Positions 1-64,000 of a stretch of DNA of 64,000 nt are shown piece by piece. The notes under the pieces are model-generated. The model had not been told where the DNA came from and did not search any database. It saw only the letters and a program-made list of their open reading frames with translations. The stretch lies in the NCBI GenBank assembly GCA_030524525.1, contig JAUNGI010000003.1, positions 1 to 64,000 on the forward strand, written 5' to 3'. The number at the start of each line of letters is the position of its first letter. Within the stretch, counting starts at the first letter, position 1. The position numbers were made by a program, and so were the translations under genes. The stretch is from Lachnospiraceae bacterium (GTDB lineage: Bacteria; Bacillota; Clostridia; Lachnospirales; Lachnospiraceae).

Positions 1-1
1 G

Positions 2-367
2 CTTGTGCCTGACCTTTTGGTAGTTCCCCCGTCACTGGAAGAGACAGGAAGGCTCATCTTGGAGGCAGACCAGATTGACGGAACCACAAACGTGCTGAAG
101 GGGACAGCAAAGCTCCATGTTGAGCCTGCCCTTGCGGAGCATCCGGAGTATTGGTTCCTTCTGTGTACCAACCGCTTCCTGAAGCCTTTCATCTATCAGC
201 TCCGGAAGAAAATCAAGTTCGTGTCACTGACCAAGGACACGGATGAGAACGTGTTCATGTTGGATGAGTACCTGTACGGGGCTGACGGAAGAAGCAATGC
301 AGGATATGGATTTTGGCAGATGGCGTATGGCTCCACAGGAGAAGCGGCAGCGCAGGCACAGGGATAA
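2..367 (+). CDS. Mu-like major head subunit (gpT family), C-terminal part
   Basis: The reading frame is open at the window edge, so only about the last 121 residues are seen. The sequence resembles the C-terminus of Mu gpT-type major capsid proteins: LVVPPSLEETGRLILEAD, a GTTNVLKGTAKL segment, a FLKPFIYQLRKK segment and the final GYGFWQMAYGS block. In this family the protein builds the icosahedral head. It is followed after 16 bp by the gp36-like gene, as expected for Mu-type morphogenesis operons. Family assignment is from recalled motifs; the 5' part is missing. Confidence 0.8.
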   Translation, partial: LVPDLLVVPPSLEETGRLILEADQIDGTTNVLKGTAKLHVEPALAEHPEYWFLLCTNRFLKPFIYQLRKKIKFVSLTKDTDENVFMLDEYLYGADGRSNAGYGFWQMAYGSTGEAAAQAQG

Positions 368-383
368 GGAGTAGGTGATAGGG

Positions 384-836
384 ATGTACTGTACCGTGGA
401 AGAGGTTCTTGAAATGATAAAGGATGACATGAAAAGTACCATCATAGGGGATGAGTACATAGAGGATGAGCAGGAACGGGAGGCGAAGATTGCAACGCTC
501 TGTGAGGCTGCTATATCTGATGCTTGCGCCGAGATTGACGGGTACCTTGCCAAGCGGTACAGCGTGCCCTTCAGAAAGACACCACAGGTCATCAATAAGT
601 TTGCAAAGGACATATCTGTGTACAACCTTGTATCAAGGACAGGCATAGATGAGAGTGAAAGAGAGAAGACCTTCCTGAACCGATACAACGCCGCCATCAA
701 CTTCCTGCTTGCAGTAGCAAAAGGCACGATTGATATAGGTGTTGAGGAGGCAGAGGGCAGCAACGAGGCAGCCAATGGCTTCAAGATGAAGTCTTCAGGT
801 CGGGTATTCTCAAGGGAAAGCATGAGAGGATGGTGA
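384..836 (+). CDS. DUF1320 / Mu gp36-like head-tail connector protein
   Basis: A protein of 150 residues starting MYCTVEEVLEMI, the typical opening of the DUF1320 (Mu gp36-like) family. The family lies between capsid and tail genes in Mu-type phages and is thought to take part in the head-tail interface. The middle holds the segment IDGYLAKRYSVPF, also characteristic. The ATG at 384 was preferred to an in-frame GTG at 375 because the AAGGAG at 366-371 is too close to the GTG, although its spacing to the ATG (12 nt) is rather long. The next gene starts 4 bp after the stop. Confidence 0.75.
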   Translation: MYCTVEEVLEMIKDDMKSTIIGDEYIEDEQEREAKIATLCEAAISDACAEIDGYLAKRYSVPFRKTPQVINKFAKDISVYNLVSRTGIDESEREKTFLNRYNAAINFLLAVAKGTIDIGVEEAEGSNEAANGFKMKSSGRVFSRESMRGW

Positions 837-840
837 TGGG

Positions 841-1329
841 ATGTCATCAATCAGGGCAGAGATGTCCGGGGATACGGATGAGCTGCTCCAACGCCTGAAC
901 CGATTGGGGAACCTTGAGACCCGTGGGGTTCTGAACTCCATAGCGGAAGGGTTGAGGACTTCCACAGTGGAACGCTTCACGGAGGAGAAGACTCCGGAGG
1001 GCGCAAGTTGGAAGCCATCCATCCGGGCGCAGGAGGAAGGCGGCAAGACGCTCACCAAGACCACGCAGCTCAAGAACAGCATCCGGTCAGAAGTGAGTGA
1101 AAGTGGACTTGCAGTAGGTACCAATGACATCAGGGCAGCAACACACCAATTTGGTGATGAGCGGACAATAAGAGCGAAAAATAAGAAGTACCTCACATTC
1201 AAGGTTGGTGGACAGTGGAAGAAGGTAGCCTCTGTCAGAGTAAGCATCCCACCGAGACCGTTCTTGGGTGTCAGCGAGGAAGACGAGCGTGACATCAAGG
1301 ACACCTTGGAGGAGATTTTTGAGGAGTAG
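841..1329 (+). CDS. Phage virion morphogenesis / tail completion protein (Mu gpG, Phage_tail_S type)
   Basis: 162 residues with the pattern of the phage virion morphogenesis family: an N-terminal helix (DELLQRLNRLGNLETRGVLN), a TVERFTEEKTPEGASWKPS block, an SIRSEVSESGLAVGTN block, the segment AATHQFGDERTIRAKNKKYL and a C-terminal PPRPFLGVSEED motif that is very typical of the family. It probably acts in completing the tail or its head-proximal end. Position directly after the gp36-like gene supports this. In Mu itself gpG lies further upstream, so the local order differs slightly. Confidence 0.75.
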   Translation: MSSIRAEMSGDTDELLQRLNRLGNLETRGVLNSIAEGLRTSTVERFTEEKTPEGASWKPSIRAQEEGGKTLTKTTQLKNSIRSEVSESGLAVGTNDIRAATHQFGDERTIRAKNKKYLTFKVGGQWKKVASVRVSIPPRPFLGVSEEDERDIKDTLEEIFEE

Positions 1330-1332
1330 GAC

Positions 1333-1806
1333 ATGGTAAAGGAAAGGAACTACATCATTGAAACGCTGAAGAGCTCCGGCATCAAAAGTCAGGTCTACAC
1401 CAATATGAAAAAGCTGAAGCAGGGAAACGAAGTCCACGTTGGTGCGGTATTGCGAAACGGTGAGACATTCACACGCTCAGGCTCAAAAAAAACATACAGA
1501 GACCAAGAGGGGCAGCGGAAGCGTAGAGTGAAGCTGTGGGACAGGAGCACATCACTCCATGTAGTGATAGCGGACACATCAGAGGAGAAGGTGGAGGAAA
1601 TCCTTGAGAGCTTTCTCCGGAACCTGAAGAAGGGGATTGATGTGGATGGAAACTGGGTGAATATCGTGGTAGGTGAAGCGGACTGGGTAGAAGAGGGTGA
1701 CAGTATCCTGAAGGCGAAAGTAGCGGTACAGTTCGACATCACTTTTGAAGGCGGTATCTATGAAGATAGAGACATGAAGCCAATGGACATTGGCTCTGTC
1801 GGGTAA
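1333..1806 (+). CDS. Putative phage tail terminator (Mu gp37-like position)
   Basis: 157 residues, no signal peptide or membrane segment, alternating strands and helices, ending in a run of beta-type segments (VNIVVGEADWVEEGDSILKAKVAVQFDITFEGGIYEDRD). The gene starts 3 bp after gpG and precedes the small ORF and the sheath gene, which is the Mu gp37 position. Proteins here usually cap the tail tube. I recognise no unambiguous family motif, so the function is inferred mainly from position and size. Confidence 0.5.
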   Translation: MVKERNYIIETLKSSGIKSQVYTNMKKLKQGNEVHVGAVLRNGETFTRSGSKKTYRDQEGQRKRRVKLWDRSTSLHVVIADTSEEKVEEILESFLRNLKKGIDVDGNWVNIVVGEADWVEEGDSILKAKVAVQFDITFEGGIYEDRDMKPMDIGSVG

Positions 1807-1818
1807 GGAGGAATAATC

Positions 1819-2031
1819 ATGGCAGAAACAAGACAGGCTGCAACCTTAACGAGCATTGAGGAGCTCAAGCAGAAGCTTGGCGTATCTGATGCGGTGTTTG
1901 AAGGGACGAAGGCAGCCAACGGATGGAAGAGCGGAAGACAGGTAGAGGAGCAGGAGTTCAGGGAAGCCTGTGAAGCCTTCCGGAAAGCCCCGGTTGACGG
2001 GAGCACGAAGGACAAGGAGGCGAAGGGATAA
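1819..2031 (+). CDS. Small phage protein upstream of the sheath gene (function unknown)
   Basis: 70 residues, acidic and helical, preceded by a good AAGGAGG (about 1805-1811) and ATG. Its TAA stop overlaps the ATG of the sheath gene by one base (TAATG), so translation is probably coupled. It occupies the position of Mu gp38, but I do not recognise the Mu gp38 family signature. The segment TSIEELKQKLGVSDAVFEGTK suggests a small helical domain. It could be a tail assembly or sheath-capping factor; this is a guess from position only. Confidence 0.5.
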   Translation: MAETRQAATLTSIEELKQKLGVSDAVFEGTKAANGWKSGRQVEEQEFREACEAFRKAPVDGSTKDKEAKG

Positions 2032-3449
2032 TGTACGGAGATGTAAATGTAAAGGTAGAAGACGGGAACCTTGGGCGGAGCAGCGCAACGGGAACCGGGA
2101 CACAGATTAAAATAGGCATTTCCAACGTGGAAAGCAAGGCACCCATCCTGATTAGCGGCACTATGAACGCCAAGAAAATCAAGGAAAAGGTTGGCAACAC
2201 GCCTCTTGCGGATGCCTGCATTGATGCAGTTGAGTGGGGCGCATCCTCTATCTACTGCATCCCGGTAAAGGCAGGGACAGCCGGGACGATTGGGGAAATC
2301 ACCGAGAACAAGACGGGATATGGTACCTTTGCTGTGAAGGGAGCCCCCAACAATGCCTATGACATTGTGGTTGAGGTCATGGATGCCGGGGAGTGCAATG
2401 AAGGAAGCTTCCGGTATTCCTTGGATGGAGGGAACACCTTCACGGAGGAGATGACCATACCTGTCACCGGAGAGGCGGAGCTGGAAACTACCGGGCTTAG
2501 TGTGAAGTTCACGGATGCAGAGGGCGGTGACAGCTTCAAGGAGGGAGACAGCTTCTCCTTCTCCACAACTTCCCCGGCTATGAGCAACGAGTCAGTCATC
2601 AGTGCGGTGGAGAGCCTCATCAACAGCCCCCTTGTGTTTGAGTTCGTTCATATCGTTGGGGTATCCTCTAAGGCTTTGTGGGCTTCCCTGTGTACGCTTG
2701 CCAATGACTTCCTGACGAAGTACAAGAGACCGCTGTACTTTGTGTGTGAGGCAAGAGGAAAGAAGGCGGATGAGACCCTTGAGGAGTATGTGAACGCCAT
2801 GCTTGAGGAACGGAAGGGCATCAACAACATGTACATTCAGGTGGTGTGCAGCAACTCCCGGTATCAGAGGATGGATGGCAGGGTTCAGGTCATCAACAAC
2901 GCAGGCATTGTGACCGGGCTTTATGGCGCAGCCAAGGAGTCACAGAGCATTGGGGAGGTGAAGAGCTTCCCTATCTCTGAAGCCAAGATGCAGGAGCTCC
3001 TTCCGGAAGGGATTGAGGACTACATTGAGACTTTGGATAAGGCAAAGTTCGTGACCATCAGGCAGTACGTTGGCAAGGAGGACTACTATGTGACCTCCGC
3101 AAATATGATGTCACCGGAGGGAAGCGATTATGCCTATGCGGAGGATGTCAGGGTGTCGAACAGGCTTGTCAGGGCGGTCAGGGCAGAGGCACTCAATGAG
3201 CTTCAGGTGGAGATTGACCCCGGAGACATTGAGACGAGCATCACCAATATTCAGGAGCAGCTCAACACGCCTGTGGAAGATGCCATCCGGGACAAAATCA
3301 TCAGCTCCGGAAGCGTAGTCATTGACACGGAGCAGCTCAACATCCTTGTGGATGAGAGCCTTGACATCCGTGTGACTTATGTACCTATGGGGCATGTAAG
3401 GGAAATGAACATCACCTTTGCAGTAGAAAACCCATACACAGCATCTTAG
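2031..3449 (+). CDS. Contractile tail sheath protein (DUF2586-like)
   Basis: 472 residues. This is the largest protein between the head-tail connectors and the tube gene, in the place of Mu gpL (sheath). The N-terminal half contains IKIGISNVESKAPILISG and the segment WGASSIYCIPVKAGTAGTIG, which I recognise from DUF2586 sheath-like proteins. The middle is a beta-rich insertion (about residues 100-185), probably a surface domain, and the C-terminal end (SLDIRVTYVPMGHVREMNI) resembles the strand-exchange tail of sheath proteins. It would form the contracting outer tube that drives DNA injection. The tail tube gene follows 17 bp downstream. Confidence 0.75.
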   Translation: MYGDVNVKVEDGNLGRSSATGTGTQIKIGISNVESKAPILISGTMNAKKIKEKVGNTPLADACIDAVEWGASSIYCIPVKAGTAGTIGEITENKTGYGTFAVKGAPNNAYDIVVEVMDAGECNEGSFRYSLDGGNTFTEEMTIPVTGEAELETTGLSVKFTDAEGGDSFKEGDSFSFSTTSPAMSNESVISAVESLINSPLVFEFVHIVGVSSKALWASLCTLANDFLTKYKRPLYFVCEARGKKADETLEEYVNAMLEERKGINNMYIQVVCSNSRYQRMDGRVQVINNAGIVTGLYGAAKESQSIGEVKSFPISEAKMQELLPEGIEDYIETLDKAKFVTIRQYVGKEDYYVTSANMMSPEGSDYAYAEDVRVSNRLVRAVRAEALNELQVEIDPGDIETSITNIQEQLNTPVEDAIRDKIISSGSVVIDTEQLNILVDESLDIRVTYVPMGHVREMNITFAVENPYTAS

Positions 3450-3466
3450 GAAGGAGGTAGAGATAC

Positions 3467-3913
3467 ATGGCAACGAAGCAGTTAATCAATGGGAAGGTCT
3501 ATGACTGGTCAAGCGTGACAATCACCGCTTCCGGCATGGAGAACATGGAGCCAATGGAAATCTCCTATGATGATGAGCAGGAGAGTGAGCCTATCTATGG
3601 CAAGGGCGGAAAGATTAGAGGGTATGGTACCGGAAATCAGAAGAACTCCGTCAAGCTGTCCCTGCTCCGTGAGGACTTCAATGAGATGTGCAGGGTCATC
3701 CAGTCAAAGGGATACAAGAACTTCTACAAGTATGTCATCCCGAAGATTGTAGTGAGCTATGCAGACGAAGGAGCTGCAACCTGTACGGATGTCCTCACCA
3801 ACATTGTGCTGTCAAAGCGGAGCTTCAAGGCGGCACAGGGAGACAAGTCCATGAAGGTAGACCTTGACGGTGTCGCAATGGGCGGCATCAAAATCAACGG
3901 TCTTGAAGCGTAA
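3467..3913 (+). CDS. Tail tube protein
   Basis: 148 residues starting MATKQLINGKVYDWSSVTI, preceded by AAGGAGG. It lies directly after the sheath gene and before the tail assembly chaperone, the invariant position of the inner tube protein in contractile phages. The beta-rich pattern (WSSVTITASG, EISYDDEQ, KNSVKLSLL, KIVVSYADEG, MKVDLDGVAM) and size suit the tube fold. It should polymerise inside the sheath on the tape measure protein. Assignment is from order, size and secondary-structure pattern. Confidence 0.75.
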   Translation: MATKQLINGKVYDWSSVTITASGMENMEPMEISYDDEQESEPIYGKGGKIRGYGTGNQKNSVKLSLLREDFNEMCRVIQSKGYKNFYKYVIPKIVVSYADEGAATCTDVLTNIVLSKRSFKAAQGDKSMKVDLDGVAMGGIKINGLEA

Positions 3914-3952
3914 CTGATAACAGAATAAATGACAAAAACGGAGGTATGAACC

Positions 3953-4348
3953 ATGAACGAAGCAAGAGAAGAGCAGCTCCTCAATGCAGGGAGAGCAGTT
4001 GAAGCAGAGAAGAAAACGGATGTTGAGAGCCTGAAGAAAAAGTATGCCGGGGCGGATGAGAAGGTCTACACGGTAGTCACAACGGTACAGGTGGATGATG
4101 AGACGGAGGAAGAGTTCACATTCCTCTTCCGGAAGCCGAAGCCTGCATCCTATGACAGGTATGTGAAGACCATGTCCAACTCCGTGACCAAGGCATCCAA
4201 GAGCTTTGCGTTTGACAACATCATTGACGAACAGAGGGAGATGCTGAAGGAGACCGTGGATGAATATCCGGCTATCACTATCAGCCTTGCGGACAAGCTC
4301 CTCCGGATGCTTGGGTTGGCAGACACAACATCAGTAAAAAAGCTGTAG
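3953..4348 (+). CDS. Tail assembly chaperone, short (zero-frame) product
   Basis: 131 residues with a coiled-coil N-terminus and the segment EEEFTFLFRKPKPASYDRY, typical of small tail assembly chaperones. The position between tube and tape measure genes is that of lambda G and Mu gp41. The zero frame stops at TAG (4346-4348), six bases after a canonical slippery heptamer, and the -1 frame is open for 75 codons. The short product is thus the G-like member of a G/GT pair. A GGAGG lies about 10 bases upstream of the ATG. Confidence 0.8.
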   Translation: MNEAREEQLLNAGRAVEAEKKTDVESLKKKYAGADEKVYTVVTTVQVDDETEEEFTFLFRKPKPASYDRYVKTMSNSVTKASKSFAFDNIIDEQREMLKETVDEYPAITISLADKLLRMLGLADTTSVKKL

Positions 4349-4569
4349 AGGATGCCAAGGAGCAGTTCAAAAGCAGCTTTATAAGCTATGGGAAGATGGT
4401 CATATACACCTATCTTCCCAAGGAACTGCTTCCGGAAAGCTTTGAAGACCTGACCTTTGAAGAGTTCTTTGACCTGTACGGTCAGGCGGACTGTGCAAGG
4501 GAAATGAGAATTGAAGATATAGAGACAGGCGTGGCAAAAGGGATAGCAGACAATTTTAGTGACGAATAA
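3953..4569 (+). CDS. Tail assembly chaperone, -1 frameshift (GT-like) extended product
   Basis: If ribosomes slip one base back at 4336-4342, translation continues from codon GCT at 4342-4344 to TAA at 4567-4569. This adds 75 residues beginning AVEDAKEQFKSSFISYGKMV and ending GIADNFSDE, for a product of about 205 residues. The extension has no start codon or ribosome site of its own and is acidic and helical, as T-domains are. The G/GT arrangement is conserved in long-tailed phages, where a minority of ribosomes make the long form that binds the tape measure protein. The join is two segments, 3953-4342 and 4342-4569. Confidence 0.8.
4336..4342 (+). promoter_or_regulatory. Programmed -1 frameshift site (A AAA AAG)
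   Basis: In the zero frame the codons read GTA AAA AAG CTG TAG. The last A of GTA plus AAA AAG forms the heptamer A AAA AAG, one of the most efficient bacterial -1 slippery sites. A stop follows two codons later, and the -1 frame is open for 75 codons up to 4569. Confidence 0.85.
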
Positions 4570-4574
4570 AAAGC

Positions 4575-4595
4575 CCCACAGCCGGAAACTGTGGG
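4575..4595 (+). other. Stem-loop between chaperone and tape measure genes
   Basis: CCCACAG (4575-4581) pairs perfectly with CTGTGGG (4589-4595) around a 7-nt loop. No T-run follows, so it is not a clear terminator. It may set the ratio of tail transcripts or protect an RNA end. The stretch 4570-4675 has no other coding signal. Confidence 0.5.
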
Positions 4596-4675
4596 ACTTC
4601 AATACACCTCTGATATGGTCTTTGTAAGGAATAGTATATCACATTTTAAGGAAAAAGCAACAGGGAGGTGGTTGC

Positions 4676-7600
4676 ATGGGTATGGAGTCAGTATACAAAT
4701 TGTCTGTCATCCTGAACTTGGTGGACAACCTTTCCAATCAGATGAACGGTGTGCAGAGCAGCGTGTCAGGAAGCGTGAACAAGCTCAATTCTGCCTTTGG
4801 GACAATGCAGAAGGCAGGGGCAGCCATGGCAGGGATAGGCGGAACCATCACCGGGCTCTGTATGAAGACAGTCACAGCCACCTTTGACACACAGAACGCT
4901 TTGGGAGAGCTATCCTCTTTGGGAGTGAAAGACCTGAAGGCGGTGGAGGATGCGGCAAAGAGCTTCTCCGACACATGGGCAGGCACAAGCAAGGCGGACT
5001 TCATAACGGCATCCTATGACATTAAATCAGGTATAGCATCCCTGACGGATGAAGGCGTGGCGCAGTTCACGCAACTGGCAGCCCTGACGGGCAAAGCCAC
5101 AAAATCAACAACGGAAGAGATGGGCTCACTGTTCGCTACAGGGTACGGTATCTATAAAGGGTTCTATGATGATATGTCTGACCTTGAGTTTGGTGAGATG
5201 TTCTCCGCCGGGATTGCAACAGCAGTTAAGAACTATAAGACATCCGGCTCCGAGATGGCAAGCTCCATATCGGCACTTGGAGCCACAGCGACAAATGCCA
5301 ATGTCCCACTTGAGGAGCAGCTTGCTATTTTGGGACAGCTTCAGACCACAATGTCCGGTTCTGAAGCGGCAACAAAGTATAAGTCCTTCCTCAATCAGGC
5401 TTCCAGTGCCGGAGAGAAGTTGGGACTGACCTTCCTTGATACCAACAATCAGCTCCTATCCATGCCGGAAATCCTGACGGAGCTGAAGGGAAAGTATGGG
5501 GAGACGATTGATGCAGTAGAGAAGAGGGAACTGAAGGAAGCCTTTGGAACGGATGAGGCGGTAGCCCTCATTGACCTGTTATACAACAATGTGGAGACCC
5601 TTGACAGCGGAATACAGGACTTGCAGGGGAGCATGAAAAACGGAATATCCGTGACGGAGGAGATGGCGGAAGCCATCAACAACACACCGGAGCAGAAATT
5701 CCAAGTGCTGAAGCAGCAGATACACAACAATGTGGAGGAGCTTGGAAGCGGACTCCTCCCGGCAGTCAATAACACCATGGACAAGGTGAGCGGACTGATA
5801 AAGAAGGGCTCCGAGTGGATAAGCAACAATCAGGAGACCGTGCAGAGCATCATGAACATAGCCCTGAAGCTTGGCGTGTTCCTTGTGATTGCCGGAAGCG
5901 TGATGGGCGTGGTAGGAAGCCTTGGGAAGCTTTTCCTGTCAGCCAAGAACGCCATAAGCCTTGTAAAGACCGCAACATTGGGAATGAATACAGCCTTCCT
6001 TGCTTCACCTATAACGTGGGTGATAGTCGGGATAGTGGCTCTTGTAGCCGCCTTTGTAGTCCTATGGAATAAGTCGGAAGCCTTCCGGAACTTTTGGAAG
6101 GGACTGTTTGAACAGGTACGGTCAGTGGTCACTCAAGCATGGTCAACAATACAGCCTGCTTTGCAGAATTTGGGAAAGAAGCTCATGGAGCTATGGCAGG
6201 CGGTGCAGCCCATCATACAGATAGTTGAAAAAGTAGGGGCAGTTGTCCTTGTGGTGCTTGGTTCCATCTTTGCCGGAGCCATTCAGGGAGCTATATCCGC
6301 CCTGACACCTCTGATAGATGCCTTTTCAAGCTTTGTATCGTTTGTCACCAATGTGGTGAATATGGTGGTTGCCCTGTTTAAGGGTGATTTTTCAGGGGCG
6401 ATTGATTTTGCATCCGCAGCGGTAGGGGACTTCAAAAACTTCATAGAAAACGGGTTCAATGCAATCCTCTCATTTATCGGGGGCTTTGCATCCGGATTTT
6501 TGGATGCGGTAGGCGGAGCTCTTTCTGCTATAGGAATTGATGCGAGCGAGACTATCAGTAATATCAAAAATACCGTGAAAAACGGGCTTGAGGCGGTAAA
6601 GGGCTTCTTTGGGAATATCTTGGGAGCAGCCGCCGACACGGTGAAGGAAAAGCTTGGGAACATGAAGGCAGCCTATGAGGAGCATGGCGGCGGCATCAAA
6701 GGTGTGGCAGCGGCGGCAATGGAAGGCGTGAAAGGCTTTTATACATCCGGCTTCACATTCATTGACAACCTGACGGGCGGAAAGCTCTCAAGCATCAAGA
6801 ACCAATTTACAGAGAAGATGTCCGGAGTGGCAAATGCAGTATCAACAGGGATGTCAGCGGCTAAGAATTATGCAAGCACACAGCTCTCCAACATGCAGGC
6901 GGCATATCAGGCAAGCGGCGGAGGCATTAAGGGTATCGTATCCGCAACCATGACGGGGGTACAGGGCACCTTCAGTACAGCCTACTCCGCAATCAATACT
7001 TTAACGGGAGGAAAGCTTGAGAGCATCCGTTCTACTATCACCACCAAAATACAGGCGGCGAAGGATACGGTCTCTTCAGTCCTTGACAGTATCAAGTCAG
7101 CTTTCTCATCAAAGCTTGAAGCGGCAAGGTCGGTAGTATCCAGTGCGATTGAGAGAATAAAAGGTGTTTTTAACTTTTCGTGGAAACTTCCGGACTTGAA
7201 ACTGCCACATATTAGTGTGAGCGGAGGAGAGGCACCTTATGGTATCGCAGGAAAAGGCTCATTGCCTAAATTCTCCATCCAGTGGTACAGAGATGGAGGT
7301 ATCCTGAACGGGGCAACCATTTTTGGAGCAATGGGAGGGAACCTCTTGGGAGGAGGAGAAGCCGGAGCGGAAGCGGTGCTGCCATTATCAGAGCTGTGGA
7401 AGCAGATGACGGAGATTGTCCGTGGCGTAGTCAAAGGAGAAAACGAGGAAGGCGGTGAAAGCGTACAGCAGACCGGGGCGAACATCACAAGTGCCCTGAC
7501 ATCAAAGGCTGCATCAGTACGGAAAGAAAAAGAGACGAAGACAACCACAAACAAAGAGACCTACACAACCGAGAAATGGGGCAGGGAAGGCGGTACAACC

Positions 7601-7726
7601 ATCCATCAGATTAGCTTCACGGTAGACATAAGCAAGATTAAGGACTTGCCGCTGCTCTACAAGTTGATAGATGAGCTGAAGGATGCACAGAACCGGACAG
7701 ACAGCCCTACTCCGGCAACAACATAG
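4676..7726 (+). CDS. Tail tape measure protein
   Basis: 1016 residues, by far the longest phage gene here, directly after the chaperone pair. It is alanine/glycine-rich and helical, with hydrophobic segments near residues 400-460 (for instance WVIVGIVALVAAFVVLW) and 520-545. Two copies of a repeat unit start near residues 665 and 741 (AAYEEHGGGIKGV and AAYQASGGGIKGI, each followed by a LTGGKL motif). The protein sets tail length and is ejected during infection. Start at 4676 is supported by GGGAGG nine bases upstream; a second ATG lies two codons on. The repeats are of the sort that change in number when tail length evolves. Confidence 0.9.
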   Translation: MGMESVYKLSVILNLVDNLSNQMNGVQSSVSGSVNKLNSAFGTMQKAGAAMAGIGGTITGLCMKTVTATFDTQNALGELSSLGVKDLKAVEDAAKSFSDTWAGTSKADFITASYDIKSGIASLTDEGVAQFTQLAALTGKATKSTTEEMGSLFATGYGIYKGFYDDMSDLEFGEMFSAGIATAVKNYKTSGSEMASSISALGATATNANVPLEEQLAILGQLQTTMSGSEAATKYKSFLNQASSAGEKLGLTFLDTNNQLLSMPEILTELKGKYGETIDAVEKRELKEAFGTDEAVALIDLLYNNVETLDSGIQDLQGSMKNGISVTEEMAEAINNTPEQKFQVLKQQIHNNVEELGSGLLPAVNNTMDKVSGLIKKGSEWISNNQETVQSIMNIALKLGVFLVIAGSVMGVVGSLGKLFLSAKNAISLVKTATLGMNTAFLASPITWVIVGIVALVAAFVVLWNKSEAFRNFWKGLFEQVRSVVTQAWSTIQPALQNLGKKLMELWQAVQPIIQIVEKVGAVVLVVLGSIFAGAIQGAISALTPLIDAFSSFVSFVTNVVNMVVALFKGDFSGAIDFASAAVGDFKNFIENGFNAILSFIGGFASGFLDAVGGALSAIGIDASETISNIKNTVKNGLEAVKGFFGNILGAAADTVKEKLGNMKAAYEEHGGGIKGVAAAAMEGVKGFYTSGFTFIDNLTGGKLSSIKNQFTEKMSGVANAVSTGMSAAKNYASTQLSNMQAAYQASGGGIKGIVSATMTGVQGTFSTAYSAINTLTGGKLESIRSTITTKIQAAKDTVSSVLDSIKSAFSSKLEAARSVVSSAIERIKGVFNFSWKLPDLKLPHISVSGGEAPYGIAGKGSLPKFSIQWYRDGGILNGATIFGAMGGNLLGGGEAGAEAVLPLSELWKQMTEIVRGVVKGENEEGGESVQQTGANITSALTSKAASVRKEKETKTTTNKETYTTEKWGREGGTTIHQISFTVDISKIKDLPLLYKLIDELKDAQNRTDSPTPATT

Positions 7727-7739
7727 GAGGTGAGGCAGT

Positions 7740-8291
7740 ATGCTGTATGTGCAGGAGAAGGTGGTGAAGCTTGGCGGCATATACCTGAAGGGACAGGTCA
7801 CAAGCGTGGAAGTGCAGGAGGCAGGAAGCGTGTATGTGGCACAGGATGAGAAGGGAAGATACAAGAAGTCACAGCCTGTAGGCTATGAAAATGGCAAAGT
7901 GATGATAGACATACTTCTTGAGAGCACAAAGGGAGCTACCACATTGGAGCAGCTCACGGAGATGCAGAGGCTCTTCAAGCCCTATGGTCAGACCAAGCCG
8001 AAGCTCCTATCCATAGTCAATGAGGACTGTGCCGCCCGTGGCATCACAAAAGTCTATTTCAAGAACCTCACCTCCAAGAAGGTCATATCAGAGAGCAAGC
8101 GTATAGCCTCCTTGGAACTGTGGGCTCCTGACATAGTCGGGATAAAGGTGAAAAAGAAGACCACAAAGAAAAAGACCACAAAAAAGACTACCAAGAAGAG
8201 CAAGAGCAAGAAGTCAAAAAGCAAGAGCCCGGCAAAGGACAGCCGGAGCACATCCAAGGGAAAGAAGGCAGCAAAGAAGGCTGTCAAGTAG
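7740..8291 (+). CDS. Baseplate/tail protein in Mu gpN (gp43) position with lysine-rich C-terminal tail
   Basis: 183 residues. Residues 1 to about 135 form a compact beta/alpha domain (GIYLKGQVTSVEVQEAGSV, VMIDILLESTKGATTLEQL). From about residue 137 to the end the protein is low-complexity and strongly basic, almost entirely Lys, Thr, Ser and Ala (KKTTKKK-type repeats). It lies between the tape measure and hub genes, where LysM-domain or DNA circularisation-type proteins usually lie. The basic tail could bind DNA, the tape measure protein or cell-wall polymers. Neither function is shown by a motif I recognise. Confidence 0.55.
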   Translation: MLYVQEKVVKLGGIYLKGQVTSVEVQEAGSVYVAQDEKGRYKKSQPVGYENGKVMIDILLESTKGATTLEQLTEMQRLFKPYGQTKPKLLSIVNEDCAARGITKVYFKNLTSKKVISESKRIASLELWAPDIVGIKVKKKTTKKKTTKKTTKKSKSKKSKSKSPAKDSRSTSKGKKAAKKAVK

Positions 8292-8306
8292 CAGGAGGTG
8301 AGAGGC

Positions 8307-9068
8307 TTGGGATACAAAAAGCTAATATCCCCGGAGTTCCGGGTGACGGTAGGAGATTATGAGATAACGGACGGGATAGAGGTGGAGTGCTTCTCAAGCA
8401 AGGAGTCTCACATGGACTGGTGCCGGGTGGAGCTGTCCCCAAAGCTTCAGGGTGTCCTGAAGCTTGAGGATATGGATGAGGCAAGCGTGGAGCTTGGGTA
8501 TGAGGATGACTTTGACAGCCTGATTGAGGGCTATGTCAGATGCGGTGACACGGACTACTGGAAAGAGATAATGATAAAAGATGACATGATGAAGCTTGAC
8601 AGAGTGACCATCAAGGCATCCTTTGTAGACTGTGAGCCGCAGGATGTCATCCGGTATGTACTGGCTTGCGCCGGAATTGAAAACTATGTCCTGTCTGAAG
8701 AGAATTATGGAAAAAAAGACCTTTTTGTTATCGACAAAAAGAGCGGCATCAATACCATAGCGGAAGTCAACAGCTCATGGGGCATCAAGAACCCATTCTT
8801 CTTTCAGAAAAAGGTGTTCTATTGGGGCACAAATGAAGAACAGAAGGAGATATATGTCCTTGAGGAGGATGAAACCATCCTGTCCCTGAATAAGTATGGA
8901 GACCTTTGGGAAGCGGAGACAATAGCCATCCCTTGGATACACCACAGCCAAGAGGTTGAGGTGCAGCACAGCAAGTACAGCGGCATTGTGACCGTGGAAA
9001 AGACGATAGTGAGAAGTGACGATACCGGGGCAGTACACATGTATATCTATTTTGCAGGAGGTGAGTGA
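8307..9068 (+). CDS. Baseplate hub protein (gpD / Mu gpP / XkdQ-like)
   Basis: About 253 residues. The N-terminus (KLISPEFRVTVGDYEITDGIEVECFSSKE) and WCRVELSPKL resemble hub proteins of contractile tails. A later part has the pattern of a second beta domain with residues such as EEDETILSLNKYGDLWEAETIAIPW. It should form the trimeric hub between tube and spike. The TTG at 8307 was chosen: AGGAGG at 8293-8298 is 8 bases upstream, while the in-frame GTG at 8298 overlaps that site. The spike gene follows after 1 bp. Confidence 0.65.
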   Translation: MGYKKLISPEFRVTVGDYEITDGIEVECFSSKESHMDWCRVELSPKLQGVLKLEDMDEASVELGYEDDFDSLIEGYVRCGDTDYWKEIMIKDDMMKLDRVTIKASFVDCEPQDVIRYVLACAGIENYVLSEENYGKKDLFVIDKKSGINTIAEVNSSWGIKNPFFFQKKVFYWGTNEEQKEIYVLEEDETILSLNKYGDLWEAETIAIPWIHHSQEVEVQHSKYSGIVTVEKTIVRSDDTGAVHMYIYFAGGE

Positions 9069-9069
9069 G

Positions 9070-9363
9070 ATGTCTGACATGATGAAGATATTTGTGGAGC
9101 AGGAGCTTCAAAATCAGATAAAGAAGAATTATCCGCACATGCAGTATCCTCCCGGCTTGTATGCAAAAGTGGTAGCGGTGAAGCAGGACGGGGAGCTGTA
9201 TGAGGCAACTCTCAAGATACTTGACAAAAACAGGCAGCCGGACAGCAGTTTCCCGGAAGTCCCGAAGGTAAAGACGGATATACCTGTCCTGAAGAATGAG
9301 ATTGTGGCAATCGTGCTCATGTATGGTGAGTGCAAGCCTTATATCATAGGGAGGTGCTTCTGA
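9070..9363 (+). CDS. Baseplate spike / assembly protein V-like (Mu gp45-like OB domain)
   Basis: 97 residues beginning MSDMMKIFVEQEL with AGGAGG about 9 bases upstream. The core (GLYAKVVAVKQDGELYEATLKIL, then VLKNEIVAIVLMYGECKPYIIGRCF) has the five-strand rhythm of the OB-fold at the N-terminus of gpV/gp45 spike proteins. It lacks a long beta-helix tip, so it may be only the hub-plug part. Its stop overlaps the ATG of the next gene (TGATG). Placement after the hub and before the gp46-like gene matches Mu. Confidence 0.6.
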   Translation: MSDMMKIFVEQELQNQIKKNYPHMQYPPGLYAKVVAVKQDGELYEATLKILDKNRQPDSSFPEVPKVKTDIPVLKNEIVAIVLMYGECKPYIIGRCF

Positions 9364-9788
9364 TGCAGATAACAGGCGCAAATGATGTAGACATCATGCT
9401 TGATGAAGACGGTCAGCCCGTGTCAGACGGGAACGGGGACACCGCCCTTGTATCAGATGACGGGTGTTGGCTTCAGGATATTAAGAATGAGGCAATGACC
9501 GAAGAGGGAGAGCTCTTCTATGAGGACGAGGAAGGGGATGCAAGCTATGGGTGGAGCCTGCTTGACTTTATGCAGGGAGAGTATGATGACTTCACGAAGA
9601 TGGAGATACAGCAGCGCATCCGTTCCAAGATGTCCAAGAGGGACTATATTGATGCCGGAAGCATACAGACGGAGGTGGACTTTGACGGGCACCTCTACCA
9701 TATCAGGGTAGCTTTCCGGAAGACAGACAGTGAGAGCGAGTACAACATTGACATTGAGAGCAATGGCGTGGAGGTGATTGTGGAATGA
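9363..9788 (+). CDS. Baseplate wedge protein (Mu gp46 / DUF2634-like)
   Basis: 141 residues. The C-terminal half (QQRIRSKMSKRDYIDAG, EVDFDGHLYHIRVAFRKTDS, YNIDIESNGVEVIVE) fits the gp25/gp46 wedge fold: a helix followed by antiparallel strands. The N-terminus is acidic, and residues ALVSDDGCWLQDIKNEAM match the usual opening of such proteins, where the gene product describes a local tail coordinate frame. Start and stop overlap both neighbours (TGATG at 9361-9365; the next ATG lies at 9785), indicating translational coupling. It should link hub and gp47-like wedge. Confidence 0.65.
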   Translation: MQITGANDVDIMLDEDGQPVSDGNGDTALVSDDGCWLQDIKNEAMTEEGELFYEDEEGDASYGWSLLDFMQGEYDDFTKMEIQQRIRSKMSKRDYIDAGSIQTEVDFDGHLYHIRVAFRKTDSESEYNIDIESNGVEVIVE

Positions 9789-10936
9789 TAGATGAGAGCA
9801 TCATGGAGAAGATTATCCCGATACCGGATGAGGATGAAGAAATGGAAAATGTGCAGGGAGAGCTTGAAGATGAGGGCTTCCCCATAACGAACTTCAAAAA
9901 AGGCGGCATCTTCTATCACCTTTGCCGGATGCTTGTGACCATATACATAGAGCTGAAGGAGCTTGCCCGGACTATCGTGAATAGCTGCTTCATCAAGCAC
10001 GCTGAAGGGGACTGGCTGAAGATTAAGGCAGCCGATTACTCCAAGCAGCAGAAGGAGGCAAAGAAAGCCAAAGGATATGTGAGCATATACCGGAGCGAAT
10101 ACAACAACGCCCTTCAGGTCACGAAGGGGCATTGCTTTAAGACAGAGCCGGATGCCGGGGGCAAGGAGCTGAAGTTCTATTGCTGTGAGAACACGGTCAT
10201 TGATGCCGGGGAGCCTTTGGGAATGGTGCTTGTGGAGGCGGAGGAAGCCGGGACTTATTACAACATAGCACCGGGCAGGATAACCATATCCATGATACAC
10301 CTTGACGGTGTGGATTATGTGACCAATGAAGAGGACTGGCTCTTTGAGGAAGGAGCCGAGGAGGAAGACCTTGAAGACCTCCGGGATAGGTGTATGAGCT
10401 CATGGGCGGAACTGGCTACAAGGACGATAGAGGAGAAGCTCCGGAACGCCGCAAAGTCGGTACCCGGTGTGTTGGATGCCCGGATTGATGCACAGCATCC
10501 GAGGGGGCAGGGTACCGTGGATGTGATTGTCACGGGGGCAGCCGGGGAAGCTTCCCCGGAACTGATAAGGAAAGTGGGGGAAGCCATTGAGCCCCTGAAG
10601 GGCAACTATGAGGACTACCTTGTGAAGTCCAGTGAGATAGTGAGGCAGGACTTTGAGCTTGTGGTGTACCTTGCTGAAGATGCGGCAACGGATGGGGTGG
10701 ATGCACAGGCAGAAAAGCTCATTGAGGACATGATGGCTCTGACAAGGGGAGAAATGAATACCCTGTACAGGGACAGCATTATCCAAGTGCTTAGTACGAA
10801 GATTGAGGAATACCGGAAGACGGACATCCTGCAACCGCCTGATGACATGGTTCTTGAGCAGGACAAGGTCATCATGGCAGGGGACATCACCGTGACTGTC
10901 CGGAACGTAGCACAGAGCGCAAGGGGGAAGGAGTGA
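9785..10936 (+). CDS. Baseplate J-like protein (Mu gp47)
   Basis: 383 residues with clear baseplate J features: NCFxKHAEGDWL-type opening of the core, a KGHCFKTEPDAGGKELKFY segment, AEEAGTYYNIAPGRI (the family's conserved GxxxNV-type turn), and the C-terminal EEEDLEDLRDRCMSSWAEL followed by VPGVLDARIDAQHPRGQGTVDVIV. The protein forms wedge arms around the hub. A GGAGGTGATTG sequence precedes the ATG. The order gp46-gp47-gp48 is kept. Confidence 0.85.
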   Translation: MIDESIMEKIIPIPDEDEEMENVQGELEDEGFPITNFKKGGIFYHLCRMLVTIYIELKELARTIVNSCFIKHAEGDWLKIKAADYSKQQKEAKKAKGYVSIYRSEYNNALQVTKGHCFKTEPDAGGKELKFYCCENTVIDAGEPLGMVLVEAEEAGTYYNIAPGRITISMIHLDGVDYVTNEEDWLFEEGAEEEDLEDLRDRCMSSWAELATRTIEEKLRNAAKSVPGVLDARIDAQHPRGQGTVDVIVTGAAGEASPELIRKVGEAIEPLKGNYEDYLVKSSEIVRQDFELVVYLAEDAATDGVDAQAEKLIEDMMALTRGEMNTLYRDSIIQVLSTKIEEYRKTDILQPPDDMVLEQDKVIMAGDITVTVRNVAQSARGKE

Positions 10937-10943
10937 TGCCACC

Positions 10944-12245
10944 GTGATAGAGAATTTTATTGAATACATGTGGTATCTGCTCACTACTCCATTTAAGAAG
11001 CTGAAGAAATCCCTGAATAAGTGGTACACCTTTTGCCGGGTGTTCGGTAAGAGGTTTGACGAGGCGAAGGAGGACATCCTCCGGGCAAGGGATGAAGGCA
11101 TGGTTGCCACATGCAGCCACGAGATGCTCCCGGTACATGGAGCTGACCGGAGGCTCACCCGGTATGAAGGAGAGCATCCGGAGAACTTCCGCTCAAGGAT
11201 AGCCATGTATGAGGAGATATGCAAGCTTGGCGGAACCAATGAGGGCGTGCTGCTTGCGGTCAAGACCCTTGGCTATGCCTCCCCGGTCTTGGTGAGGGCA
11301 AATGACCTGACAGGCTTTGTCCATTTCACACTGGATGGAAGCTGGCTCCTTGACGGGAGCCGGATATTGGAGTCTGACACATTGGAAAACAGGTGGGCGG
11401 AGTTCTACATCATCATTGTGATGGATGTGGATGAGGAGCATCCTATCAGCTTTGACATCATGAGGAAGACCGTCAGGAAGTGGAAAGAGGTAGGGGCGAA
11501 GGACAACTACTTCTTCCGGTACAACTTGGCTGTCAAGGAGATACACACCGGGAACTTCCTAGAGGTGCTCTATAAGAAGTACCTACACTATTATGACTAC
11601 AGGAAGCTTGACGGGATGTGGAAACTTGACGGGAGCTATGTACTGGATGCGGAGATGACCCACATCAGCAGCCGGGTAGGATACCGGTATGAGAGCAGCT
11701 ATGGGCTCCATGAAGCCGGGCTTGCTGCCATGGCTTACAATTACGCCTGCCGGGTGGTAGAGAGTGCCATCCTGAAGGCAGTATACAGCTTCAGGATGTA
11801 CTACTATGATTATCTGAAGACAGATGGCTCATGGCAGACAGACGGAAGCCATGCGGTGGATGCGGAGATGTCCCAAAGGGATATGAAATGGGGCACCATC
11901 TTCCGGCATCAGCATGAAGAGGAGCTCATCCTGAAGCAGAGGTACCGGATGCCGCCCTGTGAAGAGGCATACAGCATCAGGAAGGCATTGGAAAGGTACC
12001 GGATGGTCATTGATTACTATGACTATCTGAAGCTCAATGGGCTGTGGAAGCTGACGGGCTCCCGGCTCTTGGATGCACAGAGGACAGAATACACCACCAA
12101 GCAGGCGTACCGCTTTGGTGTAGAACATACAAGGGAGTACATGGTGATATGGCATGAGGAGCACAACCTCATCTTCCTTGATGGAACATGGAGCCTTGAC
12201 GGTTCCAAGACAATAGATGCTTGGCAGAAAACGGAGGTATTGTAG
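10944..12245 (+). CDS. Baseplate wedge protein (Mu gp48 / tail protein I-like) with LDGxWxLDGS repeats
   Basis: 433 residues, GTG start at 10944 with AAGGAG 11 bases upstream. The N-terminal half (residues 1 to about 210) has the gp48-like helical opening and the segment HPENFRSRIAMYEEICKLGG. The rest contains five copies of a motif of the form LDGxWxLDGSxxLDA, near residues 133, 226, 292, 363 and 413. Three of them are preceded by YYDY and separated by helical spacers of about 45-55 residues. The repeats probably form stacked beta-hairpins that carry the fibre. In Mu the equivalent protein is shorter, so this one is extended by repetition. Confidence 0.7.
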   Translation: MIENFIEYMWYLLTTPFKKLKKSLNKWYTFCRVFGKRFDEAKEDILRARDEGMVATCSHEMLPVHGADRRLTRYEGEHPENFRSRIAMYEEICKLGGTNEGVLLAVKTLGYASPVLVRANDLTGFVHFTLDGSWLLDGSRILESDTLENRWAEFYIIIVMDVDEEHPISFDIMRKTVRKWKEVGAKDNYFFRYNLAVKEIHTGNFLEVLYKKYLHYYDYRKLDGMWKLDGSYVLDAEMTHISSRVGYRYESSYGLHEAGLAAMAYNYACRVVESAILKAVYSFRMYYYDYLKTDGSWQTDGSHAVDAEMSQRDMKWGTIFRHQHEEELILKQRYRMPPCEEAYSIRKALERYRMVIDYYDYLKLNGLWKLTGSRLLDAQRTEYTTKQAYRFGVEHTREYMVIWHEEHNLIFLDGTWSLDGSKTIDAWQKTEVL

Positions 12246-12246
12246 A

Positions 12247-12627
12247 ATGGCAACAAAAAGCGTAATAACCAAAATCAGAAGAAAAAAGATGGCTGAAGCA
12301 AGCCATACAACCGGGAAGATTGCAAAAATCACGCACATTGCACTTGGTTCCGGTGGAGTCAACGGAGACGGTACCGTGATTGTGCCGCTTGCGGAGAATG
12401 TGGCACTGAAGAGCGAGGTGGTAAGAAAGCCATACACCTCATCAACCAAGACTTCAGACACATCCTATGAGTATACCATCAAGCTTGAGGAAGATGAGCT
12501 TGTGGGCGTATTCATCAGTGAGATGGCACTCATTGACGAGGACGGGGATGTGGTGGCGTTCTCTAACTTCCTTGCAAAAGGCAAGGATGAGACAGAGGTG
12601 ACATTCACCATTGAAGACAATTACTAG
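12247..12627 (+). CDS. Phage tail-collar fibre-like protein
   Basis: 126 residues starting MATKSVITKIRRKKMAEASH, preceded by CGGAGG. The segments ITHIALGSGGVNGDGTVIVPL, KTSDTSYEYTIKLEEDELVG and FISEMALIDEDGDVVAFSNF match the N-terminal collar domain of tail fibres (DUF3751-type). It would join the baseplate to the receptor-binding protein encoded next. It is much shorter than usual fibres: the collar domain and the DGR-diversified tip are separate genes here. Confidence 0.7.
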   Translation: MATKSVITKIRRKKMAEASHTTGKIAKITHIALGSGGVNGDGTVIVPLAENVALKSEVVRKPYTSSTKTSDTSYEYTIKLEEDELVGVFISEMALIDEDGDVVAFSNFLAKGKDETEVTFTIEDNY

Positions 12628-12640
12628 GAGGTAGATGAAA

Positions 12641-13564
12641 ATGGCAAATTTAACAGCAGCGGATAGCCCGGAGCTTGTCCTTCAGATGACAGCAATGGAA
12701 AGGACTACCCCGGCACACTATGATGAATGGAATGTGAGGCATCAGCAGTTCCTTGACAATGACAAATACCTGAATGAGCAGTTTGTCAATGTCTTTTCCG
12801 ACAGCGCAGCGGCTCATAATTCCATCTACAGAGGCAAGAACCTCACCAACGTGTACACGGTTGATGAGATATGCGAGCGCATCAGCGCAGGAACTTTCAA
12901 AGACCTCTACATAGGGGATTACTTTGATGTGAGTATCACTACAAGTTTGGGCGATACCGAGACGGTCAGATGTGTCTTAGCAGGCTTTGACATTATGTGG
13001 AACAATGGAGACACAGCTTTTACAAAGCACCATGCTGTGATTGTGCCGAAGGACTGCTTCAAGACCAAGGCAAAGATGAATGAAACTAATGTGACCACCG
13101 GAGGATATGCAGGCTCCGCCATGCACACGGAGGTGCTCCCGGTTTATGCGGCAGCCTTGCAAACAGCCCTGAATAATCATATAATTAGCCACAGAGAGCT
13201 GCTCTCAACAGCAGTATCTACAACAGGCAACTCCAACGCAGGGGCAGGCTTTACAGGTTATGCAAGCAGTTGGGCGTGGAGTGACTGCCTGCTTAGGCTG
13301 ATGAGTGAGATACAGGTATATGGTTCCACGGTGCTTAGTTCGTCCTTCTATGACACAGGCAATGCCAATATCCAGTTCCCGTTGTTCCGGTTAGCCCCTA
13401 ACCTGAAGGTAGCAGGGCTTGGACATAACGGTAGCAGGATGTGGTATTATTTGAGTGCTGTGGTGTCGGCGGCGGCGTTTGCTTATTGTTACATTATTGG
13501 TGTTAGTTATTATCACTCCGCCGCCGGGGATGGTGGCGTGCGCCCGTATTTCTGTATCGGTTAA
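12641..13564 (+). CDS. DGR target protein: receptor-binding tail tip with C-type-lectin-like variable domain
   Basis: 307 residues. The N-terminal part (ERTTPAHYDEWNVRHQQFLDND) looks like a fibre-attachment segment. The rest is a C-type-lectin-like domain in the style of DGR targets, with WSDCLLRLMSE, FPLFRLAP, RMWYYLS and the closing GDGGVRPYFCIG. Residues about 274-304 are encoded by the variable repeat, so the last surface loop of the domain is the diversified site. Aromatic residues (Tyr, Phe) fill many variable positions. The ATG at 12641 was preferred to one at 12635 because AGGAGG at 12626-12631 gives a 9-base spacing. It probably binds host surface receptors, as Mtd does in Bordetella phage BPP-1. 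Confidence 0.9.
   Translation: MANLTAADSPELVLQMTAMERTTPAHYDEWNVRHQQFLDNDKYLNEQFVNVFSDSAAAHNSIYRGKNLTNVYTVDEICERISAGTFKDLYIGDYFDVSITTSLGDTETVRCVLAGFDIMWNNGDTAFTKHHAVIVPKDCFKTKAKMNETNVTTGGYAGSAMHTEVLPVYAAALQTALNNHIISHRELLSTAVSTTGNSNAGAGFTGYASSWAWSDCLLRLMSEIQVYGSTVLSSSFYDTGNANIQFPLFRLAPNLKVAGLGHNGSRMWYYLSAVVSAAAFAYCYIIGVSYYHSAAGDGGVRPYFCIG
13453..13557 (+). repeat. DGR variable repeat (VR)
   Basis: The 95-base core 13453-13547 aligns without gaps to TR 14256-14350 (offset 803). It differs at nine positions, all adenines in TR: 13484, 13490, 13494, 13497, 13502, 13503, 13508, 13511 and 13547. Eight are A to T and one is A to G. The 76 non-A bases of the core are identical. The last ten bases (13548-13557) differ at non-A sites, consistent with IMH versus IMH*. 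The repeat encodes the final variable loop and lies immediately before the stop codon. Confidence 0.95.
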
Positions 13565-13570
13565 TCTTTA

Positions 13571-13595
13571 ATCTGCCCCCTGTATGGGGGCAGAT
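13571..13595 (+). other. Hairpin/cruciform downstream of VR
   Basis: ATCTGCCCCC (13571-13580) and GGGGGCAGAT (13586-13595) form a perfect 10-bp stem with loop TGTAT. It starts 7 bases after the target stop codon. Similar stem-loops just 3' of VR are known to aid target recognition in DGR homing. No T-run follows, so it is less likely to be only a terminator. Confidence 0.75.
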
Positions 13596-13615
13596 GACCG
13601 GAAGGAGGAAACAGG

Positions 13616-14212
13616 TTGAGCGTACTGAAGAATAAAAGAAGTGTATCCAGTTTGGAGTTCTATCATAATGCCATAACGCTCCGGAGAGAAATTACCATGC
13701 TGCTTCTCCGTGACTTTGGCATCAAGGACAAAGTGAGGAGCATCAAGTCATTGTATGGGGTGCCGGGGATGGAGCCGGAGGACGAGCAAAAGTTCCGGGA
13801 GATAGTGGAAAAATATGAAATGAAAGCCACGATAATAGAGGAGTATCCGGCATGGCTCATTGACAAGATGCGGAATAACATCATGAATATCCTCCACAAC
13901 ATGATAATGAACATCACGCAGGCAAACACCATCTATCCAGTATGTGAGAGTGAGTTCTATGACCGGAGAAACTTCCAAAATCATGCCATAGGGAACTGTG
14001 AGCAGCTCCTTCAGGAGATGCAGTACATCATTTCTATCATCCCGGTGGATGCACAGAAGTACATGAGATATGTGGACATGATTGAGAAGGAGATAGCCCT
14101 CCTGAAGGGATGGAGAAAGAGTGACAACCGGATACTGAAGAAAATCAGGGAAAACGAAGCAGCCAAGGCGCAGAAAGAAAGCACTTCCCAAAAGGCTGAA
14201 AAGAAAGTATAA
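13616..14212 (+). CDS. avd: DGR accessory variability protein (Avd-like)
   Basis: 198 residues, starting at TTG (13616) with GGAGG about 9 bases upstream. The protein is almost entirely helical: SSLEFYHNAITLRREITMLL, a middle block rich in Met/Ile/Asn (RNNIMNILHNMIMNITQAN), NCEQLLQEMQYIISIIP, and a charged C-terminal helix. This is consistent with the four-helix-bundle Avd proteins that bind the DGR RT and template RNA. It lies between target and TR as in BPP-1. It is longer than the roughly 130-residue Avd of BPP-1, with an extra basic tail (after about residue 165) that could contact RNA. Call rests on context plus helical pattern. Confidence 0.75.
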   Translation: MSVLKNKRSVSSLEFYHNAITLRREITMLLLRDFGIKDKVRSIKSLYGVPGMEPEDEQKFREIVEKYEMKATIIEEYPAWLIDKMRNNIMNILHNMIMNITQANTIYPVCESEFYDRRNFQNHAIGNCEQLLQEMQYIISIIPVDAQKYMRYVDMIEKEIALLKGWRKSDNRILKKIRENEAAKAQKESTSQKAEKKV

Positions 14213-14255
14213 TTATCCGGGGCAAGCTTTGTATCAAGAGTCATATCCCAACGCA

Positions 14256-14360
14256 GAGTGCTGTGGTGTCGGCGGCGGCGTTTGCTAATTGTAACAATAA
14301 TGGTAATAGTAATAATCACTCCGCCGCCGGGGATGGTGGCGTGCGCCCGATTTCGTGTAT
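14256..14360 (+). repeat. DGR template repeat (TR)
   Basis: Non-coding copy of the VR region between avd and the RT gene. In the VR frame it would read SAVVSAAAFANCNNNGNSNNHSAA-like residues, that is, seven AAT/AAC codons clustered at the variable positions, the classic AAY design for A-directed mutagenesis. The core has 19 adenines; 9 are altered in VR. A flanking GC-rich block (14317-14349) is identical in both copies and is the likely start of the IMH-type element. Confidence 0.95.
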
Positions 14361-14518
14361 GTATACTAAGTGTAGGCTAAGTGCCGATATACGATACAGG
14401 AAAGGAAAGCTTGACCTTCCGAAAGGTAAAGAAGCCCATCTTCTAGTAGAGGGAGGATGGGGGAGCATCTTGATGTACCCTGATACGTCAGTTGGTACTA
14501 GAAACGAGGTGAAACTCT
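14361..14518 (+). ncRNA. TR-RT spacer, likely part of the DGR template RNA
   Basis: No convincing gene lies between TR and RT. The stretch can fold: ACCTT/AAGGT around CCGA near 14416-14429, and CCCATC/GATGGG near 14435-14461. In BPP-1 the equivalent spacer is needed to bind RT-Avd and to prime cDNA synthesis, so a similar role is inferred. GAGGTG near 14505 is the ribosome site of the RT gene. Confidence 0.5.
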
Positions 14519-15730
14519 ATGAAAGATATGGAGTCTGTATATGATGCCAACTCCCTGCTTGATGCCTTTAACAGGTCTAAGAAGGGGACAGGGTGGAAGG
14601 AGTCAGTACAGCGGTATGAAATGAACCTTTTGAGGAATATCAACCAAACTCAAAAGGAGCTGAAGGATGGAACCTATGAGCAGAAGGACTTCTATGAGTT
14701 CAAGCTGCAAGAGAGGGGCAAGACAAGACATATCAAGTCCATGCACATCTCTGACCGGGTGGTACAGAGGTCAGTCTGTGACAACGTGCTTGTCCCGGAG
14801 CTCTCCAAGTACCTGACCTATGACAATGGGGCATCCATGGAGGGCAAGGGTATCCATTTTGCAAGGAAGAGGTTGAGCACACATCTTCACAAGTTCTACC
14901 GGAAGCACAAAAGCAATGAAGGGTATGTGCTGCTGATTGATTTTAGCAAATTCTTTGATAACATAGTCCATGACGGGCTGATAAGGGAGATGCGGAAAAA
15001 GATTGGCGATAAGGAGACCATGGACTTCATTGAGAAGCTCATAGACACCTTCAGGGTGGATGTTTCCTACATGACGGATGAAGAATATGCCAACTGCATG
15101 AATACGCTGTACAACGCTTTGGAACACGCTGAAATTGACAAGGCAAAGCTGACAGGCGAAAAGTACATGAGGAAGTCTGTGGGTATTGGAAGCCAAATAT
15201 CCCAAATATCCGGAGTTTACTATCCGACAAGGATAGACAACTACTGTAAGATTGTGAGAGGGCTGAAATACTATGGACGGTACATGGATGACATCTATAT
15301 CATCCATGAAGACAAGGAGTACCTGAAGGGACTCCTGAATGACATACACGGGATATGTGATGAGCTTGGGCTTTTTATCAATCCGAAGAAAACACAGATA
15401 GTAAAGCTGTCCCATGGCTTCACATTCCTTAAAATCAAATATAAGCTCACAGAGACAGGGAAAGTACAGGAACGCATCAGCAAGGAGTCCGTCACAAGAC
15501 AGCGGAGAAAGCTGAAGAAGTTCCGGGAGCTCATGGATGCAGGGAAGATGTCCTTTGCAGATGTGAGGTGTTCCTATGACTCATGGAAGGGCGGTGTGAG
15601 CCATTATGACTCATACAACGTAGTCAAAAGCATGGATAAGCTCTTTGATGAGCTTTTCATCCAACCGTTTATTGAAGGAGGACACAATAATGGCAGCAAT
15701 GAAGAAAAACGAGATAGAGCAGAAAATTAG
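14519..15730 (+). CDS. DGR reverse transcriptase
   Basis: 403 residues. RT motifs in order: a SMHISDRVVQRSVCDNVLVP block (about residues 76-95), DFSKFFDN with the first catalytic Asp at 141, GIGSQISQISGVYY (222-235, the motif 4 block in which DGR enzymes carry variants of GNxxSQ), and YMDD at 255-258 in YYGRYMDDIYII. A thumb-like basic region follows (TRQRRKLKKFRELM). Lack of group II maturase or endonuclease domains, the size, and the adjacent TR/VR pair identify it as the DGR RT. It copies TR RNA with errors at adenines. Its 3' end overlaps the next small ORF by 41 bases. Confidence 0.95.
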   Translation: MKDMESVYDANSLLDAFNRSKKGTGWKESVQRYEMNLLRNINQTQKELKDGTYEQKDFYEFKLQERGKTRHIKSMHISDRVVQRSVCDNVLVPELSKYLTYDNGASMEGKGIHFARKRLSTHLHKFYRKHKSNEGYVLLIDFSKFFDNIVHDGLIREMRKKIGDKETMDFIEKLIDTFRVDVSYMTDEEYANCMNTLYNALEHAEIDKAKLTGEKYMRKSVGIGSQISQISGVYYPTRIDNYCKIVRGLKYYGRYMDDIYIIHEDKEYLKGLLNDIHGICDELGLFINPKKTQIVKLSHGFTFLKIKYKLTETGKVQERISKESVTRQRRKLKKFRELMDAGKMSFADVRCSYDSWKGGVSHYDSYNVVKSMDKLFDELFIQPFIEGGHNNGSNEEKRDRAEN

Positions 15731-15941
15731 AGACCTGAAAACCAAGCTCTCCTGTCAGGAGTCGGATATTGGTGACTGGAAGATTGCCAAGTGCATTGAG
15801 TATTCCACGCTTGGCATGGAGCCACCCTATGACCTTCAGGAGCTCCACAAGCAGAGACAGGTCATCCGTGATGAGATTGGAGCCTTGGAAGAGGAGCTTG
15901 CAAAGTGCGGAGATGAGGATGAAGCCGCTGCTGAAGAGTAG
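15690..15941 (+). CDS. Small coiled-coil protein overlapping the DGR RT gene (possible second accessory factor)
   Basis: 83 residues starting MAAMKKNEIEQKIRDLKTKL. AAGGAGG lies 8-9 bases upstream of the ATG inside the RT gene. It has two heptad-like helices separated by DWKIAKCIEYSTLGMEPPYD, and an acidic end (KCGDEDEAAAEE). The strong ribosome site, overlap with the RT gene and position before the terminator indicate it is translated with the DGR operon. I do not recognise its family. It could be an RT partner or an unrelated phage moron protein. Confidence 0.65.
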   Translation: MAAMKKNEIEQKIRDLKTKLSCQESDIGDWKIAKCIEYSTLGMEPPYDLQELHKQRQVIRDEIGALEEELAKCGDEDEAAAEE

Positions 15942-15971
15942 GCGTTATTTGCAAAATTATTGTCAAAAAAG

Positions 15972-15995
15972 CGGAGGGTTCTGCCCTCCGTTTCG
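15972..15995 (+). terminator. Rho-independent terminator of the phage late operon
   Basis: CGGAGGG (15972-15978) and CCCTCCG (15984-15990) form a 7-bp stem with loop TTCTG, preceded by an A-run and followed by TTTCGTGTTT. It ends the late/DGR transcript 30 bases after the last gene. Confidence 0.8.
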
Positions 15996-16029
15996 TGTTT
16001 GTAAAACCGGGAAATATTTCCCGAAAATC

Positions 16030-16077
16030 TTTGTCAAAAGTTTTGAGAAAGTTTGTCAAAAATTTTGAGCGGCTACA
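16030..16077 (+). mobile_element. Putative prophage right end with two 22-bp-spaced transposase-site-like repeats
   Basis: TTTGTCAAAAGTTTTGAG (16030-16047) and TTTGTCAAAAATTTTGAG (16052-16069) differ at one base and start 22 bp apart, the spacing of the R1 and R2 MuA-binding sites. A third partial match, TTGTCAAAAAA, is at 15960-15970. The complementary strand at 16077 begins 5'-TGTAGCCGC, close in character to the 5'-TGAAGCGGC start of the Mu right end. The end coordinate is inferred. Confidence 0.7.
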
Positions 16078-16457
16078 GAAACGTCGTCCGCCTCGGCTTC
16101 TCCGGTAAAGTTCACACGGATCAGCGTCGCGCCGTCCGCGTTCGCTTCGTACTCGCCGGGAGCTACCCAGCTGATCCGGACGACGCCCGGTGTGTCGGCG
16201 TTTACGGCGTACATAGCCACATAGGCCGACGTTACTTCCACGCCGTCATAGGTAAGCGCCGCGCTGTCGTAGGTTACGACAACGACACCGTCGGTTACCG
16301 TTGTGTCGGTGACGATCTGGGCGGTCGTTTTGCCGGAAGCTTCCGACATGCTGATCCACACGGAGCCGTCTTCTTCTGCGAAAGCCGTCATGGTGAGCGC
16401 CGCGCACAGAAGAACCGACAGCAGCAACCAACTGCTTGTTCGTTTTACACGTTGCAT
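16056..16457 (-). pseudogene. Secreted cohesin-like domain protein truncated by prophage insertion
   Basis: A frame of 133 codons. Residues 1 to about 27 form a signal peptide (basic start, LLLSVLLCAALTM, cleavage after AFA). The rest resembles a cohesin-type or related secreted beta-sandwich (VVVVTYDSAALTYDGVEV, GVVRISWVAPGEYEANADG, LIRVNFTGEAEADDV). The last seven codons and the stop lie inside the putative phage end, so the natural C-terminus is missing. AAGGAG precedes the ATG. The remainder of the gene should lie beyond the left prophage end, with a short target duplication. A short secreted product may still be made. Confidence 0.7.
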
Positions 16458-16658
16458 TTGATTTTTCTCCTTCTTAGTTTTATTTTATGGTTAAAAAAAC
16501 CAACTGCATTTTATCATAGCTCCGCAGAAAAAACAATATAACGGGGCCTGTGTTTGCGCCGTTTTGAGGCGCAAACCGAAAATTTCTCTTTCGCCGCGCG
16601 GGCATAAGCCGTTGATAAATTGTAAATACTTCCGGTAAAAACAGGAAGGACAAAAAAG

Positions 16659-18014
16659 ATGAAGGAAAACGAATCCATTTGGAAAAAAACGACGGTCATC
16701 CCGCATCGGCCTGCCTTGGAGGGGGAAATTCAGGCAGAGGTCGCCGTGATCGGCGCGGGGATGGCGGGACTGCTGATCGCCTATGAGCTGCAAAAGCGGG
16801 GGAAAAAGGTGGTCGTACTGGAAGCCGACCGGATCGGCGGCGGGCAGACCGGCAATACGACGGCAAAGGTCACGGCGCAGCACGGACTGATTTATGATAA
16901 GCTGATCCGCTGTTTCGGCGAGGACTTTGCCAAGGGCTACGCAAAGGCGCAGCGGCAGGCGATCGACGGCTTTGAACGCATTATCCGGGCGGAGCGGATC
17001 GAATGTCACTGGGAGCGCGCAGACTTGTATTTGTATACGGTAAGCGGGGACGAACGTTTGCTCCGGCGGGAGCTGGCGGCGGCAAAGCGTTTGGGCTTCC
17101 CGGCGGAATATTGCTTGGAAACGCCCCTTCCGTTCCCGGTAAAGGGCGCGGTACGTTTTTCGGAACAGGCGCAGTTTCATCCGTTGGAATTTCTGCGCGG
17201 GCTTTCCGAAAAGCTGACCGTTTACGAAAAAACGGAGGTGCTCCGGGTCAGGGAGCATCGGATCGAGACAAATCGCGGCGTCGTTACGGCAAAGCAGATC
17301 GTATTTGCCTGTCACTACCCGTTTCCCGTGGCGCCGGGCATGTATTTTCTGCGGCAGCATCAGGAGCGAAGCTATGTGCTGGCGCTTTCGGGGGTCCCGC
17401 ATTTTGACGGAATGTATTACGGCATAGACGGCGACGGTCTTTCGTATCGCTGGTACGAGGATCTGCTTCTGGTGGGAGGCGGCGGACACCGGACCGGAGA
17501 GGTGGCGGAGGCCTGCGGCTTCCGTGCGCTCGAGGCGCAGGCGGGGGAGCGCTTCCCCTGCGCGAAAACGGTTGCCCGCTGGTCCGCGCAGGATTGTATG
17601 CCCCATGACGAGCTTCCGTTTGTCGGGCATTTTTCGTTGTGGCGGCCGGGCTGGTACGTGGCGACCGGGCTGAAAAAATGGGGCATGACCGGCTCCATGG
17701 CGGCGGCAAAGCTCCTTGCCGCGCAGATGTCGGGAAGGCACAGTGCCTCCGCCCCGCTGTTTACCCCCCAGAGGCTGCACTGGCGGGCGTCCCGAAAGGC
17801 GTTTTGGAACGATGTAAAGCACAGTGTGAAGGGACTCGGCAAGGGCTTTTTCAGAGGAAAAACGCCCCGATGTCCCCATATGGGCTGCGCGCTTGTCTGG
17901 AATCCGGACGAAAAAACGTGGGAATGCCCCTGTCACGGGTCCCGTTTTGGGGCTCGCGGCGAATTGCTGGACGGTCCGGCGCAGAAATCCCTGAAAAACG
18001 TGAAATCACTTTGA
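16659..18014 (+). CDS. FAD-dependent oxidoreductase with C-terminal Rieske [2Fe-2S] domain
   Basis: 451 residues. The dinucleotide-binding motif GAGMAG is at about 32-37 in a DAO-type fold, with EADRIGGGQTGNTTAK following, a segment typical of DadA/glycine-oxidase-like flavoproteins. The last 50 residues hold a Rieske cluster site: C405-P-H407 and C423-P-C-H426 (CxH...CxxH). DAO plus Rieske fusions of this kind are found in Firmicutes and are thought to oxidise amines or amino acids and pass electrons to the cluster; the substrate is unknown. Good SD (ACAGGAAGGAC) upstream. It stands alone, next to the prophage junction region. Confidence 0.8.
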   Translation: MKENESIWKKTTVIPHRPALEGEIQAEVAVIGAGMAGLLIAYELQKRGKKVVVLEADRIGGGQTGNTTAKVTAQHGLIYDKLIRCFGEDFAKGYAKAQRQAIDGFERIIRAERIECHWERADLYLYTVSGDERLLRRELAAAKRLGFPAEYCLETPLPFPVKGAVRFSEQAQFHPLEFLRGLSEKLTVYEKTEVLRVREHRIETNRGVVTAKQIVFACHYPFPVAPGMYFLRQHQERSYVLALSGVPHFDGMYYGIDGDGLSYRWYEDLLLVGGGGHRTGEVAEACGFRALEAQAGERFPCAKTVARWSAQDCMPHDELPFVGHFSLWRPGWYVATGLKKWGMTGSMAAAKLLAAQMSGRHSASAPLFTPQRLHWRASRKAFWNDVKHSVKGLGKGFFRGKTPRCPHMGCALVWNPDEKTWECPCHGSRFGARGELLDGPAQKSLKNVKSL

Positions 18015-18090
18015 CAAAGCGCGGTTTCTTGTGTACACTTAAAACAAAGCCCGGTCGTTTCCTTTTGACGGACGGGCGGAGGAGGCGCAT

Positions 18091-19749
18091 ATGGAACTGG
18101 ATCTATCCGGCTTGGACGACCGGGTGTTTGATGCCTTGGCAGAAACCGCCAAACGCAGATATATTTATATGTGCAACATGAAAACGAACGTATCGCGCTG
18201 GTCAAAAAACGCGGTGGAATATTTTGGACTTCCGGGGGAGTATTTTAAGGACGCGGAGCGGCTTTGGGCGGACTATGTCCATCCGGATGACCGACAGCAT
18301 TATCTGGACGATATTCAAGCCGTGCTGTCAGGGAAAAAGAAGTATCACGACGTGGAGTACCGCGCAAAAAATAAGGACGGAAATTATGTCGTATGCTCCT
18401 GCCGCGGCGTTATTGTCCGCGGGGAAAACGGGGAGCCGGATCTGTTTGCGGGAACGCTCGACAATCACGGGCTGCTGGACAATGTCGATCCGGTGACGAA
18501 TCTGTACAACGGCTATGCGTTCCTGAATGCGCTTCGCGCGTACTGTACCGCCGGAGCCGAGGGACTCATTATGGCTGTGGGGATCAACGAATTTACCAAT
18601 GTGAACGCCATTTTCGGCTATGCCCTCGGCAATCAGATCCTTTCGAAATTCGGCGATCAGCTTTATCGATTTGTGAAAAACGAAGGCTGCGGCACGCTCT
18701 ACCGTATGGACGGCGCAAAGTTTGCCGTATGCGCCCCGCATATGAACGAGGCGGGGGCGGAGCGCTTGTACGCCCAGATCCGGGAGATCGCGCACCGAAA
18801 GATCTGGATCGCGAACCGGCAGATCCCGCTTACGGTATCGGCGGGCGCGGTGCTGGCGCGCAATTTCAGCGGCGACGAATATGCGATCCAAGCCAGCGTG
18901 ATTTCGGCGCTTCGCCGTTCCAAGCAGGAGCGTTTCGGACGGCTCGTCTTTTTCGACAACGAGCAGGCGGACAGCGCGCGGAAGGACTTGGAGCTGATGG
19001 AGGCGCTGCAAAAGAGCATCGTCAATCACTGCGAGGGCTTTTATCTGTGTTATCAGCCGATCGTGCTGGCGGATTCGGGCAAAATCGTGGGCATGGAGGC
19101 GCTGCTTCGCTGGAACAAGGAGCCTTATGGAGAGGTGCCGCCGGGACGGTTCATCCCTTGGCTGGAAAACGATCTGCATTTTTATGAGCTGGGCAGATGG
19201 ATCCTGCGGCAGGCGATAACGGACGCCGCCGTCGTGCTGGAACAGCGCCCGGATTTCTTTGTCAATGTCAACGTCGCTTACACGCAGATGGAGCGCGCGG
19301 GCTTCCGCGATACGGTGCTGGAGCTGCTTCGGGAGCTTCGCTTTCCGCCGCAGAACCTCCATTTGGAGCTGACGGAGCGCTGCCGGTCGCTGCGCATTGA
19401 TTACCTTCAGGAGGAGATGCAGTATTTCAAGTCGTGCGGCATCCGCATGGTGTTGGACGACTTCGGTATTGAGGGCTCGTCCTTGGAGCTGCTCGGAAAT
19501 CTGCCGATCGACCATCTCAAGATCGACCGCTCCTTTGTTTCGGAGATCGAATCCGATCCGGTACAGCAGACGATCGTTGAGGCGGTTCTGAATTGCGCCG
19601 AGAAGCTGCGGATCCAGACCTGTATCGAAGGGATCGAAACCGATCCGATGCGGAGATTTCTGCTGCAATATCCCGCCAGCTTTCATCAGGGATATTTTTA
19701 TTCCCGTCCGGTGCGGTTTGAACGGTTTTTGCAGCTTCTGGAAGCATAA
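18091..19749 (+). CDS. PAS-GGDEF(degenerate)-EAL cyclic-di-GMP phosphodiesterase
   Basis: 552 residues in three domains. PAS (about 20-130, ending GENGEPDLFAGTLDN). GGDEF-like (about 135-290), where the signature is replaced by RMDGAKF, so cyclase activity is unlikely. EAL (about 305-552), with MEALLRW, ELTER, LDDFG, KIDRSFV and EGIET, which keep the metal- and substrate-binding residues. The EAL domain should hydrolyse c-di-GMP to pGpG; the GGDEF domain may sense GTP. No membrane segment is seen. GGAGG is placed 8 bases before ATG. The MFS gene follows after 14 bp, so they may be cotranscribed. Confidence 0.85.
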   Translation: MELDLSGLDDRVFDALAETAKRRYIYMCNMKTNVSRWSKNAVEYFGLPGEYFKDAERLWADYVHPDDRQHYLDDIQAVLSGKKKYHDVEYRAKNKDGNYVVCSCRGVIVRGENGEPDLFAGTLDNHGLLDNVDPVTNLYNGYAFLNALRAYCTAGAEGLIMAVGINEFTNVNAIFGYALGNQILSKFGDQLYRFVKNEGCGTLYRMDGAKFAVCAPHMNEAGAERLYAQIREIAHRKIWIANRQIPLTVSAGAVLARNFSGDEYAIQASVISALRRSKQERFGRLVFFDNEQADSARKDLELMEALQKSIVNHCEGFYLCYQPIVLADSGKIVGMEALLRWNKEPYGEVPPGRFIPWLENDLHFYELGRWILRQAITDAAVVLEQRPDFFVNVNVAYTQMERAGFRDTVLELLRELRFPPQNLHLELTERCRSLRIDYLQEEMQYFKSCGIRMVLDDFGIEGSSLELLGNLPIDHLKIDRSFVSEIESDPVQQTIVEAVLNCAEKLRIQTCIEGIETDPMRRFLLQYPASFHQGYFYSRPVRFERFLQLLEA

Positions 19750-19763
19750 GAACATAAGAGTAT

Positions 19764-20960
19764 ATGATGGAAAAACAGTATCAGAAGACGATCTATGCCT
19801 GCTTTGCGGGTTATATCGTACAGGCGATCGTCAATAATTTTGTCCCCCTACTGTTTCTCACGTTTCAGGAAAGCTACGGGCTTCCGATCACAAGGATCAC
19901 GTTTTTGATCACTCTGAACTTTGGGCTGCAGCTGACCGTGGACTTTCTTTCCGCGGGACTGATCGACCGCATCGGCTATCGGATCTCCATTATTGCCGCC
20001 CATGTGCTGGCGGCGCTCGGTCTGGCGGCGCTTGCCGTTTTGCCGGAGCTGCTTGCCGACCCGTTTGCGGGTCTGCTGATCGCAGTTGTGCTTTATGCGG
20101 TCGGAGGCGGCCTGCTGGAGGTTCTGGTCAGCCCGATCGTGGAGGCGTGTCCCGGAGAGAAAAAGAAGGCTGCCATGAGTCTTCTGCATTCGTTCTATTG
20201 CTGGGGGCAGGTGGGGGTCGTTCTATGCTCGACGCTCTTTTTTCATTTTGTCGGGATCGAGCATTGGCGCGTTCTGGCGGTTATTTGGGCGCTGCTGCCC
20301 GCGGCAAACGCGTTTGTCTTTTCTAAGGTCCCCATCGCGCGCCTTTTGGAGGAGGGCGACGAGGGCATGAAGGTCGGAGAGCTTTTGAAAAACCGTGCCT
20401 TCTGGATGCTGGCGGTGCTGATGCTTTGCGCCGGGGCGTGCGAGCTTTCGGTGAGCCAGTGGGCTTCCGCTTTTGCGGAGCGCGGTCTGGGCATCGGAAA
20501 GACGCTGGGGGATCTTGCCGGCCCCCTGTTTTTCGCGCTGCTGATGGGAGGCTCCCGCGTGCTTTACAGCCGTGTGAGCGAAAAGGTGGAGCAGAAGCGG
20601 TATTTGCTGTTCTGCGGCGTTTTGTGTTTGGGAAGCTATCTGCTCATTGCTTTGGCTCCGTGGCCCTTGGCGGGCGTTTTGGGCTGCGGACTGTGCGGTT
20701 TTTCCGTCGGCGCCCTGTGGCCGGGAACCTTCAGTATGGCGGCGGGGACGATCCGCCGGGGCGGCACGGCGCTGTTCGCCCTCTTGGCGCTTGCCGGAGA
20801 CTTGGGCTGTTCCGCCGGCCCGACGCTTGTGGGGCAGGTTGCCGGAGCGGACGGAGCCTTTTTGAATCGGGGGATTCTGGCAGCGGCGGGATTCCCGCTG
20901 CTGCTTGTAGCCATGCTGGCAGCGTCCTTGCTTTGGGAACGAAAGAGACAAGAAGGTTAA
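19764..20960 (+). CDS. Major facilitator superfamily transporter
   Basis: 398 residues with about twelve hydrophobic segments. It opens IYACFAGYIVQAIVNNFVPLLFLTFQ and includes the motif FLSAGLIDRIGYR (the MFS loop 2-3 pattern GxxxDRxGRR-like). The family fits sugar or drug transport, but no substrate can be read. It lies 14 bp after the c-di-GMP phosphodiesterase gene and ends 28 bp before a strong terminator shared with the convergent flotillin gene. Confidence 0.75.
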   Translation: MMEKQYQKTIYACFAGYIVQAIVNNFVPLLFLTFQESYGLPITRITFLITLNFGLQLTVDFLSAGLIDRIGYRISIIAAHVLAALGLAALAVLPELLADPFAGLLIAVVLYAVGGGLLEVLVSPIVEACPGEKKKAAMSLLHSFYCWGQVGVVLCSTLFFHFVGIEHWRVLAVIWALLPAANAFVFSKVPIARLLEEGDEGMKVGELLKNRAFWMLAVLMLCAGACELSVSQWASAFAERGLGIGKTLGDLAGPLFFALLMGGSRVLYSRVSEKVEQKRYLLFCGVLCLGSYLLIALAPWPLAGVLGCGLCGFSVGALWPGTFSMAAGTIRRGGTALFALLALAGDLGCSAGPTLVGQVAGADGAFLNRGILAAAGFPLLLVAMLAASLLWERKRQEG

Positions 20961-20987
20961 AAGAACATAACAGACGGGATCAAAAAT

Positions 20988-21019
20988 GCGGCTCGCCGGG
21001 AATCGGCGAACCGCTTTTT
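20988..21019 (+). terminator. Terminator between MFS and flotillin genes (convergent)
   Basis: GCGGCTCGCCG (20988-20998) pairs with CGGCGAACCGC (21004-21014) with one mismatch, loop GGAAT, then TTTTT. The stem serves the + strand MFS transcript. The convergent flotillin gene ends 8 bp further on. Confidence 0.85.
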
Positions 21020-21026
21020 GTGGGGA

Positions 21027-22526
21027 TTAGATTGTGTCCGCAGGCGCTTCGGCGGAGGGCGCCGGAGCGTTGGGAATACCGGACACGTTGATGTTTCTTG
21101 TGACCTTGGCGTCGTAGGTGTTGGCCTTCATAATATCTACGATATCCAATCCGGTCGTTTCCTTGACCGATTCGATGGTTTTGGCGAGAACGTTGGGAAC
21201 GTAGCTGCTCATAGAGGAAACCCCGTTGTCCCCGCTGCCGCCGTCGATGATCGTTACCTTGTCGATGGCAGCCAGAGGCTCCGCGATCGCCCGTGCCATT
21301 TCCGGCAGCGCCTTGACGATCATCTCGACCATTGCCGCCTGTCCGTAGAGCTTCATGGCTTCCGCCTTTTTCTCCATGGCCTGCGCTTCGGCGATACCCT
21401 TTGCCTCGATGGCTTTGGCTTCGGCTTCTCCGACCTTGCGGATACCCTCCGCCTCCTGCGTTTTGGCATACATGGCAGCCTCCGCCTGTATCCGCATTGC
21501 CTCGGCTTCCTTTTCCTTCTCGAACTTCTCGGCTTCCGCCTTTCTCTGGCGTTCGAACAGCTCTGCCTCCGCCTTCTGCTGACGTGCGAATTTGTCTGCC
21601 TCCGCCTTTTTCTTGACCTCGGCGTCGAGCGTCTGCTCCATAACCTCGGCTTCCTTCTGCTTTAAGAGGATCTCGCGTTCCTGCTTGGCAATGTTGGCGT
21701 TTGCGGAAGTGATCTCGATCGTTTTTCTCTGTTCTTCCTTCTGAATCTCGTAAGCCGCGTCCGCCTCCGCCTGTTTAATGTCGGCGACCTTTTTCAGCTC
21801 GGCTTTCTTGATCGCCAGCTCGTTTTCGCGCTCGGCAATGACCGTCTGTGCGGCGATCTGCGCGTCGTTGGCTTCTCTCTGGGCGTTGGCCTTTGCCTTG
21901 GCGATCTCTTTTTCGCTGTCGGCGCGGGAGATTGCGGCGTTTTTCTGGATCTTTACGATGTTGTCCACACCGAGGTTTTCGATAACGCCGTTTCCGTCCA
22001 CAAAGTTCTGGACGTTAAAGCTGACGATGTCAAGACCCATTTCCCCAAGGTCGGGCTCCGCGTTCTCTTTGACGAGGTTTGCGAATTTCTGACGGTCGCT
22101 GACCATCTCCTCCAAATTCATGCGGCCCACAATCTCACGCATGTTGCCTTCCAAAACCTCTCGTGCGACCTGCGCCACATAATCGGTTTTCTTGTTCAGG
22201 AAGTTCTGCGCCGCCAGATTCAGCTTCTCCGGCTTATCGCTGATCTTGACGTTTACGGCGGCGTCCACGTTGATGTTGATGTAATCCGCAGTCGGAACCG
22301 CATTGGACGTCTTTACGTCAATGGGGATCAGCTGTAAGCTCAGTTCGTCCTTTTTCTCAAGGAACGGGATGCGGATGCCCGCGCGTCCGATCAGGGTCTT
22401 GGGCTTCTTGCGCAGACCGGAAATAATATACGCTTTATCCGGCGACGCCTTGACATATCCGCAGATGAGGATCAAGAGCAGCAGCACAACGACCACGCCA
22501 ATAACGATAGGTAGAATTTGCTCCAT
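21027..22526 (-). CDS. floT: Flotillin-like SPFH membrane scaffold protein
   Basis: 499 residues. N-terminal membrane segment (about 5-23: LPIVIGVVVVLLLLILICGY), SPFH/Band 7 domain (about 28-210, with NVDAAVNVKISD and EVLEGNMREIVGRM), then a long Ala/Glu/Lys coiled coil (about 200-410, repeats such as AEAEKFEKEKEAEA), and a C-terminal tail with ALPEMARAIAEPLAAIDKVTIIDGG that is typical of flotillins. The family organises functional membrane microdomains in Bacillota. It is monocistronic, with its own consensus promoter, and ends next to a shared terminator. Confidence 0.9.
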   Translation of the reverse strand: MEQILPIVIGVVVVLLLLILICGYVKASPDKAYIISGLRKKPKTLIGRAGIRIPFLEKKDELSLQLIPIDVKTSNAVPTADYININVDAAVNVKISDKPEKLNLAAQNFLNKKTDYVAQVAREVLEGNMREIVGRMNLEEMVSDRQKFANLVKENAEPDLGEMGLDIVSFNVQNFVDGNGVIENLGVDNIVKIQKNAAISRADSEKEIAKAKANAQREANDAQIAAQTVIAERENELAIKKAELKKVADIKQAEADAAYEIQKEEQRKTIEITSANANIAKQEREILLKQKEAEVMEQTLDAEVKKKAEADKFARQQKAEAELFERQRKAEAEKFEKEKEAEAMRIQAEAAMYAKTQEAEGIRKVGEAEAKAIEAKGIAEAQAMEKKAEAMKLYGQAAMVEMIVKALPEMARAIAEPLAAIDKVTIIDGGSGDNGVSSMSSYVPNVLAKTIESVKETTGLDIVDIMKANTYDAKVTRNINVSGIPNAPAPSAEAPADTI

Positions 22527-22555
22527 AAGTACACACTCCTTTAAGTATTTCCCTT

Positions 22556-22584
22556 AGTATAAACGACAGAGAGGTAAATGTCAA
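22556..22584 (-). promoter_or_regulatory. Sigma-A promoter of the flotillin gene
   Basis: On the minus strand TTGACA (22584-22579) and TATACT (22561-22556) are separated by exactly 17 bases, about 30 bases upstream of the ATG, with AAGGAG between. The -35 box lies inside one arm (22578-22590) of a 13-bp inverted repeat whose other arm is 22690-22702 (AGGTAATTGACAT). Confidence 0.8.
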
Positions 22585-22630
22585 TTACCTTCCGGCAAAT
22601 TGCAGCGAAAAATTGCAAGAAAAAAAGAAT

Positions 22631-22665
22631 GCAAAAAACCCCCTCGTCAAAAGGGGATTTTTTGC
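22631..22665 (-). terminator. Terminator of the LysM-GH18 gene
   Basis: GCAAAAAACCCC (22631-22642) pairs with GGGGATTTTTTGC (22653-22665) with one bulged base. Read on the minus strand it gives a GC stem followed by six T, so it ends the upstream GH18 transcript before the flotillin promoter. The rest of 22,666-22,806 is AT-rich with the second inverted-repeat arm and no gene. Confidence 0.7.
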
Positions 22666-22806
22666 AAAAAAAGGGAATTATGTGAATGTAGGTAATTGAC
22701 ATCTCATTTCTATATATTAAAATAGCGGAATCCCCCGGATTTGTCTACAGCCGAAATTTCCGCTTTTGGATAAAATGACAAATTTTCCGACAAAAACACC
22801 CAATTT

Positions 22807-23979
22807 TCATAGCCCACTTCTGCTTGGAAAGAAATAATCCGCCTGCTGATACCAACCTGCGCGGAAAAGCTGCATGATCGTCCAGTAACTCATTCCCCGC
22901 AGACCGTATTCTACGATCAGGCGGTATTTTTCCTGAAAGTCCCGTACGTCCTCAAACCAGACCTCGTGCTGCGAGCTTGGCGTGCTGTAGAAGAAGAACG
23001 GAGACCGGGCGGCGGCGTCAAACTGAATGGGGACGTTGTTTCGTACCGCAAGCTGCACGGCTTCAATATTTCCGATGACGGCGGCGCTCGTTTCCCCCGC
23101 GATAAAGGGCAGCGGCCAGTCGTAGCCGTAATTCGGAATTCCGAGATGGATTTTCTCCGGGGGGATCTCGGTCAACGCGTATTCAACAACGCGGCGAACC
23201 TGCGGGATAGGCGCCACGGACATGGGCGGTCCGTATTTATACCCCCACTCGTACGTCATAAGCAGCACATAATCCGCCACGGCGCCCAAGCCCGGATAAT
23301 CCTTCCCCTCGTACAGCAGTCCCTGCTGATCGGCGGAGGTTTTTGGCGCGAGAGCGACGGAGGTCTCGTAGCCGAGGGCGGAGACGGCTTCCTGCATGCG
23401 GGCGACAAACGCGACGAAGGCGTCCCGATCCTCGGCGCGGATAAATTCAAAATCCACGTCAACCCCTTGGAAGCCCTTGACCTGCAGCTCGTTCACGACC
23501 TCGGAAATCAAGCGCTCTACGCTTGTAGGATCGTTGATCACCACGCTGATCAGGTAATTGTTGAACTGCCCCGAAGCGTCGAAGGGCGTCAGCGTCAGGA
23601 TCGGGCGCACGCCCTGCAAAAGCGCGGCGGAGATCATCCAGTCCGGGCTTATGGGCGGGGGGATCAGCGCTCCTTCGGTTGTGAAGCCGTAGGAGAAGAT
23701 AAAAAGATCGGTCAGGTAAGGCAGGGACTGGAAGAGGACATACGGGCTGATAAACGGGTAGGCGTAGCCCCCTACGGTGGCGGGGCGGGGCGGCGCGGGA
23801 TTGCCCGGCAGCAGTCCTTCCGCGGTTCCGTCGGTCGTCGGGAGGTAGAGCGCCTGACCGATCGCCAAAGGGTAGGGCGCGGGGATCTGGTTGATGAAAA
23901 CGAGCGTTTCCGGGGCGACGCCAAAGGTTTCCGCAATGGAATTTACGTTGTCTCCGGGCTGTACGACATAAATACTCAT
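22807..23979 (-). CDS. LysM-GH18 glycoside hydrolase (SleL/YaaH-like)
   Basis: 390 residues. One N-terminal LysM domain (about 2-46: IYVVQPGDNVNSIAETFGV, ending YLPTTDG), a short Pro-rich linker, then a GH18 barrel with GVDVDFE (the DxxDxDxE-type active site ending in the catalytic Glu), LAPKTSADQQGLLYEG and MTYEWGY. This arrangement is that of spore cortex-lytic N-acetylglucosaminidases (SleL/YaaH/YdhD). There is no classic signal peptide, as in YaaH. The start at 23979 is supported by GAGGAGG just upstream. It suggests a spore-forming or wall-remodelling Clostridia. Confidence 0.85.
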   Translation of the reverse strand: MSIYVVQPGDNVNSIAETFGVAPETLVFINQIPAPYPLAIGQALYLPTTDGTAEGLLPGNPAPPRPATVGGYAYPFISPYVLFQSLPYLTDLFIFSYGFTTEGALIPPPISPDWMISAALLQGVRPILTLTPFDASGQFNNYLISVVINDPTSVERLISEVVNELQVKGFQGVDVDFEFIRAEDRDAFVAFVARMQEAVSALGYETSVALAPKTSADQQGLLYEGKDYPGLGAVADYVLLMTYEWGYKYGPPMSVAPIPQVRRVVEYALTEIPPEKIHLGIPNYGYDWPLPFIAGETSAAVIGNIEAVQLAVRNNVPIQFDAAARSPFFFYSTPSSQHEVWFEDVRDFQEKYRLIVEYGLRGMSYWTIMQLFRAGWYQQADYFFPSRSGL

Positions 23980-24075
23980 GGAACCTCCTCCGTGTGGGGC
24001 CTTTTGCACAAAACAGCATATGCAGAGGACGCGGGGGGAAGAACGGCGGCTTTTTCCGTTTCTGCATTTTTTGGT

Positions 24076-24104
24076 TTGCAGAGGGTATACTTTTCCTATA
24101 TAAT
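24076..24104 (+). promoter_or_regulatory. Likely promoter of the choloylglycine-hydrolase-family gene
   Basis: A perfect -10 box TATAAT (24099-24104) lies 17 bases after TTGCAG (24076-24081), a weak -35. It leaves a leader of about 120 bases that can fold: GATTGAAA near 24122 with TTTTCAATC near 24159, and TTTGTG with CACAAA near 24165-24185. Confidence 0.5.
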
Positions 24105-24229
24105 AAGAAGCGAGGGGCGTGGATTGAAATATCACACCGATGTGCTGATTTTTCAATCGGCTATTTGTGCCGGGTCGTCACAAATAGTTCTGATAGCGCC
24201 GTTGCGAACGCTCCGGAATGGAGATTCAT

Positions 24230-25219
24230 ATGTGTACAAGTATTGCAATGAAAACCGAGGCTTTCTATTTTGGAAGAAATATGGATTGGGATCGGGAATT
24301 TGACGAGCATATCGTCATTACGCCGAGAAATTATCCGTTTTGTTTCCGGAACGCGGGAGATCTGCCCCGGCATTATGCCCTTCTCGGTATGGCGGCGGTC
24401 GAGGAAAATTATCCGCTGTATGCCGACGCGGTAAACGAAAAGGGGCTTTGCATGGCGGGGCTGAATTTTCAGGGGAATGCGTATTATTCGCCGGAGCTGC
24501 GGGGCGACAAAACGAATGTCGCGTCGTTTGAGCTGATCCCGTGGCTGCTTGGGCAATGCGCCGACGTTGCGGAGGCGAAGCGCTTGCTTGCGGACGTGAA
24601 TCTTGCGGCGCTCCCGTTTGCCGAAGGTCTGCCGCCGGCTCCGCTGCATTGGCATATTGCGGATCGGAACGGCTCCGTGGTGCTGGAGGCGACAAGGAGC
24701 GGAGTGCATATTTACGACGATCCGGTGAACGTCCTGACAAATAATCCACCGTTTGAGTTTCATATGACGAACCTGAGCCAATATCTGAACCTGACCGTGG
24801 ATGCTCCCGCGAACGCGTTCTGCAAACAGGCGGATGTGCAGCCGTTCGGGAAGGGGCTTGGAAGCTTTGGTCTGCCCGGAGATTTTTCCCCGGCGTCCCG
24901 TTTTGTAAAGGCCGCCTATCTGCTGCTGCATTCGCAGTGCGGAGGCGGGGAGGAGAGCAGCGTTTCGCAGTTTTTCCATCTGCTCGATTCGGTGGCGGTG
25001 GTAAACGGAAGCATTGCCGCCGAGGAGGACAGAAATTACTGTACGACCTACTCCGCCTGCATGAACGCAGACAGGGGGATCTATTATTATAAAACCTATT
25101 TTAACAGTCAGTTGACGGCGGTACGGCTTCGGAATGAAAATCTGGAGGCGTCTTGCCTGAAAGAATATCCGCTTCGGAAGCAGCCGTGCATCCGTTGGGA
25201 AAACGAAAGGGGAATGTGA
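24230..25219 (+). CDS. Choloylglycine hydrolase / penicillin V acylase family Ntn-hydrolase (bile salt hydrolase-like)
   Basis: 329 residues, start at 24230 so that Cys2 becomes the N-terminal nucleophile after Met removal (MCTSIAMKTEAFYFGRNMDWD; Cys2, Arg16 and Asp19 match the family's Cys2, Arg18 and Asp21). Other family features are VLTNNPPFEFHM, which includes the conserved Asn, GLPGDFSPASRFVKAAYL with the conserved Arg, and a late NYCTTYSACMN segment. An upstream in-frame ATG at 24218 would bury the Cys and is rejected. The enzyme may deconjugate bile salts or cleave N-acyl compounds; the sequence cannot decide. It is followed after one base by aroA. Confidence 0.85.
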   Translation: MCTSIAMKTEAFYFGRNMDWDREFDEHIVITPRNYPFCFRNAGDLPRHYALLGMAAVEENYPLYADAVNEKGLCMAGLNFQGNAYYSPELRGDKTNVASFELIPWLLGQCADVAEAKRLLADVNLAALPFAEGLPPAPLHWHIADRNGSVVLEATRSGVHIYDDPVNVLTNNPPFEFHMTNLSQYLNLTVDAPANAFCKQADVQPFGKGLGSFGLPGDFSPASRFVKAAYLLLHSQCGGGEESSVSQFFHLLDSVAVVNGSIAAEEDRNYCTTYSACMNADRGIYYYKTYFNSQLTAVRLRNENLEASCLKEYPLRKQPCIRWENERGM

Positions 25220-25220
25220 G

Positions 25221-26564
25221 ATGAATGAGGAACTTTACGAGGTGAAATGCCCGAAGCGGATTCGGCGGGACGTGACGGCGGTGACGGCGGTGCCGGGCTC
25301 CAAATCCATCACGAACCGGGCGCTGCTGCTGGCGGCAATGGCGGACGGAAGAAGCACGCTTCGCGGCTGTCTTACGAGCGACGACGCGGTGCATTTTCTG
25401 GAATGCTTAAAAACGCTCGGCTTTCCCGCCGAGGTGATCGCCTCCGAGGAGCTTGGCAGCGATATTGTGATTACGGGCTATGGCGGGGAGATCCCAAAGA
25501 AAAGCGCCGAGATCTATGTCGGCAGCGCCGGAACGGCAGCCCGGTTTTTGGTGGCGATGCTTGCGTTTTCCGACGGGGAATATACGGTGCGCTCTTCGGA
25601 GCAGATGAAGAAGCGGCCGATGCAGCCGCTGATCGACGCGCTTCGCGACGCGGGAGCCGAGGTCGTTTGCATGGAAGAGGAGGGGCATTTTCCGTTACAT
25701 ATTGCCGGAGCGAGGGGGCGTTCCCGGATCCCGGATCGGTTTACGGTCAACATCGAAAAAAGCTCGCAGTTTTTAAGCGCCCTGCTGATCGCCGTCGGCA
25801 CGCTGGGGAAAAAAGCCGAGATCACGGTCGCCGGAACGCACGGCCTCAGCTATGTCCGGCTGACGGCGGAGATGATGAAGCGCTTTGGCGTGACCCCGGA
25901 GGAGACGGAGGCGGACGGGCGGCTCGTCTACCGGTTTTCCGGAGAAGGGGGCTATCGGGCGCTGGAATATGAGGTTGAGCCCGATCTGTCTGCGGCGGCT
26001 TATTTCTACGCGTTGGCGGCGGTACTCGGCGCGAGGACGGCGGTCAAGGGCGTGAAACGCCCCGTGCTGCAGGGCGACGCCGCGTTTCTGAACGTATTGG
26101 AGCAAATGGGCTGTACGGTCTGCGAGAGGGACGGCGAGGCGGTCACGGTGGTCGGACCAAAGGACGGAAGGCTTCGGGGCGGTTTTTGCGTCGATATGTC
26201 GGCATTTTCCGACCAAGCGCTGACCTTGGCGGCGATCGCGCCGTTTGCGGACGCGCCGATTACCATAACCGGCGTCGGGCATATTCGCTTTCAGGAATGC
26301 GACCGCATTCGGGCGATCGTGGAAAATCTCACGGCGCTCGGCATTCGGGTCGAGGAGCGGCAGGATGGCGCGGTCATATATCCGGGTGTTCCGCAGGGCT
26401 GCGAGATCGAGACCTATGACGATCATCGGGTCGCCATGGCGTTTGCGCTTACCGGGCTGCGAACCGAGGGCGTGCGCATCCGCAACCCGCGCTGCTGCAA
26501 AAAGACGTTTGCGGAGTATTTTACGGTGCTGGAACAGGCGCTGGCTTTCTTGGAGGATAGGTAG
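25221..26564 (+). CDS. aroA: 3-phosphoshikimate 1-carboxyvinyltransferase (EPSP synthase)
   Basis: 447 residues. Motifs: VPGSKSITNRALLLAAMADG (phosphoenolpyruvate/S3P site), YVGSAGTAARFL (the LGNAGTA-type loop), MKKRPMQPLIDAL, SSQFLSALL, and DDHRVAMAFALTGL near the end. It makes EPSP from shikimate-3-phosphate and PEP in aromatic amino acid biosynthesis. No other aro genes are beside it. The last codons (LEQALAFLEDR) coincide with the left copy of a 29-bp direct repeat that bounds the AT-rich insert, so the natural C-terminus may have been altered. The right copy would read LAFLEDWD. Confidence 0.95.
   Translation: MNEELYEVKCPKRIRRDVTAVTAVPGSKSITNRALLLAAMADGRSTLRGCLTSDDAVHFLECLKTLGFPAEVIASEELGSDIVITGYGGEIPKKSAEIYVGSAGTAARFLVAMLAFSDGEYTVRSSEQMKKRPMQPLIDALRDAGAEVVCMEEEGHFPLHIAGARGRSRIPDRFTVNIEKSSQFLSALLIAVGTLGKKAEITVAGTHGLSYVRLTAEMMKRFGVTPEETEADGRLVYRFSGEGGYRALEYEVEPDLSAAAYFYALAAVLGARTAVKGVKRPVLQGDAAFLNVLEQMGCTVCERDGEAVTVVGPKDGRLRGGFCVDMSAFSDQALTLAAIAPFADAPITITGVGHIRFQECDRIRAIVENLTALGIRVEERQDGAVIYPGVPQGCEIETYDDHRVAMAFALTGLRTEGVRIRNPRCCKKTFAEYFTVLEQALAFLEDR
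26533..26561 (+). repeat. Left direct repeat at the aroA 3' end (putative attachment site)
   Basis: AACAG-G-CGCTGGCTTTCTTGGAGGAT-A-GG matches 30467-30495 at 27 of 29 positions. A perfect 20-bp core lies at 26539-26558. It sits in the last codons of aroA, and the AT-rich insert begins right after. Confidence 0.8.
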
Positions 26565-26697
26565 TTAGGGGGATATCACATGCGTCAACGTGTTTGAAGT
26601 TGATGCAATTGAACTCTTGCCATGTATTGATCCCATTTGGGTGAAACAACACAATATAGCATATGAACATAGTTGCTCTACGAGAGGGGACTCACGA

Positions 26698-27372
26698 ATG
26701 AAGATCATTATCATTGAAGATGAAAGCGAGATCGCCGACGGCATCAGTACGATACTTGAAAATGCGGGCTACCAAGCTGAAATAGCTTATGACGGTATGA
26801 CGGGGCTTGAGGAAATACAAAGCGGGATCTATGATCTTGTACTGCTTGATGTCATGTTGCCGAAAATGAACGGCTTGGAAGTTCTGAAAAGTATACGGAA
26901 GGACGGTATTACCGTTCCTGTTATCATGCTGACAGCTTTATCACAGACTGGTGATAAGATATCGGGGCTTGACTGTGGAGCTGACGATTACATAACCAAG
27001 CCGTTTGATGCCGGAGAATTGCTTGCAAGGATAAGAGCAAGGCTCAGACGTCCGGATGAAACGGTTTCAAGCAGTCTGGCATTTGCAGATGTACGTCTTG
27101 AACAAGCTACGTTTCGGCTTTATGGGAAGGAGAAATCAGTTAAACTGTCACGCAAGGAATATCAGTTGCTTGAATGCCTGATGATTAACAATGGACAAAT
27201 TTTACCGAGGGACATGCTGATAACAAAAATATGGGGATATGACGAGGAAACAGAGTACAATCAGCTTGATGTATACATTTCGTTTGTGCGTAAAAAGCTG
27301 AAATTTGTAGAATCGCAGGCTGTTATTGTTACAACAAAAGGCATTGGCTATTCCTTGGAGGTGGGGAAGTAA
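26698..27372 (+). CDS. OmpR/PhoB-family response regulator
   Basis: 224 residues. Receiver domain (1 to about 120) with DES acidic pocket (IIIEDESE), phosphoacceptor Asp in VLLDVMLPKMNG, T in MLTAL and K in ITKPFDAGEL. Winged-helix domain (about 130-224) with KLSRKEYQLLECLM, ILPRDMLITKIWGYD and TTKGIGYSLE. The ATG at 26698 is chosen because residues upstream in frame do not belong to the family and GAGGGGA precedes it. Its stop overlaps an ATG (TAATG, 27370-27374) that should be the start of the kinase gene, but that ATG is out of frame with the kinase. Targets are unknown. Confidence 0.9.
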   Translation: MKIIIIEDESEIADGISTILENAGYQAEIAYDGMTGLEEIQSGIYDLVLLDVMLPKMNGLEVLKSIRKDGITVPVIMLTALSQTGDKISGLDCGADDYITKPFDAGELLARIRARLRRPDETVSSSLAFADVRLEQATFRLYGKEKSVKLSRKEYQLLECLMINNGQILPRDMLITKIWGYDEETEYNQLDVYISFVRKKLKFVESQAVIVTTKGIGYSLEVGK

Positions 27373-27412
27373 TGGAGCGGGAACTGCAAAAAAATTTGTT
27401 ATTGTTACCATG
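27372..27412 (+). other. Displaced start of the kinase gene: ATG plus seven-A tract, one base out of frame
   Basis: From ATG 27372 the frame reads MERELQKNLLLLPCR then stop (TGA, 27417-27419). With one more A in the run at about 27388-27394 (eight instead of seven), or a -1 slip at A AAA AAT, it would read MERELQKKFVIVTM and enter the kinase frame. The tract therefore separates the coupled start from the kinase body. Confidence 0.7.
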
Positions 27413-28567
27413 TCGCTGATGTGCATTACATTCGGAATTTTTTATGTGGCATTGAGTTATTATAATAAATACTGGTATGATATTGACACGCTGCAATTTG
27501 TTCGCTGGATAACCGATAGCGGTATATTGTTGAATGAGCAATTGGATTCTGCAGGGAGAGAACTCATAGAAAACGACGAGGAGTATAATTCGCTGACAGC
27601 AGTGATAGTGTCTGACAGCGGAAAAATATATGAATACCTGTTTACGGGAGGTATTGATGACAGCGGCGCTCCGCAGAGGATAATAGATAAAGTTCTATCA
27701 CAGGGAAAAGATGATTGGAAAACGGGTTCGTATATTTACGATATTAAAGAGCTAACTGACGGGCAGAAACTTATTGTACTTGCCGATACAAGAAACGGAG
27801 GCAACACTCCGCTGCGTTATGTATCGGCAATACTTTTGATAGCAACAGGCATATTTATACTTTCACTTATTACGCTTTACTTTTCACGTTTTGTAACAAA
27901 TCCTGCAAAGGCAGCTATGAAGCGAGAAAAACAGTTTATATCAGATGCAAGCCATGAACTGAAAACACCCCTTGGAGCTATCAGTATCAATGCACAGGCG
28001 CTTGCTACAAAAGGTGATGACAATAAACATATTCGCAATATCATTTCTGAAGCCGAGCGTATGAATCGACTGATCGAGAGACTTCTTATGCTTTCAAAAT
28101 ATGATGAAACGACTGCAATAATGAAAACGGCTTTTTCGCTATCATCATGCATTGAGGAAATGGCACTTACATACGAAAGTGTTGCCTATGAAAAAAGGAT
28201 ATACTACAATTATGACATTGGCGGCGACATAAGCTTGTATGGCTGTGAGGACGACATCCGGCAGCTTATGGCGATATTAGTAGATAATGCCATTAAGAAT
28301 ACTGAGCCTTTGGGACGTATACAGATCTCGCTTACCGAAATAGGCGGTTCCATCATACTGCGAGTTAATAATACAGGAAGGGGCATTTCTGCGGAAGATT
28401 TACCGCATATTTTCGAGCGTTTTTATAAGGCTGACAGTTCGAGGAGCGACAGCTCCTTCGGACTGGGGCTTGCTATTGCAAAGGCTGTTACGGAGCGAAA
28501 CGGCGGTACGATATCTGTAAAAAGCGAAGTCGGAAAAATCACCTGTTTTACTGTTGAATTCAAATAG
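27410..28567 (+). CDS. Sensor histidine kinase (start disrupted; partner of the response regulator)
   Basis: 385 residues from the first in-frame ATG (27410). TM1 about 1-15 (LMCITFGIFYVALSYY), an extracellular region of about 120 residues, TM2 (RYVSAILLIATGIFILSLITLYFS), then HisKA with the H-box FISDASHELKTPLGAI, an N-box (DNAIKN), GRGISAEDLPHIFERFYKA and the G2 box SFGLGLAIAKAV. All catalytic boxes are intact. The usual start, coupled to the regulator stop, is out of frame by one base in a seven-A tract (see the adjacent entry), so expression may need slippage, a phase shift, or the internal ATG, which has no clear ribosome site. Confidence 0.8.
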   Translation: MSLMCITFGIFYVALSYYNKYWYDIDTLQFVRWITDSGILLNEQLDSAGRELIENDEEYNSLTAVIVSDSGKIYEYLFTGGIDDSGAPQRIIDKVLSQGKDDWKTGSYIYDIKELTDGQKLIVLADTRNGGNTPLRYVSAILLIATGIFILSLITLYFSRFVTNPAKAAMKREKQFISDASHELKTPLGAISINAQALATKGDDNKHIRNIISEAERMNRLIERLLMLSKYDETTAIMKTAFSLSSCIEEMALTYESVAYEKRIYYNYDIGGDISLYGCEDDIRQLMAILVDNAIKNTEPLGRIQISLTEIGGSIILRVNNTGRGISAEDLPHIFERFYKADSSRSDSSFGLGLAIAKAVTERNGGTISVKSEVGKITCFTVEFK

Positions 28568-28574
28568 AAATGGG

Positions 28575-28604
28575 GCGGAGTTGACCACAATCTCCGCTCT
28601 TTTT
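28575..28604 (+). terminator. Terminator after the two-component system
   Basis: GCGGAG (28575-28580) and CTCCGC (28592-28597) pair, followed by TCTTTTTTG. It lies 8 bases after the kinase stop. The rest of 28,605-28,683 is AT-rich leader for the next gene with a GGGGAG ribosome site. Confidence 0.7.
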
Positions 28605-28683
28605 TGTTTGCATAAAATTATTCAATGTTAATTCAACGTGGGAAAGTTAAAGTTATATTAAAACAATAGGGGAGATATGATGA

Positions 28684-29241
28684 GTGAATAAGAAAGTTCG
28701 GATCGTTTCGTTATGCGTTATTTTTATACTATTGGCACTTGTGCTGAAATTTCTCCTAAAAAACGAATTCTCGTCTGTAGAAGATTTTCAAGCATATATT
28801 GATAGATTTGGCATAACGGGATCGATTGTATTGGTTTTTTTTCAGGCTTTTCAGGTGGTGGTGCCAGTTCTTCCGGGGTATTTCGGCTGTGCGGTAGGGG
28901 CTATTACTTTTGGAACGGAAGTGGGTTTTTTGTGTAATTACATAGGTATATGTGCGGGTTCGATAATGGCATATATACTCGGAAGGAAGTACGGTATAAG
29001 TATAGTAAAAATAATGTTTCCTGAAAAAACCTATAACAAATGGCGTAAAAAAATCGAAAAAAGCAAGTCATATGAACGTTTTTTGTTCGTTGCAACTGTA
29101 TTACCACTGTTTCCGGATGACTTTTTGTGCTATTTTTCAGGAATAATAAAAATGGAAAGGAGAAAATTTATATGGATAATCCTTCTCGGCAAACCTTGGT
29201 GCATAATGGCTTACAGTATTCTGTTTGGTATGATAAAGTGA
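28684..29241 (+). CDS. TVP38/TMEM64 (VTT-domain, DedA-like) membrane protein
   Basis: 185 residues, GTG start with GGGGAG about 8 bases upstream. It has an N-terminal membrane segment, then QVVVPVLPGYFGCAVGAITFG and GICAGSIMAYILGRKYG, followed by the VTT signature FLFVATVLPLFPDDFLCYFSGI near residues 139-160 and a C-terminal membrane helix. VTT/DedA proteins act in membrane lipid translocation and are linked to undecaprenyl-phosphate or phospholipid flipping. It is followed by a CDP-alcohol phosphatidyltransferase gene, which supports a lipid role. Confidence 0.85.
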   Translation: MNKKVRIVSLCVIFILLALVLKFLLKNEFSSVEDFQAYIDRFGITGSIVLVFFQAFQVVVPVLPGYFGCAVGAITFGTEVGFLCNYIGICAGSIMAYILGRKYGISIVKIMFPEKTYNKWRKKIEKSKSYERFLFVATVLPLFPDDFLCYFSGIIKMERRKFIWIILLGKPWCIMAYSILFGMIK

Positions 29242-29255
29242 GGGCGGAGAAAAAG

Positions 29256-29873
29256 ATGATTGGATTCTATGATTACACCGTAATACTGACATACTGCGGC
29301 ATGATCTCTGCATTTGCCGGTATACTTAACGCTATAAACGGCAACTACCGTACGGCGCTTATCTGCCTTATGTTTACAGGATTATGCGATATGTTTGATG
29401 GGACTGTTGCTTCAACAAAAAAGTCGAGAAATAAAAAAGAAAAGCGTTTTGGTATACAGATCGACTCTCTCAGTGACCTTATCAGTTTTGGCGTTCTACC
29501 TGCTGTTTTTGTATATATGTACTCAGGCAAAACGTTTTTTTCGGGAGCAATTGCAGCTGTATACACTCTTTTGGCATTGATCAGACTATCGTATTTCAAC
29601 GTTGATGAAGAAGAACGTCAGGACAATACAAGGGAAAGACGCTCAGAATATCTCGGTGTTCCTGTCACGACAGTAGCATTGTTACTTCCGCTGGTGTATT
29701 TACTGTATAAAGGCGGATTGCTGAGCAATACATTGTGGATTAACGTAATATTCCTAATGATCAGCATCTTTTTTGTTCTTGCTGTCAAGGTTAAAAAGCC
29801 GCATGTGCTTGGGAAAATAATGGTGCTGCTTCTTGGCATTTTTGAAATGGCATTGCTTATTATCATAAAATGA
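29256..29873 (+). CDS. CDP-alcohol phosphatidyltransferase (PssA-like)
   Basis: 205 residues with about six membrane segments. The family motif DxxDGxxA...GxxxDxxxD is present as CDMFDGTVAST, followed by FGIQIDSLSDLISFG. The usual Arg after DGxxA is Ser, and the spacing to the G is lengthened by KKSRNKKEKR. The FGIQIDSLSD stretch is closest to phosphatidylserine synthases of the PssA type, so CDP-diacylglycerol plus serine is the likely reaction. The start at 29256 is chosen since the longer frame overlaps the VTT gene. It precedes the GNAT gene by 12 bp. Confidence 0.8.
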   Translation: MIGFYDYTVILTYCGMISAFAGILNAINGNYRTALICLMFTGLCDMFDGTVASTKKSRNKKEKRFGIQIDSLSDLISFGVLPAVFVYMYSGKTFFSGAIAAVYTLLALIRLSYFNVDEEERQDNTRERRSEYLGVPVTTVALLLPLVYLLYKGGLLSNTLWINVIFLMISIFFVLAVKVKKPHVLGKIMVLLLGIFEMALLIIIK

Positions 29874-29885
29874 GGAGGAGAAAAA

Positions 29886-30443
29886 ATGAAGAAAAGCGAA
29901 AGTCAAATAAAACTGATACCTCTTGAGGACAATGACAGAGATCAGTTTATCAAGGATAATCAATATGCCTTCCTATATGGAGCTACACAGGAATTCGGAA
30001 TGAGAGATGATCATTTTGAAGAAGACGGCGAGATAATTTCACGAAAGACAATAGAGCAATCGCTTGACAGAAAAAATTCTCAGCCTTACAGAATTGTGCT
30101 GGACGGTAAAAAAGTAGGGGGAGTAGTGCTTAATATCGACAGGGAAAATCAGCGAGGAGAACTCGAACTACTCTTTGTGTCACCTGATGTACATAGTATG
30201 GGTATCGGATATGCCACATGGTGTAAAGTGGAGAAAATGTACCGTGAGATCAAAGTGTGGGAAACATTCACTCCGTACTTTGAAAAAAGGAATATCCACT
30301 TTTACGTTAACCGCTGTGGATTTCACATTGTTGAATTTTATAATTCATATCACAAGGATAATAATGAAAAAGCGGATGGTGATGATAATAATGTTGACGA
30401 TTTTGACGGTATGTTCAGATTTGAAAAAGTAATGGACAGGTAG
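29886..30443 (+). CDS. GNAT-family N-acetyltransferase
   Basis: 185 residues. GGVVLNIDRENQRGELELLFVSPDVHSMGIGYATW contains the GNAT motif A (VSPDVHSMGIGYATW, in place of the Q/RxxGxG/A loop). HFYVNRCGFHIVEFY gives the C-terminal beta-bulge. Residues 60-80 are polar and may hold the acceptor pocket. An acidic insert (KADGDDNNVDDFDG, about residues 162-175) lies before the last strand. The acceptor is unknown. It closes the insert's operon; its stop is 23 bases before the right direct repeat. Confidence 0.75.
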   Translation: MKKSESQIKLIPLEDNDRDQFIKDNQYAFLYGATQEFGMRDDHFEEDGEIISRKTIEQSLDRKNSQPYRIVLDGKKVGGVVLNIDRENQRGELELLFVSPDVHSMGIGYATWCKVEKMYREIKVWETFTPYFEKRNIHFYVNRCGFHIVEFYNSYHKDNNEKADGDDNNVDDFDGMFRFEKVMDR

Positions 30444-30466
30444 TTAAAGACGCATGATGAGCCCAC

Positions 30467-30495
30467 AACAGACGCTGGCTTTCTTGGAGGATTGG
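30467..30495 (+). repeat. Right direct repeat (remnant of an aroA 3' end)
   Basis: 27 of 29 bases match 26533-26561. In the right frame it would read TLAFLEDWD then stop, an alternative AroA C-terminus, so it looks like the original or a second aroA end carried to the far side of the insert. Confidence 0.8.
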
Positions 30496-30886
30496 GATTG
30501 ACAGCGCCAAAGCCGTCCGATATAATAAAGCGGTTCGTACGGCTTATGCGGAGGTTCGCGTAAGCCGTACGGGGAAATTGCATACCGGCAGTTCGAAACC
30601 ATCCTGCCGGAGCGGCGCCTGCGCCGCCGAATCAAAACTAGGGAGGAAAGGTACGGGAAAACCCTGCCCTTTGTACAGACAAACGCTCCTAGGGGGGCGT
30701 TTTTTGTTCTATAGGAAACGGCGTTTCCCATAGAACAAAAAAGCTCCGCTGAGGATCGCACTGCGGCGGAGAGGAACCGTGTCGCTGGAGCGACCCGCCG
30801 CAGGCGGAGAATCTCGCAAGCGAGATTCTTTGTTCTTCATTCTATAGAAAGCTGTCGCAAAGCGGGGAATCCGTACCGACAAAACA
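30496..30886. repeat. Gene-free stretch made of a chain of perfect palindromes
   Basis: No gene was seen. Hairpins in order: 30536-30571 (11-bp arms, extendable to 15), 30612-30627 (7-bp arms), 30682-30701 (AACGCTCC/GGGGCGTT plus T-run, terminator-like), 30700-30742 (21-bp arms with one mismatch around one base), 30744-30771 (6-bp arms), 30781-30794 (6-bp arms, 2-nt loop), 30795-30807 (5-bp arms) and 30809-30828 (9-bp arms, 2-nt loop). Some are terminator-like; the dense run may be a repeated intergenic element. Confidence 0.7.
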
Positions 30887-31582
30887 ATGCAACGGTACAG
30901 TGTGATCGAAGAAAAAAACAAGAGGGAGATCGTTTTGCTGCGGGGCTCGGGCTGCGTTTACCGCAAATGCACCTTCTGCGATTATTATTCCGACAGCAGC
31001 GCAAACCTGCGGGAAAACGACGCGCTCAACCGGGAAGTGCTGTCCAAGGTGAGCGGAAAATACGGAGACCTTGAAGTGATCAATTCCGGCTCCGTATTTG
31101 AACTGGGGCAAGCGACCCTGCGGGAAATCAAGCGTGTCTGTGCCGAGAAGGGCGTTCGGACGCTTCATTTTGAGGCGCATTATCTCTATCGGAACCGCAT
31201 TCCGGAGCTGAGGCGCTTTTTTGAAGGCTGCGACGTGAAAATGAAGCTGGGGCTGGAAACCTTTGATTATGAATTCCGGGAGAACGTGCTGAAAAAGGGG
31301 ATCTCGGAACGGGAACCGGCGGCGATCGCCGCAGCCTTTGAGGAGGCCAATTTTCTGTTCGGCATTGCGGGGCAGACGACGGAGAGCATGCAAAGCGATA
31401 TCGAGCTGGGGCTGCGGTATTTTGAGCGGATTTGCATCAATCTGATGTGCCGCAATTCGACTGCGGTACAGCCGGACGCGGAGGTCATCCGCAGCTTTAC
31501 GGAGCGCTTATATCCGCTCTATCGGGACGATCCGCGGGTGGATATTTTACTGAATAATACCGATTTCGGCGTGGGGGATTGA
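30887..31582 (+). CDS. Radical-SAM-type Fe-S protein, likely queuosine-precursor salvage (QueL-like)
   Basis: 231 residues. The only cysteine cluster is C23-x4-C28-x2-C31 (GCVYRKCTFCDYY), a widened form of the radical SAM CxxxCxxC motif. Further on, VRTLHFEAHYLYR, KLGLETFDYEFRENVL and FGIAGQTTESMQSDIELGL follow the radical SAM barrel rhythm. The next gene encodes a YhhQ-type queuosine-precursor transporter only 3 bp away. A radical SAM queuine/queuosine lyase (QueL) with such transporters is known from Clostridia, so a role in recovering preQ1 from queuine is inferred from context. No clear ribosome site; ATG 30887 is the first start. Confidence 0.6.
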   Translation: MQRYSVIEEKNKREIVLLRGSGCVYRKCTFCDYYSDSSANLRENDALNREVLSKVSGKYGDLEVINSGSVFELGQATLREIKRVCAEKGVRTLHFEAHYLYRNRIPELRRFFEGCDVKMKLGLETFDYEFRENVLKKGISEREPAAIAAAFEEANFLFGIAGQTTESMQSDIELGLRYFERICINLMCRNSTAVQPDAEVIRSFTERLYPLYRDDPRVDILLNNTDFGVGD

Positions 31583-31585
31583 AAC

Positions 31586-32314
31586 ATGACAAACGAAGTT
31601 TTATTGATGGGCTCTGTGGTTTTTATTTTTGGTTCGGCGCTTCTGGCGTATCGGTTTTTCGGGAAGGCGGGCTTATACTGTGTGTCCGTGCTGGCGACGG
31701 TGCTTGCGAATATTGAGGTGGTGATCTTGGTACGCGCTTTCGGGATGGAACAGACGCTCGGCAACGTGCTGTTTGCGGTCACGTTCCTTGTGACGGATAT
31801 TTTGTCCGAGTGCGAGGGGAAAAAAGCAGCCAACAAGGCGGTTGGGCTCGGCGTTCTGGCGTCCGTGTTTTTTCTTGTGATCTCGCAGAGCTGGCGGCTC
31901 TATGTGCCGAGCGAAGCCGACACGATGCAGAAGGCGGTCGCGGAGGTATTTCACAATACGCCGCGCATGATTTTTTCTTCCCTTGCGGTCTACACGGTCA
32001 GTCAGCTTTTTGACGTTTGGCTCTATCACCGGTGGTGGGCGTTTACCGAAAAGCGCTTCGGGGACCGGCGGCGCTTTCTGTGGCTCCGCAATAATGGTTC
32101 TACACTTGTAAGCCAGATACTTAACACGCTTTTGTTTACGCTGCTTGCCTTTTGGGGCACCTACGATCTGCCGACGCTCTGGTCGATCTTTTTGTCCAGC
32201 TATGCGATCTATTTTGTTGTGGCGCTGCTGGATACTCCGGCGGTATATCTGGGCAGACGGATCCATGACCGCGCCGTAGCCGCAGAAGCGCAGGCGCGGA
32301 GGGAAAACGCGTGA
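31586..32314 (+). CDS. YhhQ/VUT-family queuosine precursor transporter
   Basis: 242 residues with about six or seven membrane segments. Family motifs: FLVTDILSECEGKKAANKAV (D-I-x-S/E-x-x-G-K-K), VSQLFDVWLYHRWWAFTEKRF (fDv-ly), and RNNGSTLVSQILNTLLFTLLAF (rnn-ST-sQ-iDt). It should import preQ0, preQ1, queuine or related bases. Its coupling to the radical SAM gene (3-bp gap) suggests a salvage operon. The stop lies at the border of a 68-bp tandem repeat whose start resembles the gene's own 3' end. Confidence 0.85.
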   Translation: MTNEVLLMGSVVFIFGSALLAYRFFGKAGLYCVSVLATVLANIEVVILVRAFGMEQTLGNVLFAVTFLVTDILSECEGKKAANKAVGLGVLASVFFLVISQSWRLYVPSEADTMQKAVAEVFHNTPRMIFSSLAVYTVSQLFDVWLYHRWWAFTEKRFGDRRRFLWLRNNGSTLVSQILNTLLFTLLAFWGTYDLPTLWSIFLSSYAIYFVVALLDTPAVYLGRRIHDRAVAAEAQARRENA

Positions 32315-32464
32315 ACGGGCGGAAGCAAACTGCCGTGATCGGAGCAGGTCACGCCGGATGCGAAGCGAGAGAAAACGTGTGAACGGGCGGAAGCAAACTG
32401 CCGTGATCGGAGCAGGTCACGCCGAATGCGAAGCGAGGGAAAACGCGTGAACGGGCGGAAGCAA
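32311..32464 (+). repeat. 68-bp tandem repeat (two units plus partial third)
   Basis: Units starting GTGAACGGGCGG are at 32311, 32379 and 32447, exactly 68 bp apart. Units 1 and 2 are nearly identical; the third stops after about 18 bases. The flank before unit 1 (end of the YhhQ gene) also resembles the unit end, suggesting duplication by slippage or unequal exchange. No gene lies in 32,315-32,526. Confidence 0.85.
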
Positions 32465-32526
32465 GCCGGGAAAACGGCAGTGCAGGACGAACGAAAACGC
32501 TGCGGAAGACGGAAAGGAGAAGCGGC

Positions 32527-33210
32527 ATGGAGCTAAAGACGATCGGCACGATCCATACGGATTTTGCGGAAAAGTTCGGCATTCCGAGACAGAGCGGACT
32601 GGTGGAGGAATTGCGGGGGACGATCGTTATGGAAAAGGAATATCGGAACCCGGATGCGTTTCGGGGGCTGGAGGAATATTCCCACATCTGGCTTTTGTGG
32701 CAGTTCAGCCGGGCGGAAGCCCGACCGGCGGCGGTGACGGTACGTCCGCCTCGGCTCGGCGGAAATCAGCGGAGGGGCGTGTTTGCGACCCGCTCGCCGT
32801 TTCGACCGAACGGCATCGGGCTGTCCTGCGTCCGTCTGGTGTCGATCGAACAGGATCGGCAGCTGGGACCGGTGCTGCATGTGGCGGGCGCGGATCTGCT
32901 GGACGGCACGCCGATCTACGACATCAAACCCTATCTGCCCTATACCGACGCGCATCCCGACGCTGCGGGCGGCTTTGCGGAGCGGGTTCAGGGCCATTCC
33001 CTGCGGGTGGAATGCCCTGCGGAGCTGCTGAAAAAAGTGGCGGCGGACAAGCAAAAGGCGCTGCTCGGCGTACTTGCGCAGGACCCCCGCCCCGCCTATC
33101 AGGAGGATCCGAACCGGGAATACGGTCTGAGCTTTGCCGGGTATCAGCTCCGGTTCCGCGTGGACGGCGACTGTCTGTTTGTGCTGTCGCTGTCGTCGGA
33201 TAGGGTCTGA
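32527..33210 (+). CDS. trmO: tRNA (N6-threonylcarbamoyladenosine37-N6)-methyltransferase TrmO (TsaA family)
   Basis: 227 residues. Family pattern: IGTIHTDFAEKFGIPRQSG at the start, LEEYSHIWLLWQFS, GVFATRSPFRPNGIGLS (SAM-binding block), LLDGTPIYDIKPYLPYTDA and a C-terminal half with LAQDPRPAYQEDP. It methylates t6A37 of certain tRNAs. GAAAGGAGA precedes the ATG. The 3' end overlaps the convergent AraC-type regulator gene by about 67 bp. Confidence 0.9.
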   Translation: MELKTIGTIHTDFAEKFGIPRQSGLVEELRGTIVMEKEYRNPDAFRGLEEYSHIWLLWQFSRAEARPAAVTVRPPRLGGNQRRGVFATRSPFRPNGIGLSCVRLVSIEQDRQLGPVLHVAGADLLDGTPIYDIKPYLPYTDAHPDAAGGFAERVQGHSLRVECPAELLKKVAADKQKALLGVLAQDPRPAYQEDPNREYGLSFAGYQLRFRVDGDCLFVLSLSSDRV

Positions 33211-34097
33211 CTTTCCTGAGAGCGTCGGAGCGCATTGGCTCTTTCCCGAAACTCCGTCGGCGTGCAGCCCACCGTGCGCATAAAATTCCGGTTGAAATTG
33301 CTCAGATTTCCGAAGCCGGTTTCCATGGAGATGGCGGCGACGGTCATATTGGAGGAAAGCAGGAGCGCGCAGCTTTGCCGGATCCGGTATTCCTGCAAAT
33401 ACGGAATGGCGGACATGTGCATTTCCTTCTGGAACAGGAAGCTGAAGCGGCTGACGCTCAGGGAGCACTGCTCTGCCAGCTCGGCGACCGTGATGGGGCT
33501 GCGGTAGCGCTCGCGGATGTAGTGGATGGCGGGCTGTATGCGGTCGTAGTCGGGATTGCCCGTCGCCGACGGGCGGGCGTGCAGATACATATAATGCCAG
33601 ATCTCCAGCAGCTTCCCGCGGACCAGCAGATCGCAGTCTCTCTGAGGAAGGTCCCGATAACGCGTGACTTCCAGCATCAGCCGGCAGACCTCTCCCTGCC
33701 AGTCGTTTTGAGGAGAGAAGTGTTCCGGAAAGCGGAGCGTTCCCTTTTCCAGCGGCGTCAGATAGGTCTCCTCCAAAACCCGGTTGTTGTTTAGGCACAG
33801 CGCCGAAAGCTGAAAGACCAGAGCAAGGAAATGACAGTGCGGACTTTCCAGCGTGTACGCCGCGTGCAGCGTATAGGGCGGCACGAAAATAACGTCTCCG
33901 GCATGCGCCGCATAGCTTCGGTCATCAACGCAGACGAGCGCGTCTCCCTCAAGGAGAAGCAGCAGCTCCGCCTCCGGATGCCAGTGCAGATAGAGCATGA
34001 GCTGTTCTTCGTTCGTCGCCCTTGCGTCGTGGATGGCAAAGGGATAGCGGTAGCTGCCGTGGATCACGGTGTCTTTCAGGGCTGTGGGCAGATGCAT
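33144..34097 (-). CDS. AraC-family transcriptional regulator with cupin sensor domain
   Basis: 317 residues. N-terminal cupin (about 15-110: LHWHPEAELLLLLEG, GDVIFVPPYTLHAAY), then two AraC-type helix-turn-helix motifs (about 190-290: SPITVAELAEQCSLSVSRFSFLFQKE and NMTVAAISMETGFGNLSNFNRNF). The extended C-terminus is Ser/Arg-rich and overlaps trmO on the other strand. It probably senses a sugar or small metabolite. It is divergent from the unknown gene at 34300; the region 34098-34299 holds AT-rich likely promoters and a hairpin. Confidence 0.85.
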   Translation of the reverse strand: MHLPTALKDTVIHGSYRYPFAIHDARATNEEQLMLYLHWHPEAELLLLLEGDALVCVDDRSYAAHAGDVIFVPPYTLHAAYTLESPHCHFLALVFQLSALCLNNNRVLEETYLTPLEKGTLRFPEHFSPQNDWQGEVCRLMLEVTRYRDLPQRDCDLLVRGKLLEIWHYMYLHARPSATGNPDYDRIQPAIHYIRERYRSPITVAELAEQCSLSVSRFSFLFQKEMHMSAIPYLQEYRIRQSCALLLSSNMTVAAISMETGFGNLSNFNRNFMRTVGCTPTEFRERANALRRSQESQTLSDDSDSTNRQSPSTRNRS

Positions 34098-34182
34098 AAA
34101 AAACCTCTTTTCTTTGGTTCGGGAACCTTCATAGTAATATCATATCATATGAGAAGAAAATTTCAATAGCGGAATTTCGACG

Positions 34183-34206
34183 GGAAGCAAGGGAGGCTTC
34201 CTTTTT
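34183..34206 (+). terminator. Terminator-like hairpin between divergent genes
   Basis: GGAAGC (34183-34188) pairs with GCTTCC (34196-34201), followed by TTTTT. It lies in the leader of the + strand gene at 34300, so it could be an attenuator. Confidence 0.45.
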
Positions 34207-34299
34207 CTCTGCCCGTGCCCTTTGCGAGGTACTAGCCCCGCGCTCTCGCGAATATCCATAGGATATGCAGACATGCAAATAAAGAAAGCGAGGGAAAAT

Positions 34300-35241
34300 A
34301 TGAGACAGCCGATCTATTATGCCAACGGAGCCTTTGTCAAGGGAAGAAGACCGGAGTTCAGCAGCGAGCTCCTAAAAGCGCTTCCGGTCAGAACGGGCGA
34401 GGCGCGATGCCACAGCGTCAGCTACGAAACGATCAACATGGGGATCGTGAACGCCTTGAATTATTATCTGCATTACGTCGATTTTTACGGTGCGCAGGGA
34501 AGCTTGCAGGATTACTACGAGGGCATTTGGGTGCAGACCCTCGCCTTTGCGGCGGGGATGATCTGCAGCGTGGAGGGCTGTATCCTTCCGGATGACCTGC
34601 TGCAGGCCTATCTGCAATATAAATACGGAGAAGGCGATCAGGCGGAGCAGCTGGATGTTTTCAATAGAGGTCTGATCGAATTTGCGGGCTGTATGGAGGC
34701 TCCGATCAACGGAACGTTTTTGCGGCTGCAGGAGGCGTTAAGTCATTTGGAATCCGTATCGGAAGACGGGTTTCTTGCGTCGCTTGCCGAAATCGCCGGC
34801 GAGCTTGTAGGGGCGCTGAACAGCTGTAAAAACAATTTGCGGGCGGGGGACGCAAGATGGAATTCGTCCATCCAGAGCGCTTTTGACGCCGCCGAGTATC
34901 GGGTGGAAACGCGCAGGCTTTCCGTGGGAACGGAAGATGGCGAGGAGGAGGTGCAGGTCATTGTTTTGAACAACGAAGCCGATTCGATCCGGCTGTCCAA
35001 TCTGCTGCATCTTACGCTTGGAAAGGACCCGAACGTGGACAATACAAGCGACGCCCTGACCGTGATCAAAGCGATCAACGGAAAGGGGGAAAGCTTTTTC
35101 TACAGCAGCAGCAACCGCAAAAAGGACTTTTTGCGCAATGGAGAGGTTCAGCCCTGCGACTGTCCCGTATTGTATACGGATTATTTTGTGAGAGACGCGC
35201 AGGGCGATCCGTCGGAACGGCTCTTGGAACTGTATGATTAA
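34300..35241 (+). CDS. Conserved-looking protein of unknown function
   Basis: 313 residues, ATG 34300 preceded by GCGAGGGA. No signal peptide or membrane segment and no domain I recognise. Mixed helical composition with two Cys-containing helices near residues 87-96 (FAAGMICSVEGCILPDD). A polar C-terminal half contains the beta stretch EEEVQVIVLNNEADSIRLSNLLHL and GKGESFFYSSSNRKKDFLRNG. It is divergent from the AraC gene, which may control it, and precedes an ABC transporter by about 100 bp. I cannot assign a function. Confidence 0.6.
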   Translation: MRQPIYYANGAFVKGRRPEFSSELLKALPVRTGEARCHSVSYETINMGIVNALNYYLHYVDFYGAQGSLQDYYEGIWVQTLAFAAGMICSVEGCILPDDLLQAYLQYKYGEGDQAEQLDVFNRGLIEFAGCMEAPINGTFLRLQEALSHLESVSEDGFLASLAEIAGELVGALNSCKNNLRAGDARWNSSIQSAFDAAEYRVETRRLSVGTEDGEEEVQVIVLNNEADSIRLSNLLHLTLGKDPNVDNTSDALTVIKAINGKGESFFYSSSNRKKDFLRNGEVQPCDCPVLYTDYFVRDAQGDPSERLLELYD

Positions 35242-35339
35242 AACGCCGCTTCCGCTTGGATTCTTCCGGCTATACAAAAGAGAAAAAATGTGCTACCATA
35301 GACCGCAAAGAACGCAGCGGTTCTTTTGGGAGGCATGGC

Positions 35340-36272
35340 ATGAACCACATCATTGAAGTGAACGGGCTGCAAAAATCCTACGGCGCGGTTTCCGCTCTGC
35401 GGGACGTCAGCTTTTATGTAGAAGAAGGAAAGATGTTTGCCCTTCTTGGCCCGGACGGGGCGGGAAAGAGTACGACCATCGACATTCTGTCCACGTTTTT
35501 GAAACCGGACGCGGGGACGGTGCGCCTCGCCGGGCATGTGCTCGGCAAGGAGGACAACGCCATTCGCAAGCTGATCGGGACGGTCTTTCAGGAGGGCGTG
35601 CTGGACGCCGGTCTGACCGTGGAGGAAAACCTCCGATATCGCGGGGCGCTTTACGGTCTGCGGGGAGGCATGCTGCAAAAGACCGTAAAAAGCGCAATGG
35701 CGGTGGTTGGGCTGGAGGCGATGGAAAAGCGCAGATACGGGCAGCTTTCGGGCGGACAGCGCCGCCGCTGCGATATTGCCCGGGCGCTCGTACATACGCC
35801 CCGCGTCCTGATCTTGGACGAACCGACGACGGGGCTCGATCCGCAAAGCCGGAATCATGTGTGGAATACGATCAAAAAGCTGCAGTGCGTGACCGGAATG
35901 ACCGTATTCGTAACGACGCATTATATGGAGGAGGCGGAGGAAGCGGATTACGTCATGCTGCTTGACGGCGGAACGATCGTCGCGCGGGGGACTCCGGGAG
36001 ATCTGCGGAAGCGCTATGCGAACGACTGGCTTCTGCTGGTGCCGAAGGATGCCGCCCGCTTGGAGAGCCTGCTGCGGGAGGAGGGGCTCTCTTGGCGGCA
36101 GGAGAACGGAGCCTTGCGCGTCGGGCTGACCGATTCGACGGAGGCGATCCCGCTTTTGAACCGTCTCGCCCCGGAGCTCGCCTCGTTTCAGGTCATTGCC
36201 GGAACGATGGAGGACGCGTTTCTGGCGATCACCGGGCCGCGGCAGGAGGAAGGGGGACGGAAGCGTGTTTAA
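35340..36272 (+). CDS. ABC transporter ATP-binding protein (ABC-2 exporter)
   Basis: 310 residues. Walker A GPDGAGKST (about 38-46), signature LSGGQRRRCDIARALVHTP, Walker B LILDEPTTGLDP and H-loop FVTTHYMEEAEEADYV, with the C-terminal extension of CcmA/NatA-type drug exporters. ATG 35340 follows GGGAGG; the frame upstream lacks a ribosome site. The permease gene overlaps its 3' end by 8 bp, giving a two-gene exporter, probably for a drug, lantibiotic or similar amphiphile. Confidence 0.9.
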   Translation: MNHIIEVNGLQKSYGAVSALRDVSFYVEEGKMFALLGPDGAGKSTTIDILSTFLKPDAGTVRLAGHVLGKEDNAIRKLIGTVFQEGVLDAGLTVEENLRYRGALYGLRGGMLQKTVKSAMAVVGLEAMEKRRYGQLSGGQRRRCDIARALVHTPRVLILDEPTTGLDPQSRNHVWNTIKKLQCVTGMTVFVTTHYMEEAEEADYVMLLDGGTIVARGTPGDLRKRYANDWLLLVPKDAARLESLLREEGLSWRQENGALRVGLTDSTEAIPLLNRLAPELASFQVIAGTMEDAFLAITGPRQEEGGRKRV

Positions 36273-37119
36273 TTTTACAAAACGAAATTTGAAGGTGTTT
36301 TTCCGCGACCGCTCCACCGTTCTGTTTTCGCTTCTGGGGCCGTTTGTCGTTATCGGCCTATACATGCTGTTTCTGGGCGATCTCTGGGGAGGCAGCTACC
36401 GTTCGTCGGGCGTTTCCGGAGAAATGATGGACGCGTGGATGCTGGCGGGAATGCTGGCGGTGACCTCGGTCACGACCTCCATGGGGGCCTTCGGCACGAT
36501 GATCGCGGATCGGAGCCGGAAGATCCACAAGGATTTTTACTGCGCGCCGGTGCGTCAGCAGGACGTGGCGGCGGGGTATGTCCTCTCCACGTATTTGATC
36601 GGTCTGATCCTCTCGTTCGGAACGCTGGTGCTGGCGCAGCTCTATATGCTCCTGAACGGCGGACATTTTCTGCCGATGCGGACGGTGGGGAGGGTGCTGC
36701 TTCTGCTGATGCTCATCGTCTTTGCCAATTCCGCGCTGATGTTTTTCGTCACGACGCTTCTGCGGAGCGAGCACGCGTTCACGACTGTGAGTACGGTCAT
36801 CGGCATGCTGATCGGCTTTCTGACCGGCACCTTCGTTCCGGTCGGGCTGCTTCCGGACTACGCGCAGTGGCTGGTCAAGCTCTTCCCGCCGTCCCATGCG
36901 GCAAGCCTGCTGCGCAGCGCGATCATGGAGCCTTATTTGCTGGAGCTTGAGCCGGAGACAGGAGTAGAATCCGTAAGCCGCTTAAAGCAGGAGCTTGGCG
37001 TCGGCCTGTCCTTCGGGAGCTGGGAGATGCCGTCGGGCGGGAATCTGCTCGTGCTTCTGGGTACGGGCGTCGTCTTTCTGCTGCTTGCCGGAGGCATGCT
37101 TTCCAGAAAGCAGAGATAG
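36265..37119 (+). CDS. ABC-2 type transporter permease
   Basis: 284 residues, GTG start (36265) inside the end of the ATPase gene, with GGAGGAAGGG upstream. Six membrane segments: TVLFSLLGPFVVIGLYMLFL, MLAGMLAVTSVTTSMGAFG, ILSFGTLVLAQLY, VLLLLMLIVFANSALMFFVTTL, a block containing LIGFLTGTFVPVGLLPDY (ABC2 motif), and a C-terminal helix. It pairs with the preceding ATPase. Substrate unknown. Confidence 0.85.
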   Translation: MFNFTKRNLKVFFRDRSTVLFSLLGPFVVIGLYMLFLGDLWGGSYRSSGVSGEMMDAWMLAGMLAVTSVTTSMGAFGTMIADRSRKIHKDFYCAPVRQQDVAAGYVLSTYLIGLILSFGTLVLAQLYMLLNGGHFLPMRTVGRVLLLLMLIVFANSALMFFVTTLLRSEHAFTTVSTVIGMLIGFLTGTFVPVGLLPDYAQWLVKLFPPSHAASLLRSAIMEPYLLELEPETGVESVSRLKQELGVGLSFGSWEMPSGGNLLVLLGTGVVFLLLAGGMLSRKQR

Positions 37120-37186
37120 CGCAAAAAAGAAGAAAAGAAAGTACAGGAATGGTAAGGAAAAGACATTGTACTTTTCGGGAAGAAAA

Positions 37187-37218
37187 GGTAGGATTTCGAC
37201 AGAATTCCTACCTTTTTT
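37187..37218 (+). terminator. Terminator/attenuator in the leader of the ABC exporter pair
   Basis: GGTAGGA (37187-37193) pairs with TCCTACC (37206-37212), followed by TTTTTT. It lies only 15 bases before the ATG of the next gene. It may end the upstream ABC-2 operon or act as an attenuator. A second palindrome (AAAGTAC...GTACTTT, 37138-37174) lies just before it. Confidence 0.7.
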
Positions 37219-37233
37219 CTTTGGAGGCATTTT

Positions 37234-39030
37234 ATGGTACAGGAGAAGAAGATCAAGGAAGCGGCGGCTTCCTCACGCTGTCTGCAATGGCTTTTTGCAA
37301 ATCTGTCCGGCTATGGGGCGCTGTATGTCTTGGGCATAATTCTGACCATTGTATATAATGGTATGCAGCTGACCGTACCGATTTTCAGCCAGAAGATCGT
37401 CGATCTGTTTTTGTCGGGAGAGGAGAGCGCCGTTACCAATCTGGAGCAGCACAAGGACTGGCTGCTCTGGCTTCTGGTCGGAATGGTGGGCTTGACCTTT
37501 CTGCGGACGTTTCTCGTATATCATACCTGTATGATCTTTGAACGGGTGTCGCAGGGAATGCTTTACCGCATCCGGAACCGTCTGTTCCGGAAGATCCTGA
37601 ATCAGGATATGGGCTTTTACGACCGTTACCGGACCGGCGACCTGATGACGCGCCTGACCGGAGATCTGGACGCGGTGCGGCACATGGTGGCTTGGGTCGT
37701 TCGGACGGTGGTCGAATGCGTTTCCCTGCTGTTGTCCGCCTCGATCTATTTTATCTATCTCGATCCGATCATGGCCGTCAGCATTCTGGCGCTTAGCCCG
37801 CTGATCTTTTTTGTAACGCTTGCGTTCAAGCGTCAGGTGGCGCCGATGCACCAACGGCTTCGGGAGCGGATGTCGGAGCTGAACACGGCGGCGCAGGAAA
37901 ACATCTCCGGAAATCGGGTCGTCAAGGCGTTTGCAAGAGAGCAGTATGAAATCGAACGCTTTCGGAAGCGGAACGAGGAGTATTCCGAGGCGCGCAAGGA
38001 AACGTCGCTGCTGTGGCTGAAGTACTATCCGGTCATCGAGATGTGCGCGGATGCGCTTCCGGTCATTTTGATGGTGCTGGGGGGCTTTTTCCTGATGCGC
38101 GGACGGCTGAGCTTCGGCGAATATGTGGCGTATTCCGGCTTGCTCTGGACGGTCGCCAACCCGATGCGGAACCTCGGAAATATCATTAACGAGTTTCAGC
38201 GCTTCCACTCCGCCGCGCAGAAGGTCATGGAGCTGGACGCGGCGGAGCCGACCATCGTGACCGCCGCGCCGTCCGGGACGGAGGAGCCGCTGCGCGGACG
38301 CGTGGAATTCCGGAACGTATCCTTCGCCTACGGAGAGCGGGAGGTGCTGCACCGCGTGGATTTGACGATCGAGGCGGGACAGACCGTGGCGATCATGGGC
38401 GAGACCGGAAGCGGCAAAACGTCGCTGATCCAGCTGATCCCCCGCTTCTACGACCCGCAGGAGGGCGAGGTGCTGGTGGACGGGAAAAACGTGAAGGACT
38501 GGGAGCTGAAAAAGCTGCGCGGTCACATCGGCATGGCGACGCAGGACGTTCTGCTGTTTTCCGACAGCATCGACGGCAACATCGCGTACGGCAATTCCAA
38601 AATGCCTGCCTCGCAGGTGGAGCAGTTCGCGGAAAGCGCGGCTGCGGCGGAATTTATCGAACGGATGCCCGACAAGTATGAGACGATCGTAGGAGAGCGG
38701 GGCGTGGGCCTGTCCGGCGGGCAGAAGCAGCGGATCAGTCTGGCGCGGGCGCTGGCGATCCGTCCGGCGATCCTGATCCTTGACGATACCACGTCGGCGG
38801 TGGATCTGGAGACGGAAAAGCACATTCAGGACAGCTTGTCCCATTTGGATTTCCCTTGTACGAAGATCATCATTGCGCAGCGGATCTCCTCCACAAAGGA
38901 CGCGGATCAGATCCTTGTGCTGGAGCACGGCAGGATCTCCGAGCAGGGGACGCACGCCGAGCTGCTGGCGAAAAAGGGCTATTATTATCAGGTGGCAATG
39001 CTGCAAAACGGAGGTGAGCAGGTTGGCTAG
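37234..39030 (+). CDS. ABC exporter half-transporter 1 (membrane plus ATPase)
   Basis: 598 residues. Six membrane helices (about 20-310, for example YVLGIILTIVYNGMQLTVPIFS), then the nucleotide-binding domain: Walker A GETGSGKTSLI, signature GLSGGQKQRISLARALA, Walker B ILILDDTTSAVDLET. The Asp in place of the catalytic Glu after Walker B (ILDD) marks a degenerate site, as in one half of heterodimeric exporters of the BmrC/TM287 type. The partner gene overlaps by 8 bases. Multidrug or lipid export is likely. Confidence 0.9.
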   Translation: MVQEKKIKEAAASSRCLQWLFANLSGYGALYVLGIILTIVYNGMQLTVPIFSQKIVDLFLSGEESAVTNLEQHKDWLLWLLVGMVGLTFLRTFLVYHTCMIFERVSQGMLYRIRNRLFRKILNQDMGFYDRYRTGDLMTRLTGDLDAVRHMVAWVVRTVVECVSLLLSASIYFIYLDPIMAVSILALSPLIFFVTLAFKRQVAPMHQRLRERMSELNTAAQENISGNRVVKAFAREQYEIERFRKRNEEYSEARKETSLLWLKYYPVIEMCADALPVILMVLGGFFLMRGRLSFGEYVAYSGLLWTVANPMRNLGNIINEFQRFHSAAQKVMELDAAEPTIVTAAPSGTEEPLRGRVEFRNVSFAYGEREVLHRVDLTIEAGQTVAIMGETGSGKTSLIQLIPRFYDPQEGEVLVDGKNVKDWELKKLRGHIGMATQDVLLFSDSIDGNIAYGNSKMPASQVEQFAESAAAAEFIERMPDKYETIVGERGVGLSGGQKQRISLARALAIRPAILILDDTTSAVDLETEKHIQDSLSHLDFPCTKIIIAQRISSTKDADQILVLEHGRISEQGTHAELLAKKGYYYQVAMLQNGGEQVG

Positions 39031-40810
39031 AAATACTTACGGACAGGATGAACGGCTGGAAACGCCTTTTGAGTTCCGGCATTTGCTCCGGGCGGGCGTA
39101 TATTTGAAGCGCTATCGCTTCCGGATGCTGGCGGCGCTTGTTTTGAGCGCGATCGCCGCAGCCACCGGGCTGCTTTCGCCCATGATCACGCAGAAGGCGC
39201 TGGACGACGTGATCCCGGCGGGGGATATGAAACGGCTTTGTTTTCTGGCGCTACTGCTGGTCGGCGTGTTTGCCGTCAGCATCGCCTTTTCCACGATCCG
39301 CTCCCGCATCATGACAAAGGTGGGGCAGGATATTATTTTTGATATCCGGTCGGATCTGTTCCGACATTTGCAGGAGCTGTCGTTCCAGTATTACGACGAC
39401 CGGCCCCACGGAAAGATCCTGATCCGGGTCGTCAACTATGTGAATTCGGTTTCCGACATGCTTTCCAACGGCATCATCAACGTGATCCTTGAGGTGCTGA
39501 ATATGCTGTTCATCGTTATTTTCATGCTGGCGACCGACGTGGGGCTTTCCCTCGTGGTGCTTGCCGGCGTTCCGGTGCTGATGGCGTTTATGATGTTCAT
39601 TAAAAAGCATCAGCGGCGGGCATGGCAGCAGGTGTCCAACAAAAACTCCAACCTGAACGCCTATCTTCAGGAAAATATCAGCGGAGCCAGAGTGACGCAG
39701 ATCTTTACGCGGGAGGAGGAAAACGCGGAGATCTTCGACGGGCTTTCGAAGGATTGTCAGGACGCGTGGCTCGAAGCGACGAAATATTCCAACCTGATCT
39801 GGCCGGGGATCGATAACGTATCGGTCTGGGTGCGGGCGGCGCTCTATATGGTCGCGCTGCTCTGGCTGGGGCCGGAGCGGGCGTCGGTGGGCGTCGTCGT
39901 TGCGATCAGCTCCTATGCGGCGCGGTTCTGGCAGCCGATCCTGAATCTGGGCAACCTGTTCAATACCTTCATCAACAATATCGCGTATCTGGAACGGATC
40001 TTCGAGACGCTGGACGAGCCGGTCACGGTCAAGGACAAGGAGGGAGCGGCGGAGCTTGCGCCGATCCGCGGCGCCGTCTCCTTCGAGGACGTCGGCTTTT
40101 CCTACGAGGAGGGCAAGGAGGTGCTTTCGCACGTCAGCTTTTCCGTCCGGCCGGGGGAGAGCATTGCGCTGGTGGGTCCCACCGGGGCGGGAAAAAGTAC
40201 GATCGTGAATCTGCTGTCGCGCTTTTATAACGTGGGGAGCGGGCGCGTCTGCGTGGACGGACAGGACATTTCGGAGGTAACGCTGCATTCTCTGCGTTCG
40301 CAGATGGGCATTATGATGCAGGACAGCTTTATTTTCAGCGGCACCATCGGCGACAACATCCGTTACGGGAAGCTGGACGCTTCGGAGGAGGAGATCGAGG
40401 CGGCGGCAAGGACCGTCTGCGCCGACGGCTTTATCCGAGCCATGGAGCAGGGCTATCAGACGGAGGTAAAGGAGCGCGGCTCCCTGCTTTCGCAGGGGCA
40501 GAAGCAGCTCATCTCCTTTGCCCGGACGCTGCTCAGCGACCCGCGCATCCTCATTCTGGACGAGGCGACGTCCAGCATCGACGTGCAGACCGAGCAGGCG
40601 CTGCAGCAGGGCATCGACGCAATGCTCAAGGGGCGCACCTCGTTTATTATCGCCCATCGGCTGAGTACGATCCGGAACTGCGACCGCATCTTCTATATCG
40701 ACCGGGGCGGCATTACGGAGAGCGGCAGCCACGAGGAGCTGATGGCGAAGCGGGGGGATTATTATAAGCTGTATACCGCCCAGCAGGAAAAAGTAGCGTT
40801 TCTTAATTGA
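39023..40810 (+). CDS. ABC exporter half-transporter 2 (membrane plus ATPase)
   Basis: 595 residues, TTG start (39023) with GGAGG 8 bases upstream and overlapping the first gene's stop. Six membrane helices, then Walker A GPTGAGKSTIV, signature LLSQGQKQLISFARTLL and Walker B ILILDEATSSIDVQT with the catalytic Glu. Together with the degenerate first half it forms a heterodimer. It shares no leader with carA except for a 57-bp gap holding carA's promoter. Confidence 0.9.
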   Translation: MARNTYGQDERLETPFEFRHLLRAGVYLKRYRFRMLAALVLSAIAAATGLLSPMITQKALDDVIPAGDMKRLCFLALLLVGVFAVSIAFSTIRSRIMTKVGQDIIFDIRSDLFRHLQELSFQYYDDRPHGKILIRVVNYVNSVSDMLSNGIINVILEVLNMLFIVIFMLATDVGLSLVVLAGVPVLMAFMMFIKKHQRRAWQQVSNKNSNLNAYLQENISGARVTQIFTREEENAEIFDGLSKDCQDAWLEATKYSNLIWPGIDNVSVWVRAALYMVALLWLGPERASVGVVVAISSYAARFWQPILNLGNLFNTFINNIAYLERIFETLDEPVTVKDKEGAAELAPIRGAVSFEDVGFSYEEGKEVLSHVSFSVRPGESIALVGPTGAGKSTIVNLLSRFYNVGSGRVCVDGQDISEVTLHSLRSQMGIMMQDSFIFSGTIGDNIRYGKLDASEEEIEAAARTVCADGFIRAMEQGYQTEVKERGSLLSQGQKQLISFARTLLSDPRILILDEATSSIDVQTEQALQQGIDAMLKGRTSFIIAHRLSTIRNCDRIFYIDRGGITESGSHEELMAKRGDYYKLYTAQQEKVAFLN

Positions 40811-40835
40811 CAAATGCCCTCCTTTGTTGTAGAAT
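40807..40835 (+). promoter_or_regulatory. Promoter of carA-carB/dapF
   Basis: TTGACA (40807-40812), 17-base spacer, TAGAAT (40830-40835). Predicted RNA start near 40842. The -35 box overlaps the stop codon of the upstream ABC gene (TAATTGACA). Confidence 0.75.
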
Positions 40836-40862
40836 CAATCGAATGCTAAGCGAAGGAGGGCA
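40815..40862 (+). promoter_or_regulatory. Inverted repeat that can mask the carA ribosome-binding site
   Basis: TGCCCTCCTT (40815-40824) is the exact complement of AAGGAGGGCA (40853-40862), the carA ribosome site. The first arm lies in the promoter spacer, so only read-through RNA from the ABC genes could form it, while RNA from carA's own promoter leaves the site open. Confidence 0.65.
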
Positions 40863-40867
40863 AAATC

Positions 40868-41953
40868 GTGAAAACCGCTTATTTGATGCTGGAAAACGGA
40901 GCCGTATTTCAGGGCAGTTATTTCGGCGTTCCCGCCGACGTTACCGGCGAAGTCGTTTTTGCAACCGGAATGACCGGTTATCTGGAAACGCTGACCGATC
41001 CCAGCTACACCGGACAGATCGTCGTACAAACATTTCCTCTCATTGGAAATTACGGTATCATTACCGAGGATTTTGAAAGCGCACAGATTCATGTCAGTGC
41101 TTATATCGTAAAAGACTGGTGTCAAGTTCCTTCCAACTTTCGTGGAGAAGGTAACCTTGACACTTTTTTTAAGTCCAAAGGAGTGACCGGTCTGTGCGGG
41201 ATCGACACCAGAGCGCTCACGAAAATGATCCGGGAGTACGGCACGATGAACGGCATCATCGTTTCCGATCCGGAGACCGTCGATCTGGACGAGGTAAAGA
41301 GCTATCGGATCCGGAAGCCGGTCTGTCGCGTATCGACCGAAACGGTCTACGAGGCGGCTGCCGAGAACGGCAAACGCAGGGTGGCGGTCATGGATTTCGG
41401 ATTGAAGGAAAACATCAAGCGGGAGCTTTTGAAGCGGGGCTGCGATCTGGTCGTATTTCCGCACAACGCGTCCGCCGAGGAGATCCTTGCGGTCAAGCCC
41501 GACGGCGTGCTGCTTACGAACGGGCCGGGAGACCCGGAGGACAACGAGGAGGCGATCGCCGCCATTCGGAAGCTCATGAAGACCGGCATTCCGATGTTCG
41601 GCATCTGTCTGGGGCATCAGCTTCTGGCGCTGGCAAACGGCTTCCATACGCGGAAGATGAAGTACGGGCACCGGGGCGCAAATCAGGCGGTCAAGGAGCT
41701 TTCCACGGGACGGGTCTATATCACGAGCCAGAACCACGGCTACGAGGTCGTGAGCGGAAGCGTGGATCCGAACGTTGCCCGGATGTCCTTTTACAATGTC
41801 AACGACCGGACCTGCGAAGGGATCGAGTACCTGAATCAGCCGGTCTTCTCGGTACAGTTCCATCCGGAGGCCTGCGGCGGTCCCAAGGACAGTGAATTTT
41901 TGTTTGATCGGTTTATTCGGAAGATGGAGGAAGCACGCCATGCCGTTGAATAA
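40868..41953 (+). CDS. carA: Carbamoyl-phosphate synthase small subunit (glutaminase)
   Basis: 361 residues, GTG start with AAGGAGGG 7 bases upstream. N-terminal CPSase domain (EVVFATGMTGYLETLTDPSYTGQIV) and class I glutaminase domain: PMFGICLGHQLLALA with nucleophile Cys, SQNHGYEVV, and SVQFHPEACGGP with the His/Glu pair. It supplies ammonia from glutamine for carbamoyl phosphate, used for pyrimidines and arginine. The stop overlaps the next gene's ATG region by 14 bases. Confidence 0.95.
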   Translation: MKTAYLMLENGAVFQGSYFGVPADVTGEVVFATGMTGYLETLTDPSYTGQIVVQTFPLIGNYGIITEDFESAQIHVSAYIVKDWCQVPSNFRGEGNLDTFFKSKGVTGLCGIDTRALTKMIREYGTMNGIIVSDPETVDLDEVKSYRIRKPVCRVSTETVYEAAAENGKRRVAVMDFGLKENIKRELLKRGCDLVVFPHNASAEEILAVKPDGVLLTNGPGDPEDNEEAIAAIRKLMKTGIPMFGICLGHQLLALANGFHTRKMKYGHRGANQAVKELSTGRVYITSQNHGYEVVSGSVDPNVARMSFYNVNDRTCEGIEYLNQPVFSVQFHPEACGGPKDSEFLFDRFIRKMEEARHAVE

Positions 41954-44900
41954 AAACATTAAAAAAACCCTTTTGATTGGCTCCGGCCCGATCGTCATCG
42001 GACAGGCAGCCGAATTTGACTACGCCGGAACGCAGGCGCTGCGGGTGCTGAAGGATGCGGGCATCGAGACCGTGCTTGTAAATTCCAATCCGGCGACGAT
42101 CATGACCGACAATCTGATGGCGGACGAGATCTATTTGGAGCCGCTGACGCTGGAGACCGTAAAGCGGATCATCCGGAAGGAAAAACCGGACAGCATCCTT
42201 TCCGGGCTTGGCGGCCAGACCGGACTGACGCTCTGTATGCAGCTTGCAAAATCGGGCTTCTTGGAAGAACAGGGCGTAACGCTGCTCGGCTCCTCGCCGG
42301 AGGTCATCGACCGGGCGGAGGATCGGCAGATGTTTAAGGACACGATGGAAAAGATCGGACAGCCCTGCATCCCCTCGGAGGTCGTGACCGACGTTTCGGC
42401 GGCGCTTGCGTTTGCGGAAACCATCGGCTATCCGGTCATTGTGCGCCCCGCGTTTACGCTTGGCGGCAGCGGCGGCGGCATCGCCGAGAGCCCGGAGGAG
42501 CTGCGGGAGATCGCCTCGACCGGACTTTCGCTCTCGCCGATCCATCAGGTGCTGATCGAGCGCTGCATCGCGGGCTGGAAGGAGATCGAGTTCGAGGTCA
42601 TGCGCGATAAAAACGGCAACGCGATCGCGGTCTGCTCGATGGAAAACTTTGACCCGGTCGGCGTGCATACGGGCGACAGCATCGTTATCGCCCCGGCGGT
42701 GACGCTGGCGGACAAGGAGTATCAGATGCTCCGGAAGGCGGCGCTCGACATTATCAACGAGCTGAAGATCGAGGGCGGCTGCAACTGTCAGTTCGCGCTG
42801 CACCCGGATTCGTTCGAATATGCGGTCATCGAGGTCAACCCGCGGGTGTCCCGTTCGTCCGCGCTGGCTTCCAAGGCGACCGGCTATCCGATCGCCAAGG
42901 TCGCAACGAAGATCGCCATCGGCTATACGCTGGACGAGATACAAAACGATATTACGAAAAATACCTACGCCGCTTTCGAGCCGACTCTCGACTATGTGGC
43001 GGTTAAATTCCCGAAGTGGCCGTTCGACAAGTTCGTTTATGCAAAGCGGGAGCTTGGAACGCAGATGAAGGCCACCGGCGAGGTCATGTCAATCAGCGAT
43101 ACGTTTGAATCCGCGCTGATGAAGGCGGTCCGCGGCGTGGAGATCGGTCTTACGACGCTGAATCTGGAAAAGGCGGCGGAGATGAGCGACGAGGAGCTGA
43201 AGGCGCGCCTGCGCCATGCGACCGACGAACGGCTGTTTTATCTGTTCGCCGCCATGAAGCGGGGTGTGAGCGTGGCGGAGATCCACGAGGCGACCAAGAT
43301 CGACGAGTGGTTCTTGGAAAAGCTGAGCAAGCTTGTTTGCTACGAGCAGCGCTTGGCCCGCGAGCCCCTGACGAAGGAGCTTTACCGGGAGGGCAAGCGG
43401 CTGGGCTATCTGGACGACACGATCGCCGCAATGAGCGGGCAGGAGCTTCCGGAAAAAGCGGCTCCGGTCTATAAAATGGTCGATACCTGCGGCGGCGAGT
43501 TCCCTGCGGAGACCCCTTACTTTTACGCCGTATACGATACGCCGCAGATGGGCGCGGAAAACGAGGCGCTCGACTTCATTCACAAGACCGAAAAGCCCAA
43601 GGTCGTTGTGTTCGGCTCCGGGCCCATCCGCATCGGACAGGGCATCGAGTTCGACTACGCAAGCGTACACTGCGTCTGGGCGTTGAAGCGGCTCGGCTAT
43701 GAGGTCGTTGTCGTCAACAACAATCCGGAGACGGTCTCGACCGACTTCGACACGGCGGATCGGCTGTATTTCGAGCCTCTTAATAAGGAAGACGTGCTGC
43801 ACATCATCGACATGGAGCAGCCCGTGGGCGTGATCGTGGCGTTCGGCGGTCAGACCGCCATCAAGCTGACGGCGCATCTGGCAAAGGCGGGCATTCCGAT
43901 CTTGGGAACGAGCGCGGACAGCATCGACGAGGCGGAGGATCGGGAGCGGTTCGACGAGATGCTGGAAAAGCTCGGCATTGCCCGTCCGAAGGGCTTTACG
44001 GTCACCACGACCGAGCAGGCGCTGGAGGCGGCGCGGAAGGTCACCTATCCGGTGCTGATGCGTCCTTCCTATGTGCTGGGCGGCCAGAACATGATCATTG
44101 CGTTTGAGGATGCGGACATCATCGAATATATGCGGGTCATTTTGGAGCAGAATCCGGACAACCTTGTGCTGATCGACAAGTACATCAGCGGTATGGAGAT
44201 CGAGGTGGATGCCATCTGCGACGGGGAGGACATTCTGATCCCCGGCATCATGGAGCATATCGAGCGCACCGGCATTCACTCCGGAGACAGTATCGCGGTC
44301 TATCCGGCGCCCCATGTGGACGACGAGATCGCCGAGGAGATCCTGCGGATCACCGAAAGGCTTGCGGCGGCGCTCAAGGCAAAGGGCTTGATGAACGTGC
44401 AGTACATCGTTGCCGACCGGAAGATTTATATTATCGAGGTCAATCCGAGAGCGTCCCGGACGATCCCCTACCTGAGCAAGGTCACGGGCGTTCCGATGTG
44501 CGATCTGGCGACGCGCACGAGCCTCGGCGAAAAGCTCAAAGACTTGGGCTACGGCACCGGCATTTACAAGATCCCGCCCTACACCTGCGTCAAGGTTCCG
44601 GTTTTCTCTTTTGAGAAGCTGACCGACGTGGACACGCAGCTTGGCCCGGAAATGAAGTCCACGGGCGAGGTGCTGGGGATCGGCAAGAATCTGCGCGAGG
44701 CGCTCTACAAGGGACTTGTGGCGGCGGGCTACGCGATGTACAAGGAGGGCGGCGTCTTTATCAGCGTCCGCAAGAGCGACAAGGGCGAGATCGCCGGAAT
44801 CGCCAAGAAATTTGCCGATCGGGGCTTTTCGCTGTACGCCACCGAAGGCAACGCGCAGGTGCTGCGTGTCGCCGGACTGGAGGTCACGGAGGTGGACAAG

Positions 44901-45989
44901 ATCCACGAGAGCGAAAACAACGCCATGAAGCTTATTGAAAGCGGAAAGATCAATTATATCATCTCAACCTCCGCGAAGGGCAGAAACCCGCAGCGCGACA
45001 GCGTAAAGCTGCGCCGGAAGGCGAGCCAGCTCGGCATTCCGTGCCTGACGGCGCTCGATACCGCCGACGCGGTGGCGGACAGCCTTGGCAGCGGCTTCAG
45101 CGAGCTGACGACCGAGCTGATCAATCTGAACCGGATGCGCACCGAGCGGCAGAAGGTGCGCTTTGTGAAGATGCAGGGCTGCGGCAACGATTATATTTAT
45201 CTCGACTGCTTCGACCAGCAGATCAACTGTCCGGAGTCGCTTCCGCTGATCCTGACCGACCGGCATTACGCGATCGGCGGCGACGGCGTGATCCTGATGC
45301 TTCCGTCGGACGTTGCCGACGTGCGGATGCGCGTGTTCAATCTGGACGGCAGCGAGGGCAAGATGTGCGGGACCGCGCTTCGGTGCATCGCAAAATATCT
45401 GTGCGATACCGGCAAGGTGGAGAAAAACGTCATCACCGTGGAAACCCTGAGCGGCGTTAAAACCGTGCGCGCCATCAAGCAGCACGGACGCGTCTATATG
45501 GCGGAGGTCGAGATGGGAGAGATCGACTTTGCGGCGGAGCGCGTACCGGTGCTTGCCAATACGGAAACGGTGGTGAACAAGCCGCTTATCGTGGACGGAA
45601 CGGAATATGCGGTGACCTGCGTCAACGTGGGCAATCCGCACTGCGTTACGTTCCTGCCCGACGTGTCCAACCTGGACTTGGAGACCATCGGCCCGAAGTT
45701 CGAGTACCACAAGCGTTTTCCGGAGCGGGTCAACACCGAATTCGTCAAGATCATCGACGAGAGCACGATCAAGATGCGCGTCTGGGAGCGCGGCAATCAC
45801 GAGACTTCCTCCTGCGGGAGCGGAGCCTGCGCCGCGGTGGCTGCGGCGGTGCGGAACGGTTACTGCACGACGGCGCGGCCGGTGGACGTGATCCTGCCCG
45901 GCGGCAAGCTGTCCATCCGTTACGACGGCAAAAGGGTATGGCTCACGGGCAACTGCAAGAAGATCTACGAGGGCGTTGTGGAACTTTAG
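41940..45989 (+). CDS. carB: Fusion of carbamoyl-phosphate synthase large subunit with diaminopimelate epimerase (CarB-DapF)
   Basis: 1349 residues in one frame. Residues 1 to about 1068 are a full CarB: two ATP-grasp halves (SGPIVIGQAAEFDYAGTQ; a second SGPIRIGQGIEFDYASVH near 565) and the C-terminal MGS-like domain (SARGRNP-type ISTSAKGRNPQRDS). Residues from about 1073 (VRFVKMQGCGNDYIYLDCF) to the end are a full DapF: KMCGTALRC and SSCGSGACA with the two catalytic cysteines, of which the first loop reads MCGTALRC instead of the usual MCGNGxRC. Only about five residues link them. An internal GTG at 45156 has no clear ribosome site. The product could act as one chain or be cleaved. Confidence 0.85.
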   Translation: MPLNKNIKKTLLIGSGPIVIGQAAEFDYAGTQALRVLKDAGIETVLVNSNPATIMTDNLMADEIYLEPLTLETVKRIIRKEKPDSILSGLGGQTGLTLCMQLAKSGFLEEQGVTLLGSSPEVIDRAEDRQMFKDTMEKIGQPCIPSEVVTDVSAALAFAETIGYPVIVRPAFTLGGSGGGIAESPEELREIASTGLSLSPIHQVLIERCIAGWKEIEFEVMRDKNGNAIAVCSMENFDPVGVHTGDSIVIAPAVTLADKEYQMLRKAALDIINELKIEGGCNCQFALHPDSFEYAVIEVNPRVSRSSALASKATGYPIAKVATKIAIGYTLDEIQNDITKNTYAAFEPTLDYVAVKFPKWPFDKFVYAKRELGTQMKATGEVMSISDTFESALMKAVRGVEIGLTTLNLEKAAEMSDEELKARLRHATDERLFYLFAAMKRGVSVAEIHEATKIDEWFLEKLSKLVCYEQRLAREPLTKELYREGKRLGYLDDTIAAMSGQELPEKAAPVYKMVDTCGGEFPAETPYFYAVYDTPQMGAENEALDFIHKTEKPKVVVFGSGPIRIGQGIEFDYASVHCVWALKRLGYEVVVVNNNPETVSTDFDTADRLYFEPLNKEDVLHIIDMEQPVGVIVAFGGQTAIKLTAHLAKAGIPILGTSADSIDEAEDRERFDEMLEKLGIARPKGFTVTTTEQALEAARKVTYPVLMRPSYVLGGQNMIIAFEDADIIEYMRVILEQNPDNLVLIDKYISGMEIEVDAICDGEDILIPGIMEHIERTGIHSGDSIAVYPAPHVDDEIAEEILRITERLAAALKAKGLMNVQYIVADRKIYIIEVNPRASRTIPYLSKVTGVPMCDLATRTSLGEKLKDLGYGTGIYKIPPYTCVKVPVFSFEKLTDVDTQLGPEMKSTGEVLGIGKNLREALYKGLVAAGYAMYKEGGVFISVRKSDKGEIAGIAKKFADRGFSLYATEGNAQVLRVAGLEVTEVDKIHESENNAMKLIESGKINYIISTSAKGRNPQRDSVKLRRKASQLGIPCLTALDTADAVADSLGSGFSELTTELINLNRMRTERQKVRFVKMQGCGNDYIYLDCFDQQINCPESLPLILTDRHYAIGGDGVILMLPSDVADVRMRVFNLDGSEGKMCGTALRCIAKYLCDTGKVEKNVITVETLSGVKTVRAIKQHGRVYMAEVEMGEIDFAAERVPVLANTETVVNKPLIVDGTEYAVTCVNVGNPHCVTFLPDVSNLDLETIGPKFEYHKRFPERVNTEFVKIIDESTIKMRVWERGNHETSSCGSGACAAVAAAVRNGYCTTARPVDVILPGGKLSIRYDGKRVWLTGNCKKIYEGVVEL

Positions 45990-46010
45990 GTTCCTTAAAA
46001 ATGTATAAAA

Positions 46011-46046
46011 GAGTGTCGTTTCGGATTGCGGAACGACCTCTTTTTT
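46011..46046 (+). terminator. Terminator after carB-dapF
   Basis: GAGTGTCGTTTC (46011-46022) pairs with mismatches to GGAACGACCTC (46030-46040), followed by TTTTTT. A weaker hairpin with T-run is at about 46100-46130 before deoC. Confidence 0.7.
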
Positions 46047-46165
46047 GTTATTCTAATTGCGGAATGGCAGAAAGCTGTCGAATGGTGACGAGAAAAAGCC
46101 CGCCGTGCGGCAGCCTTTTTCTTTTCATACGGACAAAAATGTGGTAAGTTTATGTGAGGAAATTT

Positions 46166-46825
46166 ATGGAACTGAAAGAGATTTTGACGCATGTGGATCA
46201 TACGCTGCTGGCGCCTGCGGCGACGTGGGAGCAGATCCGGAGCGTATGTCAGGAGGGAATCGACTTTGCGACCGCTTCGGTCTGCATTCCTTCGGTTTAT
46301 GTGGCGAGGGCAGCGGAATTTGTGCAGGGAAAGATCCCGATCTGTACGGTGATCGGCTTTCCGAACGGCTACAGCACGACGCAGGCCAAGTGCTTTGAGG
46401 CGGCGGAGGCGGTTGCCGCCGGAGCTTCGGAGATCGACATGGTGATCTGTCTCGGCGCGGTAAAGGAGGAAAACGACGCGGCGGTGCTTGCCGAGATCAA
46501 CGCGGTCAAGCGGGCGTGCGGCGGCCGGCTGCTCAAGGTCATTATCGAGACCTGCCAGCTCACCCGCGAGGAAAAGATCCGCATGTGCCGGGTGGTCTCC
46601 GCGTCGGAGGCGGATTATATCAAGACCTCCACCGGCTTTTCCTCGGGCGGCGCAACGCCGGAGGACGTGGCGCTGCTGCGGCGGTACACGATCGGAAAGA
46701 AGGTCAAGGCGGCGGGAGGCATTCAGAGCATTGCCGACGCCGAGCGCTTTCTGGAGCTGGGAGCCGACCGGCTGGGCACGAGCCGGCTGGTAAAGCTGGC
46801 AAAGTCGCTTGGAAATGAGGATTGA
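46166..46825 (+). CDS. deoC: Deoxyribose-phosphate aldolase
   Basis: 219 residues. THVDHTLLAP at the start, CTVIGFPNGYSTTQAK, LLKVIIETCQLT with the reactive Lys, DYIKTSTGFSSGGAT with the Schiff-base Lys, and KAAGGIQS. It cleaves deoxyribose 5-phosphate into acetaldehyde and glyceraldehyde 3-phosphate. ATG 46166 was preferred to an in-frame GTG at 46154 because the family begins near MELKEILTHVDH. deoD follows after 13 bp, forming a nucleoside catabolism operon. Confidence 0.95.
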   Translation: MELKEILTHVDHTLLAPAATWEQIRSVCQEGIDFATASVCIPSVYVARAAEFVQGKIPICTVIGFPNGYSTTQAKCFEAAEAVAAGASEIDMVICLGAVKEENDAAVLAEINAVKRACGGRLLKVIIETCQLTREEKIRMCRVVSASEADYIKTSTGFSSGGATPEDVALLRRYTIGKKVKAAGGIQSIADAERFLELGADRLGTSRLVKLAKSLGNED

Positions 46826-46838
46826 AAGGGAGGATGTT

Positions 46839-47585
46839 ATGAGCAATTATCCGACGCCGCATATCGACGCAAAACCGGGGGATTTTGGACGGACGGTGCT
46901 GATGCCCGGAGACCCTCTGCGCGCAAAATTTATCGCGGAGCAATATCTGGAGGCTCCGGTGCTTGTGAACAACGTGCGCGGCATTCAGGGCTACACCGGA
47001 ACCTACGAGGGAACCAAGGTCTCGGTCATGGCGAGCGGCATGGGAATGCCGTCCATCGGCATTTACAGCTACGAGCTGTATCATTTCTTCAATGTGGAAC
47101 ATATTATCCGGATCGGCTCCGCCGGCGCCTATCAGAAAGACGTCCGCGTCCGGGATCTCGTGCTGGGGCAGGGAGCCTGCTACGACTCCAACTATGCGGC
47201 GCAGTTCCATCTTCCGGGGACGTTTTCCGCGATCGCAAGCTATTCGCTGCTTTCGGTCTGCGCCGGTCTTGCCGAGGAAATGGGGCTTCGGTTCCACGTG
47301 GGCAATCTGGTTTCGAGCGACCGCTTTTACGGAGATCCGGAAGGGGTTCCCGAGGGCTTCCGGGAGGTTCCGGCATGGTCGAAGATGGGCGTGTTGGCGG
47401 TCGAGATGGAGGCGGCGGCGCTGTACATGAACGCGGCGCGCGCCGGAAAGCATGCCCTTGCGGTCTGCACGGTCTCCGACCATCTTTTGACCGGGGAGAG
47501 CACAAGCGCGGCGGAGCGGCAGGAGTCCTTTACGGATATGATGAAGCTGGCGCTTCGGACGGCGGTATGTTTGGAAAAAGGGTGA
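46839..47585 (+). CDS. deoD: Purine nucleoside phosphorylase (DeoD type)
   Basis: 248 residues. Typical opening TPHIDAKPGDFGRTVLMPGDPLRAKFIAEQY, GMGMPSIGIYSYELY, IIRIGSAGAY and VEMEAAALY, with the active-site Glu and the Asp in VSDHLLTGE. It releases purine bases with phosphate; ribose-phosphate sugars then pass to DeoC-type steps. GGGAGG precedes the ATG. The next gene begins 7 bp after the stop but is unrelated in function. Confidence 0.95.
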   Translation: MSNYPTPHIDAKPGDFGRTVLMPGDPLRAKFIAEQYLEAPVLVNNVRGIQGYTGTYEGTKVSVMASGMGMPSIGIYSYELYHFFNVEHIIRIGSAGAYQKDVRVRDLVLGQGACYDSNYAAQFHLPGTFSAIASYSLLSVCAGLAEEMGLRFHVGNLVSSDRFYGDPEGVPEGFREVPAWSKMGVLAVEMEAAALYMNAARAGKHALAVCTVSDHLLTGESTSAAERQESFTDMMKLALRTAVCLEKG

Positions 47586-47592
47586 AACTGCT

Positions 47593-47988
47593 ATGAGAGA
47601 ACGAATTGCGCGGTTTATGCGCGGTCGGTACGGGAACGACCGGCTGAACAATTTTTTGCTGGGGCTTTCGCTCGCGCTGATCGTGGTCGATCTGTTTGCG
47701 CGGACGCGCGTGCTGTATTTCTTGGGGCTTCTGTGTCTTGTCTGGTCGTATGTGCGGATGTTTTCGAGACGGATCGACAAGCGGGCGGCGGAAAACCGTT
47801 GGTATCTTGACCGGACGCAGGGCATACGGAATTTCTTTGCAAAGAAGAAGCGGCTCCGTACGATGAAAAAAACGTATCATTTGTGCAAATGCCCCTCCTG
47901 CCGGCAGCAGATCCGCGTGCCGAAGGGGCGCGGACAGCTTGAGGTCACCTGTCCGAAATGCCGCTGCGTTTTCCGGACAAGGTCGTAA
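47593..47988 (+). CDS. Small membrane protein with C-terminal zinc ribbon
   Basis: 131 residues. One or two hydrophobic helices (about 20-55: NNFLLGLSLALIVVDLF, VLYFLGLLCLVWSYV), a basic middle, then a zinc ribbon CPSC-x17-CPKC (about 101-125, in CKCPSCRQQIRVPKG and VTCPKCRCVF). Such proteins are common in Clostridia; the function is unknown. It is probably in one transcript with the next two genes. Confidence 0.65.
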   Translation: MRERIARFMRGRYGNDRLNNFLLGLSLALIVVDLFARTRVLYFLGLLCLVWSYVRMFSRRIDKRAAENRWYLDRTQGIRNFFAKKKRLRTMKKTYHLCKCPSCRQQIRVPKGRGQLEVTCPKCRCVFRTRS

Positions 47989-48023
47989 GCGTGGAGCAGA
48001 GAACAAAAGAAAGGTGTTGGCAG

Positions 48024-48863
48024 ATGTACGGATATGTCGTTGTGAATCAGGACGAGCTGCGCGGCAGGGAGCTGAAGGAATACCGCCGGTATTACTGCGG
48101 GCTCTGTCACGCGCTTCGGGAACAGTACCGCTTTGCGGGGCAATGCAGCGTCAACTATGACAGTGCGTTTCTGGCGCTGCTGCTGTCGTCGCTTTACGAT
48201 CTGGATACCGAAAGCCGGGAGGCGTGCTGCATGGTGCATCCGCTGAAGGCGCAGCCCTACGAGCGGAACGCCGCCATTGCCTATGTGGCGGATATGAACG
48301 TCCTGCTGGCGTACTTAAAGTGCATGGACGACTGGAAGGACGAGCGGAAGGTGCTGCGGTACTTTTACGGACGCGTGCTCGGCGCACGGGGGGAACGGCT
48401 GCGCCGCCGCTACGGAACGAAGGTGCGGAAAATCTTCCGGGAAATGCGGACGCTTCTGCGGCTGGAACATGCGGAGGAGGAGGATTTTGACCGTTTGGCG
48501 GCATGCTTTGGACGGATGCTGGGCGAGATCTTTGCTTGGCGGCAGGACGAGTGGGAAAGCGACCTGCGGGAAATCGGCTTTCATCTGGGAAAATTCATCT
48601 ATCTGACCGACGCGTACGACGATTACGAGGAAGATCTGAAACAGGCGCGCTTCAATCCGCTGCAGCCGGTTGCGGAGCGCATCGGCAGAGAGCGGCTGCG
48701 GGATTGGGTCGGGCAGGTGCTGGAGCTGATGGCGGCGGACTGCGCCCGCGCCTTTGAGCGGCTGCCGATCGTGGAACATGTGGAGATCCTGCGGAATATT
48801 CTGTATTCGGGGATCTGGACCGCGTTTGAAAAGGGAAAGAAGCCGTCGGGGAAAGAGAGGTAG
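48024..48863 (+). CDS. DUF5685-family protein
   Basis: 279 residues, all-helical by pattern. The opening YVVVNQDELRGRELKEYRRYYCGLCHALRE is what I recall for DUF5685. Two acid-rich motifs, DDWKDE (about 101-106) and DAYDDYEEDL (about 197-206), are spaced much like the first and second Asp-rich motifs of isoprenoid synthases, so a distant link to that fold is possible but unproven. ATG 48024 is placed after AAAGGTG. It lies just upstream of a J-domain protein gene (9 bp gap), so they may work together. Confidence 0.65.
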   Translation: MYGYVVVNQDELRGRELKEYRRYYCGLCHALREQYRFAGQCSVNYDSAFLALLLSSLYDLDTESREACCMVHPLKAQPYERNAAIAYVADMNVLLAYLKCMDDWKDERKVLRYFYGRVLGARGERLRRRYGTKVRKIFREMRTLLRLEHAEEEDFDRLAACFGRMLGEIFAWRQDEWESDLREIGFHLGKFIYLTDAYDDYEEDLKQARFNPLQPVAERIGRERLRDWVGQVLELMAADCARAFERLPIVEHVEILRNILYSGIWTAFEKGKKPSGKER

Positions 48864-48872
48864 AGAAAAAAC

Positions 48873-49565
48873 ATGAGAGATCCTTATGCGGTCCTTGGGC
48901 TGCCGAGAACTGCAAGCGACGACGAAGTGAAAAAAGCCTATCGAAAGCTGAGCCGCATCTACCATCCCGACGCCAATATCAACAATCCGAACAAGGAGCA
49001 GGCGGAGGAAAAGTTCAAGGAGATCCAGCAGGCGTATCAGGCGATCATGAACAAAGAGACCGGCGGCGCGCAGGAGAGCTACGGCAGCGGTCAGGGCTAT
49101 TACGGCGGACACTACGGCGGCTTTGACGGCTTCGGCGGTTTCGGCGGCTATGCGAACGGGTACGGCAGAAGAACGGCGCAGCAGAACGCCTACGAGGACG
49201 ACAATACCCGGTATCTGCATGTGGCGGAAAACTATATCCGGAACCGCGCGTTTCAGGAGGCGGTCAACATTCTGCGCTCGGTCACCGAGCATACGGCGTA
49301 CTGGCACTATCTTTACGGCGTGGCGAACGCCGGGCTGCGGAATCAGGCGGCGGCGCTGGAGCATTTGCAGGAGGCGGTGCGGATGGAGCCGGGAAATGCG
49401 ACCTACCGGCAGACCTACGAACAGCTTCAGGGCGGCGGCGAATGGTACCGGGCGACCGGCAGTCTGTATGGCGCGCCCACCGGCGAGATGAACGGCATGT
49501 GCTGGAAGCTCTGTCTGGCGAACATGATCTGCAATATCTGCCTGCCGGGCTCCTTCTGTATTTGA
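48873..49565 (+). CDS. J-domain (DnaJ-like) protein with TPR-like region
   Basis: 230 residues. J domain (1 to about 62) with HPD in RIYHPDANI, a Gly/Phe/Tyr-rich linker (about 70-100), then helices resembling TPR repeats ([48 protein letters not shown]). The C-terminus has five cysteines ([22 protein letters not shown]), possibly a membrane anchor or metal site. It would direct DnaK to a particular substrate; the adjacent DUF5685 protein is a candidate. Confidence 0.8.
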
Positions 49566-49598
49566 TTTCTCAAAAGAGAAGCTTTTATAACGTAGCCA

Positions 49599-49627
49599 TT
49601 GACTTTTTCTTTTTTCGCGGATATACT
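49599..49627 (+). promoter_or_regulatory. Promoter of trpS
   Basis: TTGACT (49599-49604), 17-base spacer, TATACT (49622-49627), about 50 bases upstream of the ATG. The leader contains GGAGACGGAGG. No T-box is visible in the leader, which is too short. Confidence 0.75.
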
Positions 49628-49678
49628 CATTTTATTGGGAATTAGAGTGAAAACGCAGGAACGGAGACGGAGGTTATT

Positions 49679-50767
49679 ATGGCTAAGATTATTTTGACCG
49701 GAGATCGGCCCACGGGCAGGCTTCATGTCGGACATTATGTAGGTTCGTTAAAGCGCCGGGTGGAGCTGCAGAACTCCGGGGAATTCGATAAAATTTTTAT
49801 TATGATCGCGGACGCGCAGGCATTGACGGACAACGCGGACAATCCGGAAAAGGTGAGACAGAATATTATCGAGGTGGCATTGGACTATCTGGCCTGCGGG
49901 CTGGACCCCCAAAAGGCGACGATCTTTATTCAGTCTCAGGTTCCGGAGCTGACCGAGCTGTCCTTTTATTATATGAATCTGGTGACGGTTTCCCGACTGC
50001 AAAGAAACCCCACGGTAAAGAACGAGATCCAGATGCGGAACTTTGAGACGAGCATTCCGGTGGGCTTCTTTACCTATCCGATCAGTCAGGCGGCGGACAT
50101 CACGGCGTTTCGCGCCACCACCGTACCGGTCGGGGAGGATCAGCTTCCGATGATCGAGCAGACGCGGGAGATCGTGCGCAAATTCAATCAGGTCTATGGG
50201 GAGACTCTTGTAGAACCGGAGGCTGTGATCCCGGAAAACGCCACCTGTCAGCGGCTGCCCGGAACCGACGGAAAGGCCAAGATGAGCAAGTCGCTCGGCA
50301 ACTGCATCTATCTGGCGGATACGGCGGAGGAGCTGAAGCAAAAGGTCATGAACATGTACACCGACCCGAACCATATCCGGGTCTCCGATCCCGGCTGCGT
50401 GGAGGGCAATACGGTCTTTACTTATCTGGACGCTTTCTGCAAGGAAGAATATTTTGCAAAATATCTTCCGGAATACGCCGGGCTGGACGCTTTGAAGGAG
50501 CATTATCAAAAAGGCGGTCTGGGCGACGTGAAGATCAAGCGCTTTTTGAACGCGGTCTTGGAGGAGGAGCTTGCGCCCATCCGCGAACGTCGTCTGGAGC
50601 TCGGAGATCAAATTCCGGAAATTTACGAAATGCTCCGGCGGGGAAGCGAGGAAGCGCGGAAGGTGGCGGCGGAGACGCTTGCCGACGTAAAGCGGGCGAT
50701 GCGCATCAATTATTTTGAGGACGCCGCGCTGATTCGGGAGCAGGCGGAACGCTTTGCAAATAAATAA
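49679..50767 (+). CDS. trpS: Tryptophan--tRNA ligase
   Basis: 362 residues. Class I motifs: [17 protein letters not shown] (HIGH-type HVGH) and KMSKSLGN (KMSKS). The segments [27 protein letters not shown] and [12 protein letters not shown] are diagnostic of TrpRS. It charges tRNA-Trp. GGAGG precedes the ATG. It is followed by an HD-GYP gene after about 60 bp. Confidence 0.95.
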
Positions 50768-50825
50768 ATATCGGCAGCGGCGGCAAAGGACGGAGCCGCC
50801 GCATACAGAGAAGGGGGCGCTTGGA

Positions 50826-52031
50826 ATGGGAGTAAACGAGCGTTATTTTGAACAGAACGAGCGGAATGTGAATCGTTTCCTTCTTTGCTGTATGGGGGTG
50901 CTGACGCTGCTTGGCCCCGGACTGGCGCTTCTGCGGCGGTTTCACTGGGACGGCGTCTCGCTTGCGGAGTGCGCCTATATTTTTGCCTACACGCTTGGGA
51001 TGCTTCTTCTGGCGCTTGGGCTGGAGCGGCTTGCCCGCTGGCGGGGAGTGACGAAATACGTTCTGACCCTCGGCATTCATCTGCTGATCTGCTACATATC
51101 CACCAAGGACGGCATGAATCTGAATATTGCCTATGCGCTTGTGCCGGCGCTGTCGTGCCTGTATTACGACCGCCGGTTTACGCTGTATATAACCGAGATC
51201 TGCTATGCGGTTCTGATCGTAACGATTTACATAAGATCCTACACCGAGGTCATGGTCAGCTATCCGGATCTGAAGCCGATCGAATGGTTCGTTTCGTTCG
51301 CCTTTTGGAGCACTGTGGAATTTATGATGCTGGCGGTGATCTTATACCTGCTTGTCAGCAAGATCCACCAGACGCTTCTGACCTTACAGAAGCAAAACGC
51401 GGCGATGCTGGAAATGCAGAATCAGCTTGTGACGGGCTTTTCCAATCTTGTGGAGTCCCGCGATAAGAGCACCGGAGAGCATGTTCTTCGGACGCGGGAG
51501 TATGTGAGGATGATCGCGGAGGAGCTGAAGCGGCAGGGGCATTATGTGGACGAGCTTTCCCCGGAGACCATCCGCAAATACGCGATGGCGGCTCCGCTGC
51601 ACGACACCGGAAAGCTGGCGGTGCCCGACGCGATCCTGCACAAGGAAGGCAGTCTGACCGAGGAAGAATACGAGATCATAAAAAAACATACGACCGAGGG
51701 GTATCGGCTCGTCACCGAGAATCTGTCCAATCTTGGAGATGCGGAATTATTGCAGGCGATCCAGCATACCGTGTTATATCATCACGAACGCTGGGACGGC
51801 AGCGGCTATCCGGAAGGACGGCGGGGGACGGACATCCCGCTCTGCGCCCGGATCATGGCGGCGGCGGACGCGCTGGACGCGCTGCTCAGTGAGCGCTGTT
51901 ATAAAAAGAGCATGGAGGTGGAGGAGGCCTTCGCCGTTTTTGAAGAGCAGAAGGGGTCGTATTTTGAGCCGTGCATCGTGGACGCCGTGCTGGAGCTGAA
52001 AAAACCCATCACGGATTTTCTCCACAGATAA
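50826..52031 (+). CDS. Membrane HD-GYP cyclic-di-GMP phosphodiesterase
   Basis: 401 residues. Five or six membrane segments (about 20-190), then a coiled-coil linker and an HD-GYP domain (about 205-400): HVLRTREYVRM, HDTGKLAVPD, HHERWDGSGYPEG and AAADALDAL. The GYP and both His clusters are intact, so it should hydrolyse c-di-GMP. The N-terminal domain may be a receptor for an extracellular signal. Start 50826 with GGGGGCG-rich ribosome region. Confidence 0.85.
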   Translation: MGVNERYFEQNERNVNRFLLCCMGVLTLLGPGLALLRRFHWDGVSLAECAYIFAYTLGMLLLALGLERLARWRGVTKYVLTLGIHLLICYISTKDGMNLNIAYALVPALSCLYYDRRFTLYITEICYAVLIVTIYIRSYTEVMVSYPDLKPIEWFVSFAFWSTVEFMMLAVILYLLVSKIHQTLLTLQKQNAAMLEMQNQLVTGFSNLVESRDKSTGEHVLRTREYVRMIAEELKRQGHYVDELSPETIRKYAMAAPLHDTGKLAVPDAILHKEGSLTEEEYEIIKKHTTEGYRLVTENLSNLGDAELLQAIQHTVLYHHERWDGSGYPEGRRGTDIPLCARIMAAADALDALLSERCYKKSMEVEEAFAVFEEQKGSYFEPCIVDAVLELKKPITDFLHR

Positions 52032-52055
52032 GAACAAGGGAAGGGAAGAAAACCA

Positions 52056-53546
52056 ATGATAAGAAAGGGATTTGACAACGAACGATATCTGGAAATGCAG
52101 TCCGCCCATATCAAGGAGCGGATCGCGCAGTTCGGCGGAAAGCTGTACTTGGAATTCGGCGGAAAGCTGTTCGACGATTTTCATGCCTCGAGAGTGCTTC
52201 CGGGTTTTCAGCCCGACAGTAAGATCCGAATGCTGCTGCAGCTTCGCGACGAAGCGGAGATCGTAATTGCCATCAACGCCGGGGACATTGTAAAAAATAA
52301 GGTGCGCGGCGACCTGAGTATTACCTACGACCTTGACGTGCTTCGGCTGATCGACGCGTTCCGGGGCTACGGTCTGTACGTCGGAAGCGTGGTGCTGACG
52401 CAGTTCGTGGAGCAGGAGAGCGTGCTGCAGTACCAGAAGAAGCTGGAGGCGCTCGGCCTTCGCGTGTTCCGGCATTATCGGATCGAGGGCTATCCGTCCA
52501 ACATCGCAAAGATCGTCAGCGACGAGGGCTACGGACGGAACGAATATATTGAAACAAGCCGTTCTCTCGTTGTAGTAACCGCGCCGGGGCCGGGCAGCGG
52601 AAAGATGGCGACCTGCCTTTCGCAGCTCTATCACGAGCACAAGCGCGGCGTGCAGGCGGGCTATGCGAAATTCGAGACGTTCCCGATCTGGAACCTGCCG
52701 TTAAAGCATCCGGTCAATCTGGCTTACGAGGCGGCGACCGCCGATCTGAACGACGTGAATATGATCGACCCGTTCCATTTGGAGGCGTACGGAAAAACGA
52801 CGGTCAATTACAACCGCGACGTGGAGATCTTTCCGGTGCTGAACGCGATGTTTCAGCGCATTTACGGAACGTCTCCGTACAAGTCCCCCACCGATATGGG
52901 CGTGAATATGGCGGGGAACTGCATCATTGACGACGAAGCGGTGAAGGCGGCTTCCTGCGAGGAGATCATCCGCCGCTACTATGCGACGCTCTGCGACCGA
53001 CGCAAGGGCAATGTGCTGGCGACCGACGAGGCGGTATATAAGATCGAGCTTCTGATGGAGCAGGCGGGGATTTCCGCCGCCGATCGACCGGTCGTTGCCG
53101 CCGCCACCAAGAAAGCGGAGGAGACCGGCGCGCCGGCGGTCGCCATCGAGCTGAACGACGGGCGGCTGATCTGCGGAAAAACCTCCAATCTGCTCGGGGC
53201 TTCCTCGGCGGCTTTGCTGAACGCGCTGAAAGCGCTGGCGGAGATCCCGGACGAGGTCCGGCTGCTGGCGCCGAGCATACTGGAACCGATTCAGGACCTT
53301 AAGGTCAATCACTTGGGCAACCGCAATCCGCGGCTGCACACCGACGAGGTGCTTTTGGCGCTGTCCATCTGCGCGCCGACCCATGACGAGGCGGAACGCG
53401 CGATGCAGCAGCTGTCGTCCCTCGCGGGCTGCGAGGTGCATTCGAGCGTCATTCTGTCGTCCGTGGACGAGGGCGTGTTCCGAAAGCTGGGGATGCGTCT
53501 GACCTGCGAGCCGAAGTATGAGACCAAAAAGCTGTATCACAAATAA
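52056..53546 (+). CDS. DUF1846 family protein
   Basis: 496 residues. [22 protein letters not shown] and the central [26 protein letters not shown] (a P-loop-like segment) are hallmarks of DUF1846, a family widespread in Clostridia and lactic acid bacteria. A P-loop-like GPGSGK suggests nucleotide or ligand binding. Its biochemical role is not established to my knowledge. AAGGGAAG precedes the ATG. asnA follows after 25 bp. Confidence 0.85.
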
Positions 53547-53571
53547 ATTCATTCCGTAACGGGAGGTCAGA

Positions 53572-54582
53572 GTGAAAAATATTTTTATCCCCGAAGGCTA
53601 TGCCTCGGCATTGAACAACAAGGAAAACCAGATCGCCATTAAGCGGGTCAAGGACTTTTTTGAACGGGAGCTGGCGACGCAGCTGAATCTGTACCGCGTA
53701 TCGGCGCCGCTGTTTGTGGCACCGGAGACGGGGCTGAACGACAATCTGAACGGCGTGGAGCGTCCGGTCAGCTTCGGCGTGAAGGAGCAGGCGGAGCGTT
53801 CGATGGAGATCGTGCATTCGCTGGCAAAGTGGAAGCGAATGGCGCTTGGACGCTACGGCTTTCGCGAGGGCGAGGGGCTGTATACCGATATGAACGCCAT
53901 CCGCCGGGACGAGGTGACCGACAACATCCATTCTATCTTTGTAGATCAGTGGGACTGGGAGAAGATCATCCGCCGCGAGGAGCGGACGGAAAAGACGCTC
54001 CGGGAGGTCGTTAAATCGGTTTACGAGGCGCTCCGCGTTACGGAAAAATATATGGCGAACCGCTACGAATATATCGAGTGCGTTTTGCCGGAGGAGATCT
54101 TCTTCATCACGACGCAGGAGCTGGAGGATCGGTATCCGGGGCTGACCCCAAAGGAACGGGAGTATCGGATCGCCCGCGAGAAGGGAGCCGTATTTATTAT
54201 GCAGATCGGCGACCTGCTGGCGTCCGGCGAAAAGCACGACGGCAGAGCGCCGGACTACGACGACTGGAAGCTGAACGGGGATATTATCGTATATTATCCG
54301 GTGACCGATATTGCGCTTGAACTGTCCTCGATGGGCATTCGTGTGGACGAGACGGCGCTTCGCGAGCAGCTCAAAAAGGCGGGCTGCGAGGAGCGCGCGG
54401 AGCTTCCGTTCCAGAAAGCCCTTTTGGAAGGAAAGCTTCCGTACACGGTCGGCGGCGGCATCGGGCAGTCGCGCATCTGTATGTTCTATCTGCGCAAGGC
54501 GCACATCGGCGAGGTGCAGGCGTCCGTCTGGCCGGAGGAGGTCATGAATTATGCAAGGGAGCGGGGCGTCGTTCTTCTTTAA
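53572..54582 (+). CDS. asnA: Aspartate--ammonia ligase
   Basis: 336 residues, GTG start with GGGAGG upstream. It is related to class II tRNA synthetases: VSAPLFVAPETGLNDNLNGVERPVSF, KWKRMALGRYGF, GLYTDMNAIRRDE, SIFVDQWDWEK, and the end GGGIGQSRICMFYLRKAHIGEVQ are typical of AsnA. It makes asparagine from aspartate, ammonia and ATP. It is followed by azlC after 18 bp. Confidence 0.95.
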   Translation: MKNIFIPEGYASALNNKENQIAIKRVKDFFERELATQLNLYRVSAPLFVAPETGLNDNLNGVERPVSFGVKEQAERSMEIVHSLAKWKRMALGRYGFREGEGLYTDMNAIRRDEVTDNIHSIFVDQWDWEKIIRREERTEKTLREVVKSVYEALRVTEKYMANRYEYIECVLPEEIFFITTQELEDRYPGLTPKEREYRIAREKGAVFIMQIGDLLASGEKHDGRAPDYDDWKLNGDIIVYYPVTDIALELSSMGIRVDETALREQLKKAGCEERAELPFQKALLEGKLPYTVGGGIGQSRICMFYLRKAHIGEVQASVWPEEVMNYARERGVVLL

Positions 54583-54600
54583 CGGAAAGATGAAGCTTAT

Positions 54601-55314
54601 ATGAAAGAATATTCGCAGGGATTCCGGGACGGGATCCCGATCGCGCTGGGCTACTTTTTTGTGTCCTTTTCTTTTGGGATCACCGGAGTAGCCCACGGTT
54701 TGTTTTGGTGGGAGGTCGTGCTGATCTCCATGACCAACCTTACGAGCGCCGGTCAGTTTGCCGGCGTACAGATTTTGCTGGCGGGCGGTTCCTTGGCGGA
54801 GCTGGCCGTTTCCCAGCTTGTGATCAATCTGCGTTATGCGCTGATGTCCGTTTCGCTCTCCCAGAAAACGGACGAGCGATTTCGGGGCGTAAGCCGGTGG
54901 CTTCTCGGCTTTGGCATTACCGACGAGATCTTCGGCGTCGCCATGAACCGGGACGGGGCAGTGAGCCGCAGTTATTTTCTCGGATTGATGAGCCTGCCTT
55001 ATTTCGGCTGGGCGCTTGGCACTCTGGCTGGCGCCGTGTTCGGAAGCGTGATGCCGCAGAAGCTGACCGAAGGTATGAGCATCGCGATCTACGGCATGTT
55101 CCTTGCGATCCTTGTGCCGAAGGCAAAAAGCGATCTGCGCGTGCTGGCGGTCGTTGCGGTGGCCGCGGCATGCAGCTGCCTGCTGTTCTATGTTCCGGCG
55201 TTTTCCGGAATCTCCGTGGGGACCCGCATCATCCTCTGCGGGCTGCTGTCCTCGGTATTCGGAGCGCTGATTTTTCCGAGAGCGGAGGAGTTCGAAAAAA
55301 CGGAGGAGGCGTGA
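54601..55314 (+). CDS. azlC: AzlC-type branched-chain amino acid exporter subunit
   Basis: 237 residues, many membrane segments. The start (FRDGIPIALGYFFVSFSFGI), the loop SAGQFAGVQIL, LVINLRYALMSVSLSQ and FGITDEIFGVAM match AzlC. It pairs with AzlD to export branched-chain amino acids or analogues. Its gene ends one base before azlD. Confidence 0.9.
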   Translation: MKEYSQGFRDGIPIALGYFFVSFSFGITGVAHGLFWWEVVLISMTNLTSAGQFAGVQILLAGGSLAELAVSQLVINLRYALMSVSLSQKTDERFRGVSRWLLGFGITDEIFGVAMNRDGAVSRSYFLGLMSLPYFGWALGTLAGAVFGSVMPQKLTEGMSIAIYGMFLAILVPKAKSDLRVLAVVAVAAACSCLLFYVPAFSGISVGTRIILCGLLSSVFGALIFPRAEEFEKTEEA

Positions 55315-55315
55315 A

Positions 55316-55627
55316 ATGGAGCTGACGCGATTTTTGCCCGCGGCGGCGGTCATGGCAGGCGTGACCTATCTTGTTCGCGCCGTGCCCTTTGGACTGATAC
55401 AGAGAAAAATTACCAACCGCTTTCTGCGGTCGCTGCTGTTTTATATTCCCTATGCGGTGCTTGCCGCAATGACATTTCCGACCGTGTTTTACTGTACGTC
55501 CGATCCGCTGCCGTCCCTTGTCGGAACGGCAGCCGCGCTTGTGTTCGCTTGGCGTGGGAGCGGGATGGTGAGCGTGGCGCTCGCCGCCTGTGCCGCAGTC
55601 GGACTGACGCTGCTGCTGCAGGCGTGA
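55316..55627 (+). CDS. azlD: AzlD-type branched-chain amino acid exporter subunit
   Basis: 103 residues with about four membrane segments: AAVMAGVTYLVRAVPFGLI, LLFYIPYAVLAAMTFP, GTAAALVFAWRG, VALAACAAVGLTLLL. The Y-L-x-R-xx-P start is typical of AzlD. It acts with AzlC. A strong terminator follows at 55646. Confidence 0.85.
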   Translation: MELTRFLPAAAVMAGVTYLVRAVPFGLIQRKITNRFLRSLLFYIPYAVLAAMTFPTVFYCTSDPLPSLVGTAAALVFAWRGSGMVSVALAACAAVGLTLLLQA

Positions 55628-55645
55628 ACGCTGCCGAGAGAAAAA

Positions 55646-55680
55646 GGAAGTCCCCGCATCCGATGCGGGGACTTCCTTTT
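55646..55680 (+). terminator. Bidirectional terminator between azlD and the GH30 gene
   Basis: GGAAGTCCCCGCAT (55646-55659) pairs perfectly with ATGCGGGGACTTCC (55663-55676), 3-nt loop, followed by TTTT. A preceding A-run allows it to work on the minus strand as well. Confidence 0.9.
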
Positions 55681-55707
55681 ACAAATCAAAAACAAAGGAG
55701 AAGTATT

Positions 55708-57222
55708 TTACTTTGCGGAACCGTCGATCACGATGGTCGTTACGCTCTCTGCCGGAAGCGTTACCTTGTTCTGGTCGGAGAGGGAGCCCTTGTCCTGATA
55801 GAGCATATCGGCGGTGTAATTTTCGGAGAACACGGACTGGATAACCTTTGTTCCGGTCACGTTGTAGCCTTCCAGCGGAAGCTGAAGGGTTTCTTCCTCC
55901 GTACCGTTATTGATGACAACGAGCACCATCCGGGACTGGTCGGGACTTGCGTACATCGAAAGGCGGATGTTTCCGTCGTTCTTAATGGAAGCGGTAATGC
56001 GGCTGTAGCCGGGACGGATGTATTCGGAGAAGTGGCGCAGCGCATAATAATCGCCGCAGACCAGATAGCCGTCCTCCGAAGGCCAGTTCGGAATGCCCTT
56101 GCCCACAATGATCAGGTTGCTGTCGTAGATCGTATCGGTTTTCTGCGCCTCCCAGATGCCGCCCCAGTAAATATAGGCGCTCACGTTTTCATAGGTCAGG
56201 GAGTTGTTGATCACGTTTGCCGTCTGTAAGGAGGTCCCGCGGTAAAACTCGGTCTGCCAAGCCTTGCAGTTGTTCTTCTGAATGAATTCCTTGTTGTCCA
56301 TAAAGTTGAACAGGAAGGAGTCGTAATCGCAGTATACCGGATCGTCGGTGGAGGTGCCGCCCAAATACAGATGGTGCGCCAGAGCGTAAAGGCTTTCCGG
56401 CTCCTCATCGATGATCTTCTGAACGTACATCCGCAGATCAATCGAAGATACGGTCATCGTCTCCGGTCCGATCATAAGCGGGATCTCGTCGCCCAGCGTG
56501 TCCCGCAGCAGCCGGTAGGTTGCCAGAAAGGCGTCGGCATAGCAGGCGTTTTTGGATGTCTCCGTCTGGTCAAATTCACAGCTCTCGTAGCTGGCGATAA
56601 AGTCGCATTCGTTCTGAATGCTGATTACGTCTACGGGAATGCCTTTTTCCCGGTAAGCCTGCACCCCTTCCAGCCACCATTGAGCGAAGCCCTCGTAATC
56701 GTATTCGCCGTTTTGGTTGCGGCGGAGCGTGCCTTCCCCGTCTACCTTTCCGCTGCTCTTTAGGTAAGCGGCGGGAGACCAGCTGGTGTAAAGGATCGTA
56801 ACGTCCTCTCCGCGTTCCTCCGCGCGGGCTTGTGCAGCCTCATAGAACGCAAGGTTCGTGGCGGCGGAAGCCTCAAAGGAATCGTAATCGTAATCGTTTT
56901 TGAAGCGCAGGATCGAAAGACCGGCGTCTTTGAAAAGCAGGTCCATGATCTCGTCGGAATTGTGCGCGTCAACGGCGTAGTTGCTGTACCAGGTAAAGCC
57001 GGCGCCGAAGCCGTCAATTTCCTGTTCCTTCTGCGAGGCGTCGTATTGGAGCTGCAATGCGTTTTCGTCGATGGCAATGCCGGCGCTCGGCGTTGGGGTG
57101 TCCGAAACCGTTCCGGTCGGAGTGACCGCGCTGCCCGGCTGGTCTGCGTTTTGACATGCGGTCGTCAGCAGAAGAGAGGCGGCGAGTACCGTCAGAAGCA
57201 ATTTTCTTTTTAACAAAGACAT
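55708..57222 (-). CDS. Lipoprotein GH30-family glycoside hydrolase (glucuronoxylanase-like)
   Basis: 504 residues. Lipoprotein signal (LLTVLAASLLLTTAC, Cys about 23), a Thr/Pro-rich linker, then a GH30 barrel: EIDGFGAGFTWYSNY at the start, YTSWSPAAYLKSSG, VISIQNECDF with the acid/base Glu, and WQTEFYRG with the nucleophile Glu, followed by a beta-sandwich domain. The SIQNE and TEF spacing fits GH30 (subfamily 8-like). It should cleave glucuronoxylan or a similar polymer at the cell surface. It is divergent from the SGNH esterase, suggesting a joint xylan task. Confidence 0.85.
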   Translation of the reverse strand: MSLLKRKLLLTVLAASLLLTTACQNADQPGSAVTPTGTVSDTPTPSAGIAIDENALQLQYDASQKEQEIDGFGAGFTWYSNYAVDAHNSDEIMDLLFKDAGLSILRFKNDYDYDSFEASAATNLAFYEAAQARAEERGEDVTILYTSWSPAAYLKSSGKVDGEGTLRRNQNGEYDYEGFAQWWLEGVQAYREKGIPVDVISIQNECDFIASYESCEFDQTETSKNACYADAFLATYRLLRDTLGDEIPLMIGPETMTVSSIDLRMYVQKIIDEEPESLYALAHHLYLGGTSTDDPVYCDYDSFLFNFMDNKEFIQKNNCKAWQTEFYRGTSLQTANVINNSLTYENVSAYIYWGGIWEAQKTDTIYDSNLIIVGKGIPNWPSEDGYLVCGDYYALRHFSEYIRPGYSRITASIKNDGNIRLSMYASPDQSRMVLVVINNGTEEETLQLPLEGYNVTGTKVIQSVFSENYTADMLYQDKGSLSDQNKVTLPAESVTTIVIDGSAK

Positions 57223-57469
57223 AGGAAATCCTCCATAAAGAAAAAAACGTCGTAATAATTCTTCTATAGGATAAAATAATTTGGCGTTTTCTGCTAATCA
57301 AATTCTGTTTTATACTTCTCATTTATTGCGAAATTGATGAAAAAAATTCGCCGGGGCGATATTTATTTGGAAATATTGCTTGCATTTCGCGGGAAAATTG
57401 TATATGCTGAGAAAAGCTATAATCACTAGGAAAAGGAGAGCCACATGATGTGGCGGGAGAGGAAAAGCC

Positions 57470-59182
57470 ATGAAGGGACCGGTAGCACCCAAGGATCCGA
57501 CAAAGCAGCGACCCAAGCTCTATTTTATGCTGGAGGATAATCTGGTAACCTCCAATCCCTCCGACAACGGATTTTCGGAGACGATCTTTCTGGAGGGGCG
57601 CGTAAAGAACAAGCTTCAGCTTATCTGCCCGGCGCTTTCGGAGGAGCTTTGCGGACGTCTGCAGAGCAGCAGAGATTTTTTTGAGATCGTACATAGCGTT
57701 GGAATTACCGTGCAGGCGGAAAAGGAGGAGGATCGGGAGATCCCGGTGGTCTGTGCGCTGCAGCACTACGGAAAAACCGATAAATATGTGACCGGAAGCT
57801 GGATGCGGATGGAGATTTGCCCCGACGGCGCGGAACGCGTGTTCCCGCTTTCGGATTTTTCCTGTACGGAGGAGGACGATATTTTAGGCACGCTTTATTT
57901 TTACTCCGAGAAGGAGGGGCTTTCCGCCAAAGCGACGATCGTATTTTATCTGAACGACGGCTACCGCGTACCCGAACCGGAGATCGATCCGCCGATCGCT
58001 TACGACGCGCCCGCATACCGGGAGATGCTTTCCCGCTCCTTACTGTCCCTCGGCAATACCTATCGGCTGCGCAGGGCGATCGAAAAGGCGGCGCGCGGGG
58101 AGGACGTGACGATCGCTTTTATCGGCGGCTCCATTACGCAGGGGGCGGGCGCAAAGCCGATCGAGTCCAAAAGCTATGCCTATCAAATTTATAAAAGCTT
58201 TGCCGAGACTTACGCCGAGAAGCCGGAGAACGTGCATCTGATCAAGGTCGGTATGGGCGGAACCTCCTCGGAGCTGGGGCTGCTTCGCTACGAGCGCGAC
58301 GTGCTTCGAAACGGCAGGGAAAAGCCGGACATCGTGATCGTGGAGTTTGCCGTAAACGATGAGGGCGACGAGACCAAGGGGGTCTGCTATGAAAGTCTGC
58401 TGGCAAAGATCTGGAACGGACCCGGAGAACCGGCGGTCCTGCTGCTGTTCTCTGTTTTTATGAACGATTGGAACCTACAGGATCGGCTCGCGCCGATCGG
58501 CGCCCACTATCAGCTTCCGATGGTCAGCGTACTGGATGCGGTCAGTCCCCAGTTTGCTCGGCCGGAGGGCAGAGTCCTGACGAAGCGGCAGTATTTTTAC
58601 GACTGCTTCCACCCGACGAACGACGGGCATCGTATTATGGCGGACTGCGTGATGTACTTGCTGGAGCAGTCGCTGGCGCATGTTTCCGAGCCGCCCGTGT
58701 GGCCGGACAAGGCGTACCTGAGCCGCGCCTATGAGAAGACGGTGCTGATCTCCCGGAACACGGCTCCCGAGGCGCTCCGGGAGCAGGGCATCTTTCTGGA
58801 CTGCGGCTCCTTTACGGAAACCGATACGGTGCTGCAGGCTGCGGAGCTGGATCTGGATCCGACCGCAACGCCGATGTTTACCGACAACTGGATGCGGCCC
58901 GGGAACTGCCCGGACGAGACGCCGTTTACGGTTCGGCTTCGCTGCCGGAGCTGCTTTGTGATTTTCAAGGATTCGGGCGATCTGGAAGCGGGCAAAGCGG
59001 AGATCTTTGTGAACGGAAGTTCGGTTCGGGTCTGCGATCCGAAAGAGATCGGCTGGACGCACTGCCATGCCGCGCTCGCGATCCCCGACGGAGAGGCCGC
59101 CGATTATGAGATTAAAATTTGTCCAAACGGAGAAGATAAAAAGAAGCGATTTACGATCTTGGGGCTGGCTTATGTCCGCTAA
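57470..59182 (+). CDS. SGNH-hydrolase carbohydrate esterase
   Basis: 570 residues. An N-terminal beta-rich region (about 1-185, carbohydrate-binding-like) and an SGNH domain: FIGGSITQGAG with the nucleophile Ser (block I), VGMGGTSSE (block II Gly), EFAVNDEGDE (block III Asn) and CFHPTNDGHRIMA (block V, Asp/His pair). A C-terminal beta domain (about 430-570) follows. No signal peptide, so it is probably intracellular or works on imported oligosaccharides. Acetyl-xylan esterase activity is likely, given the divergent GH30 gene. SD GGGAGAGGAAA upstream. The gap 57223-57469 should hold both promoters. Confidence 0.8.
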   Translation: MKGPVAPKDPTKQRPKLYFMLEDNLVTSNPSDNGFSETIFLEGRVKNKLQLICPALSEELCGRLQSSRDFFEIVHSVGITVQAEKEEDREIPVVCALQHYGKTDKYVTGSWMRMEICPDGAERVFPLSDFSCTEEDDILGTLYFYSEKEGLSAKATIVFYLNDGYRVPEPEIDPPIAYDAPAYREMLSRSLLSLGNTYRLRRAIEKAARGEDVTIAFIGGSITQGAGAKPIESKSYAYQIYKSFAETYAEKPENVHLIKVGMGGTSSELGLLRYERDVLRNGREKPDIVIVEFAVNDEGDETKGVCYESLLAKIWNGPGEPAVLLLFSVFMNDWNLQDRLAPIGAHYQLPMVSVLDAVSPQFARPEGRVLTKRQYFYDCFHPTNDGHRIMADCVMYLLEQSLAHVSEPPVWPDKAYLSRAYEKTVLISRNTAPEALREQGIFLDCGSFTETDTVLQAAELDLDPTATPMFTDNWMRPGNCPDETPFTVRLRCRSCFVIFKDSGDLEAGKAEIFVNGSSVRVCDPKEIGWTHCHAALAIPDGEAADYEIKICPNGEDKKKRFTILGLAYVR

Positions 59183-59219
59183 GGCATAGCCGGCGAAAAG
59201 CGGGAAGGAGGAAGAAGCT

Positions 59220-60590
59220 ATGGAGAGAAACGGATTCTCTTTTGAGCAGGCGCTGGATTTGCTGCACCAAAAAAAGTACGCGGCGCTTCGTTCCCTTCTT
59301 TCCGACGCGGAGCCTGCGGATATCGCGGAGTTTTACGAGCAGGTTTCCGGGAATCAATATGCGATCGTCTTCCGCATCCTGCCCAAGGAGCTGGCGGCGG
59401 AGGTATTCGTCGAGCTGGACAGCGACCTGCAGCAGATCCTGATCGAATCGTTCAGCGACAGCGAGCTGAAAGAGGTGCTGGCGGAGCTTTACATGGACGA
59501 CACGGTAGACCTGATCGAGGAAATGCCGGCGAACGTGGTAAAGCGGATTCTGGCAAATTCCACCGGAGAGACCCGAAAGACCGTCAACGAGCTTTTGAAA
59601 TATCCGGACGACAGCGCCGGCGGCATCATGACCACGGAGATGGTCCGTTTTAAGCAGAACATGACGGTGGAGGAGGCGTTTGAGCTGCTCCGGCGGGTCG
59701 CGATCGACAAGGAGACGATCTATACCTGCTATGTGACCGACGTCAATTCGCACCTGATCGGCATTGTGACCGTGCTGACGCTGCTTTTGGCGTCGAAGGA
59801 CGCGCTGATCGGCGACATCATGGAGGAAAACGCGATCTGCGTTTCGACTCTGGACGACAAGGAGTTCGTTGCCGCCCAGATCAGCAAATACGACGTGCTG
59901 GCGCTGCCGGTCGTGGACGCGGAGCACCGGCTCGTGGGCATCGTTACCGTCGATGACGCGATCGACGTCATGCAGGACGAGGCGGAGGAAGACTTTGCCA
60001 AGATGAACGCCATGCTTCCGACCGAGAAGCCCTATCTGAAAACGGCGCCGTTCGAGCTGTGGAAGTCCCGCATTCCGTGGCTGCTGCTTCTGATGGTTTC
60101 CGCGACCTTTACCGGAATGATCATCTCCTCGTTTGAAGAGGCGCTGGCGACGCAGGTGATCCTGACGGCGTTTATTCCCATGCTGATGGATACGGGCGGC
60201 AATTCCGGAGGGCAGGCTTCGGTTACGATCATCCGCGCGATCTCGCTTGGCGAGATCCGTTTCGGAGACTGGTTCCGGATCGTTTGGAAGGAAACGCGCG
60301 TGGCGCTTCTCTGCGGAGGCACGCTGGCGGCGGTCTGCTTTGTCAAGCTGTTTGTTGTGGATAAATGGCTGATGGGGAAGGAGATCACGTTTTTGATCGC
60401 GCTTGTGATCTGTCTGACGCTGTGCGTGACCGTGCTGTGCGCGAAGGTCATCGGCTGCACGCTGCCGCTGTTGGCGAAAAAAATGGGCTTTGACCCTGCG
60501 GTCATGGCGAGCCCGTTTATTACTACTATTGTAGACGCGGTTTCGCTGCTTGTTTATTTTCAGCTTGCAAAATACTTTTTACACTTATAA
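59220..60590 (+). CDS. mgtE: Magnesium transporter MgtE
   Basis: 456 residues. N-domain of superhelical repeats (DIAEFYEQVSGNQYAIVFRIL), two CBS domains (about 140-260: VTDVNSHLIGIVTVLTLL, VVDAEHRLVGIVTVDDAIDVM), and five membrane helices with the TGGNSGGQASVTIIRAISLGE selectivity region. The channel imports Mg2+ and is gated by Mg2+ at the CBS domains. No M-box riboswitch could fit in the 37-bp gap before it. GGAAGGAGG precedes the ATG. Confidence 0.95.
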   Translation: MERNGFSFEQALDLLHQKKYAALRSLLSDAEPADIAEFYEQVSGNQYAIVFRILPKELAAEVFVELDSDLQQILIESFSDSELKEVLAELYMDDTVDLIEEMPANVVKRILANSTGETRKTVNELLKYPDDSAGGIMTTEMVRFKQNMTVEEAFELLRRVAIDKETIYTCYVTDVNSHLIGIVTVLTLLLASKDALIGDIMEENAICVSTLDDKEFVAAQISKYDVLALPVVDAEHRLVGIVTVDDAIDVMQDEAEEDFAKMNAMLPTEKPYLKTAPFELWKSRIPWLLLLMVSATFTGMIISSFEEALATQVILTAFIPMLMDTGGNSGGQASVTIIRAISLGEIRFGDWFRIVWKETRVALLCGGTLAAVCFVKLFVVDKWLMGKEITFLIALVICLTLCVTVLCAKVIGCTLPLLAKKMGFDPAVMASPFITTIVDAVSLLVYFQLAKYFLHL

Positions 60591-60602
60591 GGAGGCATGC
60601 AG

Positions 60603-61673
60603 ATGGGGGAACGATATCAAAAGCTGCGCAGACAGTTTGTCGTATGTATGCTTTTTCTTGTCGTGGGAATCGCGGTGGTGGAGGTTCTGTTCTTTTTCTT
60701 GGTACACCGTCGGGAAACCTCGTGGACGACATATTCCGAGCTGTATTTTTGGCTGCCGCTGCTCTTTAACGGCGGCGGCTGGATCGCCTTATATTTTGTT
60801 TTGGATTCTCCCAACATATCCGACCGGTGGAAAAATTTTGCGACGATTTTCTATCTCGGCTTTTTGTGTACCACCGTTTCGGCGGTGCATTTCCGTCAGG
60901 TCCCTGCCGTCGTCGGCTGCTATCATGCGCCGGTCATTTGGTCCGCGATCTATGGAGATGAGAAGCTCAGCCGCTGGACCCATGCGATATCGCAGATCGC
61001 GCTGGCGATTCTCTGCGCATTTTATTCTTGGCTGAACGGCGGAATGGGGAACAATGAGATCGGCATTGTGGCGATCATGTTTACGCTTGTCATTTCCCGG
61101 CTGCTTGCCACGATGCTGATGCGCTTCGTCCGAGAAAAGGACGAAATGATCCAGCTGCATGAGCAGGACAACGAATCGCTCGGCAAGCGGCTGATGCGGG
61201 AGCCCATGACCGGGCTTTACAACCATTCGGCGTTTTATTCGCTGCTGGAAAAGAAGATTCGGGAACGGGGCGACGCGCCGCTGTCGCTTGCCATTGTCGA
61301 TATCGACAATTTTAAGTCGGTCAACGATACATATGGGCATGAGAACGGAGACAAGGTGATCCTATATCTGGCGGAGCTTCTGAAAAAGCATTGCGGCGAG
61401 CGGTTTTTTCCGTGTCGATACGGCGGAGAGGAATTTGCCGTGATCTTTCCGGGCTTAAAGGGCAAGGAAGCCCGGGGGGTAATGGAGGAGATCTTGGCGG
61501 AGTTCCGGACAAAGGAGTTCGAGTGGAATTCCGGCTCCGGCATTACGTTCAGCTGCGGAGTTTTTCAGCATAACGAGGTGAATATGACGGCGACGGAGCT
61601 GTTCCAGATTGCCGATCAGATGCTCTATAAAGCAAAGCAGGGCGGGAAAAATTGCTGCGTCAGCGGACTGTAG
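60603..61673 (+). CDS. Membrane diguanylate cyclase (GGDEF)
   Basis: 356 residues. About five or six membrane segments (residues 10-190), then a GGDEF domain with DIDNFKSVNDTYGHENGDKV and the signature RYGGEEFAV, which is an active form. It should make c-di-GMP from GTP. ATG 60603 was chosen over an ATG at 60597 because AAGGAGG (60589-60595) is one base from the latter. Gap to mgtE is 12 bp. Confidence 0.9.
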   Translation: MGERYQKLRRQFVVCMLFLVVGIAVVEVLFFFLVHRRETSWTTYSELYFWLPLLFNGGGWIALYFVLDSPNISDRWKNFATIFYLGFLCTTVSAVHFRQVPAVVGCYHAPVIWSAIYGDEKLSRWTHAISQIALAILCAFYSWLNGGMGNNEIGIVAIMFTLVISRLLATMLMRFVREKDEMIQLHEQDNESLGKRLMREPMTGLYNHSAFYSLLEKKIRERGDAPLSLAIVDIDNFKSVNDTYGHENGDKVILYLAELLKKHCGERFFPCRYGGEEFAVIFPGLKGKEARGVMEEILAEFRTKEFEWNSGSGITFSCGVFQHNEVNMTATELFQIADQMLYKAKQGGKNCCVSGL

Positions 61674-61716
61674 ACGCATGCGGCTTATGCTGCGGGATGA
61701 AAGGAGAGAAGTTATT

Positions 61717-62286
61717 ATGCGATTGCTTCGAAAAATCAAACTGGATGTGATCTTTATTTCCAGCGTCTATGTGGCGCTTGGCGTATTGATCCTGCTGTGG
61801 CCGGAGCAGACCCAGAGCGTTATGTGCTACCTTCTGGCTCTCTTGCTGCTTGCCGTGGGAATCTGCTTTTCGGTGGATTATCTCCGGAAGGAGGTTCAGG
61901 TGGACGAGCGGAGCTATTCGCTTTCGTTCTCGTTATCTGCGCTGATCGCCGGGATCGTGGCGTTCGTCTATGCGGACGAGATCCTCGAACGCCTGAATTT
62001 TGTCCTGTCGTTTCTTGTGCTGTTCAGCGGCTTTATGAAGCTGCAGAACGCGTGGGACATGAAGAAGCTCAACTATTCGGGAAAGCTCGTGCATCTCGTT
62101 CTCTCGCTGATCTCCATCCTTCTTGGCGGCGTGCTGCTGCTCGGCTGGCTCTCGGAGCTTAACCCGGAGGTTTGGATCGGCGTGGGTCTGATTTACGGCG
62201 GCTTTACCGATCTGATTTCTTCGTTTACGCTTTCCCGTGTGCGAAAGGATGCGGAACGGAGACGGAGGGAAGCGGAAGACAAATAA
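61717..62286 (+). CDS. HdeD/DUF308-family membrane protein
   Basis: 189 residues with about six hydrophobic segments in pairs (VDVIFISSVYVALGVLILLW, VMCYLLALLLLAVGICF, LSALIAGIVAFVYA, FVLSFLVLFSGFMKLQNAWD, VHLVLSLISILLGGVLLLG, IGVGLIYGGFTDLISSFTL). The repeated G-x-L/I-L pattern and GGFTDLISSF match the DUF308 family, of which HdeD is an acid-stress member. The function here is unknown. Start 61717 with AAAGGAGAG upstream. Confidence 0.75.
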   Translation: MRLLRKIKLDVIFISSVYVALGVLILLWPEQTQSVMCYLLALLLLAVGICFSVDYLRKEVQVDERSYSLSFSLSALIAGIVAFVYADEILERLNFVLSFLVLFSGFMKLQNAWDMKKLNYSGKLVHLVLSLISILLGGVLLLGWLSELNPEVWIGVGLIYGGFTDLISSFTLSRVRKDAERRRREAEDK

Positions 62287-62338
62287 AGCCGCAGCGCCTT
62301 TGCCCTTTTGGGACTTTGTGAAATTTTAGTGCATAAGC

Positions 62339-62368
62339 TTTACTTTTCTTACGCCTCTGTGATAGAAT
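62339..62368 (+). promoter_or_regulatory. Promoter of the FKBP-type lipoprotein gene
   Basis: TTTACT (62339-62344), 18-base spacer, TAGAAT (62363-62368), about 39 bases before the ATG at 62407. Moderate match to consensus. Confidence 0.5.
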
Positions 62369-62406
62369 AAGAGACATGTTTGAAAAACTACGATTGGAGA
62401 TTTATC

Positions 62407-63516
62407 ATGAAGCGAATTGGAATATGGTTCTGTTTTTTGGTATTGGCGCTGGCATTGGTTGGATGCGGCGACAAGGAAGATGATGAGATCAACGTGGCGA
62501 CCCCGTCCCCGACGTCTGCGCCCGATTATTATCATGACTGCGGCGGAACGATCACGCTTGGCGAATACAAGGGACTTTCCTATGACGAGCCGAGCTTGGA
62601 AGTGACCGACGAGGAACTTGAGGAGGAGATCAAGGAGATCCTCAAGGATCAGCCGAATTATGAAAAGGACGACAGCCGGGACGAAACCGAGGTAAAGAGC
62701 GGGGACATCTTGAATATCGACTATCTGGGGAAGGTTGACGGCGAGGCATTTTCGGGCGGCACCGCAGAGGGAGCGACGCTTGAGATCGGTTCCAAGTCGT
62801 TTATCGACGGCTTCGAGGACGCGCTGATCGGGAAAAAGGTCGGAGAGACCTGCGATATTGACGTTACGTTTCCGGACCCCTATAAAAACAACACGGATCT
62901 GTCAGGAAAAGCGGCGGTCTTTACGGTTACGATCAATTATGTCTGCAAGGTGAACGAGGAGCTGACCGACGCCTATGTCTCCGACTATACGAGCGACAAG
63001 TATACGACGGTAGCCGATTTCCGCGCGTATCTGAAGGAAAGTATGGAGCAGGAGAAAGAGGACAACGCGGAAAACGAGAAGCTTCTTCAGCTCATCAATC
63101 AGGTCATTGACAACTCCACGATCACGGTGGATCAGGAGGATGTGGATTATTACTATGCCGATGCGATCAGCGTTTACGAGTATTACGCCAGCATGTACGG
63201 TCAGTCGGTAGCCGACTTTGTGGTTATGATGGGGGTAGCGGAGGATTACGAGACCTTCCAAGAAAACATGAAGAAGCAGGCAGAGGAGACGGTAAAGCAG
63301 TATATGGTGCTGGAGGCCATTGTCGAAGCCGAGAAGATGGAGCTTTCGGACGAGGAATACAACGAGGCCGTTAAGGAATATATGGACGGCGTCGGCGCGA
63401 CCGATCAGGCGACCTTTGAGTCCACCTACGGTGTGGATTATATCCGGTACTGCATCCTGACCGATAAGGCGTGGGATATTATTATCTCCAATGCGAAAGC
63501 AACGGCGACCAAATAA
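62407..63516 (+). CDS. Lipoprotein with FKBP and trigger-factor-like domains (peptidyl-prolyl isomerase)
   Basis: 369 residues. Lipobox LALALVGCG (Cys about 20), a Ser/Pro linker, a trigger-factor-like N-terminal turn, an FKBP core (about 95-185: VKSGDILNIDYLGKVDGEAFSGG, SFIDGFEDALIGKKVGETCDIDVTFPDPY) and a long helical C-terminal arm as in trigger factor (DVDYYYADAISVYEYYASMYGQ). It should act as an extracytoplasmic chaperone/foldase anchored to the membrane, comparable in role to PrsA. No trigger-factor ribosome-binding domain is visible. Confidence 0.85.
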   Translation: MKRIGIWFCFLVLALALVGCGDKEDDEINVATPSPTSAPDYYHDCGGTITLGEYKGLSYDEPSLEVTDEELEEEIKEILKDQPNYEKDDSRDETEVKSGDILNIDYLGKVDGEAFSGGTAEGATLEIGSKSFIDGFEDALIGKKVGETCDIDVTFPDPYKNNTDLSGKAAVFTVTINYVCKVNEELTDAYVSDYTSDKYTTVADFRAYLKESMEQEKEDNAENEKLLQLINQVIDNSTITVDQEDVDYYYADAISVYEYYASMYGQSVADFVVMMGVAEDYETFQENMKKQAEETVKQYMVLEAIVEAEKMELSDEEYNEAVKEYMDGVGATDQATFESTYGVDYIRYCILTDKAWDIIISNAKATATK

Positions 63517-63583
63517 GGAAAGAAACGGCAGAGGGCGAAGCTTTTGCTTTGACACAGCCGGGGAAAAACAGACGCATAGGACG

Positions 63584-63612
63584 GCGGCACAGCGTAAGGC
63601 TGTGCCGCTTTT
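63584..63612 (+). terminator. Terminator after the FKBP lipoprotein gene
   Basis: GCGGCACAG (63584-63592) pairs perfectly with CTGTGCCGC (63600-63608), then TTTT. It also precedes the convergent AraC gene end. Confidence 0.85.
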
Positions 63613-63656
63613 GACTTTCGGAAGACAGAAATCACAGAGCGGAGCGCTGCTCTGCG

Positions 63657-64000
63657 TCAGCCGGTGCGGATCCGCTTGAGCTTGTACTGCTTCGGCGTGA
63701 TCCCCTTCCAGCGCTTGAATATTTTGATCAGGTGACTGCAATCGGAGAAGCCGGTCTCCTGACTGATGTAGCTGAGGTCAAAGTCCGTGAACAAAAGCAG
63801 CTCCTCCGCCTTGCAGACCCGCACGAATTCGATATATTCCTTGCAGCTTCTTCCGTAGATCTGCTTGAAGTTTTTTGCAAAATAGGAATAGCTCATATTG
63901 CAGCGGGCGGCAAGGTCTTCCACCAAGAGCGGTTCCTGCGAGTGCTCGTCGATATATTCGGTGATCGAGTCGATCGCGCTTGCGTCCGTCGAGCTGGGGA
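63657..64000 (-). CDS. AraC-family regulator, C-terminal part (5' end outside the window)
   Basis: About 114 residues visible, frame open at the window edge. Two helix-turn-helix motifs: LLVEDLAARCNMSYSYFAKNFKQIYG and DLSYISQETGFSDCSHLIKIFKRWKGITPKQYK, the latter with the AraC signature GF-x-D-xx-x-x-x-x-F-K-x-x-G-x-T-P. Residues before them (TDASAIDSITEYIDEHSQEP) are a linker helix. The sensor domain is not in the window. It may regulate a gene beyond the right edge. Confidence 0.85.
   Translation of the reverse strand, partial: PSSTDASAIDSITEYIDEHSQEPLLVEDLAARCNMSYSYFAKNFKQIYGRSCKEYIEFVRVCKAEELLLFTDFDLSYISQETGFSDCSHLIKIFKRWKGITPKQYKLKRIRTG

Follow-up and report, generated by a model that had tools for sequence, protein, structure and literature searches.

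A complete diversity-generating retroelement at the right end of a Mu-like prophage in a Lachnospiraceae bacterium and the predicted fold of its template RNA

The window analysed here is a stretch of 64,000 nucleotides (positions 1 to 64,000 of contig JAUNGI010000003.1, assembly GCA_030524525.1) from a Lachnospiraceae bacterium; all features described below lie on its forward strand. Positions 12635-15941 hold a complete diversity-generating retroelement (DGR). The target gene (12635..13564, start at 12635 or 12641, stop at 13562-13564) carries at its 3' end the variable repeat VR (13453..13557), directly followed by a hairpin (13571..13595; 10-bp stem, 5-base loop TGTAT). Then come the gene for Avd (13616..14212, TTG start), which matches the PHROG family "Avd protein of DGR", the template repeat TR (14256..14360), a spacer and the gene for a reverse transcriptase (RT) with the motifs YMDD and IGSQISQ (14519..15730; RVT_1, E 3.4e-19). 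A small open reading frame of 83 amino acids (15690..15941; phrog_17180, E 1.2e-13) overlaps the end of the RT gene; it has 59 relatives, none of them with a precomputed Pfam domain. A Pfam search of the target, Avd and the small open reading frame gave no family at 0.001. An earlier note on this DNA had read the locus as a canonical, complete DGR, and the sequence and the TR/VR repeat bear this out.

The note had also proposed to compare the RT with DGR RTs. Among solved structures the closest sequence relative is 8ub7_A, a chain of 328 residues named "Reverse transcriptase" (E 2.6e-18; next match 2e-4) from an entry whose title names a DGR ribonucleoprotein reverse transcriptase. We place the RT in the DGR clade on the basis of this relative and of the two motifs rather than of a tree. 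A group II intron or defence RT was considered and rejected, because the NCBIfam matches lay far under their cut-offs and 8ub7 was the best solved relative.

All 13 loci compared have the hairpin fold, always with a 10-bp stem, and in two of them (L008 and L065) the stem is altered on both strands. PMC3240598 describes the DGR hairpin after VR as a GC-rich stem of 7-10 bp with a GRNA tetraloop; the loop found here is not GRNA but has five bases, TGTAT or TATAT.

Between 11500 and 17000 the only long direct repeat is that of VR and TR, with a length of 105 bases, an offset of 803 and 89% identity; the repeat families next in size have 20-30 bases. With TR as query, the only other match in the genome of the host was of 21 bases (E 0.74, chance), so that a further VR was not found there. 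Within the 94-base core TR and VR differ at 8 positions, all 8 at adenines of TR, and all seven AAY codons of TR are altered in VR. The comparison of TR and VR in related prophages that the note had called for gave the same picture: over 13 loci, namely the window and 12 relatives, with L064 (an N in VR) and L009 (no separate VR) set aside, 122 of 123 core mismatches fall on TR adenines.

Pairs of relatives tell the same. L004 and L060 differ in their flanks at 0/800, 1/691 and 0/1195 columns and in VR at 15 of 94 positions, all of them TR adenines; for L065 and L008 the flanking differences are 0, 0 and 0 and the VR differences 9 (9/9 at TR adenines), and for L061 and L062 they are 1, 1 and 0 with 11 in VR (10/11). 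Thus three pairs that are otherwise near-identical diverge almost wholly within VR, at 9-15 of 94 positions. Two further pairs with more diverged flanks (L063/L010 and L069/L006) have 11/11 and 13/13 of their VR differences at TR adenines. Since the near-identical pairs vary nearly only at these positions, the DGR lineage would seem to be, or to have been until recently, active.

The DGR stands behind a Mu-like head and contractile-tail module (1..12245; Pfam and PHROG matches) with a piece of gpT (5-367), Gp36 (375-836), tail S (841-1329), sheath (2031-3449), tape measure (4676-7726), baseplate J (9785-10936) and a tail I-like gene (10944-12245); the sheath gene implies a contractile tail. 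The window starts at the first base of its contig, within the phage head genes, and the left half of the prophage, which in this host is split over contigs, is absent here. The right end lies at 16023..16077; it carries a direct repeat of 22 bases in two copies, which are likely sites for the transposase, and has the terminal sequence ...GCGGCTACA. It is followed by GAAAC (16078..16082), and on contig C29 the left end of the phage adjoins the same five bases, so that via contigs C29 and C48 GAAAC is found on both sides of the prophage. A second right-end junction, on contig C23, may stem from another copy or from a subpopulation in which the phage has transposed. Three relatives have 5-base duplications of their own (AAAAT, GATAT and GTTTG), and of 13 right ends compared the 11 with enough flank all have different flanks. 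The ends are of the TG...CA type, with a 5-base target duplication and many insertion sites. Matches to the left-end pattern on two other contigs (C39 and C51; 3 mismatches) were not above the control count of 3 and were discarded as chance.

A match to the Mu transposase (PF02914/PF09299) was not obtained in the host's own assembly, which is incomplete. PF09299 is found in the genomes of 6 of 6 relatives, in 4 of these on the DGR contig, and the relative G003 encodes both the transposase and its AAA partner, besides portal, F, I, gpT, Gp27 and Gp36. From its sequence, the prophage is a Mu-like transposable phage, as had been claimed; gpT, Gp36 and the tail genes, the exact right end, the duplication and the transposase of full-length relatives all agree. 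The DGR does lie beside the right phage end, as the note had it; the phage stops at 16077, not at 15941.

The combination of a DGR with a Mu-like phage, which the earlier note had held to be unusual, is a known one. Faecalibacterium phage Mushu, from a Firmicute host, is transposable and Mu-like and has a DGR, Avd and a 5-base duplication (PMC5883640), like the phage described here, while its target is described as Hoc-like, unlike ours; the Bacteroides hankyphage is a transposable gut phage whose DGR, of measured activity, diversifies a tail fibre (PMC12135933); and the title of Toussaint 2013 names Mu-like Firmicutes prophages together with a DGR. The hankyphage has a Bacteroides host and a siphovirus tail, and the protein that bears its VR is much longer (PMC6199706), whereas our phage has a sheath gene. 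A megablast of positions 1-16068 against 50,697 phage records gave no near DNA match, and hence no near relatedness to a described DGR phage such as those of the Mushu and hankyphage lineages.

Among the phage records 83 have an RT match, all less than 60% identical. The best is Roseburia phage Shimadzu (40% identity), which shares the order target, Avd, RT and small open reading frame; its target domain sits within a longer tail-fibre gene, unlike that of the window. Shimadzu differs, too, in carrying an integrase gene annotated as a pseudogene. For Bordetella phage BPP-1 (DGR mtd-avd-TR-brt) the record points not to transposition but to an attachment site that has the sequence of a tRNA end; the hairpin loop of five bases is a further difference of the window from BPP-1.

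The target gene lies 3' of the genes for baseplate J, tail I and a tail-collar fibre N-terminal domain, the last a gene of its own (12217..12627; PF12571, 6.4e-9; phrog_1780, 1.5e-15). Collar and target are thus encoded apart, as the earlier note had stated; this layout is no oddity, the BPP-1 target being likewise separate from the adjoining tail-fibre gene. A model of the target protein matches C-type lectin folds, including that of a Treponema DGR target, and a C-type lectin fold is predicted for about residues 84-309, in line with the lectin-like nature proposed before. Some homologues carry a precomputed PF19789, which we take to be DUF6273. A relative from Lactobacillus phage JCL1032, with 36.6% identity, bears the annotation of a structural or tail fibre protein.

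The TR flanks and the spacer are predicted to form an RNA fold with strong covariation. The structure was derived from 18 of 77 DGR loci (the window and 76 others), picked by a full upstream stretch and by similarity, with near-duplicates, truncated contigs and loci in which the spacer start was not located set aside. Both sides change in 33 of 53 pairs, against 19.2 in shuffles, of which none of 500 reached 33; slid controls fall to 4-11. The predicted clamp P1, of about 12 bp, would pair 14219..14230, upstream of TR, with 14406..14417 in the TR-RT spacer and so close TR into a loop; in 9 of its 12 pairs both partners vary, and the P1 of the window has one mismatch. In the predicted helix P2 (14347..14405) the 3' end of TR and the first spacer bases (14347-14365) are paired with 14388-14405 of the spacer, with an inner stem (14375-14377/14383-14385). 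The 3' strand of the predicted helix P4 (14466..14511; helices 7 and 8, in which both partners vary in 14 of 16 pairs) covers GAGGTG (14506-14511), which, standing 7 bases before the ATG of the RT, is likely its ribosome-binding site.

At E 1, a covariance model built on this fold finds 58 of 80 sources, of which 52 reach E 0.01 and the other 6 have E > 0.01. Each of these sources has a single match, next to the upstream end of an RT gene, and nothing else in 1.13 Mb is matched at E 1. BPP-1, Shimadzu and 20 other sources are not reached. An Rfam search of 13400-14600 gave no family at E 1.

Most of the diverse DGRs examined share the predicted clamp. Of 31 that were held out from the derivation, 21 have at least 11 clamp pairs, compared with 166 of 930 cross pairings (18%) and 61 of 930 when the flanks were shuffled; in these 21 the offsets are similar and the letters quite different, and 11-16 pairs are retained. 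The summed scores of the own clamps are 746 versus 518 +/- 18, and none of 100000 re-pairings was as high, while the own pairing beats every cross pairing in only 12 of 31. The test scores near-ungapped pairing in offset windows chosen after earlier clamp results had been seen, with L033 and L036 left out as near-duplicates; it was relied on because ranking by duplex energy per locus is noisy. An energy permutation over the 19 loci with a covariance-model match was weaker (179/20000 as good). Shimadzu has a 12-bp clamp without mismatch. That of BPP-1 is ambiguous, since 8-bp, 11-of-12 and 16-bp pairings share overlapping spacer bases, and it counts among the 21 through the 11-of-12 pairing. 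A literature search by title and start of abstract found no description of a clamp closing TR; the BPP-1 RNA papers lay outside its reach, and we make no claim of absence.

From these observations we propose, with a probability of about 0.9, that a complete DGR at the right end (16077) of a Mu-like prophage likely uses adenine-specific reverse transcription of a folded TR RNA to rewrite the predicted C-type lectin tip of what is likely a tail protein. The sequence itself shows the components in their order, a core difference between TR and VR at adenines only, the phage ends, the 5-base duplication and, for the three near-identical pairs of relatives, a divergence that lies almost wholly within VR. 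In the TR transcript, spacer bases 14388-14417 are predicted to be paired with hardly a gap, in P2 to the 3' end of TR and in P1 to the stretch before TR, the latter closing TR into a loop. Avd and the RT would bind this RNA, cDNA synthesis would begin from the spacer within P2, pass through TR with misreading of adenines and halt at P1, and the cDNA would replace VR with the assistance of the hairpin. P4 would hide the ribosome-binding site of the RT, so that a transcript may serve either as template or as messenger of the RT. That DGR template RNA is in general such a closed clamp, in which P1 sets the RT stop and the neighbouring helix the start, a third helix hides the ribosome site of the RT and the transcript switches between template and messenger, is a tentative extension, for which we would put the chances somewhat below even.

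The helices could merely reflect conserved sequence, through promoter or coding signals or others at the level of DNA, rather than an RNA fold. Indeed, the structure was first counted on the same 18 sequences that yielded it, the shuffle tests are inflated by the relatedness of the sequences, and the clamp ends GGG/TCC are common to the loci, so that cross pairings score well too and the own pairing is best in so few. The collapse of both-side changes on sliding, the held-out clamps with other letters at similar offsets and the confinement of the covariance-model matches to one place make this very improbable. The copy might instead be a silent remnant that looks intact but has ceased to be expressed or to work in this host, as the splitting of the prophage over contigs and the mismatch in P1 would allow; with the frames of target, Avd and RT all open, every AAY codon altered and the core changed at adenines alone, and close relatives diverging almost solely in VR, we consider this quite unlikely. 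Finally, the target may be another virion surface protein, for example a mucus-binding decoration protein of the capsid, rather than the tail tip. The position of its gene after the baseplate J, tail I and collar genes and the annotation of the JCL1032 relative speak against this, which is unlikely, and the target is likely a tail protein.

Variants of the tail tip would attach to different bacterial surfaces, and the diversified target would thus probably let the phage alter which bacteria it grips. The phage lineage is seen in hosts that differ from the host of the window by about 20% in RpoB, while the phage DNA is 85-89% identical in three of four compared; low phage versus high RpoB divergence fits a wide movement between hosts. 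The gut habitat given to the phage in the earlier note is taken from record titles of relatives only. The window adds a well-delimited lineage of Mu-like phages with a DGR, and the natural pairs of relatives that vary almost only in VR are a ready test set for tropism. The covariance model locates TR-RT spacers across diverse DGRs, and the RNA fold offers testable boundaries of priming and termination in DGRs beyond that of Bordetella.

The window covers bases 1-64000 of contig C48, in a source genome of 2.65 Mb and 62 contigs, and its positions 1-16077 hold the right-hand portion of a Mu-like prophage. Genes for a gpT piece, Gp36, tail S, sheath, tape measure, baseplate J and a tail I-like protein precede the diversity-generating retroelement (DGR), and the collar-fibre N-terminal domain is encoded by a separate gene downstream of the tail I-like gene. 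The tail I-like protein (10944-12245) has several copies of a motif resembling YYDYLKxDGxWxxDGS. The DGR itself comprises the target gene (12635/12641-13564) with the variable repeat (VR, 13453-13557), the accessory protein Avd (13616-14212), the template repeat (TR, 14256-14360) and the reverse transcriptase (RT, 14519-15730). All eight TR/VR mismatches within the repeat's first 94 bases fall at TR adenines, and all seven AAY codons of the TR are altered in the VR. The hairpin has a 10-bp stem and a 5-base loop, whereas PMC3240598 reports a GRNA tetraloop. An 83-aa ORF (15690-15941) overlapping the RT end is found downstream of the RT in the Mu-like group and in the related loci L011 and L050 and was not found in the other distant RT loci; no precomputed Pfam domain was found on its 59 relatives. 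Further along the window, AT skew is strong (−0.375) at 20-22 kb (20001-22000) and GC falls to 0.39 at 28-30 kb, within 26001-30000.

Thirteen right ends were aligned (the window, contig C23 of the same genome and 11 related loci). The terminal sequence is common to all of them as far as GC(G/A)GCTACA, and the host flanks differ in all 11 with enough flank; the contig of L108 stops at the phage end and L007 has two bases beyond it. Three complete relatives measure 34.2, 34.3 and 35.3 kb, start with TG and are bordered by 5-base duplications (AAAAT, GATAT, GTTTG), although for the third there were three possible left ends, of which the one resembling those of the first two was taken. The complete relative in genome G003 encodes Mu transposase, an AAA/TniB-like partner, Mu portal, F, I, gpT, Gp27 and Gp36. 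The Mu transposase C-terminal domain was present in all six relatives' genomes, on the DGR-bearing contig in four (G001, G003, G005, G006), and was not found in the window's own genome. Judged by these ends and genes, the phage carrying the window's DGR is transposable.

The left end of this phage lies on contig C29 (1578 bases; 81% identity to G001). The host bases preceding the phage on C29 are GAAAC, identical to the five bases that come after its right end in the window. C29, C48 and the missing stretch between them therefore most likely belong to a single insertion; the two host flanks, translated separately, look like the halves of a split gene for a surface protein. The same 54-base right end also terminates contig C23 (16086-16139), there next to other host DNA. 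This second junction in the assembly may stem from a further copy, from a subpopulation in which the phage has transposed, or from contaminating DNA. The reading frame downstream of this phage end looks nitroreductase-like.

The earlier note had described a complete DGR in a Mu-like prophage, and this holds: target, VR, Avd, TR and RT are all present, and phage ends and duplication match. It had also called the combination unusual, which is not borne out, since DGRs on Mu-like phages are already published. No near DNA relative of the window's phage was found among 50,697 phage records; the phage is therefore a new lineage within a known kind.

Relatives of the RT occur at 56 viral loci and a further 20 genome loci. 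Across the window and its 12 near relatives, 122 of the 123 core mismatches between TR and VR fall on TR adenines (A to G 62, A to T 40, A to C 20), the exception being a T to C in L061. Two loci were left out of this count. L064 is one of two prophages carried by a single isolate, and its VR is interrupted by an assembly N near 9018, perhaps owing to mixed VR sequences or to the repeat itself. L009 has no separate VR: its target gene continues directly into the TR (2630-3702) and Avd and the VR-TR interval are absent, an arrangement that recombination between VR and TR, or their collapse during assembly, could have produced.

Seven locus pairs have TRs differing at no more than one position, and three of them are almost identical outside the VR. 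L004 and L060 differ in 0/800, 1/691 and 0/1195 flank columns and at 15 VR positions, all 15 TR adenines; L065 and L008 show 0, 0 and 0 flank differences and nine in the VR (nine at TR adenines), L061 and L062 1, 1 and 0 and eleven (ten at TR adenines). In the other four the flanks have changed more, with 11 VR differences (11 at TR adenines) for L063/L010, 13 (13) for L069/L006, 10 (9) for L007/L062 and 14 (12) for L007/L061. The plain reading of such divergence, concentrated in the VR, is targeted rewriting, and it speaks for activity of the lineage rather than of the window's copy at the present moment. The window's DGR is clean and ordinary, and its lineage looks active.

Among DGRs with RTs of about 50% identity, the Avd-TR gap and the TR-RT spacer show strong conservation. 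From 18 sequences RNAalifold predicted a clamp closing the TR into a loop (P1, 14219-14230 with 14406-14417), a helix P2 (14347-14365 with 14388-14405) with an additional inner stem, and a helix P4 (14466-14511). The spacer strands of P1 and P2 are directly adjacent, so that one strand, 14388-14417, would bridge both TR ends and leave a few bases unpaired. The window has A at 14414 in the clamp strand, near relatives T, and therefore one mismatch in P1. GAGGTG (14506-14511), the likely ribosome-binding site of the RT, lies entirely within the 3' strand of predicted P4. Changes on both sides occur in 33 of 53 pairs, against 19.2 ± 2.0 in shuffles (0/500 as high) and 4-11 after sliding by 1-3 columns; 97.5% of cells pair (shuffled 82.7%, slid 40-48%). 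Further pair types showed no excess over shuffles (242/500).

The clamp was also sought in DGRs not used in its derivation. An ungapped helix of 11-13 bp was present at similar offsets in 8 of 21 with a match to the spacer covariance model. A wider sample of 33 DGRs was cut to 31, of which 21 have 11 or more pairs and no more than one mismatch (16 without mismatch) and 10 lack a clamp of that standard; cross-pairing gave 166/930 (37 without mismatch) and shuffled upstream flanks 61/930 (16 without mismatch). Own clamp scores sum to 746 versus 518 ± 18 in re-pairings (0/100000 as high). Since the GGG/TCC ends are shared, the own pairing beats every cross pairing in only 12/31. The covariance model, built from 12 sequences, matches 58 of 80 sources at E 1, many of them training sequences or their near-duplicates, and 52 at E 0.01, in one place each and on the plus strand, ending from 2 bases inside to 198 bases before the RT match (30 measured). 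The matches include a Gammaproteobacteria-labelled MAG (L078) and the Acutalibacter phage Fontainebleau (L120); the 22 sources missed include the Bordetella phage BPP-1 and the Roseburia phage Shimadzu.

In BPP-1, according to PMC12875486, the spacer folds and recruits bRT-Avd, a spacer adenine primes cDNA synthesis at the TR 3' junction, a motif in the avd 3' end terminates it, and brt has no clear ribosome-binding site. P2 would be the priming duplex, which fits this published model; P1 may stop cDNA synthesis, and P4 may act as a brake on RT translation.

RpoB of the window's host is 78-81% identical to that of the hosts of four relatives, whereas over 16093 columns the phage part shares 89% identity with G001; the values are about 88% for G003, 85-86% for G006 and 65-70% for G005. 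This disparity is compatible with movement of the phage between distant hosts, which variants made by the DGR may enable.
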